DNA from: a bacterium
GTDB lineage: Bacteria > Calditrichota > Calditrichia > RBG-13-44-9 > J042
Reading direction: 5' to 3'
DNA length: 38,553 nucleotides
NCBI GenBank assembly: GCA_015485355.1
Contig: WFTQ01000086.1
Coordinates: 1 to 38,553, forward strand
The notes beneath the pieces are model-generated. The model was given only the letters and a program-made list of their open reading frames with translations. It had not been told where the DNA came from and did not search any database. Every line of letters starts with the position of its first letter. Position 1 is the stretch's first letter. The position numbers and the translations under genes were made by a program. Below, in pieces: positions 1-38,553 of this stretch.

Positions 1-635
1 ACACCTCATGTTTAATTATCATCGCAATTTAATCTGTTGCTTGTTTAATCTAAGAGACTTTGATCAAATTGCAAACCCTATTTCGCCGCGGGCACAATCC
101 CAGGGGCCCGGAACCATCATTGGTTCAATAACTGAAGCCATAAAATATCTTGATTATCGAATGGCTTACCGGCGAAGTTTAACCGTACACCAATTTCATT
201 AACCACTCGATGATCCGGGATTGCCTAAAACGGAGGAATGAACGCAGTACCAAGAAAAAACGGCGGATTTCGCCCTTTCATTTGGAGGGACCTCACTCCG
301 GGGCCCGGGGGAATAAATGCCTCGTTCCAGAGACAATCCGGATTGCCATGCAGCCGAAACCTCAAGAATGCTCTGGTTGACACCTTCCCCCCGCCCCGCA
401 AAACGACTCGGGTTGAGCGGAACAGCCCGGCCATTCCCGGGCCCGGTGAGCCGGGTAGGAGGGCTCCCTTTTTAAACCGGAACGCCGGTGATTCCGCAAG
501 CCGTTCCCTCGCACCGGGAAGCTTGTTCGAAGGGAAATCCCGTTTCAAAGCCTCTGCCGCTATCCCACCCTCCGGTGACGACGGGCAAACGATAAAGCAC
601 CCGGCCGGCAGGACCTATCCGGTAAAGTATCCAGG
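1..635. other. Non-coding stretch with G+C-rich palindromes
   Basis: I see no convincing gene here. Two overlapping open frames (225-548 minus, 238-750 plus) encode Pro/Gly/Arg-rich low-complexity protein with no recognisable domain and no ribosome binding site, so I treat them as chance. The first 220 bases are A+T-rich and the rest G+C-rich with repeated GGGCCCGG-like words (104-110, 300-308, 437-446). A perfect 6-bp hairpin (GAACCA/TGGTTC, loop TCAT) lies at 111-126. A terminator-like hairpin with GAGCC/GGCTC arms followed by a T tract lies at 448-473 on the plus strand. Two loosely similar words beginning GGAAT and ending CC lie at 235-251 and 310-328. The stretch is downstream of the 636-2531 operon and may hold its 3' end. 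Confidence 0.5.
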
Positions 636-1025
636 CTACCCCAGGGATTTTAATATTCGATTGGCCGGGGTAATCCCCACAAAGTATTCCTTAATCACTC
701 GATTTTCGATTATCACGATCGTCGGGGTACCCATTACTCCAAATTTTTGAGCGGTTTGGGTATCCTTACGGACATTGATGCGCACCAGGGGTTTCTTTTT
801 TTCCTGGACCGCCGTAAGGTAGTGTTCCTGAGTACGGCAGGCCCTACAGGAGGGGCTGTAAAAATACACGACCACCGGATCCGATTGTCGCAACGCTTTT
901 GCCAAAGCCCCGCCGACCAGGGGAACCGGTTTACCTTTTCGGCGCCAACCCCGTAACCGAAAAAACCATTGCAACAATACAAACAATCCGATAACCACCA
1001 GCAACATCACTACCAGCGCCGGCAT
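636..1025 (-). CDS. Membrane-anchored thioredoxin-fold protein
   Basis: About 129 residues. One N-terminal transmembrane helix (about 2-22) is followed by basic residues (RLRGWRRKGK), which places the thioredoxin domain in the cytoplasm by the positive-inside rule. The redox motif is CRAC (Cys60, Cys63) within SPSCRACRTQ, in place of the classical WCGPC. A MGTPT motif supplies the usual cis-proline loop. I chose the ATG at 1025 over the GTG at 1028 because it overlaps the upstream stop as TGATG and has AGGA seven bases upstream, which implies translational coupling to the DUF6132-like gene. It is the last gene of a rhodanese/DUF1858 cluster, so a role in thiol-disulfide or persulfide exchange is likely. 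The actual partner is inferred, not shown. Confidence 0.85.
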   Translation of the reverse strand: MPALVVMLLVVIGLFVLLQWFFRLRGWRRKGKPVPLVGGALAKALRQSDPVVVYFYSPSCRACRTQEHYLTAVQEKKKPLVRINVRKDTQTAQKFGVMGTPTIVIIENRVIKEYFVGITPANRILKSLG

Positions 1026-1234
1026 CACGATTCCTCACGGTTTTTTTTCTTCCGGAACAGATCACGATTCCAACCGATCACCAATCCCGTAACAATCCCA
1101 TAACCGGTCATGATGTATGGATTACTGCTCAGGGCACAGCTGCCCACCCGACAACCGATAAAATAATAATACCCAAAGCCCAGCGCCCCACCCACGAGGG
1201 CAAAAAGGGCGGGTTTCAGCCAACTATTTCTCAT
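1025..1234 (-). CDS. Small two-helix membrane protein, DUF6132-like
   Basis: A 69-residue protein with two predicted membrane helices (about 8-26 and 42-58), a charged C-terminal tail (RKKKNREES) and two cysteines, Cys28 and Cys33, in the sequence GCRVGSC at the end of the first helix. The pattern GCRxGSC followed by SNPY and a second helix is what I recall of the DUF6132 family, which has no established function. Its start overlaps the end of the DUF1858 gene by 11 bases and its stop overlaps the next start by one base, so the three are translated together. The cysteines lie near the membrane and could exchange electrons or sulfur with the neighbouring thioredoxin. That is inference from context. 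Confidence 0.75.
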   Translation of the reverse strand: MRNSWLKPALFALVGGALGFGYYYFIGCRVGSCALSSNPYIMTGYGIVTGLVIGWNRDLFRKKKNREES

Positions 1235-1460
1235 TTTTATCCTGTTTCTTCCGGGAGACCATTTCGTTCAACTTACCGACAATTTCATCCAGGTTCGGGA
1301 CCCCTTTCCGCCGAGCATTCTCCTGCAGGGTTCCCCATACCGGTTCCCCACAAGCCATACATTGTATTCCATATTCCATTAAAGGCCGTACCAGTTCGGG
1401 GTATTTTTCCACTATCTCTTCGATGGTCGTATCGGGTTTTATTGTTATATCGCCAGACAT
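1224..1460 (-). CDS. DUF1858 domain protein
   Basis: 78 residues, the full length of a stand-alone DUF1858 protein. The N-terminal ITIKPDTTIEEIVEKYPEL segment and the following GIQCMACGEP motif (Cys34, Cys37) are typical of this family, in which a CxxC sits at the start of a helix. Family members are found beside hybrid-cluster, thiol-redox and sulfur-transfer genes, but no biochemical role is firmly established. The ATG is preceded by GGGGGAAAGGAT, a clear ribosome binding site. It lies 31 bases downstream of the rhodanese gene and overlaps the DUF6132-like gene by 11 bases, placing it in the middle of a compact thiol-chemistry operon. The CxxC could bind metal or act as a redox pair. Confidence 0.85.
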   Translation of the reverse strand: MSGDITIKPDTTIEEIVEKYPELVRPLMEYGIQCMACGEPVWGTLQENARRKGVPNLDEIVGKLNEMVSRKKQDKNEK

Positions 1461-1491
1461 ATCCTTTCCCCCACGGATTCGCGGAACAGCG

Positions 1492-1944
1492 TTATTTTTC
1501 CACGGGATAACCTTTCTGATTCCAGGCGCGCATCCCGCCTACCATATTAATCAAATGCCTGAATCCGTTTTTCTGCAAGAACTCCGCCGCCACCCGACTT
1601 CGATTTCCACTTCGGCAGATCAAAACGATCTTCCGATCGCTTTGCTTCAATGGTTCAATTTCCTGAACCCAGTTTTCAATCTCTTGCAAGGGGCGCAATT
1701 CGGCACCCTGGATGTGTCCCAATTCCCCGATATATTCGGCGGGGGTTCGTACATCAATTAAAACCAGATTGGTATCCTTCTGAATCAGTTCGTAAACCTG
1801 CTCCACATTCCAATGTTGAATGGCGGCCGGAGTCTGCTCTACGGCGGTTTCCGTTGCCGGCTGAGCGTTATCCTGATTGGAACATCCCAGTGCCACGACG
1901 GCAAAAATTCCTATAAAAAAAACGACCCTGAATTGTCCCTGCAT
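1492..1944 (-). CDS. Rhodanese-like lipoprotein
   Basis: 150 residues. The N-terminus is a lipoprotein signal with lipobox VALGC, so Cys21 is probably lipidated and the protein is membrane-tethered outside the cytoplasm. A single rhodanese domain spans roughly 43-147. It has the LIDVRTPAEY entry motif and the active-site loop CRSGNRSR with Cys110 as the presumed persulfide carrier. A six-residue active loop fits sulfurtransferases acting on small sulfur donors. The ATG is preceded by GAGAGGTGG. The 5' end overlaps the end of the methyltransferase frame by 34 bases. It probably delivers or removes sulfane sulfur for the downstream cysteine-bearing membrane proteins, although the thioredoxin domain is predicted on the opposite side of the membrane. 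Confidence 0.9.
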   Translation of the reverse strand: MQGQFRVVFFIGIFAVVALGCSNQDNAQPATETAVEQTPAAIQHWNVEQVYELIQKDTNLVLIDVRTPAEYIGELGHIQGAELRPLQEIENWVQEIEPLKQSDRKIVLICRSGNRSRVAAEFLQKNGFRHLINMVGGMRAWNQKGYPVEK

Positions 1945-2531
1945 AATCCACCTCTCTTTTTATGAGTGATCAGTTGATAAATCCGGTTATCCTGGTAAAC
2001 AATGGTTCCGTCCCGGAAACCCACCTCCCTCAATAAGAACCGCATCTCCTCCGGTGCAATGCGATCGTATCTGCCGGTGAGACGATCCTGGTCGGTTTTC
2101 CGCCATTCCACTAACATGACCCAACCGGTAGGTTTAACCACCCGGCCCACTTCTTTCAACAGGGTTTTTCGCCGGGGGGATTCGTGCAGTACAAAAGCCA
2201 GTACCGCACCGTTCACGGAGTGGTCCGGCAGGGGAAAACGGTCGGCCGAAACGGCCAGGAACCAGCAGTTTTTCCGGCCTAATTTATTGCGAACCGCCCA
2301 TAACACATCCTTGCGGATATCCAACGCCAGGACTCCGCCCTTCGGCCTTAGGCGGGATTGCAGTGCGGCGGTGAAGTAGCCCCGGCCACAACCCACATCC
2401 AGTATCCAGTCTCCCGGATGAACGGCAACGGCCCGGAGCAATTGAGACGGAGTGACTTTCCGGTAGCGTTCCGGCAAGGGCCGATCATCGGCAGCAAGCA
2501 TAGAGTTCATCGTGGTAATCATTCCACTCAC
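1911..2531 (-). CDS. Class I SAM-dependent methyltransferase
   Basis: Up to 206 residues. Motif I for S-adenosylmethionine binding is visible as LDVGCGRGYFTAAL (about 43-56), followed by an acidic LALDI (motif II) and a post-motif segment with MLVEWRKT. The family is the UbiE/methyltransf_11 type; the substrate cannot be told from sequence. The start is uncertain. The longest frame starts with GTG at 2531, but in-frame ATGs at 2522 and 2510 are equally possible because none has a strong ribosome binding site. The 34-base overlap with the rhodanese gene suggests a shared transcript. No motif marks it as an arsenite, ubiquinone or rRNA methylase. Confidence 0.85.
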   Translation of the reverse strand: MSGMITTMNSMLAADDRPLPERYRKVTPSQLLRAVAVHPGDWILDVGCGRGYFTAALQSRLRPKGGVLALDIRKDVLWAVRNKLGRKNCWFLAVSADRFPLPDHSVNGAVLAFVLHESPRRKTLLKEVGRVVKPTGWVMLVEWRKTDQDRLTGRYDRIAPEEMRFLLREVGFRDGTIVYQDNRIYQLITHKKRGGLCRDNSGSFFL

Positions 2532-2654
2532 AATGGTTTAATACATTGATATGCCATTATCTACAAAAAGTTACAATCGATTATTCCTTATCGGCATATC
2601 CGGAAATACCGGCTCCATTCAAACCCTCGCCCGCCTTCGGCGCCAGAGCGTCTC

Positions 2655-2671
2655 CCCCTGCATTTCAGGGG
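2655..2671 (-). terminator. Hairpin after the propeller gene
   Basis: A 6-bp perfect stem, CCCCTG/CAGGGG, with a five-base loop lies 19 bases beyond the stop of the 2690-4300 gene on the minus strand. It is not followed by a T tract, so it is at best a weak terminator or an mRNA 3'-end stabiliser. Confidence 0.35.
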
Positions 2672-2689
2672 TCTAAAGGAATTATCCCA

Positions 2690-4300
2690 CTAATCGATCC
2701 GGGCGGGATTGTTCCAGTAAAACTGCGTGATGCCGCTGTTGGTAGCCACCCAGAGGTAATCGCCGTCCAGCAATACGAAGTGGCAATAGTTGTCCAGCAA
2801 ACCATCGTTGGTGGTATAAAGGCGCCAGTAGCGGCGCTGTTTATCATATTTCAACAATCCTTCTTCGGTGGCTATCCACACACTCTGACGATTCACCTTG
2901 ATGTCCCGCATCAGGCCGCGAATTTCCATGCCGATCTGGGGGAAACTTTCCCATCGTCCGGTCTTCACATCCAGCCACATGATGCCCGACGGTGTAGAAA
3001 ACCACACTTCGTTTTCAAAGCTGCCCACCGCCGTGATGTAGACGTCGGACAGAGCCGCCTGACTGGGTACCCATTCCCACCGGGGCGGATTGGGAAGCCG
3101 GCGGAAGATTCCTCGGTTCGTCGCCGCCCACAGGGTATCGTCCTGACGGGCCAGCCGATTGATGGGAATGTTCCGCAAACGCTTATCGGTCACTCGCTTG
3201 ACCAATCCCGTTTCCACATCGATGACATTGACGCCCTGGTCTGTGGCAATAAACAGGTGTTTTCCTACCAGCATAATGTCGTTTACCTGATTGCTCCACA
3301 GGCCATGGGCGAGGTTGAAATTATACCAGCGCCCCCGATCACGGTCGTACAAGGAGACGCCATAACGGGTACCGAACCAGACGGAATCGCCCTGGACCTG
3401 GATGGAGGTGACCTCGTCGCTGGGCAATTGACTGATCCAACGGGCCTCAAAATATTCCCATCCCCCATCTTGGTTGCGCCAATATACAATCCCCGGGCGA
3501 TCGATGCGCTGCCACACGCCGCCTATCCAGAGGTCATCTCCCTGGAAAGCCAGGGCCAGCGGATAGATATCCGATAGACCCAGGGGAAAAAAATCCGCCC
3601 GGGAAGAGTACAACTGTCCCAAACCGATGCCGAATTTGTCTACTAAAAACCAGATTCGATCCCATTGATCCCTCATAAACCCGATGATCGGGAATTCCCG
3701 AAAGAACGGATCCACCAGCCGCCAGTCCCCGGTAATGGTAAAAGGACCATTGGCAAAAAATGTGGGGAGCAGTTTTAAGAAACGGGCATCGTAAAACCGA
3801 TTGATCTGAATCTGTTTTCCGGTATCGGGGAAAGAGATTTGTGGAAAACGATAGGGCCAGTAACCGACTTGCGACCGGCTGATCCACTCCTGCCGCGCGG
3901 CATCGAATACCGCCGTGTCGCGCCGGGTGATCGCCCACAACAGACTGGTTTGAGGATCAAATATGACATTGTAGACCGCATTTTCCGGTAGGCCATTGCT
4001 GGTCGTATACGGATAATCCCAGTGTTCTTCGTAGAGATGATACCGTAAAATGCCGCCGTCCAGGCTGCTGAAATAGATATACTGAGTTCCCATGGTCACC
4101 GAGGTGATTCGGCGGGCCTTGGTGTAGCTGATCCAGTCGTCCAGGGCATAATGAAGCCGTCGCTCATGTTCAGTACGGAAGGAAAAACGCCGCACGTACT
4201 GCGAAAACACCCTCTCGGGCAACCCCGCCATTAACAGAAATACCAGTAAAAAGAGACGCCAAACCGTTTGACACCGAACCGTTCCGATTGATGTATCCAT
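2690..4300 (-). CDS. Secreted two-component-regulator-propeller-like protein
   Basis: 536 residues from the chosen ATG at 4300, which has AGGAA about ten bases upstream. A further upstream ATG at 4354 lacks a site. The N-terminus is a signal peptide (hydrophobic LFLLVFLLMAGL, probable cut near VFSQ-Y). The rest is a beta-propeller made of repeats of the 'Reg_prop' type, each with a phrase like VWIATEEGLLKYD, DTLWAATNRGIFR or LFIATDQGVNVID followed by an aromatic W-x-x-Y/F and a GL-x-N/S turn. In hybrid two-component kinases such repeats form the periplasmic sensor. Here there is no kinase, membrane anchor after the signal, or sorting domain, so it is a free extracytoplasmic propeller. Its ligand is unknown. 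Confidence 0.8.
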   Translation of the reverse strand: MDTSIGTVRCQTVWRLFLLVFLLMAGLPERVFSQYVRRFSFRTEHERRLHYALDDWISYTKARRITSVTMGTQYIYFSSLDGGILRYHLYEEHWDYPYTTSNGLPENAVYNVIFDPQTSLLWAITRRDTAVFDAARQEWISRSQVGYWPYRFPQISFPDTGKQIQINRFYDARFLKLLPTFFANGPFTITGDWRLVDPFFREFPIIGFMRDQWDRIWFLVDKFGIGLGQLYSSRADFFPLGLSDIYPLALAFQGDDLWIGGVWQRIDRPGIVYWRNQDGGWEYFEARWISQLPSDEVTSIQVQGDSVWFGTRYGVSLYDRDRGRWYNFNLAHGLWSNQVNDIMLVGKHLFIATDQGVNVIDVETGLVKRVTDKRLRNIPINRLARQDDTLWAATNRGIFRRLPNPPRWEWVPSQAALSDVYITAVGSFENEVWFSTPSGIMWLDVKTGRWESFPQIGMEIRGLMRDIKVNRQSVWIATEEGLLKYDKQRRYWRLYTTNDGLLDNYCHFVLLDGDYLWVATNSGITQFYWNNPARID

Positions 4301-4450
4301 GAACTGAATTTCCTGTTTAGAAAAACCATTCGGTTTTCGATCTCTTCGGGCCATCCCGCACGGAAGCCTTCACCATGCCCGACCCGCCCGACGCCCCCGG
4401 TAGGGAAGGCGGTCATGGTCTTGCCCGGTTCCCGGCGTTATCCGGCGGGG

Positions 4451-4864
4451 TTACTCGCCCATGACCTTGACGATCACCCGTTTGCGGCGCCGCCCGTCAA
4501 ATTCGGCGTAATAGATTTGTTGCCAGGGTCCTAAATCCAGGTGTCCGTCGGTTATGGGTACGATCACTTCGTGATGAATCAACAAACTCTTAAGATGAGC
4601 ATCTCCGTTGGTCTCTCCGGTGCGATGATGTCGATAATCCGCCCGGAACGGGGCCAGCTTCTCCAGCCATTCATCAATGTCCTGAATCAGTCCGCTCTCG
4701 GCGTCGTTTACGTACACTCCGGCGGTGATATGCATGGCACTGACCAGCACCATCCCCTCCTTCACCCCACTTTTGCGAACGAGGGCCTCCACGGTATCGG
4801 TGATGTTAATATATTCCCGTTTCTTCTCGGTATTAAACCAGAGGTACTCCGTCAGAAACTTCAT
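4451..4864 (-). CDS. yjbQ: YjbQ / UPF0047 family protein
   Basis: 137 residues, the usual length of the YjbQ (UPF0047) family, which has been linked to weak thiamine-phosphate synthase activity. Family hallmarks are visible: [15 protein letters not shown] near 43-57, the HHRTGE segment, the [10 protein letters not shown] helix and the C-terminal [15 protein letters not shown] block. The conserved histidines in HITAG, NGDAH and LLIHH probably bind a metal. The ATG is preceded by GGAGGAGG. It lies 18 bases downstream of hflX and is probably co-transcribed with it. A physiological role is not established for the family. Confidence 0.92.
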
Positions 4865-4882
4865 CGCCGTGCCTCCTCCATT

Positions 4883-6181
4883 TTATGCCTGAACCTGATT
4901 GCGGAAATCGCGGATGGTTTCCCGCACATGACGTAAGATTTTGTATTTGTTGGGAATGGTACTGCGAAATCGGATGGTTACCACCGAATCGGTAAACTCC
5001 TCGGCATCCACAACACCCAGGTCGTGGACTAAGGAGATTAAACTCGAAAATTGCAGGGGAATAACCACCCGTCCTTCCACGTAATGTTTTTCAATAAAAT
5101 CAATCAGCATCCGTTTCATGTATGCAATCTGAATCTGCCGCGTCGCGCTGATGAACACACTACCCGGGTATTCCCCTTTCAGGGTAGCAATGATTTGCTT
5201 TTCTTTCAGCCGATCAATTTTGTTGAACACCATTAAAACGGGTTTATCGGCCACCCCGATTTCGTGCAACACATCATTGACCGTTTGAATCTGCTCCTTG
5301 AACTGGGGGTGGCTGATATCCACCACGTGCAGCAACAGGTCGGCATCGCGGACCTCATCCAGGGTACTTTTGAAGGAAGCCACCAGATGATGCGGCAGCT
5401 TACGGATGAACCCAACCGTATCGCTTAGCAGAATCTGGTGATCCCGATCCAGCCAGACGCGCCGTACGGTGGAATCCAATGTGGCAAACAATTGATCTTC
5501 CACAGTCACCCCGGCATCGGACAATAAATTCATGATCGTGGATTTGCCCACATTGGTGTAACCGATTAAGGAGGCTTTAAAAATTCCTTCACGGCGTTTG
5601 CGACGGATGGAACGCTGCTGATCAATTTTCTGGAGTTCCTTACGCAAAAACTCGATCCGTTTACGAATCAACCGGCGGTCGGTTTCCAGCTGGGTTTCCC
5701 CCGGCCCTTTGGTACCGATCCCTCCAACCTGACGCGACAAATGGGTCCATTGCCGGGTCAACCGAGGCAAAAGATACTGCAACTGGGCCAGCTCTACCTG
5801 GGTCTTGGCCTCCCGGGTTCGGGCATGTTTGGCAAAAATATCCAGGATCAGGGTACTGCGATCGATAATTTTTGCTCCGGTAGCCTTTTCCAGATTGCGA
5901 ACCTGTGCCGGGGTTAAATCGTCATCAAAAATAACCGCCGTCGCATCATGCATCTTCACCAAACGGGCCAACTGCTCCACCTTCCCGCTTCCAATAAAAT
6001 ACGTGGAATTGATCCGGTCCCTGTCCTGCAATAGCCGATCCACAACCCGAACACCCGCCGTCTGGGCCAACAATTGGAGTTCGGAGAGATTTTCCTCCAC
6101 CACCCAACGGGTTTGCTGAGGAAGGATAACACCTACCAGAATGGCCTTTTCGTGGGCTAATGGTGGATTCTTTTTCAGCAA
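4883..6181 (-). CDS. hflX: Ribosome-associated GTPase HflX
   Basis: About 432 residues. The N-terminal HflX domain carries FIGSGKVEQL and the glycine-rich linker GGIGTKGPGETQLETDRRL that defines the family. A predicted coiled coil precedes the G domain. G1 is GYTNVGKST (207-215), G3 is DTVGF (254 on) and G4 is NKID (320-323), with an SA-type G5. HflX splits stalled 70S ribosomes after heat and other stress. The open frame continues to a TTG at 6250, but the family's first strand (ILVGVILP) and an AGGAGG with an AAGGG just before the TTG at 6181 favour the shorter start. No ATG is available, so expression is probably limited by a TTG start either way. Confidence 0.95.
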   Translation of the reverse strand: MLKKNPPLAHEKAILVGVILPQQTRWVVEENLSELQLLAQTAGVRVVDRLLQDRDRINSTYFIGSGKVEQLARLVKMHDATAVIFDDDLTPAQVRNLEKATGAKIIDRSTLILDIFAKHARTREAKTQVELAQLQYLLPRLTRQWTHLSRQVGGIGTKGPGETQLETDRRLIRKRIEFLRKELQKIDQQRSIRRKRREGIFKASLIGYTNVGKSTIMNLLSDAGVTVEDQLFATLDSTVRRVWLDRDHQILLSDTVGFIRKLPHHLVASFKSTLDEVRDADLLLHVVDISHPQFKEQIQTVNDVLHEIGVADKPVLMVFNKIDRLKEKQIIATLKGEYPGSVFISATRQIQIAYMKRMLIDFIEKHYVEGRVVIPLQFSSLISLVHDLGVVDAEEFTDSVVTIRFRSTIPNKYKILRHVRETIRDFRNQVQA

Positions 6182-6385
6182 ATACCCTTGCACCTCCTCT
6201 TGTTTTGATTTATTTCGCCGCCCTCCTTGGCCGTCGATTCCCCAGAACAACGAATCTCCGGCTCCCCCGCCTTTCCGATTCCGGTCTATCGAACAGTGCT
6301 GCGAACATTTCTTAAACCATCCCTATTATACAAATGAATGGAGTAAAATTTCCCCGGCGTTGGCGTTCCCATCCCCTCACCGCTC

Positions 6386-8509
6386 TTAACCGGGATGACC
6401 GGTTTCCACCAGCTCCGGTACCGGGGTTTCTTTCCCCGCGGTACGGGCAATGATCATTTCCAGAAACAACAGAACCAGTGCCAACAGCAGACCATACTTC
6501 CATAACTCCTTCCCAAACCGCAGGTAGTGAATTTGCTGGGCAATGGGGGTCTCTGAAGAAAGCACCAGCGGTGCCGGGAAAAGTTTTGCCAGTTCGCTTT
6601 CCTCCAGAGGGGTAAAATACGATTCCCCCGGATCCACATTGACGGAAAACAGGGTCAACACATTGTTGTTATGGTATACACGATAATTGCCCGGCAGAAA
6701 GGTATCCTGGAATTGCAGCACCACCTGATCCCCTTTAACAACCGTATTAAGCTGAACGGGATTTCCGGCCGGATCGACCACAGAGAAGTTGAACGGGGCG
6801 GACAGATGGGCGAAAGCGGCCTGAAAAGGCTGACCACACAACAAGGTGCGGGCGGGCCCATGACGATACAATGCCGAGTAATAGATCATGCGGTAAAACA
6901 ACGGAATGACCAGCCCTTTAAAAGGTAACAGGGTATAGGATTGCTGCAACGGCGTGGTGAGTACATATACCAGACCCCGCCGGACCGGTTTCAGGATCAG
7001 AAAGGGTATACGGTCGCCGGCCCGGATGAGCACCAGGGCCTTGGGGGAAGGCAAAACCCGCAGGCCGGCATACACTTCGATGGGATTTAACCGGGGTGGT
7101 GTTTTTTCAAACAATCCCTCGAAAATGGGATGTTGCCAGCGCAACCGACGCAGGGTTAAAAAATTTTCTTGTGGTCCCGGCGTGCCCCAGGGTTCCACCA
7201 CCCGGCCGATGGTGAACCGAGCAAAAGCGGCCTGCAAGTGCCTTAACGAAGCCGATGCCGAAGGAATAAGGAGCAGCCCACCACCGCGATTGACGAATCC
7301 CGTTAACCGGGACAAAAAGGTTTCGGGGAAATTCTGCACCCCTTCCACCACAATAAAGTCGAAATCCAGGAAGTTGACCGACGACCAGCGGGAGAACGTT
7401 TCCCGCTGGTAGGCAAACACGTGTTTATCCAGAGCCGGTTTCAGAATCCAGGGAACAAAACTGGGCAGGGTGTCGCTTCCCACAATGTGCAACACGTTAA
7501 TCGCGGCAGGCACATAAAAATGGAAAAACCGGCGATTATCCTCCAGCAAGGCATCGCTCTCCAGTTCCACATACCCTTGTACAAATCCCGTTTCCGAAAG
7601 GGTGAGTCGAAAGGAGGTTCCTTCCCGGCCTCCCGGCGCCACCGTGACCTTGGTCTGGGCCACGCGCTTTCCATTGAGCACAACCGATACCAGGCTGGTG
7701 AGATGTTTTTCCGATCCCGGGTTCGAAACGTAGGCCTGAATGCGAATGGGCTGATTCCGCTCCACCAGTTGAGTAACAACCGCCACGCTGTCCAGAGCAA
7801 GATTCTCCGACGGTCGATGAACAATGGGTAACACGATCAGGCGGATTCCGGCATCTTCCGCCAAATCCACGGCTTCGGACAGGTTGTCAGGGAAGGCGGT
7901 ACGCTGCATATCCGAGAGCAAATACATTTCCTTATTGGCGAAGGGCGATGTTTTTAACCAGGCAACGGCGCGTTGAATCGCCGGAACCATGTCGCTCTTC
8001 AGATAATTGGGCTGGATTCGCTTCAACACCCGATCCCACAGCTCTTCAGAAAACGGTTCATCCCGGGCCAGGATGACTTCCGGACGGGTGGTCTGGATGA
8101 GGCTGATGCGGTCGCCTTCCCGAAATACGGTTTTTAACTCCACAAACCGTTGCCGCAGCTCCTTCAACAGGCTGCCGGTCAAATAGACCTCATTCAAAGA
8201 AAGCGAATTGTCCAGCAAGATGACCGCAGCAATGGGACTACGGTCCCGAAAAAACCCACCATGGCCGGATTTTAGGGTGGGACGCGCAAAAGCCAGAACC
8301 AGACTCATGATGATCAGGGTGCGCAAAAGCAGCAAAAGCCACTGGCGCAACCGAAAGGTTCGCATCTGTTTGCGTTCCAATCGTTTCAGGAACTGGATGG
8401 TACTGAAAGGCACCCGTTTAATGTTTCGACGACTCAACAGATGAATGATCAAAGGTATGGCGGCCGCAGCCAGAGCCAGTAGTATCGAGGGATTTAAAAA
8501 CTGAATCAT
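6386..8509 (-). CDS. BatA-domain / VWA membrane protein
   Basis: 707 residues. The N-terminal FLNPSILLALAAAAIPLIIH helix, the RRNIKRVPFSTIQFLK stretch and a second helix (about 57-76) are the BatA N-terminal domain of aerotolerance-type operons. A von Willebrand A-like domain follows with a DNSLS metal site (Asp100, Ser102, Ser104) and later LLSDMQ. Residues about 340-440 resemble a glutamine-amidotransferase-like fold (LHIVGSD, VVEGVQNF, NRGGGLLLIPSA). A last helix sits near the C-terminus (LLLALVLLFLEMIIA), so most of the protein is extracytoplasmic. Such proteins usually neighbour MoxR, BatB and DUF58 genes. None of those is here, and hflX is downstream instead. The function is not established. 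Confidence 0.88.
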   Translation of the reverse strand: MIQFLNPSILLALAAAAIPLIIHLLSRRNIKRVPFSTIQFLKRLERKQMRTFRLRQWLLLLLRTLIIMSLVLAFARPTLKSGHGGFFRDRSPIAAVILLDNSLSLNEVYLTGSLLKELRQRFVELKTVFREGDRISLIQTTRPEVILARDEPFSEELWDRVLKRIQPNYLKSDMVPAIQRAVAWLKTSPFANKEMYLLSDMQRTAFPDNLSEAVDLAEDAGIRLIVLPIVHRPSENLALDSVAVVTQLVERNQPIRIQAYVSNPGSEKHLTSLVSVVLNGKRVAQTKVTVAPGGREGTSFRLTLSETGFVQGYVELESDALLEDNRRFFHFYVPAAINVLHIVGSDTLPSFVPWILKPALDKHVFAYQRETFSRWSSVNFLDFDFIVVEGVQNFPETFLSRLTGFVNRGGGLLLIPSASASLRHLQAAFARFTIGRVVEPWGTPGPQENFLTLRRLRWQHPIFEGLFEKTPPRLNPIEVYAGLRVLPSPKALVLIRAGDRIPFLILKPVRRGLVYVLTTPLQQSYTLLPFKGLVIPLFYRMIYYSALYRHGPARTLLCGQPFQAAFAHLSAPFNFSVVDPAGNPVQLNTVVKGDQVVLQFQDTFLPGNYRVYHNNNVLTLFSVNVDPGESYFTPLEESELAKLFPAPLVLSSETPIAQQIHYLRFGKELWKYGLLLALVLLFLEMIIARTAGKETPVPELVETGHPG

Positions 8510-8779
8510 TTAGCCGTTTATTTCTCTCTTCAAGTTCAAATTTAAAATAATAGGCATCGACGCCATAAGCAAATCATTAAACCGGGAATATTCCCCCCAA
8601 ACGGGACGCCGGTATGATGATATCCGGTTTTTCGGGGTGCAACGGATGTTCGGGGAATGATCCCCAAAATGCGCTCATCGGGGGCGTCAGTCAGCCTGTA
8701 ACTTTGCGACATGAACTACATCCAATGCTTGCATGTGAAAAGGAGCATGAAACAAGAAAGGAATAAGGAGGAAATCATC
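8510..8779. promoter_or_regulatory. Divergent intergenic region batA-like / trxA
   Basis: Both flanking genes start here and point away from each other, so it must hold two promoters. On the minus strand a TAAATTTG box (8544-8537) lies about 30 bases before the BatA-like ATG and matches the Bacteroidota -7 consensus TAnnTTTG, though I see no good upstream element. A 12-bp perfect palindrome, GGGAATATTCCC (8584-8595), could be an operator. Toward trxA I find no convincing -35/-10 pair. Confidence 0.35.
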
Positions 8780-9124
8780 ATGGCGAAGTCCATTACGGTT
8801 ACCGATAACACGTTCCAGCAGGAGGTGTTGGAGTCTCCCATTCCGGTGCTGGTGGATTTCTGGGCTCCCTGGTGCGCCCCCTGCCGAATCATCGCACCGG
8901 TGGTGGAGGAGATTGCCCAGGAATACAGCGGCCTGCTCAAAGTGGCCAAATTGAATACCGACGAAAATCCAGAAACCGCCATGACGTACCATATCATGGG
9001 CATTCCCACACTGGGCATTTTCGTGAACGGCCAGATGGTGGATCAAATTGTGGGGGCGTATCCCAAAGACTTCATCACCAACAAGCTGAACCGATACATT
9101 CAGCAGGCCTCGATGAAACATTAA
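8780..9124 (+). CDS. trxA: Thioredoxin
   Basis: 114 residues including the initiator. This is a canonical soluble thioredoxin: FWAPWCAPCRIIAP places the redox cysteines at 32 and 35, and MGIPTLGIF gives the cis-proline loop. The active site is WCAPC where most thioredoxins have WCGPC, a change that should alter redox potential modestly. The frame is open upstream to 8711, but the ATG at 8780 has an ideal AAGGAGG eight bases before it and begins the family's first strand. It is transcribed divergently from the BatA-like gene and is followed on the same strand by a cysteine desulfurase. It is probably the general cytoplasmic disulfide reductase. Confidence 0.95.
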   Translation: MAKSITVTDNTFQQEVLESPIPVLVDFWAPWCAPCRIIAPVVEEIAQEYSGLLKVAKLNTDENPETAMTYHIMGIPTLGIFVNGQMVDQIVGAYPKDFITNKLNRYIQQASMKH

Positions 9125-9127
9125 GAG

Positions 9128-9180
9128 CACCAGGGAGGTCTTGCCGTCTGGTGTGGGCCGGGCGGTTACCTTCCTTTTTT
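9128..9180 (+). terminator. Possible terminator after trxA
   Basis: CACCAG (9128-9133) pairs with CTGGTG (9148-9153) around a 14-base loop, and a TTCCTTTTTT run follows at 9171-9180. The gap between stem and T run is longer than in a standard intrinsic terminator, so this is weak. Confidence 0.25.
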
Positions 9181-9327
9181 ATACCTGCTTACCCGCCTGT
9201 AATGAAACCGCAACCCATTGTTGAAGCAACGGACCGTCACCCTTGGAGGGGATGATAAAGCTGTTCCTTCCTCTCCTCTGTAAGGAGGCCATCCAGAGGT
9301 CAGTACGAAATAATTCTGGGTTAATCG

Positions 9328-9357
9328 TTGCTTCCTGGTTCTACATGCATGTAAATT
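9328..9357 (+). promoter_or_regulatory. Promoter of the cysteine desulfurase gene
   Basis: TTGCTT (9328-9333), an 18-base spacer and TAAATT (9352-9357) lie about 30 bases before the ATG at 9387. The -10 box and the TTTG that follows match the boxes seen before wecB and the DUF177 gene in this window, which supports it. Confidence 0.55.
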
Positions 9358-9386
9358 TTGATGATTATTACAATAACGAGGTGGGA

Positions 9387-10559
9387 ATGACGGGAAAAGC
9401 AAAGCGTCGGGTTTATCTGGATTACAGCGCCACGACTCCGGTGGATTCTCGGGTGTTGGAAGCGATGATGCCCTACTTTCAACAGGCGTTCGGGAATCCT
9501 TCCAGTGCGCATCAATTCGGTAAGGCGGCGCAGCAGGCGGTCGAGCAGGCCCGTCAAACACTGGCGCAGCTGCTCCGTTGCCGGGAGAGCGAAATCGTTT
9601 TCACCAGTGGTGGCACCGAATCCGATAATCTGGCCGTTCGCGGGGTCGCCTATGCCAATCGAGCAAAGGGAAATCACATTATCACCAGTCAGGTGGAACA
9701 TGCCGCGGTACTGAAAACCTGCCGCCTTCTGGAAAAGGACGGATTCGCCGTCACTTACGTGCCGGTGGATGAATACGGAATGGTCGATCCAGATACGATT
9801 CGGCAGGCCATTCGAAAAGAAACCATTCTCATCAGCATCATCCATGCCAACAATGAAGTGGGAACCATCAATCCGATTGCGGAAATCGGGGCCCTGGCAC
9901 AGGAACGGGGCATCTACTTTCACACCGACGCCGTGCAAAGTTTCGGGAAAGTCCCCATCGACGTAGAGGCCATGAACATCCACCTATTGTCGATTTCCAG
10001 CCATAAGATTTACGGGCCCAAGGGTGTCGGCGCCCTGTATGTGCGGCGCGGTATTCCGCTTCACTCCCTCCTCACCGGAGGGGGGCACGAGATGGGTAAA
10101 CGGGCAGGGACCCATAATGTACCCGGCATTGTGGGTTTGGCCAGGGCCGCAGCAGTGATGATCGAGGAAATGGACCAGGAGCGCCAGCGGATCGGAGCGC
10201 TTCGAGAATACTTCTGGCAACAAATCCAGAAACGTATGGAACCGGTATACCTGAACGGCCATCCCCGACAGCGGCTGTATCACAATCTGAATCTTTCTTT
10301 TCCCGGCTGCGACGGCGAAGCCTTGCTGATGGCCCTGGACATGTATGGCGTCGCTGTATCCACAGGTTCCGCCTGCCAGTCCGGCAGCGCGGAGCCTTCT
10401 CATGTACTAAAGGCCCTGGGCATCGGTCGGGAACGAGGCACCTCCGCCCTGCGGTTCACGCTGGGACGTCTAACCACCCGGGAAGATATAGATTACGTAC
10501 TGACAGTGCTGGAACAGGTGGTGGCTCAGCAACGTCAGATTCACAGGCACCGTTCCTGA
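9387..10559 (+). CDS. iscS: Cysteine desulfurase, IscS/NifS type
   Basis: 390 residues. It is a PLP enzyme that takes sulfur from cysteine to form a persulfide for Fe-S clusters, thiolated tRNA or other acceptors. Visible landmarks are YLDYSATTPVD at the N-terminus, the QVEHAAV cofactor histidine (His105), HTDAVQSFGK, the Schiff-base lysine in SSHKIYGPKG (Lys207) and the persulfide cysteine in STGSACQSGSAEPSHV (Cys330). The longer loop around Cys330 marks the group I (IscS/NifS) type. The frame stays open to 9243, but the extension has no family similarity and ATG 9387 has a GAGGTGGGA site. There is no iscR, iscU or suf gene beside it. A zinc-ribbon gene follows. Confidence 0.94.
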   Translation: MTGKAKRRVYLDYSATTPVDSRVLEAMMPYFQQAFGNPSSAHQFGKAAQQAVEQARQTLAQLLRCRESEIVFTSGGTESDNLAVRGVAYANRAKGNHIITSQVEHAAVLKTCRLLEKDGFAVTYVPVDEYGMVDPDTIRQAIRKETILISIIHANNEVGTINPIAEIGALAQERGIYFHTDAVQSFGKVPIDVEAMNIHLLSISSHKIYGPKGVGALYVRRGIPLHSLLTGGGHEMGKRAGTHNVPGIVGLARAAAVMIEEMDQERQRIGALREYFWQQIQKRMEPVYLNGHPRQRLYHNLNLSFPGCDGEALLMALDMYGVAVSTGSACQSGSAEPSHVLKALGIGRERGTSALRFTLGRLTTREDIDYVLTVLEQVVAQQRQIHRHRS

Positions 10560-10618
10560 TGCCGATGGATGCCTGCGCCGGCTTTCACAACCCCTATTCA
10601 TTACGTCAGGAGGCTTCC

Positions 10619-10792
10619 ATGAAAACACGTTCCCATCCTTCCCCGTCATCGCAGCGACCGCTTGCAAACAATCACCAGGACCAATGGGTTTGTCCTGCAT
10701 GCGGAGCAGCGCTGATTCAGGAAAAATGTAAGGTGGTGTGTCGCAGTCCCCAATGTGTCTACCGCATTGTCTTCAACTGCTCGGAATTTTAA
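10619..10792 (+). CDS. 57-residue zinc-ribbon protein
   Basis: A small protein starting at an ATG with CAGGAGG six bases upstream. After a Ser/Pro/Gln-rich N-terminal tail it contains CPAC (Cys25, Cys28) and further cysteines at 37, 41, 46 and 54, ending FNCSEF. The CPxC...C arrangement looks like a treble-clef or ribbon zinc site, or possibly an Fe-S site. It follows the cysteine desulfurase by 59 bases on the same strand, so it is probably co-transcribed and may be a sulfur acceptor or partner. I have seen similar short C-terminal VYRIxFNC proteins annotated only as hypothetical. The function is unknown. Confidence 0.75.
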   Translation: MKTRSHPSPSSQRPLANNHQDQWVCPACGAALIQEKCKVVCRSPQCVYRIVFNCSEF

Positions 10793-10952
10793 TTCTCCGA
10801 CAATTGCCCCCGCTTCGGTCCAATCCGTAATGGTCGGGAACCGTCGTCCTTACCCGTGTATGGCGGTCTTTGCGTTTTTTGCGACAATGCGATTTCCAGG
10901 CGTCGCCGTTCCGGGAGCTCCGATCGACTCTTTCGGTTTGTAGGGTTCACCC

Positions 10953-10968
10953 CGGCATTCCGGGGCTT
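10953..10968. other. Hairpin in convergent gap
   Basis: The sequence CCCCGG-CATT-CCGGGG forms a perfect 6-bp stem with a 4-base loop between the convergent zinc-ribbon gene and the GT2 fusion gene. No T tract follows on either strand, so I call it a hairpin and only a possible bidirectional transcript end. Confidence 0.35.
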
Positions 10969-10997
10969 GAACGGGGATCAAAGAACGATCCGCTTTC

Positions 10998-13121
10998 CTA
11001 CTGTTGCCGGCAGCCCGGAAAGAAAAACAGTCGTTTCAAAAAAAGCGCCTTGAGCAGGATTTCCACATCCAGCAACAGGGACTGATTCTTCATGTAAAAC
11101 AGATGATAACGTTCCATGTCTTCGGGTATTTGAACCTTTTCCCAGTTTAACTGTACCAGGCCGGTGATTCCGGGTCGGTACCAATATTCCGGATGCATCG
11201 CCAGGGTCGTTTCGGCGGGAAAAGGCGAACCCACAAAGGAGAGTTTCCCCCGCAAAATTTCCCAGATCAACAGCCAGCGATTGATCCATCGCCGGGGATT
11301 GAACTCATCCACCTGATGGATGACTCTCCGCCCTTCCGGACCCGGGTCGATCTCTACCCGGCGCAAACGATTCATCCGCAAAAGCAGGATCGGTAGGCCG
11401 ACCGGCAGGGTCATCAACAACACCAAAGCCGACAGTCCGACATCAAAACTCCTTTTGACGAAACGGTTAAAGGGGCGCCCGATGGCATAATCGATTTCCA
11501 GGAAGGGATAATCGTCCAGGCGCTCGATGGTGGACTTCCCGATCATAAACTCCGAGCTGGAAGGCACCATTTTAAACTCGACCCGGGCATCTCGAATACG
11601 GCTCATGGTGCCCAGAATCTGTTCGTAACTCAGCACATCGGTGGCAAAGATGACCTGACGGATGCGGTGGATGCGGATCAGGCCGTTGAGGTGGTCCAGT
11701 TTACCCAGAACGGGGACATCGTGGCGGTGTTGAAATTCATCGGAGTCCTTCACCAAGATCACCCCCAGCAACTCGTATCCGGGATCTCGCATATCCCGAA
11801 TCCGATGATACAGGCTGGCCACTCCCTGACCCTCGCCCACCAGTACCGTTGGTTTGCTGAACCAATCTCTTCCCCATGCGGAACGGTCTCCGCTATAGAA
11901 ACGCTTGAGTATGGCGCGCCAGCTAATCATGGCCAGAGGCGATAAAACCGCGGCGATCAATACCACCATGCGGGAAAAAGCAAACTGTTTTAAAAAAAAG
12001 GTCAAGGCCGCCAATAACAAAAAGGTTATGATGTTGGTCTTGATAATCTCCTGCACCGAGAAACGGTGATGCGGATATACCTGCAGATAAAAGGCGGTAC
12101 TTAAAAAAATCGCCGTGGATATGGCGTGGATCACCCAGTATCCCGCAAAAAAGTCTTCCCAGCGGAAACCATGCTTGAATTGCATGCGAACATAAAACGA
12201 GAATAAGATGACCAGATTCAAAAGGGCCCCATCTACCAGCAAAGGAAAGTGTTCTTGCACGAAATTTTTTATATAGACAAACACGCCCCGTAAAACGATG
12301 CCCAGCACAATCAGCCAACGAATAAAAAACACCGTTCGCTGGGCATAATATTTCTGAAAAAACTGATACAAGGCCTTGTTGAAGGTGACCACATAATCGA
12401 TGTTATTCTTTTTGGTGCTTTCCCCTTTATAATGGATGATCTGAGTATTGGGGACATAATAAATTTTATGCCCCGCCTGATTAATCCGATGGCAGAGGTC
12501 GATATCCTCGCAATACATGAAAAATTGTTCATCAAAATAACCCACTTCATCCAGCACTTTCTTTTTAATCATCATGAACGATCCGGATATGGCCGGAACG
12601 GTGTAGGTTTCGTCGGGATCGAGGTAGGTCAGGTTGTACTGTCCAAAGATCCGGCTTTTGGGGAACAGACGACTCAGTCCCACCACCTTCCAGAACGCAA
12701 TCATCGGTGTGGGTACGCTGTGACGGCAGTCGACGGAGAACGTTCCATCGGGATTAATGATTTTGCAGGTAGCGGCGCCGGCATCGGGATGCCGGCGAAA
12801 AAACTCCAGGAGACAGGTAAAAGTATCTTCCTGCACCACCGTATCGGGATTAATGATGACGACATATTCCCCTTGCACCCGTTTCAAGGCCAGATTATTG
12901 GCTCGGGCAAATCCCAGATTGACCGGACTTTCGATCAACTGCACCTCGGGGAACCGTTTGTTGAGGTAGGGCACACTGCCGTCCACCGAGGCGTTATCGA
13001 CCACGAAAATCTCGTGGGGGATGGTCCTCAGCGCCCGTTTCAGGGAAATTAATGCCTGCTCCAAATATTCCTTTACATTGTAATTGACAATGACGACCGA
13101 AATTTGCGGACGCTCAGCCAT
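10998..13121 (-). CDS. GT2 glycosyltransferase fused to degenerate WbaP-like domain
   Basis: 707 residues. Residues 1-270 are a GT-A family 2 transferase of the WbbL/rhamnosyltransferase type: SVVIVNYNVKEYL, VDNASVDGS, the NPDT metal motif (91-94) and EDIDLCHR (205-212). Residues about 290-410 hold several membrane helices. Residues 424-500 are a Rossmann-like CoA_binding_3 domain (PTVLVGEGQG). Residues 550-707 are a monotopic sugar-phosphate transferase domain (VKRSFDVGLSALVLL, ILRGKLSFVG, YRPGITGLVQL). The catalytic Asp-Glu pair expected in DELPQLW is replaced by Asn614-Arg615, and the KFRTM block is absent, so the phosphotransferase domain is probably inactive. It lies 9 bases after the 827-residue gene with an AAAGGAG site. 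Confidence 0.88.
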   Translation of the reverse strand: MAERPQISVVIVNYNVKEYLEQALISLKRALRTIPHEIFVVDNASVDGSVPYLNKRFPEVQLIESPVNLGFARANNLALKRVQGEYVVIINPDTVVQEDTFTCLLEFFRRHPDAGAATCKIINPDGTFSVDCRHSVPTPMIAFWKVVGLSRLFPKSRIFGQYNLTYLDPDETYTVPAISGSFMMIKKKVLDEVGYFDEQFFMYCEDIDLCHRINQAGHKIYYVPNTQIIHYKGESTKKNNIDYVVTFNKALYQFFQKYYAQRTVFFIRWLIVLGIVLRGVFVYIKNFVQEHFPLLVDGALLNLVILFSFYVRMQFKHGFRWEDFFAGYWVIHAISTAIFLSTAFYLQVYPHHRFSVQEIIKTNIITFLLLAALTFFLKQFAFSRMVVLIAAVLSPLAMISWRAILKRFYSGDRSAWGRDWFSKPTVLVGEGQGVASLYHRIRDMRDPGYELLGVILVKDSDEFQHRHDVPVLGKLDHLNGLIRIHRIRQVIFATDVLSYEQILGTMSRIRDARVEFKMVPSSSEFMIGKSTIERLDDYPFLEIDYAIGRPFNRFVKRSFDVGLSALVLLMTLPVGLPILLLRMNRLRRVEIDPGPEGRRVIHQVDEFNPRRWINRWLLIWEILRGKLSFVGSPFPAETTLAMHPEYWYRPGITGLVQLNWEKVQIPEDMERYHLFYMKNQSLLLDVEILLKALFLKRLFFFPGCRQQ

Positions 13122-13130
13122 AGGTCTCCT

Positions 13131-15614
13131 TTAAAACAGCTTTACCCGCCGCTGAATCAATAATAATAGACTGCGGATGATGATTTGCACGTCCAGACGC
13201 AGGGAGAGATTTTCGATATAATAGATATCGGACTTGATGCGTTCTTCCAGGTATTTTTGGCCGGACTCGTAGCGGTAGCGGACTTGTGCCAGACCGGTCA
13301 ATCCCGGTCGGACAAACAACCGTCGATGCAGGAACCGGAAACGCCGCTCGTTTCGCCGGTACCATTGGGGAGCTTCCGGCCGGGGCCCCACCACGCTCAT
13401 CTCCCCTTTTAAAATATTCCAAATTTGGGGGAATTTATAATACCGTGTTCGAAAGATGAATTTTCCCAGGGGCGACAATCGGGCGGCCCGACCTTCTCCA
13501 AAATAATATTTCTCGGGAATCTGGCGTCCCATGCGAAATACATACAGCCGAAACGGCTGCCCGAATTTTCCCAGAGCCGTCACCGCCGTAATGGGAAAAC
13601 GCTTGAACTGGAGAGAAATCAAAATCCAGGCCCCCACAACCAGGGGGATGTTTATAACCAGATTCACCAGGGCAAAAAGTATATCGAAGGCTCGTTTCAT
13701 GATCCATTGCCAGGGCACCATGCGTTCCGGGAATACCCGCGTCAGGGCATGATTATCCACCGCGGCCCGGGAGCCTGATAACAGATGATGCAACGCCGGG
13801 GTCGTCTTCATCACCACATGAAAGCGATCACAAATGCTGATGATGTTCATTAAATCCGTGCGGGAATTTTCCGGAACGGCGATAATGATCTCCTCGATCC
13901 CGTAGCGCTGAATCAGCACGGGTAAATCCCGATATTCCCCTAAAATAGGCACCCCTTCGAACTGATGCATCTTATCCCTTTTCTTGACCACAATACCTTT
14001 TACGTGGTAAAGCAGATGCGGATTGGTGCGAATATCTCGAAGCAGATTGCGGGCCTGACGGGTGGCACCAATGAGGAGCGTATTTTTCAGGGAGTACTCA
14101 AATATTTGTTTCCGTTTTTCCAGCTCAATGATGCCTAATCGGCCGCCGTTCACAAAAGCGACCATGCATAACCAGTAAAATCCCAGGGTGGTAAGTTGAG
14201 AGGCATTCAATGGGCTGGAGGGATCGGTCGTTAAAAACCCCACCAACACAATGCCGAAGGTAATGACCCGGCTAACGCGGATGGTCTTTTCGAAACGGCC
14301 GATATCCCAGGGCATACTGTAGAGTCCATTGAGCCAGAACAACAAGACCCACCCGATGGTAAAAAACAGAAAGACGGGGTCCATCAAATAATCCTGAAAG
14401 GCCCGGATGGTAAATTGGGCCACCCAACCGGACTGGAATTTAAACCAATAAGTAAAATACAGGGCGGCATTGACGGCGACAAGATCGGAAAGGAAAATGA
14501 AGACCTGATGCCAGAGGCGGTTGAGATGGAGAGGCGGAGCATGATTGGAGGCTGCGGAGAGGGAACCGGTATGGGGATACCTTCGATAGGCTTCCACATA
14601 TCCCAGACGTCGGGCCCAGTAGACGGCGGTAGCAAAAGTAATCAGAAAGAGAACATAACCGGTCACTTCCAGATAAATTACCATCAACACCCCCAGCACC
14701 ATGTAGAAAAAGGCCACCACGTATAAAAGCCACACGGTATGCAGGTGGGACAATCCCAGCTTCAGCAGGCGATGATGGACGTGCTCCTTGTCCGGTTTAA
14801 AAGGACTTTCCCCCCGTCCCAGACGCCGGAAAAAGGAAATCAGGGTATCGGTAACCGGCACACCCAGCAACACCAGCGATGCCAGAAAGTAAATTTGATG
14901 ACTTCGCGCCACCCGCAAAGACTCTATCGAAAAGAAGGCCAGAAGATATCCCAGTTGCAAGCTGCCCACGTCCCCCATAAAAATCTTTGCCGGATGATAA
15001 TTGAAACGTAAAAAGCCCAGCACCGCCCCGATGATGGAAACGGAAAGGATGACTAAGAACAGATCGCCCTGGAGATAAGAAATGATGGCAAAGCCGAGGA
15101 GCGCAATGAAAGCGATTCCCCCGGCCAGGCCATCGAGCCCATCCAACAAATTCAGGGCGTTGATGATGAAAATGATCCACAATACAGTAAAGGGATAGGC
15201 CAGCCATCCCAGGTTCAGGGTGGTGCCTCCGGGACTGACAAAAGCTTCGATCACACATCCCCCCTGCACAATCAGGGCCGCCGCCAGGAATTCCCCCAAA
15301 AACTTTTGCCAGGACGACAAACCCACCACATCGTCCAAAACGCCGGTAAAAACGATGACCATCCACCCCACAAAGAAAGAATAGTAGTTGACCCACTCCT
15401 GCCAGGGAAGCATATTCAATATTTTGGCCGACAATAAAGCTGCCAGAACGGCCAGAAAGATTCCGACTCCCCCCAAAACGGGCTTGAATTCTTGATGCAT
15501 GCTCCGGGCAGTGGGAAACGACCCGATACGGTACCGCGATGCCACCAGCCGACAACAATTGACCGCCGCCAAAGCGGTTACCAGAGATATGCCAAACAGA
15601 AGCACCAGGTTCAT
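13131..15614 (-). CDS. WecA-like transferase fused to degenerate WbaP-like domain
   Basis: 827 residues in one uninterrupted frame. Residues 1-335 are a polytopic polyprenyl-phosphate HexNAc-1-phosphate transferase (WecA/TagO/MraY family) with all key motifs: LDDVVGL (Asp94, Asp95), NALNLLDGLDGLAGG (Asp158, Asp161), FMGDVGSLQLG (Asp215) and EHVHHRLL (His278-281). Residues 365-490 add four more helices, 511-585 a Rossmann-like domain (TLLIGATRQARNLL), and 638-827 a monotopic WbaP-like domain (MKRAFDILFALV, WNILKGEMSVVGPRPE, RPGLTGLAQV). There the usual SLDELPQ reads RYYKFPQ, so the catalytic Asp-Glu is Tyr726-Lys727. The WecA-like half probably starts repeat-unit synthesis on undecaprenyl phosphate, and the other half is a likely pseudo-enzyme. 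Confidence 0.9.
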   Translation of the reverse strand: MNLVLLFGISLVTALAAVNCCRLVASRYRIGSFPTARSMHQEFKPVLGGVGIFLAVLAALLSAKILNMLPWQEWVNYYSFFVGWMVIVFTGVLDDVVGLSSWQKFLGEFLAAALIVQGGCVIEAFVSPGGTTLNLGWLAYPFTVLWIIFIINALNLLDGLDGLAGGIAFIALLGFAIISYLQGDLFLVILSVSIIGAVLGFLRFNYHPAKIFMGDVGSLQLGYLLAFFSIESLRVARSHQIYFLASLVLLGVPVTDTLISFFRRLGRGESPFKPDKEHVHHRLLKLGLSHLHTVWLLYVVAFFYMVLGVLMVIYLEVTGYVLFLITFATAVYWARRLGYVEAYRRYPHTGSLSAASNHAPPLHLNRLWHQVFIFLSDLVAVNAALYFTYWFKFQSGWVAQFTIRAFQDYLMDPVFLFFTIGWVLLFWLNGLYSMPWDIGRFEKTIRVSRVITFGIVLVGFLTTDPSSPLNASQLTTLGFYWLCMVAFVNGGRLGIIELEKRKQIFEYSLKNTLLIGATRQARNLLRDIRTNPHLLYHVKGIVVKKRDKMHQFEGVPILGEYRDLPVLIQRYGIEEIIIAVPENSRTDLMNIISICDRFHVVMKTTPALHHLLSGSRAAVDNHALTRVFPERMVPWQWIMKRAFDILFALVNLVINIPLVVGAWILISLQFKRFPITAVTALGKFGQPFRLYVFRMGRQIPEKYYFGEGRAARLSPLGKFIFRTRYYKFPQIWNILKGEMSVVGPRPEAPQWYRRNERRFRFLHRRLFVRPGLTGLAQVRYRYESGQKYLEERIKSDIYYIENLSLRLDVQIIIRSLLLLIQRRVKLF

Positions 15615-15725
15615 AAACCCTCGCTGCCCTTCATGGTAACCTGTTCATTTTACCCTTTGCCATTGCAATCCATCCTCACCCGGGCATCCATTCAGCCCGA
15701 ATCCTGGGGACAGTCTCAATCACGG

Positions 15726-15760
15726 GCTTCCGGTATAAAAACCTTGTTTTTCCGGAAAGC
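15726..15760 (-). other. Long hairpin inside the polysaccharide operon
   Basis: GCTTCCGG pairs with CCGGAAAGC (one A bulged), and inside it AAAAAC pairs with GTTTTT around a CTT loop, giving about 14 base pairs. It sits in the 191-base gap between the acetyltransferase and the 827-residue fusion gene, the longest gap in the operon. No T tract follows on the minus strand, so mRNA processing or partial attenuation is more likely than full termination. Confidence 0.5.
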
Positions 15761-15805
15761 AACGGCTTTTTCCCTTCCCCGTCCGAGGTCTGTTGGGTTT
15801 TGGTC

Positions 15806-16285
15806 CTATTCGGTATCCAGCCGTTTTACCACCCGGGCCGGCACCCCGGCCACGACCGTGCGGGGCGGCACATCCTTTGTAACCACCGCCCCGGCGCCGA
15901 CAATGGCCCCTTCGCCGATGGTAACCCCGCATAAAATGGTGGCACTACTCCCGATGCTGGCGCCCTTGCGAACATAAGTGGGGATGCACACCCAATCCTC
16001 TTCGGCCTGCAGGCTGCCATCGGAATTGGTCGCCCGGGGATATTTATCGTTAATAAAGGTAACATTGTGGCCGATGAAACAATTATCCTCGATATGCACC
16101 CCCTCACAAATGAAAGTGTGGCTGGAGATTTTACAATTTCGGCCAACAGTAACGCCCTTCTGAATTTCTACAAATGTTCCGATTCGGGTATTATCACCAA
16201 TCTCGCAACCGTAAAGATTTACAAACGAGTAAATCTTCACATTCTTTCCCAACTTCACATCATCCGTAATGTTCACAAATCTCAT
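15806..16285 (-). CDS. Hexapeptide N-acetyltransferase, WlbB/WbpD-like
   Basis: 159 residues forming a left-handed beta-helix of hexapeptide repeats (VKLGKNVKIYSFVNLYG, CEIGDNTRIGTFVEIQ and so on to IVGAGAVVTKDVP). The insertion FINDKYPRATN near 77-87 is typical of the sugar 3-N-acetyltransferases WlbB/WbpD (UDP-GlcNAc3NA) and QdtC (dTDP-3-amino sugars). The oxidoreductase next door favours the UDP-diacetamido-uronate pathway. The start overlaps the oxidoreductase stop by four bases. The acetyl donor would be acetyl-CoA. The gene that would create its amino substrate, a DegT-type aminotransferase, is not in the window. Confidence 0.88.
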   Translation of the reverse strand: MRFVNITDDVKLGKNVKIYSFVNLYGCEIGDNTRIGTFVEIQKGVTVGRNCKISSHTFICEGVHIEDNCFIGHNVTFINDKYPRATNSDGSLQAEEDWVCIPTYVRKGASIGSSATILCGVTIGEGAIVGAGAVVTKDVPPRTVVAGVPARVVKRLDTE

Positions 16286-17319
16286 AATAAAACCTCCTTA
16301 CCACGATTTTTAATCGATTCTTCCGAAGCCTCTAAAATTCGTACGACCTGTAATCCCAACTCCCCCCCCGAAATGGGACTGGCCATACCGGTGATACAGT
16401 CCACAAAATGTTGCATTTCCACGGCCAGAGCCTCCGTCTGCGGAATTTTGGGGCTATACATATCCCCCGTTCGGTACTGGATCAGGGTATTATAAATCTG
16501 GTCGGTGGTTTGAATGACTTCGATGCCTTTGTCATACACCTTTACCTTTTCGCTGGGGGAATTGTCATCCCAAACAATCATTTTCTTGGTGCCGCTGATC
16601 AGCGTCCGGCGAATCTTCACCGGGGACAACCAGTTCACGTGGATATGAGCGATAAGCTTTGCCGGGTAATACACCGTCAGGTAGGCGACATCTTCCAGCC
16701 CGTTCCCCAGATGATCCGATCCAGTGGCCACTACAGCCTCCGGTGGAAGATCAATCACGTAGTTCATGATCGAAATATCATGGGGGGCAAGATCCCAGAG
16801 CACATTAATGTCATGCTGAAACAGCCCCAGATTCACCCGAACGGAGTCGAAGTAATACAAATCACCGATTTCCCCGACGCAGACCAGTTCTTTGATCTTT
16901 TGCACCGCACCGGTGAACAGGAAGGTATGATCGACCAGCAGGGTAAGGCCTTTCTGTTCGGCCAGATTAATCAACTCCTCCGCCTGGCGGGAAGTCGCGG
17001 CCATCGGTTTTTCAATTAGCACATGTTTTCCCGCCAGCAGAGCCTCCCGGGCCAGTTCAAAATGGGTAAACACCGGGGTACAAACGGCGATGGCCTCTAC
17101 CCGGGGATGGCGGATAACCTCTCGATAGTCTCGAGTGGTTTGAATGAAAGGATACAGCGATTGAATGTAGCGCAGCCGTTCGGGTTTCAAATCGGCGCAA
17201 ATGGGTACGCTGGTATTGGGATTCGCAACCAGGTTGCGTATGACATTGGGTCCCCAATATCCCACCCCGATCACACCAATCGAGATGTTGAGCTTTTCCT
17301 TTCCATGCTTCATAGCCAA
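16282..17319 (-). CDS. Gfo/Idh/MocA oxidoreductase, WlbA/WbpB-like
   Basis: 345 residues. The N-terminal Rossmann fold has GVIGVGYWGPNVIRNL. EKPMA (family lysine) follows at about 100, and a LAPHDISIMNY segment supplies the catalytic-type histidine. In the UDP-ManNAc3NAcA pathway WlbA/WbpB oxidises the C3 hydroxyl of UDP-GlcNAcA using NAD, before an aminotransferase and the WlbB acetyltransferase. The four-base overlap with the WlbB-like gene supports that pairing. Related family members act on other nucleotide sugars, so the substrate is inferred. The exact start is uncertain because two ATGs stand two codons apart. Confidence 0.88.
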   Translation of the reverse strand: MAMKHGKEKLNISIGVIGVGYWGPNVIRNLVANPNTSVPICADLKPERLRYIQSLYPFIQTTRDYREVIRHPRVEAIAVCTPVFTHFELAREALLAGKHVLIEKPMAATSRQAEELINLAEQKGLTLLVDHTFLFTGAVQKIKELVCVGEIGDLYYFDSVRVNLGLFQHDINVLWDLAPHDISIMNYVIDLPPEAVVATGSDHLGNGLEDVAYLTVYYPAKLIAHIHVNWLSPVKIRRTLISGTKKMIVWDDNSPSEKVKVYDKGIEVIQTTDQIYNTLIQYRTGDMYSPKIPQTEALAVEMQHFVDCITGMASPISGGELGLQVVRILEASEESIKNRGKEVLL

Positions 17320-17352
17320 TCCCTTAAGCGATCATCTTTTCATGAAAGGAAT

Positions 17353-18588
17353 TTATAGTTTTTCCTGAATAATCTTTAAATATTTCTCAGAAAGTTGATC
17401 TCTGTCAAAATACTTTTCAACGAATAGTCGGCCATTGCGCCCGAACTGTTTTCTGAGACCCTCATCACGGTATAATTTAAGTATCGCTTCTTGTAATTGT
17501 TGAACATTTTCGGGTTCCACGAAAATACCCGCACGGGCTTTGTCTACTACCAGTTCCCGCGCCTCTCCACACACACTGATAATTATGGGTTTGGCCATGG
17601 CCATAATCTCGAAGACCTTGGAAGGGATTACACTCTTGAAAAGAGGCAATTTCCGTAAGGGCACTAATACAACATCTGCCAGCTCATAATACGAGGGTAG
17701 TTCTTCCTTGGATATCTGATCGATGAAGATGACATTGGTTAATCCCATGTGTTGAACCTGATCCATCAAGCGCTCCTTTTCCGCCCCTTCACCCACGAAC
17801 AGAAATTGAATTTCGGGCATCCTTTTTAACCGCTTCGCACACCACAAGACATTATGTAATGCATGCGACAACCCATGGGTTCCGATATAAGCAATAACAA
17901 ACTTTCCTTTCAGGCCGAGCCGTTCCCGGAGACCACGCATTTCTTTTCCGGGCGTAAATAAAGACAAATCCACTCCGTTCTTGATCACAAAAATTTTACG
18001 GGCGGGAATCCCGCGAGAAGCGATAATATGCCTGGACGAATCGGACACGGTAATGATTGCCCGTGCCTTCCGATACAAGAACAATTCAATTTTCTCAAGC
18101 AATCGTATTATCACCCGGTTGTTTAATTGTCCCAGCTCGACGATGGATTGGGGCCACAGGTCCCGCACTTCGAACACGAATTGAGCCCCTTTGAGTCGAC
18201 TCAAAATGTATCCGGCGATTCCCACCAAAAATTGAGGACTGGTGGCAATCACCACATCAACCGGCCCCACTTTTCTTCCCCCGACCATTACCGCAGACAG
18301 CATGAAGGACAGATAATTCAATATGCGCTTACCAAACCCCTTGTTGGCGGCAGGAAAAATCATGGTCCGAACCACAGGAACACCCTCGATCACTTCTTTC
18401 ATCAACCATTTATGCCGATACGCCGGAGGGATAATTCCCGTGGGATGATTCGGGAAACCCGTCAATACCGTGACGGGCACACCCTTTTTAATCCAGTATC
18501 TGGAGGTCTCGAAAACCCGAGCGGAGGGCGCTCCCATCTCCGGAGGGAAATACTGGGATAAATACAGAATGTTGAATTTATAACCCAT
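17353..18588 (-). CDS. GT4 glycosyltransferase, WbuB-like
   Basis: 411 residues with the GT-B architecture of family 4. The N-terminal half opens with LYLSQYFPPEMGAPSARVFE, a signature of WbuB-type (fucosaminyl-type) transferases, and VFEVRDLWPQSIVELG (138-153) is typical of that subgroup. The C-terminal donor half has IAYIGTHGLSHAL, FVGEGAEKERL and SKVFEIMAMAKPII (323-336), the last containing the acidic nucleotide-sugar contact. It is predicted cytoplasmic, perhaps membrane-associated. It probably adds one amino-sugar to the lipid-linked repeat, but donor and linkage cannot be told from sequence. Confidence 0.9.
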   Translation of the reverse strand: MGYKFNILYLSQYFPPEMGAPSARVFETSRYWIKKGVPVTVLTGFPNHPTGIIPPAYRHKWLMKEVIEGVPVVRTMIFPAANKGFGKRILNYLSFMLSAVMVGGRKVGPVDVVIATSPQFLVGIAGYILSRLKGAQFVFEVRDLWPQSIVELGQLNNRVIIRLLEKIELFLYRKARAIITVSDSSRHIIASRGIPARKIFVIKNGVDLSLFTPGKEMRGLRERLGLKGKFVIAYIGTHGLSHALHNVLWCAKRLKRMPEIQFLFVGEGAEKERLMDQVQHMGLTNVIFIDQISKEELPSYYELADVVLVPLRKLPLFKSVIPSKVFEIMAMAKPIIISVCGEARELVVDKARAGIFVEPENVQQLQEAILKLYRDEGLRKQFGRNGRLFVEKYFDRDQLSEKYLKIIQEKL

Positions 18589-18641
18589 TTTCGAACCTTT
18601 GTGAAATCAGACGAATTTCCTATTCCCCAATGCCCATCCAA

Positions 18642-19799
18642 TTAACCGATTAATGCCTTGTAAGCTTCCAACAATTTTTTTTCTTCCGTATCCCAGGAAA
18701 AATATTTCCGGGCGTTTTCCATATTGAGCTTACTTATTCGCATCAGCCTATCGCGGTTTGAAACAAAATCGAATATAGCAGTAATTTCGTTTTTTATATT
18801 AAAAATGTCAACAGTCATGCCAAATTCAATGCGTCGATTTAGTTCCACCCAATCGGGGAAATTGCTGCACATAACCACTAAACCGTTCCCCATGTATTCG
18901 AATAACTTGGTGGGCAGGGTCTCCATGTAATTCCGGATTGGATGGAGAAACAAGATTCCGATATGGGCCTTTTGGACCAGGGCCATGGCCTTCGTGTGAT
19001 CAAGATAACCGTATAAAGTGATTTTTTCCTCCAATTGATTGAATCGGATGAAATCCTGAATACGCTTTTCGTAACCCTTATTGAAAATCGGTCCGATGAT
19101 GTGAAACCGACAATCGAATTTTGTATTCAAATATTTGATCAACAACAAGGCTTCGGTAATGCCTCGCTTTTCAGTAACCCCACCCACATAAACAAAATGT
19201 AAACACGATTCCATATCCCATGGCTTTTCTGCATAAGGCATTGCGGAGTGATTCAGAACATAATTCTGTATGATTGCGACGTTGGGATGTTGTCTATAAT
19301 ACCGTGTGTAGCCTGCTTCGGCCAGGATCAGCAAATCAATATGGGGTAACGATTTTTTTTCCAGGAACACATAAACCTTACTAAAAACATTTCGCAACAC
19401 TTTTGGAAGATAGTCTTTGTGAGAAATGGCGTCCGGATAATTTTCGTGAATATCATAAATCAATTTGCTTTTTCGGGTGAGGAAATATCGGAGAAAGGGC
19501 AGAAACACGGCCAGATCCGGATCATGAAAATGGTAAACATCCGCCTTGATTTTCAAGAAATAAAATCCAATTTTTACCAGACGAAGAATTCGGAAAACGA
19601 TACCCCCTCCCGCGTTCAGCCAGAGGAAACGAACATCTTCTTCCGGAACAGCGTTTTCTGTTTTTTTGACCACAAACCAAATTTCTGAATAACGCTTCTT
19701 TAAGGAATGGATCTCTTTATAAAATATGCGCACATCGTTGGGATGATGTTGTGACGTGATCACACAAATGCGTTTTTTTACTCTCATGTTCGATGTCAT
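18642..19799 (-). CDS. Glycosyltransferase, GT-B fold (GT4-like)
   Basis: 385 residues. N-terminal features are ICVITSQHHPNDVRIFYKE and VYHFHDPDLAVFLPFL with a following YDIHENYPD, as in several capsule transferases. The C-terminal half has FVYVGGVTEKRGI, FHIIGP and LPTKLFEYMGNGLVV (about 300-320), where the glutamate of LFEYM is the usual donor-site acid. An extended lysine-rich, A+T-rich composition distinguishes it from the housekeeping genes. It overlaps the upstream transferase by four bases (ATGA), so the two are coupled. The donor sugar is unknown. Confidence 0.88.
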   Translation of the reverse strand: MTSNMRVKKRICVITSQHHPNDVRIFYKEIHSLKKRYSEIWFVVKKTENAVPEEDVRFLWLNAGGGIVFRILRLVKIGFYFLKIKADVYHFHDPDLAVFLPFLRYFLTRKSKLIYDIHENYPDAISHKDYLPKVLRNVFSKVYVFLEKKSLPHIDLLILAEAGYTRYYRQHPNVAIIQNYVLNHSAMPYAEKPWDMESCLHFVYVGGVTEKRGITEALLLIKYLNTKFDCRFHIIGPIFNKGYEKRIQDFIRFNQLEEKITLYGYLDHTKAMALVQKAHIGILFLHPIRNYMETLPTKLFEYMGNGLVVMCSNFPDWVELNRRIEFGMTVDIFNIKNEITAIFDFVSNRDRLMRISKLNMENARKYFSWDTEEKKLLEAYKALIG

Positions 19800-21001
19800 A
19801 TCGCCGTTCTGGTGGTTAAGGCCTCTTTATAAAGTTTTACATATCGATTCACATTTTCTTCCCAGGTAAATTTCTCAAGAACCGTTTTTTTCGCATTGGC
19901 CTTTATGTGAGCCGTTGCGGTTTTACGCGAAAGAATTTTGTGGACGACATTCACAAAATCGCTGACATCATCTGGATCGACCAGATAACCATTCACGCCG
20001 TGCCGGATAATCTCTGCTATTCCTTCGTTCCTGGAACCAACGACTACTTTTCCAAAATACATCGCCTCTAAATAAACGATGCCGAAAGCCTCGTTCTTGC
20101 TCGGCAAAACAAACAAGTCGCAATCCCTAACATAGTTCAAAGCGATTTCTCTGGGTAATGCTCCTAAAAAGAATGTAAAGCCATCAACCCCTAATCTCTT
20201 GGCCAAATCATGAAAATAATCCCTATCTTCCCCGGAACCGATAATATAATAATACAAGTCCGGGAATCGCCGTTTCAAGATCGGCAAGGCTTGCAACACG
20301 GTTTTATAACCCTTCTGTTCAATGACTCGTCCAACCGAGAGCATTCGTATTGCCTTAGGATTGTTATCCCTCCACTGAACATTTGTGCGTAAAGAGGGAA
20401 TATGAACTCCATTGTAAATGACTTCAAGACGTTTAATACAAGGGGTCAAATTGTATTGATCCAATAATGATCGGAGTTTATGACTCACCACCCCCACAAA
20501 CGAAGCCTGTTTTAACACATGACGAATCCGATAATAATTCAACCGACTTCTGGGAATGCTTTTCAGCAAATCCGCCCCATGGACGGTCACCCCGAAGGGA
20601 ATTCCGTGAATCTTGCTTAAATACGAAGCCACCACCCCATCGGGTAAAACCACATGAGCATGAATTAAATCAATTTTAACACGCCCTAAGAACCGTTCAT
20701 AAAAAGAAAAGGCAGAAGCCCACATTAAATCGCCTCTTACGAAAAAAAACTTCAATTTGGGTATGGAAAAAAATCGCGGATAAAACACCTCCAGTTTGTG
20801 CAGGGGTAAAACCCGGGGAACTTGGTGATACCGGTACCAATCGCTTTTGCGGGAAATAAAAGGCGGAACGAAGGGAACGGGAGATACGACAAAGACTTTG
20901 TGCCCGGCTCTGGATAAATACGTACAAAAATCATAAACAAATATTCCATTTATGGGAAATACAGGGTTGGGAAACATGTGGGAATGGACCAAGATATTCA
21001 T
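19796..21001 (-). CDS. GT4 glycosyltransferase
   Basis: 401 residues with classical GT4 landmarks. The acceptor half has a glycine-containing loop (PVFPINGIFVYDF) and AHVVLPDGVVA with GVTVHGADL. The donor half has MLSVGRVIEQKGYKTVLQAL and the E-x7-E motif in SKNEAFGIVYLEAMYFGK (Glu304, Glu312), followed by GSRNEGIAEII. These residues bind the nucleotide-sugar donor in retaining GT4 enzymes. It lies 22 bases after the flippase gene and overlaps the next transferase. It should add one sugar to the lipid-linked repeat on the cytoplasmic face. Confidence 0.92.
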   Translation of the reverse strand: MNILVHSHMFPNPVFPINGIFVYDFCTYLSRAGHKVFVVSPVPFVPPFISRKSDWYRYHQVPRVLPLHKLEVFYPRFFSIPKLKFFFVRGDLMWASAFSFYERFLGRVKIDLIHAHVVLPDGVVASYLSKIHGIPFGVTVHGADLLKSIPRSRLNYYRIRHVLKQASFVGVVSHKLRSLLDQYNLTPCIKRLEVIYNGVHIPSLRTNVQWRDNNPKAIRMLSVGRVIEQKGYKTVLQALPILKRRFPDLYYYIIGSGEDRDYFHDLAKRLGVDGFTFFLGALPREIALNYVRDCDLFVLPSKNEAFGIVYLEAMYFGKVVVGSRNEGIAEIIRHGVNGYLVDPDDVSDFVNVVHKILSRKTATAHIKANAKKTVLEKFTWEENVNRYVKLYKEALTTRTAI

Positions 21002-21023
21002 TTCGCTTTTCCTTGACTAAAAG

Positions 21024-22460
21024 CTAATTCTTGTTCATTTTTGGTAAAAATTTTCTATAATACTGGACAATATCCGTCAATAAAAAGGTGTATAAGACAA
21101 ATCCCATGAGCTGGAAATATTTAAGATAGTGAGGATGCTGCAAAGGATAAACGAGTATCAACAATCCTAACGCCAGACGACCCATTAATCGAAAATTCCT
21201 TTTTGAAATGCTGATGGAGGATGATGACAGTATAATTATCAATAAACTTACGATGGCAACCCCCTGGGTAAAAGCATAACTGAAAATGGCCCCATTTAAT
21301 TGAAAACGGTTTACCAACAAGTAAGAGGAAACCACTAAAACAACACTTTTAATTCCCTCCAATGCGAGGAATTTTTTAAATTGATCGGAAGAAATCAAAA
21401 CAAATAGATAGAAAATGTAAACGGCATCGAAAAACTTTAAAAATAAAAACAAGTTTAAGGCGTGTTTCATCTTGACAAATTCGGTGTTATAAAACAGAAT
21501 TAAAAACAGATCCGGAAAAGCCATGATCAGCGCAACAATCGGATAGATGATATTCAGCAAAAATCTTAAATTATCATTGAGTACCTCCCGGAAATTGTTT
21601 TTGGCACTGCTTAAGGTGGGAAACAGATACACGGCAAAGGCCATAATCACAATATTCACGTATTGGGTGATAGACCAGACGGACTGAAAAAAACCATTAA
21701 CATTGAGGCCACCCAGTTGCACAATAATGGTACGAAAGACCACCAAAGATGAAAAGGCCAACACTTTTCGAGCTATATATATGGAACATAATTCCAGAAA
21801 TTTTAGGAATTGATCCTTTTTGATGTTCGCTTTTTTTTTAAACAACAAATGCCATTCGCTTTTTAGGTGCGTGAAGAAGATGATAAAGCTCACTATCCAG
21901 TAAAAATAGAGATTATAGATCACCCCCGTCATTCCAAACGCCCATACCAGCGGAACAATAGAGAGTACACCGAATATTGCGGCTAAATTTTGTCCCAATG
22001 CCAAAGCCTTAAATTGTTTTTTGGCACGGACGAGATTCTCCAATAAATAGGATAAAGAATAGACGGGTCCCAAACCGATTAAAAGAAGCAACAACCCCTG
22101 GAAACGTTCAGAACCAAACAGCAGGGTGGAAAAATAGGAGGCGAAGCACAAAAAAAAAGACACGAATAATAAATTGCTGACTATCAGGACATACAAGGAA
22201 AAACGTAAAATTGGAACCGTTTCGTGAGTCTCTTCTTTTATACTGATTTTTCCGCTTAATTGATGAACGATTAATGAAAATACACCGAAATCAATGATAT
22301 TTGATTGAAAGTTGTAGAAAGTAATTATTTGCCCTAAGATACCCACATGTTCAACTCCTAAGACAATGGAAACGAACTTGGCCCGAATAACACCGGTTAA
22401 ATTCCGCAATACGGCGGCGGTGTTAAAATAGACAATATACTTCACATGTTTTAAATTCAT
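21024..22460 (-). CDS. Wzx-type polysaccharide flippase
   Basis: 478 residues, almost entirely hydrophobic with about 12-14 predicted membrane helices, consistent with the MOP superfamily (Wzx, PST). The N-terminus KYIVYFNTAAVLRNLTGVIRAKF resembles the RxxTGVIRxK-like first helix of this class. Wzx moves undecaprenyl-diphosphate-linked repeats from the cytoplasmic to the periplasmic face. It lies 16 bases after the Wzy-like gene. The codon use is markedly A/T-ending with runs of A and T, unlike the flanking housekeeping genes, as is common for polymer-specific genes exchanged between strains. Confidence 0.88.
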   Translation of the reverse strand: MNLKHVKYIVYFNTAAVLRNLTGVIRAKFVSIVLGVEHVGILGQIITFYNFQSNIIDFGVFSLIVHQLSGKISIKEETHETVPILRFSLYVLIVSNLLFVSFFLCFASYFSTLLFGSERFQGLLLLLIGLGPVYSLSYLLENLVRAKKQFKALALGQNLAAIFGVLSIVPLVWAFGMTGVIYNLYFYWIVSFIIFFTHLKSEWHLLFKKKANIKKDQFLKFLELCSIYIARKVLAFSSLVVFRTIIVQLGGLNVNGFFQSVWSITQYVNIVIMAFAVYLFPTLSSAKNNFREVLNDNLRFLLNIIYPIVALIMAFPDLFLILFYNTEFVKMKHALNLFLFLKFFDAVYIFYLFVLISSDQFKKFLALEGIKSVVLVVSSYLLVNRFQLNGAIFSYAFTQGVAIVSLLIIILSSSSISISKRNFRLMGRLALGLLILVYPLQHPHYLKYFQLMGFVLYTFLLTDIVQYYRKFLPKMNKN

Positions 22461-22476
22461 ATGGGCAGTAATTCCA

Positions 22477-23883
22477 TTACTGGGGGTTCCACCTTAACCT
22501 TTGTAAGCAAAAAATTAAACTGATAATAATCCAGAAATTATTATCAAATAAACCGCCACCATAAAATTGATAAAATATCAAGTACGCCACAAAGGTAATC
22601 ACCAATGCACTCCCCATGGTGTATTCATCTTCCCGGACATGGGGGTGCTTCAATACCCCGATCCCTGTGGACAAAATCTTCCCGATGATCCATAAAAATA
22701 TCAGAAATCCTACAATTCCCAATTCCGCCAGAATGGTGTAAAATATATTGTGAGGTTCTACGACCCCCAGGGTATTCTGGGGTGGAATGATTTTGGGAAA
22801 CACGACGGGAAAGCCCCGAAAACCAACGCCCCATAAATAAGAATCAAAAAACATTTTAACGGCACCAATGCCCAGATAAATCCGTACCCGGGAAGACTCA
22901 TCAATTTCCCCGGTAAAAACCCCAAAAAACCGTTTTATCAGATTGAACAGAATGAATTGATAGTTGGGGAATAATAACAAGATCAACACTCCCAACAAAA
23001 ACAAAGCCACAATAACCTTCTTTTGCCGAAACCATATTGCCATCATGAGTAAAGACAAGGATATAGCAATCCAGCCACTTCGGGAATATGTAGAAATTAT
23101 CCCTAAAAACAATATGATAAACAAAATCGCTCCGATGATTCGTTTACTCCAATGGATCTTTCTGTTTAATGTAATCGATGCGGTTAAAAGAATGGGAAGA
23201 AAAAAATGCGTGGCGAATATGTTCGGGTCTTTCTGAACCCCGGTGGCCCTCGAAATAATTTTTTGACCCGAAGTTAGAAATCCCAACACAGCGGCTTCTT
23301 TGTTAAGCAGCCCCTCCTTTATTGAAACAATACTGAGTATAACGGATATAAACACCACAACTCCCAGAATGAATGTCAACTGTTGCTTTGTTCTGATCGT
23401 ATTGAGCAACAGATAAACCATTCCGATCAGAAAAAACAATCTTAAAGCATACAGAAGGCCTTCAGAACGGTTGGGGGAGTAAATAAGAGAGAATAAAATG
23501 AAAAGAAAAAAAAGAGACCATTCCATTTCGTGTCCTGTCAACCGTAAATGAAAATTTCGCGACAGAAAAAAATTCAATCCAAAAACAATAAAGGAAAGTA
23601 CTAAAAAGATTTGAAAAAGAGAAAAAGGGATAACGGCGTTTTGAAACAGGACGATGAAATACCCTAAGTACGAACCTATGGGAATCCAGACGACCATCAG
23701 GTAAGGATCTTTTAGAGAACCCAGAAGGTATAGCCCCAAAATCGCTGCAAAAAGTATGGCAATGATTCCCACAAAAAATGTTTCTTGCAGGATTGCGGGT
23801 ACAACAGCCAAGATCGCAAAGGATAATAAGTAAATGGTCTTATCGGTAAGTAACACCGGGATATATCGATACCGTTTTACCAT
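22477..23883 (-). CDS. O-antigen ligase/polymerase family protein (Wzy-like)
   Basis: 468 residues with about 12 hydrophobic segments and one long periplasmic loop toward the C-terminus that includes GVGFRGFPVVFPKI and VVEPHNIFYTILAELGIVGF. The PHNxFxxxLAELGixG block is the hallmark of the O-antigen ligase/polymerase domain (Wzy_C/PF04932 type). In a Wzx/Wzy system it joins lipid-linked repeats into a chain, with Wzz limiting length. Because no separate ligase or lipid A gene is near, polymerase is more likely than WaaL. It is A+T-rich like its neighbours. Confidence 0.88.
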   Translation of the reverse strand: MVKRYRYIPVLLTDKTIYLLSFAILAVVPAILQETFFVGIIAILFAAILGLYLLGSLKDPYLMVVWIPIGSYLGYFIVLFQNAVIPFSLFQIFLVLSFIVFGLNFFLSRNFHLRLTGHEMEWSLFFLFILFSLIYSPNRSEGLLYALRLFFLIGMVYLLLNTIRTKQQLTFILGVVVFISVILSIVSIKEGLLNKEAAVLGFLTSGQKIISRATGVQKDPNIFATHFFLPILLTASITLNRKIHWSKRIIGAILFIILFLGIISTYSRSGWIAISLSLLMMAIWFRQKKVIVALFLLGVLILLLFPNYQFILFNLIKRFFGVFTGEIDESSRVRIYLGIGAVKMFFDSYLWGVGFRGFPVVFPKIIPPQNTLGVVEPHNIFYTILAELGIVGFLIFLWIIGKILSTGIGVLKHPHVREDEYTMGSALVITFVAYLIFYQFYGGGLFDNNFWIIISLIFCLQRLRWNPQ

Positions 23884-23896
23884 TGCATTTTCAGCT

Positions 23897-25333
23897 TCAC
23901 TGATTTCGACCCAATTGCATAACGACTACATCCAACGGTTCAAGACGTTTGTTTACCGGGTGACCATTGACGTCACGGATGTAATAGGTGGTTGATTTAT
24001 CAGAATTTGCCAATATTAAGAACCGCTGCTCACTGTCCGTGGTTTTTATACAGAAATGCACTTTTTCCTGAAGGATACCGGAAGATTCTGTATTTCCCTC
24101 AAAAACGAACCGGTACCTTTTGATTTCCCTTAGAACATCCATTAACAATTGGAAATAGGTCCAGGAGGCCTCTTTTTTGGACCAAATCAATACTCCGGTA
24201 GCTCCATGAATCATCGAAAGGTAAATTTGACAACGGACGTTTTTAACGTAATCCGTTACCGATACATGTTTGGGTTTTGCCACCGCCGCACCATCAAAAA
24301 ACAACCACACGGGTTTATCTTGGCCACAGGCATCTTTGATGGCATTTACCACGATTGCAGCCGCTTCGGGATAACGAAAAAAGTCCGGGTAACTATTTAC
24401 GCTGAACACATCCGCGCTGCTATGGTAGAGCAACGCCGTCTGGAAGACGTTGTAATAATATTTTTCCCGAAACAACGGCCACGGTCGCGGTCGCCATGTG
24501 TTGCTGGTGGCGTCAAAATAGTAGAGAGAGGTTCCATCAGCGGCATAATTATAAGTATATAATTTTTCCGGATCGCCCTCCAATTGCTCCGGATGAATGC
24601 CGGAGGGTAAGTGTTCGGGCAATCGGGAGAAAGTCTTTGCGTGAATCAGTTCGTAATTGAACCGATCTCCTTTTAAGGAACCAAAAAGATCCAGTAAAAT
24701 CACCTTTCCCGGACTTCGGCGTCTCACTTCCTGAGCATACTTAAAAACGATCGCCGGGTGCCAGGCCCAATTTTGAAACCCTGTATTGGGTTCATCCATC
24801 AGAAACCAGATAAAATTAAAAGGGGCAAAACGTTGTAGTACGGGCTCAACGATCTGATTGCCGATGTAGTCCTTGTAATAGGTTTCGATATTGTCCTTCA
24901 CAAACCGCATCTCCCTGTAATCGATATGGCCGCTTCCATCCTTATCCGGGGTGTACAGGGAATCTCCCACGAAACGTTTCACCATTCTCCATTGGAAGAA
25001 ATCCCATCCGGTCATCAACACGGATTCGGCCATGTAGCTCTGTTCTCTTCCAAATTGGCAGTAGATCAGATTGAATAATTCCGCCATTTGTTTAAATCTT
25101 GCGATATTTGCCGAATCCGTGTCTACTTGAGACAATTTGGCCTCATACCCGGGTATGCCCCAAAGGCCCAGGGCCAAAAATTTCTCTCCATCCTTATAGA
25201 CCCATCCCTGTTTAACCGACCACTCGGGAGGTTCAGGATCATCCCCGGGCTTGAACCCATAAAGCAGCAATATACCGGTTAGTAAACCCATCCAAATGAG
25301 TCTCAAGGGTGCCTCGATTTTCGAAACGGCCAA
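23897..25333 (-). CDS. Secreted glycoside-hydrolase-like protein with EF-hand loop
   Basis: 478 residues. The start is a TTG at 25333 with GAGG five bases upstream; it overlaps the Wzz gene by 31 bases. An in-frame ATG at 25291 has no site. A signal or anchor helix (about 12-26) exports it. The body looks like a clan-A TIM barrel: FIWFLMDEPNTG (Glu181 where a general acid would sit), DVFSVNSYPDFF, KPVWLFFDG and HGATGVLIWS. An extra segment at 130-141, DKDGSGHIDYRE, is a complete 12-residue EF-hand calcium loop. The usual nucleophile Glu after KPVW is not evident (Asp347 is nearby), so activity is uncertain. A polymer-trimming role is inferred from the operon. Confidence 0.7.
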   Translation of the reverse strand: MAVSKIEAPLRLIWMGLLTGILLLYGFKPGDDPEPPEWSVKQGWVYKDGEKFLALGLWGIPGYEAKLSQVDTDSANIARFKQMAELFNLIYCQFGREQSYMAESVLMTGWDFFQWRMVKRFVGDSLYTPDKDGSGHIDYREMRFVKDNIETYYKDYIGNQIVEPVLQRFAPFNFIWFLMDEPNTGFQNWAWHPAIVFKYAQEVRRRSPGKVILLDLFGSLKGDRFNYELIHAKTFSRLPEHLPSGIHPEQLEGDPEKLYTYNYAADGTSLYYFDATSNTWRPRPWPLFREKYYYNVFQTALLYHSSADVFSVNSYPDFFRYPEAAAIVVNAIKDACGQDKPVWLFFDGAAVAKPKHVSVTDYVKNVRCQIYLSMIHGATGVLIWSKKEASWTYFQLLMDVLREIKRYRFVFEGNTESSGILQEKVHFCIKTTDSEQRFLILANSDKSTTYYIRDVNGHPVNKRLEPLDVVVMQLGRNQ

Positions 25334-26511
25334 TCTTTCCTCAACGACGCCGATATTCTGCTTAAATATTGATAATTCTGGCTATTCTTGCGCTTTTCAC
25401 TTTCGTAAAAATCTTTAACGAACACCACAAACAGGGCAAAGAAAATACCGAAGGTTAATCCGGCCAGCACAATATATATCCGTTTGGGTTTATACTTATA
25501 TGTCGGTACTTTTGCGGGATCCAGGATTTGGATTCCCTGGGACTGCATCTCTACCTGCAAACGCATTTGCTCGTATTGAGGATAAACAAATTCATATATC
25601 TTATTTTGAACCGTTACTTCACGAAACAACTTGGCATATTGGAGGGCTAATTCGGGCATTTTTTCCAACGGCTGGAAAAATTCATTCTCGGTTCCCTCCA
25701 CCTCCCGGAGCATTTCCGCATACTGCTTTTTAATGGCATTTCTTTGATTGATCAACTGTAAGTATTGAGGATTATCCCGGGAAACGGTATTCTTTAAAAT
25801 TTCCAATTGAATTTCCGTCTGGACCAACTGAGCCTTTAACTCCGCCACCTGTTTTATCAACTCTTCCATTTGGGTTTCTATTTGAAAAACACCAAAACGT
25901 TGTTGAAAATTTTTAAAGTTGAGTTCGGCATTCTGCAATTCTTTTACATTTTCCCGATATCGTTTCTCGATTATCTTGTATGTATAATAGGCCCGTTCTT
26001 TATTGAGCTGTTTAAGAATAGAATCCAATTGATGAATGTAATATTCGGTGACGGCTTCGGCCCGCTCGGGATTTTCGTCAATAAAAGAAAATTCCACTGC
26101 AATCAGGGGATTAAAACCGAAGCCTCCTTCCCGGATTTCGTGGATTTCAATATTGGATGCTAACTGTTTTAACAATATTTCCATCTTATCATTGCCATAA
26201 ATTTCGGCAAAATTAAATTTGCGAATGACCCGCTCCATCAACGAGCGGCTCCGAAGAATCACTAAAATGGCTTCCGGGTTGATCTCCTGGGTGGTGACTG
26301 TGGGTTGAAATAATCCCCCTAAGAATCCGGGAAACCCCGCGCCCTGACGAGGGGGCGGAAAAAATCTTACGGTGCTTTTATAACTTTTGGGCCAGACCAG
26401 ACTGATGATCAAACTCAACAAGGTAATCGATAAAACAATTTTAATGATCAACCATCTATTTTCGACTAACTTTAGTAATACCGCCAGCAAATTCACATCC
26501 TTCTGATTCAT
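25303..26511 (-). CDS. Wzz/chain-length determinant protein
   Basis: 402 residues. A short cytoplasmic N-terminus precedes a first helix (LIIKIVLSITLLSLIISLVW, about 16-35), a Wzz-type region (SYKSTVRFFPP), a long periplasmic part with strong coiled coil (about 160-265, many Glu, Gln, Lys), and a second helix (IYIVLAGLTFGIFFALFVVFV) near the C-terminus. This is the co-polymerase topology that sets chain length with Wzy. The C-terminal tail is only about 40 residues and lacks Walker motifs or tyrosine clusters, so there is no Wzc-type kinase in this protein. It lies between the export protein and the hydrolase-like gene. Confidence 0.93.
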   Translation of the reverse strand: MNQKDVNLLAVLLKLVENRWLIIKIVLSITLLSLIISLVWPKSYKSTVRFFPPPRQGAGFPGFLGGLFQPTVTTQEINPEAILVILRSRSLMERVIRKFNFAEIYGNDKMEILLKQLASNIEIHEIREGGFGFNPLIAVEFSFIDENPERAEAVTEYYIHQLDSILKQLNKERAYYTYKIIEKRYRENVKELQNAELNFKNFQQRFGVFQIETQMEELIKQVAELKAQLVQTEIQLEILKNTVSRDNPQYLQLINQRNAIKKQYAEMLREVEGTENEFFQPLEKMPELALQYAKLFREVTVQNKIYEFVYPQYEQMRLQVEMQSQGIQILDPAKVPTYKYKPKRIYIVLAGLTFGIFFALFVVFVKDFYESEKRKNSQNYQYLSRISASLRKDWPFRKSRHP

Positions 26512-26527
26512 CGGCCCTTCCTTACCA

Positions 26528-27745
26528 TTATCGAGATGTTTGAATTAAGGCAAAAACGCTGATCGCCATGCTCACAACAGGCATAAGGATCGCCATATAA
26601 TCTTTCACAATTTCCCGATTTCTTCGGGGGACAATGACGATATCTCCCTTTTCAACGATCACATGAGGGCCTTTTTCCACCCGGCCCGTCCGGGAGTGGA
26701 TGACGGTGAGGTGGTCCAGGCTTTTTGCTGTTTCCAGCACCCCGGCAAAACCGGCGTAATCCAAGGCCGTGTAATTGGCCAAATATGGATAGGGACCCGG
26801 TTGGGTCACTTCTCCTCTTACATAAACCATTTCCCGCGTGGAGGGGATAATGATTCGATCTTTGGTCTGCAATTTTTCGACCCGTGCAGGGGAGTTGCTT
26901 TCCAACAAATTGTAAAATTTTTTCTGATTCCCCCGGATCAGGACAATGCTTTCAATGTCCGACCGGCGGTTGATGGCCTGCAAACGCGTCAAGAAGGCAT
27001 ACAGGGTTTCTTGAGGACGAATCTGGTAGATTCCCTGGGAGCCCACATTTCCTTCAATGATGACATAACTTCCCTGCAGATCAATCGGGGGAACGTATAT
27101 GATATCGCCTCCCTGCAAGTAGGGATTTTCTTTCAGGTTGCCGGTTAAATAAAAATCGCTGATGTTGATGGTATCGACCCGGCCATCGTAATGGCGCAGC
27201 TGGATTCGGGTATCGTCCCCCCAATTGGTTAATCCACCCGCCAACTGGATGGCATCGCTCACCCGATCCGACGCCCTTAAGTAATAAGTGCCGGGTTCCG
27301 CTATCTCCCCCACCACAAACACTTTGAATTTGCGGAGTCGCAGCAATCGCACCGCAAATCGGGAGTTCTTGAAATGTTGGGCCAGCAGCGCCCGGATCTT
27401 CCGGCCGGCGCCGGCCAGCGTCTCGTTGGCTACATAAATCTGGGACATCCCGGGGATGACCAGAAACCCTTCCGGGGTAACTTCGCTGACAAATTGGGCC
27501 TCCATGACTCCCCAGACCTTCAAAAGCAATTGATCTCCAGGTCCCAGTATATAGGCGGTGGAATCGATCTGCCGCTCCAGGGCCTGCTCCAGGAATTGGC
27601 GTTGGGGAATGATCTGTTCGTTGGTTCTTTCCAGTTGCCGTAAATCGATGTCAAACACCTTGGCCCGCTCCTGGGTGGTTTGAACCTGCTGAGCCAGCAG
27701 TACGCCGGTAAACATCAGGATCCATATGCTGAATCGAGCCTTCAT
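26528..27745 (-). CDS. SLBB-domain polysaccharide export protein (Wza-like)
   Basis: 405 residues. A signal peptide (IWILMFTGVLLAQQ) is followed by the polysaccharide export domain (YILGPGDQLLLKVWG, about 65-79) and two or three SLBB repeats (FVVGEIAEPGTYYLR near 144; VYVRGEVTQPGPYPY near 308). A final hydrophobic helix (AILMPVVSMAISVFALI) closes the protein. There is no lipobox cysteine, unlike E. coli Wza. The C-terminal helix may be what crosses the outer membrane. The ATG directly follows the wecB stop (TAAATG) and has GAGGGGGG upstream. It should form the periplasm-spanning export channel with the Wzz protein. Confidence 0.92.
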   Translation of the reverse strand: MKARFSIWILMFTGVLLAQQVQTTQERAKVFDIDLRQLERTNEQIIPQRQFLEQALERQIDSTAYILGPGDQLLLKVWGVMEAQFVSEVTPEGFLVIPGMSQIYVANETLAGAGRKIRALLAQHFKNSRFAVRLLRLRKFKVFVVGEIAEPGTYYLRASDRVSDAIQLAGGLTNWGDDTRIQLRHYDGRVDTINISDFYLTGNLKENPYLQGGDIIYVPPIDLQGSYVIIEGNVGSQGIYQIRPQETLYAFLTRLQAINRRSDIESIVLIRGNQKKFYNLLESNSPARVEKLQTKDRIIIPSTREMVYVRGEVTQPGPYPYLANYTALDYAGFAGVLETAKSLDHLTVIHSRTGRVEKGPHVIVEKGDIVIVPRRNREIVKDYMAILMPVVSMAISVFALIQTSR

Positions 27746-28840
27746 TTATTCCCCCCTCAATATTTTCACGATCCGTTCGGCGGTATGACCATCCCAGAGC
27801 TCGGGCACCACCCCCTTCTTCCACCGACCTTCCAGAATTCTTCGGGCACATTGAACCATCTTCTCCGTATCGGTACCCACCAATTCATTGGTCCCCAATT
27901 CAATCGTCACCGGACGTTCCGTGTTTTCGCGAATGGTCAGACAAGGAATCTGCAAATAGGTCGTTTCCTCTTGAATGCCTCCCGAATCCGTCATGACAAA
28001 TTTGCTGTTCTGCATCAATTGCATGAAATCCAGATATCCGATGGGTGGAATCAACCGAAGATTGGGAATTCCGGCCACCCGCTCTTTGAGTCCAAAATGA
28101 TTCAGATTCTTTTCCGTCCGGGGATGTACGGGAAAAACGATCGGGATGTCTTTTTGAATTTCCTCGAAGGCATCCAGAATTTTTCCGAAGTTTTCCGGTT
28201 CGTCCACATTGGAAGGGCGGTGTAGCGTGACCAGCGCAAATTGTTGCGGTTGGAGGTGTAACGCTTCCAGGATGTTCGACTTCTTGGCCTGTTCTAAATA
28301 AAAGATTAACGAATCGATCATTACGTTGCCCACATAGTAAATTTTGGTGGCCGGTATGCCCTCTCGCATCAGATTTTCGTTACCGCTCTTTTCCGTGGTG
28401 AACAGATAATCCGACAAGGCATCGGTGATCAAGCGATTGATTTCTTCGGGCATTCGGCGATCGAAACTGCGCAATCCGGCCTCTACATGGGCCACGGGGA
28501 CCCATAATTTTGCCGCCACCAGGCTGCAGGCCACGGTGGAGTTGACATCGCCCACCACCACCACCAGATCCGGCCGGACATCCAAAACCACTTTTTCAAA
28601 TGCCAACATGATCTTGGCGGTCTGTTCGGCGTGACTCCCCGAACCCACACCCAGATAGATATCGGGTTCGGGCAATCGAAGGTCTTCAAAAAACAGCTTG
28701 CTCATGCGGTCGTCATAATGTTGGCCCGTGTGAACCAAGATGGGTTCTAATTCGGAATGGAATTTCACCATGGCCCGGTGGATAGGGGCGATCTTCATGA
28801 AGTTCGGCCGGGCGCCTACCACATTCAAAATTCTTTTCAT
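27746..28840 (-). CDS. wecB: UDP-N-acetylglucosamine 2-epimerase, WecB/WbpI family
   Basis: 364 residues from ATG 28840, which has GAGGATTCC upstream. The frame is open to 28936, but that extension covers the promoter and lacks family sequence. Landmarks are LNVVGARPNFMKIAPIHRAM, HTGQHYDDRMS, VVGDVNSTVA, HVEAGLRSFDRRMPEEINR and the C-terminal TDSGGIQEETTYL with RENTERPVT. The enzyme interconverts UDP-GlcNAc and UDP-ManNAc. With the WlbA/WlbB-like genes in the same operon it may instead be the WbpI/WlbD branch that epimerises the diacetamido-uronate. Sequence alone does not separate these. It is the first gene of the operon. Confidence 0.93.
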   Translation of the reverse strand: MKRILNVVGARPNFMKIAPIHRAMVKFHSELEPILVHTGQHYDDRMSKLFFEDLRLPEPDIYLGVGSGSHAEQTAKIMLAFEKVVLDVRPDLVVVVGDVNSTVACSLVAAKLWVPVAHVEAGLRSFDRRMPEEINRLITDALSDYLFTTEKSGNENLMREGIPATKIYYVGNVMIDSLIFYLEQAKKSNILEALHLQPQQFALVTLHRPSNVDEPENFGKILDAFEEIQKDIPIVFPVHPRTEKNLNHFGLKERVAGIPNLRLIPPIGYLDFMQLMQNSKFVMTDSGGIQEETTYLQIPCLTIRENTERPVTIELGTNELVGTDTEKMVQCARRILEGRWKKGVVPELWDGHTAERIVKILRGE

Positions 28841-28868
28841 GGAATCCTCGATAAAATTACAAGTGCAA

Positions 28869-28897
28869 AATTTACACCGGGGCCTCATATATCGCAA
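28869..28897 (-). promoter_or_regulatory. Promoter of the exopolysaccharide operon
   Basis: On the minus strand TTGCGA (28897-28892), a 17-base spacer and TAAATT (28874-28869) lie 28 bases before the wecB ATG. The resulting leader would be about 20 bases and contain the GAGGA ribosome site. All downstream genes to 10998 are on the same strand with small gaps, so this may drive the whole operon. Confidence 0.6.
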
Positions 28898-29023
28898 GGT
28901 ATAAATCATCTTGCGCGGTTGGGAGTCTGTGTTCAACTTGATCGTGCAAACAGACGTTTGCCCAATGGAAGACGGGCTTTGGGAGGACCAACGAAGGCCT
29001 CTGTCCCGGGGTGAAAAGGGAGG

Positions 29024-29827
29024 TTATTCCAGCCAGTTATCGACGATGTCCAGCTTTTTCACCGCTACTCTGGCGGCTTCTTGTTCGGCAATCTTTTTGC
29101 TTTTTCCCCGCCCTTCGCCCAGCACTTCGTCCCCCACGCGCACCTGCACCACAAATTCCTTGGCGTGGTCCGGCCCCAGTTCTTGAATGACACGATATTC
29201 AGGCAATCCTTTCCCCTTGCTCTGAACAAACTCCAGCAGAATGCTTTTATAATTTCGATACAACCCTCTACGAATGATCTTCTGGAAGTCTTTCAACAGG
29301 TGTTGCTGGACAAAGGAACGCGCCGTCTGCAGGCCTTGATCCAGGAAAATCGCCCCCACAACCGCTTCGAAAGCATCGGCAAGAATGGATTGTCGCTGTC
29401 GTCCGCCGGTTTTTTCTTCCCCCCAATTGATCAGGATCATTTCACCCAGCGAGATTTTTACCGCAATATCTGCCAGTACCGGCTTGCTGACCAGGATCGA
29501 TTTGACCTTAGAGAGTTGTCCCTCGGTGCGCTGGGGAAATTTTTCGTACAGATAATGGGTCACTATCAGGTCCAGCACGGCGTCCCCTAAAAATTCCAGC
29601 CGTTCGTTGGAATTAATCCGAGGTTCGTTGGTAATGTTGAGGTAGGAACGATGTTTCAGGGCGGTGATCAGTAATTCCGGATGCCGGAAATGTATGCCGA
29701 ACTTTTCTCGAAACAGGGCAGCGGCATCCACCTCATCGTCCTTCTTAGCGGCCGATGAGGTGGTGTTGTTTTTCCGGCGGTTCGTTGTCGTTCTACCCAG
29801 TAGTTTTCTGAATAAATCCAAATGCAC
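29024..29827 (-). CDS. rnc: Ribonuclease III
   Basis: 267 residues including a polar N-terminal extension of about 30. The RNase III domain carries the signature ERLEFLGDAVLDLIV (75-89, Glu78 and Asp82) and the second metal-binding pair in ILADAFEAVVGAI (Asp151, Glu154). A double-stranded RNA-binding domain follows (about 196-262, ending KKIAEQEAARVAVKKL). It cleaves structured RNA, including rRNA precursors. The start is a GTG at 29827, ten bases after the fabF stop, with only a weak ribosome site. As last gene of the fab operon it matches the order in many Bacteroidota and Firmicutes genomes. Confidence 0.95.
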   Translation of the reverse strand: MHLDLFRKLLGRTTTNRRKNNTTSSAAKKDDEVDAAALFREKFGIHFRHPELLITALKHRSYLNITNEPRINSNERLEFLGDAVLDLIVTHYLYEKFPQRTEGQLSKVKSILVSKPVLADIAVKISLGEMILINWGEEKTGGRQRQSILADAFEAVVGAIFLDQGLQTARSFVQQHLLKDFQKIIRRGLYRNYKSILLEFVQSKGKGLPEYRVIQELGPDHAKEFVVQVRVGDEVLGEGRGKSKKIAEQEAARVAVKKLDIVDNWLE

Positions 29828-29836
29828 GTTCCCGAA

Positions 29837-31075
29837 TTATTCAAACTTGCTAACCGTAATACATGCGTTATGCCCACCAAATCCGAAGGTGTTGGAAATG
29901 GCGGCGCGGACTTTTTTATCGACGGGTTGATTGGGGGTGTAATTCAGGTCGCATTCAGGGTCGGGTTCTTGATAGTTGATGGTAGGTGGAATCACATCAT
30001 GATAGACGGCCAGTACGGAGGCGATCAATTCTACCGCCCCTGCGGCGCCCAGCAGATGTCCGATCATCGATTTGATGGAGCTGACATGAAGCCGATAGGC
30101 ATGGTCGCCGAATAAGGTTTTAATGGCATCGGTTTCGGACTTATCGTTATAGGGGGTGGAGGTACCATGGGCGTTAATATAATCGATTTCTTCCAGGTTG
30201 AGCCGGCCATCTTCCACCGCCCGTCGCATGGCTCGCACGGCTCCTTCGCCCCCCGGGGCCGGCGCCGTGATATGATAGGCATCCGCCGTGAAACCGACCC
30301 CGCGCACCTCGGCATAAATGCGGGCGCCCCGCTTGCGGGCATGCTCCAATTCTTCCAGCACCAGAATACCACCCCCCTCGCCCATGACAAAGCCATCCCG
30401 CAACCGATCGAACGGTCGGCTGGCATGTTGAGGATCGTCATTGCGAGTGGACAAGGCTTTCAGCGCGTTAAAGCCCGCCAATCCCATGGGAGTAATGGAG
30501 GCCTCCGACCCTCCCGCCAGGATGATATCGGCATCGCCATAGCGGATCAAGCGCACGGCATCGCCGATGGCATGAGAGGCCGTTGCACAGGCAGAAACCG
30601 TGGCATAATTGGGCCCTTTTAAATTGTATTTCATGGAAACATGGCCGGCGGCAATATCAATGATCATCTGGGTAATAAAATAAGGACTCACCCGCCGGGG
30701 GCCTTTTTGCAAAAATTTCGAGTGCTCCGTTTCGAAAGATTGCAACCCCCCAATGCCCGAACCGATGACGGCGCCGGCACGTTCGGGATCGATCCGATCA
30801 AAATCCAGCCCCGCATCTTTTACCGCCTCTTCGGCGGCCACCATGGTATACTGACTGAACAAATCCATTCGGTTGATCTCCCGGGCGGATAACACCGTTT
30901 CGGGGTGAAAATCCTTTACCTCGGCCGCAAAATGGGTGGCAAATTCCGAGGGATCGAAACGGGAAATGGCATCCACTCCGTTGCGGCCCTCCAACAGTCC
31001 CTCCCAGAACGCTTTGACGGAATTGCCAATGGGGGTTACCGCCCCCATGCCGGTCACAACCACTCGTCTATTCAT
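29837..31075 (-). CDS. fabF: 3-oxoacyl-ACP synthase II
   Basis: 412 residues from ATG 31075 (AAGGAAGG upstream). The frame is open to 31129, but that would include part of the inverted-repeat element. The Cys-His-His triad falls at the E. coli positions: Cys163 in SACATASHAIGDA, His303 in NAHGTSTPYND and His340 in SIKSMIGHLLGAAGA. It elongates acyl-ACP with malonyl-ACP in type II fatty acid synthesis. It follows acpP with an unusually long 132-base gap occupied by a hairpin element. Confidence 0.97.
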   Translation of the reverse strand: MNRRVVVTGMGAVTPIGNSVKAFWEGLLEGRNGVDAISRFDPSEFATHFAAEVKDFHPETVLSAREINRMDLFSQYTMVAAEEAVKDAGLDFDRIDPERAGAVIGSGIGGLQSFETEHSKFLQKGPRRVSPYFITQMIIDIAAGHVSMKYNLKGPNYATVSACATASHAIGDAVRLIRYGDADIILAGGSEASITPMGLAGFNALKALSTRNDDPQHASRPFDRLRDGFVMGEGGGILVLEELEHARKRGARIYAEVRGVGFTADAYHITAPAPGGEGAVRAMRRAVEDGRLNLEEIDYINAHGTSTPYNDKSETDAIKTLFGDHAYRLHVSSIKSMIGHLLGAAGAVELIASVLAVYHDVIPPTINYQEPDPECDLNYTPNQPVDKKVRAAISNTFGFGGHNACITVSKFE

Positions 31076-31117
31076 AGAGCCTTCCTTAATTTTTTCACCT
31101 CTTCTCCCAAAACAGAA

Positions 31118-31196
31118 GGGGTGACTCAAAAACTTCTGAACAAGATTCCCTCACCCTTTCCGGACAAAAGAAAACGGATTTTTTTTGAGTCACCCC
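31118..31196. repeat. 79-bp element with perfect 15-bp inverted repeats
   Basis: GGGGTGACTCAAAAA (31118-31132) is repeated exactly in inverse orientation at 31182-31196 around a 49-base core. It lies between acpP and fabF. The terminal-repeat form, short length and lack of coding capacity suggest a miniature inverted-repeat element. Alternatively it is an mRNA hairpin that separates acpP from fabF expression. No clear target-site duplication is visible. Confidence 0.6.
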
Positions 31197-31207
31197 ATTT
31201 AGGGAAA

Positions 31208-31450
31208 TTATTCGGCTTCCTGGATCTTTTGGCTTAAATACTCGATGGCCGCCTGCACGGTGGTGATTTTCTGAGCGTCTTCGTCGGGAATTTCCACGTT
31301 AAATTCTTCTTCGAACGCCATCACCAGCTCCACCGTATCCAGTGAATCGGCTCCCAGATCCTCGATGAAATGGGCTTCCGGAGTCACTTTTTCCGGTGCC
31401 ACCCCCAGCTTGTCCACGATAATATCCTTGACCTTTTCTTCTAAAGACAT
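31208..31450 (-). CDS. acpP: Acyl carrier protein
   Basis: 80 residues, highly acidic. The phosphopantetheine attachment site is Ser36 in the [16 protein letters not shown] motif, followed by the [12 protein letters not shown] helix. It carries growing acyl chains to the Fab enzymes encoded on either side, and to PlsX. The gene lies 37 bases downstream of fabG and has the highest expression demand in the operon. The hairpin element immediately after it could stabilise its 3' end. A start at ATG 31450 with AGGAGG upstream is unambiguous. Confidence 0.98.
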
Positions 31451-31487
31451 ACGACCTCCTTTTAATTATTTAGGTTTCGGTTTATAA

Positions 31488-32231
31488 TTAAGCCATGACC
31501 ATACCCCCATCCACATTGATCACCTGACCGGTGATATAAGCGGCGGCGTCGCTGGCCAGGAACACGGCCACCCCGGCCACATCGTCCACGCAACCCAAAC
31601 GGTTTAAGGGAATTTGTTTTTGAAGGGCTTCCCGCACACCGGCCTCCAGCGTTGCAGTCATGTCGGTCTCGATATATCCGGGTGCAATGGCATTGCAGGT
31701 GATGTGGCGCGAGGCCAGCTCCCGGGCTACGGAACGGGTAAACCCGATCAAGCCGGCTTTCGAGGCCGCATAATTGGCTTGTCCGGCGTTACCCATCTGA
31801 CCCACTACCGAAGTGATGTTGATGATACGCCCCTGACGCTGTTTCATCATCGGCCGCACAACGCTCTTGGTGCAGTTAAAGGCACCCTTGAGATTCACCG
31901 CCAATACCTCATCCCATTCCGCTTCGGTCATTCGCAGCAACAAATTGTCTCGGGTAATCCCGGCATTGTTCACTAAAATATCAACTTTTCCCCAGGTTTC
32001 CAACGTTTGTTTTACTAAATGTTGGGCGTCTTCCAGACGAGAGACATCCGCTGTTATGGCAACGGCCCGGCCGCCGTGGTTAGCGATGTCTTCCGCCACC
32101 CGGGCGGCCCGCACCTGATCCCGACCCACAATGACCACCCGGGCGCCCTCGTGAGCAAAAGCACGGGCAATGGCCTCCCCAATGCCCCGGGTGGAACCCG
32201 TCACAATGGCCACTCGATCCTTCAACCTCAT
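31488..32231 (-). CDS. fabG: 3-oxoacyl-ACP reductase
   Basis: 247 residues, a short-chain dehydrogenase. It has the NADPH site TGSTRGIGEAIA (11-22), NNAGITRDNLLLRM, and the catalytic Ser141, Tyr154 and Lys158 in ITSVVGQMGNAGQANYAASK. TRDNLLLRM is typical of true FabG. It reduces 3-oxoacyl-ACP. Its start overlaps the fabD stop by four bases (ATGA). Confidence 0.97.
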   Translation of the reverse strand: MRLKDRVAIVTGSTRGIGEAIARAFAHEGARVVIVGRDQVRAARVAEDIANHGGRAVAITADVSRLEDAQHLVKQTLETWGKVDILVNNAGITRDNLLLRMTEAEWDEVLAVNLKGAFNCTKSVVRPMMKQRQGRIINITSVVGQMGNAGQANYAASKAGLIGFTRSVARELASRHITCNAIAPGYIETDMTATLEAGVREALQKQIPLNRLGCVDDVAGVAVFLASDAAAYITGQVINVDGGMVMA

Positions 32232-33166
32232 ACCCGATTCCCCACATTTAAGGATTGAAATTTTTCCAAATCCCCCACAGCCTGACAGGGCACTTCCGGA
32301 ACGATGCGTTTATGCAACCCCTGTAACACCTTGCCAGGCCCTACTTCGTAAAAGGTATCATAGCCGTCGGCAACCATATTGCGGACGATACTTTCCCATT
32401 GAACGGGCGCCAGCAATTGCTGCAACAGAAGGTTTCGAATTGCTTCCGGATGAACCACGGGCAAAGCCTCTACATTGCTGTACACCGGTACCCGAGCGGG
32501 ATGAATGGCCACCTCCTGCAAGGCCTGTATCAGACCATTCAGGGCCTCTTTCATCAAAGGAGAATGAAATGCACCGCTGACGGATAGTTCCCGAACCCGG
32601 CGTACCCCCTTTTCACGAGCCATGTGAATGGCCCGACGCACTGCATTGATGCTGCCGGAAATCACAATTTGGCCGGGGGAGTTGAAGTTGGCCGGCTGAA
32701 CGACGCCCACCCGGGAAGCTTCGGCGCATATTTCTTCTACCAGCTCTCGGGTAGCGCCCAGAATCGCAGCCATGGTTCCAGGATGCTTCTCCCCGGAATG
32801 CTGCATCAATTCGGCCCGGATTTTCACCAGCGGTAGGGCATCCTCGAAGGCAATGGCGCCAGCGCTTACCAGGGCGGAATACTCTCCCAAACTGTGCCCG
32901 GCCACACCCTCGGGTTCCAGCCCCTCCACCTCCCTGAGCAACCGATCCACCGCCACGCTGTGAACGAAGACGGCCGGCTGGGTAAACCGGGTTTGCGTAA
33001 GGCTTTCCTCCGGGCCCTCAAAACTCAACTGTTTGATGGGCAGTTGCAGGATTTCTTCCGCAGTGTCGTAGATCTGACGCACCAGGGAAAAAGCCTCGTA
33101 TAAATCTTTACCCATACCCACATACTGAGACCCCTGGCCGGGAAACAGAAAAGCGATTTTACCCAT
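32228..33166 (-). CDS. fabD: Malonyl-CoA:ACP transacylase
   Basis: 312 residues. The FLFPGQGSQYVGMG opening, nucleophile Ser92 in GHSLGEYSALV and His201 in SGAFHSPLM are diagnostic. It loads malonyl groups onto AcpP for FabH and FabF. It sits between fabH (106-base gap) and fabG (four-base overlap). The gap in front of it shows no hairpin or promoter I trust. Confidence 0.97.
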   Translation of the reverse strand: MGKIAFLFPGQGSQYVGMGKDLYEAFSLVRQIYDTAEEILQLPIKQLSFEGPEESLTQTRFTQPAVFVHSVAVDRLLREVEGLEPEGVAGHSLGEYSALVSAGAIAFEDALPLVKIRAELMQHSGEKHPGTMAAILGATRELVEEICAEASRVGVVQPANFNSPGQIVISGSINAVRRAIHMAREKGVRRVRELSVSGAFHSPLMKEALNGLIQALQEVAIHPARVPVYSNVEALPVVHPEAIRNLLLQQLLAPVQWESIVRNMVADGYDTFYEVGPGKVLQGLHKRIVPEVPCQAVGDLEKFQSLNVGNRV

Positions 33167-33272
33167 TCGACCCCCTCACTATTTTGTATTTTCTTTCCCT
33201 TTGCATTTGCTTTCCGGCGCTTCCGCCTTCATTGCAAAACAACGTTAATATTACAATTTTTTGAGGAAACAA

Positions 33273-34265
33273 TCAAATAGCCCAGCGGAGAAGTAAACTT
33301 CCCCAGGTAAAGCCGGCCCCAAATGCCGCCATTAACACATAATCGCCCCGCTGCAATTGGTTCTGGCTGTAGAGTTCAAACAATCCCAGCGGGATTGTGG
33401 CGGCCGTGGTGTTGCCATAACGATCGATGTTCACAACGACCTGCTGATCGGACAATCCCAAACGTTTGCCGGTGGCATCGATGATTCGGAGATTGGCCTG
33501 ATGGGGAATAAAGAATTTTATATCTTTTCCGGTCAAACCGTTCTTTTGCAAGATTTCTTCGGAGACATTGGCCATTTCCGTTACGGCAAACTTGAACACC
33601 GTGCGGCCTTCCTGGTGGATGAAATGCATTTTTTTATCCACCGTTTCGTGCGAGGGCGGGTGAAGGCTGCCACCGCCGGGCATATACAGGTGTTTTCCTC
33701 CGGTGCCATCGGTTTTCAGGATAAAATCCACTACGCCGTAGTTGCGTTCCTCGCCGGGTTCCAACAGTACCGCGGCCGCGGCGTCGCCAAAAAGCACACA
33801 ATTGTTGCGATCGGTGTAATCCACAATGCTGCTCATCTTATCCGCCCCGATTACCAGAACTTTCCGGTACCGTCCGCTTTCCACAAACACGGCCCCGGTC
33901 GCCAATGCGTAAATAAATCCGGTACAGGCGCCGTTGACATCCATGCCCCAGGCGTTTTTGGCGCCCAGTTTTTCCTGAATGCGCGAGGCGGTGTTGGGAA
34001 ACATCATGTCGGGCGTCACGGTCGCCACCACAATCATATCGATCTGCAGCGGATCAATGTTTTTCTCGTTCAGGATCATTTGCGCGGCCCGCACGCCCAT
34101 ATAGGATGTGGGCAAATTTTTTCCCAGAATATGGCGTTGCCGGATGCCGGTTCGGGTGACGATCCATTCGTCGGAGGTATCGACCATTTTTTCCAGGTCT
34201 TTATTGGTCAGCACACCCGGTGGAACGTATTGCCCTACCCCTGTAACGACGGCTTTTCTTCCCAT
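33273..34265 (-). CDS. fabH: 3-oxoacyl-ACP synthase III
   Basis: 330 residues with the Cys-His-Asn triad: Cys114 in NGACTGFIYAL, His255 in FFIPHQANLRI and Asn285 in DRYGNTTAATI. It starts each fatty acid by condensing an acyl-CoA with malonyl-ACP. The first 31 bases overlap the end of plsX, and the ATG has GGGGA upstream, so expression is coupled to plsX. Whether it prefers acetyl or branched primers cannot be judged here. Confidence 0.97.
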   Translation of the reverse strand: MGRKAVVTGVGQYVPPGVLTNKDLEKMVDTSDEWIVTRTGIRQRHILGKNLPTSYMGVRAAQMILNEKNIDPLQIDMIVVATVTPDMMFPNTASRIQEKLGAKNAWGMDVNGACTGFIYALATGAVFVESGRYRKVLVIGADKMSSIVDYTDRNNCVLFGDAAAAVLLEPGEERNYGVVDFILKTDGTGGKHLYMPGGGSLHPPSHETVDKKMHFIHQEGRTVFKFAVTEMANVSEEILQKNGLTGKDIKFFIPHQANLRIIDATGKRLGLSDQQVVVNIDRYGNTTAATIPLGLFELYSQNQLQRGDYVLMAAFGAGFTWGSLLLRWAI

Positions 34266-35269
34266 AGCATTCCCCGTGTTTTTAATTCCTGCTGAATGTG
34301 TCGATTCACCTGTTTTTCCCCCATCAGGCGCGCCACTTTAATGGCGTTCTTCAAGGCTTTGGGAGAGGAGCTACCGTGGCAGATAATTGAAATGCCATCG
34401 ACCCCCAGAAGGGGAACTCCACCATATTCCTGGTAGTCGAAGTTGCGTTTCATGTCCCGGAAGGCATGGCGAACCAGAAAGGCGCCGGTAAGGGAAAAGA
34501 TATTCTTACCGACACTGCGTTTAAAGGTCCGGCCGAACACCTCCAGAATGCTTTCGGCGAATTTGAGGATCACATTGCCGGTGAATCCATCGGTGACGAT
34601 GACGTCGGTCACTTCGTGAAGGACATTGCGTCCTTCCACATTGCCGATAAAATCCGGGATATGCTCTTTCATCAGATCATAGGCGGCCCGGGTGAGTTCG
34701 TTTCCCTTTCCGGGCTCTTCGCCGATATTTAACAACCCCACGCGGGGGTGTGGTACGTCGTAGATGTATTCGATAAAGATGCTTCCCATGAGGCCGAATT
34801 GCAGCAGGTTGACCGGTCGGCAATCGGCATTGGCGCCCACATCGATGAGTAAGACCACCCCGCCTTCCCGGGGGAGAAAGGCTCCCAGGGCGGGACGATG
34901 GACCCCGGGAATCCGCCCCAGTATCAGCAGACTGGCTGCCATCTGGGCGCCGGTGCTTCCGGCGCTGACAAAGGCATCGGCCAGGCCTTCTTTAATCATC
35001 TGCAAGCCTTTGACCATCGAAGAATCCTTTTTCCGCCGTATGGCGGTCGCCGGCGGCTCGTGCATCGTAATTACCTGGGAAGCGTGGATAATCTTCAGAT
35101 TTCTGGGGGTAGTAAAATGGTGGCGCTGAAGTTCTTTTTCAATCTGGGCCTTATTTCCCACCAGGATGACCTGATCCCGCCCCTTAAATTCCTTATCATA
35201 CAAAAGAGCCCCTTCAACCGGGGCTCGTGGAGCATAATCGCCACCCATTGCATCTAAAACAATTCGCAT
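34235..35269 (-). CDS. plsX: Phosphate acyltransferase PlsX
   Basis: 344 residues. It begins MRIVLDAMGGDYAP, the family signature, and contains VSAGSTGAQMAASLLILGRI, LIDVGANADCRP and VVVTDGFTGNV-like TDGFTGNVILK. PlsX turns acyl-ACP into acyl-phosphate, the donor for glycerol-phosphate acylation by PlsY. The order rpmF-plsX-fabH is conserved across many bacteria, linking phospholipid and fatty acid synthesis with ribosome production. The C-terminus overlaps fabH by 31 bases. Confidence 0.97.
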   Translation of the reverse strand: MRIVLDAMGGDYAPRAPVEGALLYDKEFKGRDQVILVGNKAQIEKELQRHHFTTPRNLKIIHASQVITMHEPPATAIRRKKDSSMVKGLQMIKEGLADAFVSAGSTGAQMAASLLILGRIPGVHRPALGAFLPREGGVVLLIDVGANADCRPVNLLQFGLMGSIFIEYIYDVPHPRVGLLNIGEEPGKGNELTRAAYDLMKEHIPDFIGNVEGRNVLHEVTDVIVTDGFTGNVILKFAESILEVFGRTFKRSVGKNIFSLTGAFLVRHAFRDMKRNFDYQEYGGVPLLGVDGISIICHGSSSPKALKNAIKVARLMGEKQVNRHIQQELKTRGMLWEEKPSLQG

Positions 35270-35290
35270 CCAGCCAGACTCCTGGGCAAA

Positions 35291-35479
35291 TTATTCTTCC
35301 CGGGCAACGGACAACTGTTGTCCTCGGTAATAGCCGCAATGTGGACAGGCGTGATGGGGCAACTTGGCTTCGCCACAATTGGGGCATGTGGAAAGGCTTC
35401 TGGCTGTCAAGCGGCGCATCCACACAGCACGCCGTTTATCGCGTTTGGATCGGGATAACTTCCGTTTGGGATTCGCCAT
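35291..35479 (-). CDS. rpmF: 50S ribosomal protein L32
   Basis: 62 residues, basic. It opens with MANPKRKLSRSKRDKRRA, as in most L32 proteins, and carries a CPNC...CPHC zinc ribbon (C+ form) with Cys pairs near 32/35 and 45/48. It lies between the DUF177 gene and plsX, the standard arrangement. A second, cysteine-free L32 paralog would be expected only if the organism has a zinc-starvation response; none is in the window. Confidence 0.97.
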   Translation of the reverse strand: MANPKRKLSRSKRDKRRAVWMRRLTARSLSTCPNCGEAKLPHHACPHCGYYRGQQLSVAREE

Positions 35480-35517
35480 TGCATTCTCCTCTGCTATGCT
35501 TCAATTTCAGACACGCA

Positions 35518-36030
35518 TCAGCGCTCCGGGGATCGGTCTTTCAACGCTTTTAATTTCAACCAGCGCGGATCGATCGGCGCTTCGCCACAACGGCAGGATT
35601 CGTGATTTAAATCGGCACCACAACCGGCACAAATCCCCTTACAGGACTCATCGCACAACATCTTCATGGGCACATTCAAAATCAGAAACTCCTGCAAACG
35701 CTCACTCAGATCAATGTCGATGGTCTCCGGGGGCAACAGGATCACATCCTCCTCGTCCGTCACCAAATCCCGGGTACCGATATGAAACAATACCTCAAAA
35801 TCCTCAGAAAAAGGACGTTCATACTCCACTAAACAGCGGTCGCAGATATAATGGGCGCGTGTTTCCACGTGAATGGTGCATCGGATATTGCGCTCGAATT
35901 TGTTTAACTCCACATGCACCTGCATTTCGTGCGGATACACTTCCTCCCGATAAAAATGCATGGATCCACCTTCGATGGTAAAGTCGTAATGGTGAATCCC
36001 CTCTTCCAGATGTAGAATCGGTATCTTCAT
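35518..36030 (-). CDS. yceD: DUF177 (YceD-like) protein
   Basis: 170 residues of the DUF177/YceD family, almost always encoded directly upstream of rpmF. Visible family features are CDRCL (an early CxxC), the ILLPPETIDIDLSERLQEFLIL segment, and a C-terminal cysteine cluster CDESCKGICAGCGADLNHESCRC. In plants and E. coli members affect 23S rRNA accumulation. The cysteine-rich tail suggests zinc binding. It is the first gene of the operon, preceded by GAGG and a strong promoter. Confidence 0.93.
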   Translation of the reverse strand: MKIPILHLEEGIHHYDFTIEGGSMHFYREEVYPHEMQVHVELNKFERNIRCTIHVETRAHYICDRCLVEYERPFSEDFEVLFHIGTRDLVTDEEDVILLPPETIDIDLSERLQEFLILNVPMKMLCDESCKGICAGCGADLNHESCRCGEAPIDPRWLKLKALKDRSPER

Positions 36031-36042
36031 AACTAAACCTCA

Positions 36043-36071
36043 AATTTAAGACTCGGACAAAATTTTGTCAA
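36043..36071 (-). promoter_or_regulatory. Promoter of the fab operon, with palindrome
   Basis: On the minus strand TTGACA (36071-36066), a 17-base spacer and TAAATT (36048-36043) form a near-perfect sigma-70-type promoter, and the -10 is followed by TG, giving TAAATTTG. A 14-bp perfect palindrome, GACAAAATTTTGTC (36056-36069), overlaps the -35 box and could be a repressor operator. The ATG is only 13 bases from the -10, so the leader would be very short. Confidence 0.6.
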
Positions 36072-36120
36072 GGTCTTTGTCAGAACCCCTCGATCCATTT
36101 CAAACACCCCCATAAAACGC

Positions 36121-36150
36121 TGGAATTCCGCCGGCGTTCCATTCTAAAAT
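36121..36150 (+). promoter_or_regulatory. Possible control site before the Lon-like gene
   Basis: An imperfect inverted repeat with TGGAA/TTCCA ends and a CGCCGGCG centre (36121-36141) is followed by TAAAAT (36145-36150), a possible -10 box 66 bases before the ATG. No strong -35 is visible. It may be an operator, but this is weak. Confidence 0.25.
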
Positions 36151-36215
36151 AGGCATTGCTCCTCACTCCGGTTTGCCCTTAAATTCCTGCGAGAAAAACA
36201 TAGGACCGCAGACCC

Positions 36216-38553
36216 ATGGCCATCAGCGAACTGAAGCCGGAACAGTTAAAGAAACAGTTTCCCGAAGGCCTCTTTCCATTCGCCACCACTCAGGATCTGA
36301 GTCCTTTGGACACCATCATCGGCCAGGAACGGGCCCTGCGCGCCATGGAGCTGGCCCTGGGTATTCAGTCTTCCGGCTATAACATCTTTGTCACCGGCGC
36401 CTCGGGCACCGGACGCACTACCATTGTCCGCGACATACTGAATCAGTTTGCCGAAAAACAGCCGGTGCCCAGCGACTGGGTCTATGTATACAACTTCACC
36501 GATCCCGATTCGCCGGAAGCCTTCCCGCTCCCCGCAGGCATGGGGAAGGAGTTTCAATGGGACATGGATCAACTGATCCTGACATTAAAACGGGAAATCA
36601 AACGCGCCTTTTCCAGCGAGAACTACGATGAACAGAAGATGATTATTCTCAACCGCACCAACGAACAAAAACGGAAACTCATTCAGCAACTGGATGAGGA
36701 AGCCAAGCGGTTGGGATTGCAAATCCAGAGCACTCCGATGGGATTTCAGACGATCATCTTAAAAGAAGGAAAACCGATAAAGCCCGAAGATTACGAACAA
36801 CTGGCTCCCGAAGAGAAAGAAGACATCAGCCAGCGGATTCAGTTGCTGGAGAATAAGATCGCCGAAACGGTCCGCGCTCTGACGCGCATGGACATGGAAG
36901 CCCAAAAATCCCTCAAAACCTTGAACGAACGCGTGGCCGGCTTTGTCACCCAACAATACGTCGACGAATTAAAGGAAAAATACCAGGAACATAAACAGAT
37001 CATCCGCTACCTGGAAAATGTTTCCCGGGACATCATCAACAACATCACCGAATTTCTTACCGAAGTGGAAAAGGAAGAGCAAAAGGCGCCGGTCGAGATG
37101 GAACGCCGTTCCCATTTTAAGCGCTATAAGGTGAACGTGGTGGTCGATAATCGGCACCTTACCGGGGCACCGGTCATCGATGAAACCAATCCCACGTACA
37201 ACAATCTCATCGGCCGCATCGAAAAACATGCGGTGTTCGGCACTTACATGACCGACTTTACCATGATCAAAGCCGGGAGCCTGCTTCGTGCCAACGGCGG
37301 TTACCTGATGGTGGATGCCCATCAAATTCTTAAGAATCCGTTTGTATACGATGCCTTGAAGCGGGCCATAAAAAACAAGGAAATCCGCATCGAGGACGTC
37401 TCGGAATTGTACGGGTTCATCTCCTCGGCCGTGATCAAACCGCAGCCCATTCCCCTGGATGTTAAGGTCATCCTAATCGGTTCCAGTCTGATTTATTACT
37501 TACTCCAGGCCTACGACGAAGATTTCTCGAAAATTTTTAAGATTCGTGCCGACTTCGACTACGAAACCCATTCGGTTCCCGAGACCATCACCCGCTACGC
37601 CCAGTTTATCAAGAAGGTAGTCGACGAAGAACAATTGCTGCCCTTCGATCGCAGCGCCGTACGAGAGGTGATCATTTACGGGCACCGATTGGTAGAGGAT
37701 CAAAAGAAAATTTCCCTGCAACTGGGGCGTATCGTGAGCATTTTACGAGAAGCCTCCTACTGGGCCCGGCAGGATCAGCAGGAAATCGTTTCGGCCGAGC
37801 ACGTTCAAAAAGCCGTCACGGAATACGAATTTCGCCATAATCTGGTGGAAGAAAAGATTCAGGAAATGATCGAACGGGATATTTACCGCATACAGGTGGA
37901 TGGCGAAGCGATCGGGCAGATCAACGGCCTGGCGGTGTTGAATGTGGGCAATTACAGCTTCGGACGACCCAATCGGATTACCGCCAAAACCTACATCGGC
38001 AACGAGCAGGTGGTGCATATTGAACGAAAGGCCCGATTAAGCGGCAAAATCCATGACAAAGGCGTGTATGTATTCAGCGGTTTTTTCAACTCCAAGTTTG
38101 GCAGCCATATTCCGTTATCTTTTTCCGCCAGTCTAACCTTCGAGCAAAGCTATTCCACCATCGATGGGGACAGCGCTTCCTCCACGGAATTGTTTGCCCT
38201 TATCTCCAGTCTTGCGGAAGTGCCCATCAAGCAGGGCATCGCGGTCACGGGGTCGGTCAACCAGAACGGAGAGATACAGGCCATTGGAGGGATTAATGAA
38301 AAGATCGAAGGATTTTATCGGGTTTGCAAGGCCAAGGGGCTGACCGGGGAGCAGGGAGTGATTATTCCCCGGAGCAACGTGGCGCATTTGATGTTGAAGG
38401 ACGAGGTGATTCAAGCGGTGGCGGAGGGGAAATTTCATATCTGGGCCATCGACACCGTCGAGGACGGCCTGGAGATTTTAACCGGCTTACCGGCCGGGGA
38501 ACGCAACGCCCGGGGGCGGTTTCCCCGCAACACCCTCTACCTGTCTCTTATAC
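36216..38553 (+). CDS. Lon-like AAA protease (LonB/AAA_32 type), 3' end missing
   Basis: 779 codons lie in the window without a stop. Domains in order: an AAA_32-type N-terminal region with Walker A GASGTGRTT (61-69), a coiled-coil insertion (about 140-290), the AAA core resuming at YNNLIGRIEK with ANGGYLMVDA (Walker B-like, about 359-368), a helical lid, and the Lon S16 protease domain. The catalytic dyad is Ser653 in DGDSASSTELF and Lys696 in GGINEKIEGF. No membrane helix is seen, so unlike archaeal LonB it is probably soluble. It degrades or processes proteins using ATP; substrates are unknown. The last four codons come from adapter sequence, so only about 775 residues are genuine and a short C-terminal part is lost. 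Confidence 0.93.
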   Translation, partial: MAISELKPEQLKKQFPEGLFPFATTQDLSPLDTIIGQERALRAMELALGIQSSGYNIFVTGASGTGRTTIVRDILNQFAEKQPVPSDWVYVYNFTDPDSPEAFPLPAGMGKEFQWDMDQLILTLKREIKRAFSSENYDEQKMIILNRTNEQKRKLIQQLDEEAKRLGLQIQSTPMGFQTIILKEGKPIKPEDYEQLAPEEKEDISQRIQLLENKIAETVRALTRMDMEAQKSLKTLNERVAGFVTQQYVDELKEKYQEHKQIIRYLENVSRDIINNITEFLTEVEKEEQKAPVEMERRSHFKRYKVNVVVDNRHLTGAPVIDETNPTYNNLIGRIEKHAVFGTYMTDFTMIKAGSLLRANGGYLMVDAHQILKNPFVYDALKRAIKNKEIRIEDVSELYGFISSAVIKPQPIPLDVKVILIGSSLIYYLLQAYDEDFSKIFKIRADFDYETHSVPETITRYAQFIKKVVDEEQLLPFDRSAVREVIIYGHRLVEDQKKISLQLGRIVSILREASYWARQDQQEIVSAEHVQKAVTEYEFRHNLVEEKIQEMIERDIYRIQVDGEAIGQINGLAVLNVGNYSFGRPNRITAKTYIGNEQVVHIERKARLSGKIHDKGVYVFSGFFNSKFGSHIPLSFSASLTFEQSYSTIDGDSASSTELFALISSLAEVPIKQGIAVTGSVNQNGEIQAIGGINEKIEGFYRVCKAKGLTGEQGVIIPRSNVAHLMLKDEVIQAVAEGKFHIWAIDTVEDGLEILTGLPAGERNARGRFPRNTLYLSLI
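38541..38553. other. Residual Nextera/Tn5 adapter sequence
   Basis: The final 13 bases, CTGTCTCTTATAC, equal the first 13 bases of the Nextera mosaic-end adapter read-through. The fit is exact and lies at the very end of the window, where untrimmed adapter accumulates in assemblies. It should not be read as genomic sequence. Confidence 0.92.

Follow-up and report, generated by a model that had tools for sequence, protein, structure and literature searches.

The closest described relatives of the gene pair analysed here, W and G, are the Lg-PGTs of the WbaP/WcaJ/CpsE type (8t53, TIGR03025), the large monotopic kind of phosphoglycosyltransferase (PGT). WbaP is a homodimer whose interface is formed by a beta-hairpin of its DUF, the crossover hairpin Asn251-Gln268, and by the transmembrane (TM) bundle, with the PGT domains facing away from it (PMC10942596). 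W and G share with these enzymes the TM bundle, the CoA_binding_3 DUF, the crossover hairpin, the re-entrant helix, and the Bac_transf fold, but both lack the Asp-Glu dyad together with further active-site residues and carry another catalytic domain at the N terminus; both also fall below the curated TIGR03025 cut-off (239 bits for W and 160 for G vs. 295.6). The N-terminal domain of W (residues 1-340) resembles the WecA/MraY polytopic PGTs (PF00953, TIGR02380, PDB 4j72) in its DD, NxxNLxDGxDGLA, and HxHH motifs, while, unlike them, W is fused to an Lg-PGT and reaches only 146.8 bits with TIGR02380, against the ECA WecA cut-off of 326. Residues 1-260 of G show the GT2 fold and the conserved acidic residues of WbbL-like GT2 enzymes and rhamnosyltransferases (TIGR01556, PF00535), but the TIGR01556 score is 45.6 against a cut-off of 200.6, and G is fused to a pseudo-Lg-PGT.

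The individual domains are of known kinds, and fusions of monoPGTs with extra domains are known as well. In the bifunctional monoPGTs (Bi-PGTs), as far as the survey of the monoPGT superfamily is cited in PMC10942596, extra enzyme domains are attached to a monoPGT; there, however, the monoPGT is described as the catalytic core, whereas in W and G it is the dead part. In Myxococcus xanthus a partner protein, EpsW, has been proposed to bind the Lg-PGT scaffold of EpsZ in a hetero-complex, but EpsW is a response regulator unrelated to Lg-PGTs, while EpsZ is catalytic and lacks the hairpin (PMC12802240). In the open-access literature, neither a catalytically dead yet conserved Lg-PGT nor a GT2-pseudo-Lg-PGT family nor a fusion of a polytopic with a monotopic PGT was found described. 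To our knowledge, dimers of the WbaP type have so far been known only as homodimers.

Organization of the locus and of the two genes

In the window (the whole stretch of 38,553 nucleotides that was analysed, from a Calditrichota genome), W (13131..15614, 827 amino acids) and G (10998..13121, 707 amino acids) both lie in frame on the minus strand, as do all their features given below, and are separated by 9 bases, W ending with a TAA stop. Upstream of them and in the same direction there is a polysaccharide cluster (15806..28936, minus strand; Pfam), comprising genes for a hexapeptide-repeat transferase, a GFO/IDH oxidoreductase, three GT-B transferases, Wzy, a Wzz-like protein, an SLBB export protein, and a UDP-GlcNAc 2-epimerase. 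Two further ORFs of the cluster, each of 478 amino acids (21024-22460 and 23897-25333), have no Pfam match and are candidates for a flippase or for other membrane steps. The host genome has three PF02397 (Bac_transf) matches: W, G, and a third one on another contig.

G consists of a GT2 transferase and a non-catalytic Lg-PGT module. The GT2 domain (residues 1-260; 12342..13121) is recognised by Pfam (PF00535, E 1.9e-21, residues 8-193) and by its fold (6p61, Z 24.6 over 184 residues, rmsd 1.8; VIA-align), and its acidic residues D42, D93, E205, and D206 are invariant in 26 of 26 G proteins. The VIA-align rows cover essentially this domain only, the assignment of the tail being based on Foldseek and on sequence profiles. 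In the AlphaFold2 model of G (49 rows; pLDDT 86.6, pTM 0.73), WbaP 8t53 is the second Foldseek hit (E 2.3e-12, 429 columns) among top rows that are otherwise GT2 folds, and the predicted fold matches WbaP across the tail. The latter begins with a TM helix bundle of the Lg-PGT type (residues 285-410; 11892..12269; model and 8t53 alignment), made of four helices (292-316, 321-345, 356-376, and 384-408) and followed by a Rossmann fold, the CoA_binding_3 DUF (residues 411-540; 11502..11891; E 2.5e-18, match at residues 352-520). The DUF ends with a beta-hairpin (residues 512-540; 11502..11588) which, by the 8t53 alignment, the model, and its conservation, occupies the position of the domain-crossover hairpin of WbaP (PMC10942596). 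Then comes the re-entrant membrane helix (residues 546-582; 11376..11486; model and alignment columns), spanning residues 550-581 in the model. Its KR..D residues (K556, R557, and D560) are invariant in 26 of 26 G proteins, as is Asp685, the equivalent of PglC D168, an Asp stabilising the re-entrant helix (D168 named in PMC12802240).

What is missing from G is the middle of the Bac_transf domain. The Pfam match, at E 7e-12 not a chance one, covers the second half only (profile positions 94-174 of 179, residues 619-693). In the profile alignment to WbaP 8t53, 'LDELPQLFNVLKGDMSLVG' stands opposite the Asn614-Arg615 stretch, which places these two residues (11277..11282) at the catalytic Asp-Glu dyad. 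Both columns are free to vary among the 26 G proteins (R/N/S/T at 614 and F/R/I/G at 615). The KFRTM stretch is absent, while the C-terminal part (residues 622-692; 11046..11258; Pfam and conservation) is kept in register with WbaP, with ILRGKLSFVG starting at residue 622, RPGITGLVQL at 649, and KNQSLLLD following. The first-pass annotation, which described G as an N-terminal GT2 domain followed by a WbaP-like module with Asn614-Arg615 at the DELPQ position, KFRTM lost, and the two later motifs retained, was accurate in all these points.

W joins a WecA-type polytopic PGT to a full-length Lg-PGT devoid of the dyad. The WecA/MraY-like domain (residues 1-340; 14595..15614; PF00953, E 8.1e-42) has all the catalytic Asp motifs and HxHH, the columns of the three motifs being invariant in 31 of 31 W proteins. 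The Lg-PGT part, whose profile aligns to residues 64-524 of WbaP 8t53, comprises the TM bundle and the DUF (residues 365-630, with the hairpin at 602-630; 13725..14522; Pfam and 8t53 profile alignment; CoA_binding_3, E 1.1e-6) and a monotopic PGT domain (residues 634-820; 13155..13715; Bac_transf, E 3.4e-40, profile positions 1-176 of 179) that is complete yet inactivated. At the Asp-Glu dyad there is Tyr-Lys (residues 726-727; 13434..13439; alignment to PglC), with Y in 30 of the 31 aligned W relatives and K likewise in 30 of 31. The equivalents of PglC K59 and R88 are also lost, the former being variable (N/L/V) and the latter mostly Y/F, while all 31 proteins have the GPRP Arg, the structural Asp D808 (equivalent of PglC D168), and, in the re-entrant helix, KR..D. 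The near-invariance of Tyr and Lys and the invariant GPRP Arg could be taken to mean that this domain is no pseudoenzyme but has been re-engineered into an active enzyme that uses a different dyad; such a reading is hardly credible given the variable replacements of K59 and R88 and the WecA domain in the same chain, which retains all its motifs. The two tails had been described as being of the same type, which holds for the lack of the dyad but not for their extent, as W retains the whole Bac_transf domain with its active-site residues swapped, while G has lost the domain middle.

Conservation and co-occurrence of W and G

Near full-length homologues of G are found throughout the Calditrichota class, with 46-86% identity. 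All 31 Calditrichota contigs on which both genes occur have W and G side by side on the same strand, with W first; the gap is below 100 bp in 29 of the 31, and overlaps of 1-4 bases are frequent. Both tails are under purifying selection, with omega of about 0.05-0.15 where dS is usable, many dS values being saturated. For the G tail, omega is 0.148 at dS 0.33 (L066/L008) and 0.074 at dS 2.0 (L073/L083), and for the W tail 0.088 at dS 0.39 and 0.045 at dS 1.4. The G tail evolves faster than the GT2 domain in most of the pairs compared. Random decay into pseudogenes is excluded by these values together with the conservation across phyla described below, in agreement with the first-pass annotation, which had argued against such decay from the lack of the dyad in two neighbouring genes and had proposed the dN/dS of the tails and the co-occurrence of the two fusions as checks.

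It is worth mentioning that one genome (G034) has two W-G pairs (L072 and L073), of which the L073 pair is near-identical to a pair from another family (L075), suggesting transfer or bin contamination. Three Calditrichota loci (L317:835-2820(+), L318, and L319) encode a further Bac_transf protein of about 660 amino acids with DELPQ intact and GARP or GVRP in place of GPRP, and at L320:989-2794(+) an intact-dyad Bac_transf domain apparently stands, by eye, behind an N terminus resembling a sugar nucleotidyltransferase.

The best-conserved stretch of the G tail is the hairpin, with a mean major-residue frequency of 0.72, vs. 0.66 for the C-terminal PGT block, the Rossmann part of the DUF reaching 0.51; in W the hairpin and the remaining DUF are about equally conserved (0.62 vs. 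0.61). The pattern in G bears on a regulatory role of the tails, in which the DUF would sense UMP/UDP or UDP-sugars and throttle the domain fused to it, WecA or GT2, in the way that has been proposed for WbaP. Uridine nucleotides are ligands of the WbaP DUF, and UMP inhibits the full-length protein (PMC10942596), and a CoA_binding_3 domain is present in both G and W. However, the part expected to do the sensing is the least conserved of the three, and sensing alone does not explain the retention of the PGT remnant. Such a role is quite improbable as the reason for keeping the tails, though it is compatible with a pairing of the two scaffolds.

G is also associated with an Lg-PGT outside Calditrichota. 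In the class containing the Ignavibacteriaceae locus L121 (referred to as Ignavibacteria-type), a G-profile search gave matches in 183 of 197 genomes. In 36 of the 40 neighbourhoods fetched, G has an upstream Lg-PGT gene of the same orientation at a distance of 685-2476 bp, 1-2 genes away; as two of the four exceptions stop at a contig edge, this makes 36 of 38 testable loci. All 37 partner Lg-PGTs of this class have an intact Asp-Glu dyad. The genes lying between the two, in the neighbourhoods examined, code for a polyprenyl-phosphate hexose synthase-like protein (an AglJ/PpgS-like GT2) and often for a sugar aminotransferase. Directly after G in these neighbourhoods there is accA, coding for the acetyl-CoA carboxylase alpha subunit (L230:10222-11172 and equivalents), an odd neighbour for a polysaccharide gene.

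In Bacteroidia, G is 640-690 amino acids long, with a tail more degenerate still, and is found in 100 of 119 genomes. Of these genomes, 96 have G together with a same-clade Lg-PGT and 13 have neither, while four carry G alone and six the Lg-PGT alone (Fisher p 7e-10, with no correction for phylogeny or for the completeness of the assemblies); some of the discordant genomes may be incomplete assemblies. No Lg-PGT or WecA gene was seen near G in the Bacteroidia loci examined, the genes being mostly unlinked. The co-occurrence that the first-pass annotation named as a check is thus found, for W and G as direct neighbours in Calditrichota, for G and a nearby active Lg-PGT in Ignavibacteria-type genomes, and as shared presence in Bacteroidia. 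Of the three observations which that annotation would have taken as refuting, two, unconstrained evolution of the tails and lack of co-occurrence elsewhere, were looked for, and neither refuted it.

Two distant G-like proteins from outside the class (L101:4255-6003(-) and L102:5226-6854(-)) stop just past the DUF hairpin and have the TM bundle, DUF, and hairpin without any PGT remnant. They bear on the idea of a cradle, in which the degenerate PGT domain in G, and likewise in W, binds the polyprenyl-diphosphate-linked sugar uncleaved and offers it to the GT2 site. The conserved re-entrant helix and C-terminal YKPGLTG...KNQS..LD block would fit such a function, but the cradle is dispensable in L101 and L102, the dyad is gone from both proteins, and W has in addition lost the K59 and R88 equivalents, all of which makes it a very unlikely explanation.

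Probable order of fusion and dyad loss

A WecA-Lg-PGT fusion with both the DE dyad and the WecA motifs intact is present in 6 of 294 Ignavibacteria-type genomes (W-profile search plus locus L227). These proteins (L227:11620-14103(-), L255, L257, L258, L259, and L260) combine a polytopic and a monotopic initiating transferase in one chain, each with its catalytic set complete, and, judging from the motifs, might possibly act as two-substrate initiators. In the tree, the Calditrichota W tails group with the intact-dyad fusions in one clade (SH-aLRT 100), whose sister group is made up of the active Lg-PGT partners (97); the G tails form a separate group. After Bacteroidia Lg-PGTs had been added, each of the eight Bacteroidia genomes with G (8/8) contributed one Lg-PGT to this wider clade (99). 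By its position in the tree, the W tail is the orthologue of the active Lg-PGT partner of Ignavibacteria-type genomes.

The G tails are a single clade, non-catalytic in Calditrichota, Ignavibacteria-type genomes, and Bacteroidota, while the loss of the dyad from W is confined to Calditrichota. Because intact-dyad WecA fusions exist, and from the tree placement, the dyads are judged to have been lost separately, early in G and in W after the fusion with WecA; the independent loss claimed in the first-pass annotation was borne out. A single common loss for both genes is excluded by the same tree and fusions. On the simplest reading of these sequences, the starting point would have been an active Lg-PGT partnered by a GT2-pseudo-Lg-PGT; WecA would then have been fused onto the Lg-PGT with both active sites intact, as in the six genomes, and finally Calditrichota would have lost the old Lg-PGT dyad while keeping the scaffold. 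The W tail was thus kept once its own chemistry had become redundant.

This retention weighs against the tails being membrane anchors only, in which case the TM bundle and the re-entrant helix would seat the catalytic domains on the inner leaflet, W and G would form separate homodimers, and the gene pairing would reflect pathway order. WbaP is indeed homodimeric (PMC10942596), the retained re-entrant helix and D685 could serve membrane seating, and genes of the same pathway often cluster. Yet pathway linkage leaves unexplained both the keeping of a whole W tail after the takeover by WecA and the fact that the partner of G always comes from a single Lg-PGT clade; moreover, WecA has its own TM helices, which makes an anchor superfluous. 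Anchoring alone is therefore considered unlikely.

Proposed pairing of the two scaffolds

With moderate confidence, the best explanation for the keeping of both tails after the loss of their chemistry is hetero-oligomerisation of W and G in the manner of the WbaP homodimer. The evolutionary data support this idea well, while physical contact is a matter of prediction. The two proteins would together make up a single assembly unit in the membrane, each contributing a catalytic domain, the GT2 in G and the WecA-type initiating transferase in W, set on a non-catalytic Lg-PGT scaffold. The scaffolds would pair like the two chains of WbaP, through the TM bundle and the crossover beta-hairpin of the DUF, and the pairing would hold the maker of the first lipid-linked sugar beside the GT2 adding the second one. 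We thus infer heterodimerisation, a proximity-coupled transfer, and an order of the enzymes; more speculatively, the lipid-linked intermediate might be channelled between W and G, as the first-pass annotation had suggested. The types of the domains and their position by a Wzy/Wzz-type cluster holding a UDP-GlcNAc 2-epimerase suggest that WecA acts before G.

The first-rank conservation of the hairpin in G and the ends of L101 and L102 just past it suggest that the kept elements are the dimer surfaces of WbaP, formed by TM bundle, DUF, and hairpin. The first-pass annotation, in which the two tails may form a hetero-oligomer, had focused on the degenerate PGT domains; as the PGT domains of WbaP face away from the interface (PMC10942596), the interacting parts would rather be the hairpin and the TM bundle. 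An AlphaFold model of the W tail joined to G (a read-through translation of W residues 360-827 and G, aligned with unjoined relatives) reached pLDDT 71 and pTM 0.47 on a 14-row unpaired alignment, with no confident packing. Counting against the pairing are the unlinked genes of Bacteroidia, the genomes of that class having only one of the two, and the W hairpin, which is not extra-conserved. Either scaffold could homodimerise instead.

A broader reading, held tentatively and at somewhat short of even chances, is that a hetero-complex of an Lg-PGT and a GT2-pseudo-Lg-PGT is ancient and core to surface-glycan assembly in Bacteroidota and Calditrichota. Calditrichota would have exchanged its monotopic PGT engine for a polytopic PGT, unrelated to it and fused in cis, the dead original being kept as a scaffold, and the first two sugars would be added within one hetero-oligomer.

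For annotation, the consequence is that most of the sampled genomes of two large classes have a match to a 'polyprenyl glycosylphosphotransferase' model in a protein without the residues for the reaction. As for the biology, both partner enzymes have kept a dead PGT scaffold across phyla and in hundreds of genomes, and the live chemistry has been swapped between unrelated PGT superfamilies without the scaffold being discarded. For the question of whether the membrane enzymes that build glycans operate in organised complexes, W and G, together with a natural intermediate in which both sites are intact, provide a defined system that makes complex formation and the hand-over of the lipid-linked sugar directly testable.

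Follow-up and report, generated by a model that had tools for sequence, protein, structure and literature searches.

Polytopic and monotopic phosphoglycosyltransferases (PGTs) catalyse the same reaction without being related, and each takes its undecaprenyl phosphate (Und-P) from a scarce common pool. In the window, as we call the whole 38,553-nucleotide stretch of Calditrichota DNA analysed here, the two kinds are joined in one protein. On the polytopic side stands WecA/TagO (PF00953; structural relatives MraY and DPAGT1), which the N-terminal half of the fusion resembles in its full motif set and MraY-like fold; polytopic PGTs have been tabulated as "PGT only" (PMC10942596), and the fusion differs from them by a complete WbaP-type module. 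On the monotopic side, WbaP, WcaJ and EpsZ are large monotopic PGTs (monoPGTs) composed of four helices, a DUF/CoA_binding_3 domain and Bac_transf, and they share with the C-terminal half of the fusion this domain order, a PglC-like fold and the PRP and RPG-TG-AQ motifs. Unlike them, the fusion has Tyr-Lys for Asp-Glu, has lost the equivalents of R88 and K59 and carries a WecA domain in front.

MonoPGTs fused to other enzymes are a recognised category, the Bi-PGTs, which PMC10942596 attributes to O'Toole 2021. As this second-hand summary presents them, Bi-PGTs likewise combine a monoPGT with another functional domain, and fusions from Neomarinimicrobiota and Ignavibacteria/Bacteroidota (see below) would, judged by their motifs, count as dual enzymes; on the same summary, our fusion differs in that the domain joined to the monoPGT is itself a PGT, from the other superfamily, and that the monoPGT part in Calditrichota is apparently dead. 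WbbL, a GT2 enzyme of E. coli and mycobacteria, has the product of WecA, lipid-PP-GlcNAc, as its substrate (PMC10375533), and a comparable role directly after the WecA step is plausible by gene position for the GT2 protein encoded beside the fusion. The latter differs from WbbL by a WbaP-type module with a seemingly dead PGT tail. WbbL itself, to our knowledge, carries no such module. Pseudoenzymes, for example the trypanosomatid DHS paralog and prozyme (PMC3663545, PMC5201418), likewise include a dead relative constrained beside an active enzyme; in the fusion, by contrast, the dead and active domains come from different superfamilies and sit in one chain, and another lineage shows the reciprocal loss.

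An earlier note on this DNA had described a single frame with an intact WecA domain followed by a WbaP-like module, that is, two unrelated PGT superfamilies in one chain, without naming the strand. This description holds. The open reading frame lies on the minus strand with its ATG at 15614, and the plus-strand frame is riddled with stops. Pfam places Glycos_transf_4 (PF00953) at aa 79-231 (E 8e-42), CoA_binding_3 (PF13727) at aa 509-595 (E 1e-6) and an essentially full-length Bac_transf (PF02397) at aa 640-818 (E 3e-40), and the NCBIfam model EPS_sugtrans (TIGR03025) spans aa 376-821. All four WecA motifs that the note had listed are present, namely DD (94-95), NLLDGLDG (155-162), GDVGS (214-218) and HVHH (278-281), and the Calditrichota copies that were inspected retain them intact as well. 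The structure prediction that it had proposed agrees as well: with the AlphaFold2 (AF2) model of the fusion (pLDDT 79.7, pTM 0.75), the best Foldseek matches in the PDB were MraY (TM-target ~0.69-0.79), PglC (0.72-0.75) and WbaP. By Pfam, NCBIfam and AF2, the second half thus has the WbaP family order of helix bundle, CoA_binding_3 and Bac_transf. The region of the DUF beta-hairpin falls at about residues 613-637, where residues 614-622 are below pLDDT 50. An Rfam search of the window gave zero matches. The features of the locus are collected in Table 1.

Table 1. Features of the fusion locus, in window coordinates
Feature	Position	Strand	Basis
Fusion gene: WecA-type polytopic PGT and large-monoPGT (WbaP-type) module with lost dyad, predicted dead	13131..15614	minus	827 aa; ORF, Pfam/NCBIfam, homologues, AF2/Foldseek
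WecA/TagO-type polytopic PGT half, aa 1-340, with its full set of catalytic motifs	14595..15614	minus	PF00953, motif conservation, MraY fold
WbaP-type membrane helix region, ~aa 376-505	14100..14489	minus	TIGR03025 start at aa 376, AF2 helices
Rossmann-like CoA_binding_3/DUF domain, aa 506-612	13779..14099	minus	PF13727, alternating strands and helices in AF2, Rossmann match to 3nkl
Monotopic PGT fold, predicted dead by sequence, aa 638-827	13134..13703	minus	PF02397, PglC TM-target 0.72-0.75, dyad lost
Tyr726-Lys727 codons in place of the Asp-Glu dyad	13434..13439	minus	aligned to PglC D93-E94
Adjacent gene: GT2 glycosyltransferase and WbaP-type module, 707 aa	10998..13121	minus	Pfam, junction, conservation beside the fusion
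Co-directional Wzx/Wzy-type polysaccharide cluster upstream of the fusion	15806..28936	minus	Pfam/NCBIfam

The intact motifs and the fold suggest that the WecA half is catalytically active as a sugar-1-phosphate transferase onto Und-P. The source genome encodes a single further PF00953 protein, whose MurD-like neighbour makes it a probable MraY. The sole other Bac_transf protein of this genome (L001, at C16:24186-24740) is a short WbaP relative of ~340 aa with a Rossmann domain and a dyad-intact PGT but lacking the N-terminal helix bundle; many Calditrichota genomes encode proteins of about this length.

The monotopic domain departs from its active relatives at the very site of catalysis. When aligned by phmmer with PglC of Campylobacter concisus (8e37), the fusion has RYYKFPQ opposite SLDELPQ, with Tyr726-Lys727 on Asp93-Glu94, and a PglC-anchored MAFFT alignment (8e37/8g1n) gives the same placement, exactly as the earlier note had read the site. 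The fusion therefore lacks the Asp-Glu dyad that the WbaP family has in its (S)LDELPQ block. Tyr and Lys are each found in 28 of the 29 aligned Calditrichota copies, the one exception being Asn-Arg. In PglC numbering, K7, R8, D11, R112 (of PRP) and R145 are retained in at least 27 of the 29 copies, and so is the RPG-TG-AQ motif (P134-G135, T137-G138, Q141). The losses comprise D93 (now Tyr), E94 (now Lys), R88 (now an aromatic residue) and K59, and the Pro that breaks the re-entrant helix (P24) is retained in just 24/29. In PglC, R88 and R145 matter for Und-P binding (PMC10519829), and the loss of R88 would argue against Und-P being bound exactly as PglC binds it. A relocated dyad, which the same note had named as a possible objection, can be rejected: among the strongly conserved acidic columns of the C-terminal domain we found no migrated Asp-Glu pair, these columns being also acidic in active relatives or forming no pair at the site. 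The loss of monotopic chemistry in the Calditrichota fusion is, as far as alignments can tell, well supported, and the C-terminal half probably has no monoPGT activity.

The domain is nevertheless far from drifting. Within Calditrichota, the mean pairwise identity is 46% for the dead PGT domain against 48% for the WecA domain, and Tyr and Lys belong to the 31 of 185 dead-domain columns conserved in at least 28 of the 29 copies. A comparison of the window with the nearest relative gave pN values of 0.063 for the dead PGT domain and 0.082 for WecA, with dS near saturation and the ratios accordingly rough. Since Tyr-Lys is fixed and most of the pocket is conserved, we regard the change as a constrained replacement and not as decay. 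The domain has the sequence hallmarks of a pseudoenzyme, catalytic residues being lost with fold and sequence under purifying selection. A scaffold or sensor role, as suggested in the earlier note, fits this pattern of conservation, although it is something we infer.

The fusion was found in 35 of 40 Calditrichota genomes, including 22 of the 23 high-quality ones. Genome contigs were scanned with two peptide patterns, so the named list of relatives is a lower bound; full-length relatives came from Calditrichota, Candidatus Neomarinimicrobiota and metagenome-assembled genomes (MAGs) labelled Ignavibacteriae, Chlorobi and Bacteroidetes. Elsewhere the full-length fusion is rarer: around the MAG with L168 it occurs in 3/248 sampled genomes of the phylum and 6/149 in the class, and in the phylum of G093 (Neomarinimicrobiota by likeness) in ~16/120 sampled genomes. 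An assembly or annotation artefact joining two genes, a concern voiced before, has practically no probability left: the frame is open in most of the 35 Calditrichota genomes, a copy from an independent genome of the same genus is 87% identical, and other phyla carry the fusion too. With 35 of 40 independent assemblies of the phylum sharing it, an assembly join is excluded. Our literature search for PF00953-PF13727-PF02397 (polytopic-monotopic PGT) fusions or dead monoPGTs, whose scope did not extend to the O'Toole 2021 PNAS network study, found none. The previous statement that no described enzyme has this layout thus agrees with the literature searched, but the layout itself is near-universal in Calditrichota and is also found in other phyla.

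Across these taxa, the fusion exists in three states. Both motif sets are intact, where the copy is complete, in Neomarinimicrobiota (L082-L093) and in Ignavibacteria/Bacteroidota (L141-L144, L168, L194, L195, L197 and L198; L147 is truncated). In Calditrichota, the WecA motifs are intact and the dyad has become Tyr-Lys. In a further set of Neomarinimicrobiota copies (L095-L098 from G118, G139, G131 and G170), the WecA half is devoid of DD, NLLDGLDG, GDxGS and HxHH, and the monotopic dyad is intact as IDE[IV]PQ. Two intact active sites in one chain are therefore seen, at the level of motifs, in relatives of the first state and not in the window protein.

Trees were built for each half by a quick IQ-TREE search with SH-aLRT support and are unrooted. 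In the WbaP-module tree, all 32 fusions form one clade with support 98, and the Tyr-Lys copies make a single clade (100). The WecA tree likewise groups the fusions, the stand-alone WecAs all lying on the other side of a split with support 98, save L173, a contig-end fragment placed among the fusions and probably a cut second copy; here, the Tyr-Lys copies make up two well-supported groups, the order between which is unresolved. The copies with the dead WecA half form one clade. These groupings are compatible with one event, from which the fusions of different phyla apparently descend. Because dyad-intact fusions exist in other phyla, the dead monotopic half would be the derived state, and the simplest history appears to be one fusion, a later monotopic loss in Calditrichota and a separate WecA loss in one Neomarinimicrobiota lineage. 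As the trees are unrooted and quick, the call of gain versus loss rests on the motif-bearing stand-alone relatives. The reciprocal case of a dead WecA with a live PGT argues that each half can be retained without its own chemistry, and the three states together hint that the dead half has been kept as a scaffold or sensor.

Smaller combinations were also encountered. The WbaP-type helix/Rossmann unit is fused, without a PGT domain, to WecA (L130 and L133, G087) or to GT2 (L131 from G040, L132 from G046), and L129 (G073) joins it to GT2 together with a PGT that looks intact; taken together, these cases give the impression of a mobile regulatory module.

The best functional clue, overlooked in the earlier note, comes from the gene next door, which starts about 10 nt past the fusion stop with a clear ribosome site ahead of its start. 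The protein consists of a GT2 domain (aa 8-193), WbaP-type helices and Rossmann domain (CoA_binding_3, 352-520) and a truncated Bac_transf tail (619-693). Its GT2 motifs are intact, and its PGT tail is dyad-less, the DELPQ segment being absent. The window thus encodes two successive enzymes, each with a WbaP-type module that looks dead. A Foldseek search with the model of the GT2 protein had glycosyltransferases in its best 50 matches and was silent on the WbaP part. The idea that the GT2-borne module is a recent copy of that of the fusion is unsupported, since it occupies a separate long branch in the tree. A GT2 gene with a dead WbaP module adjoins the fusion across Calditrichota and lies close to it in three Ignavibacteria/Chlorobi/Bacteroidota loci. 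The pairing does not extend to all fusions: near those of Neomarinimicrobiota, no GT2 partner was found within ~6 kb.

The fusion gene is the closing end of a Wzx/Wzy-type cluster, which comprises a hexapeptide acyltransferase, a Gfo/Idh/MocA oxidoreductase, three Glycos_transf_1-type glycosyltransferases, Wzx-like, Wzy_C, Wzz/GNVR and Wza/SLBB proteins and a UDP-GlcNAc 2-epimerase. RmlC is encoded in the source genome. Two cluster proteins of 478 aa (23897-25333 and 21024-22460, minus strand) have no Pfam match; all that NCBIfam offers for the second is a weak hit to WzxE, a lipid III flippase model. In many Calditrichota loci, a ~575-aa protein, by appearance a Wzi-like outer-membrane barrel, is encoded directly upstream of the fusion (L065:6336-8177, L071:11477-13204, L072:6705-8417, L068:11804-13468); it is absent from this place in the window.

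We give a little better than an even chance to the reading that the fusion is a single-activity WecA priming enzyme whose dead module serves as a platform, probably paired with the GT2 protein, coupling steps 1 and 2. With a UDP-sugar as donor, the WecA half would load Und-P with a sugar-1-phosphate, probably HexNAc-1-P. The WbaP-type module, which would formerly have performed the same kind of reaction via the covalent Asp mechanism, would have lost this chemistry and been retained for regulation and assembly: it may dimerise, its Rossmann domain may read uridine nucleotides, and the old pocket may bind a phosphate ligand, with the fixed Lys possibly substituting for the metal-bound Glu. WbaP forms a homodimer via the DUF beta-hairpin, dimer formation and the binding of UMP/UDP-sugars both reside in its helix/Rossmann region, and the enzyme is inhibited by UMP (PMC10942596). 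WecA chemistry releases UMP too, and so a WbaP-type DUF could conceivably regulate the WecA half. For Myxococcus EpsZ, dimerisation has been proposed as the regulated step, and this protein, which has no beta-hairpin, is modelled to dimerise otherwise (PMC12802240); the dimer interface is hence unreadable from sequence alone.

The most likely partner of the dead module would be the product of the next gene, which likewise has WbaP-type helices, a Rossmann domain and a PGT tail that looks dead. If the modules paired, the GT2 active site would come to lie beside fresh Und-PP-sugar, allowing the product to be handed over and step 1 of the Wzx/Wzy pathway to be coupled to step 2. Gene adjacency by itself is no proof of a complex, and we favour one because the GT2 neighbour carries a WbaP unit and WbbL-type GT2 enzymes act after WecA. 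It is tempting to go further and suppose, with due reserve as we lean somewhat against it, that one ancestral FCB-group fusion gave rise to all three states, that the dead modules of the Calditrichota fusion and of GT2 assemble into a hetero-oligomer for initiation, channelling Und-PP-sugar from step 1 to step 2, and that the Tyr-Lys pocket is a metal-free ligand sensor.

Another account would limit the dead module to homodimerisation or UMP feedback on behalf of the WecA half; GT2 would be no particular partner of it and would carry the module because this is a mobile regulatory unit of many Und-P enzymes. The helix/Rossmann unit does occur on WecA or GT2 without a PGT domain, on GT2 with an intact-looking PGT and on PglF-like dehydratases (PMC10942596), and the Neomarinimicrobiota fusion has no nearby GT2 partner. 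However, the two-gene pairing is conserved in Calditrichota and recurs in Ignavibacteria/Chlorobi/Bacteroidota loci, and a UMP sensor would need the Rossmann domain alone, yet the whole dead PGT fold is strongly constrained. We consider this account unlikely, while giving it more weight than the two that follow.

Tyr-Lys might instead be a new active centre working on undecaprenyl- or nucleotide-linked phosphate, e.g. with Tyr as a nucleophile or Lys in place of the metal. Such a centre would explain why both residues are fixed in 28/29 copies in a mostly conserved pocket that keeps the R112 and R145 equivalents, but the metal-binding Glu is lost or replaced, as are the counterparts of R88 and K59, the PGT tail of the GT2 partner has dispensed with the whole segment, so that a catalytic site is expendable there, and a Tyr nucleophile is not known to us from any monotopic PGT; we rate it as very improbable. 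Equally hard to credit is a C-terminal module that is a decaying remnant, a membrane anchor at most. Lost catalytic residues and the P24 retained in just 24/29 copies might be taken as its signs, but vestigial decay is disfavoured by the equal constraint on both halves, and among the Calditrichota matches listed, incomplete copies are contig ends or isolated in-frame stops in MAGs. The coupling platform remains our preferred reading. A fusion whose halves have died in opposite ways in separate lineages would offer a natural experiment on the non-catalytic role of the WbaP-type accessory module, a live question for the large-monoPGT field, and together with GT2 it would be a test case for physical coupling of the first and second Wzx/Wzy pathway enzymes.

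Finally, we would like to mention two observations on gene neighbourhood and taxonomy. A seryl-tRNA synthetase gene adjoins the Neomarinimicrobiota fusion and lies near the fusion in at least one Calditrichota locus, L071 (L071:5158-6447; L081:7386-8675; also L137, L139, L140 and L145), which suggests an old shared gene neighbourhood. Two fusions from sequences labelled Caldisericaceae (L146, JAGHBR010000427.1) and Deltaproteobacteria (L166, WYBG01000317.1) bear the Calditrichota Tyr-Lys signature and resemble the fusions of the Calditrichota genomes G029 and G015, so their public taxon labels look wrong.
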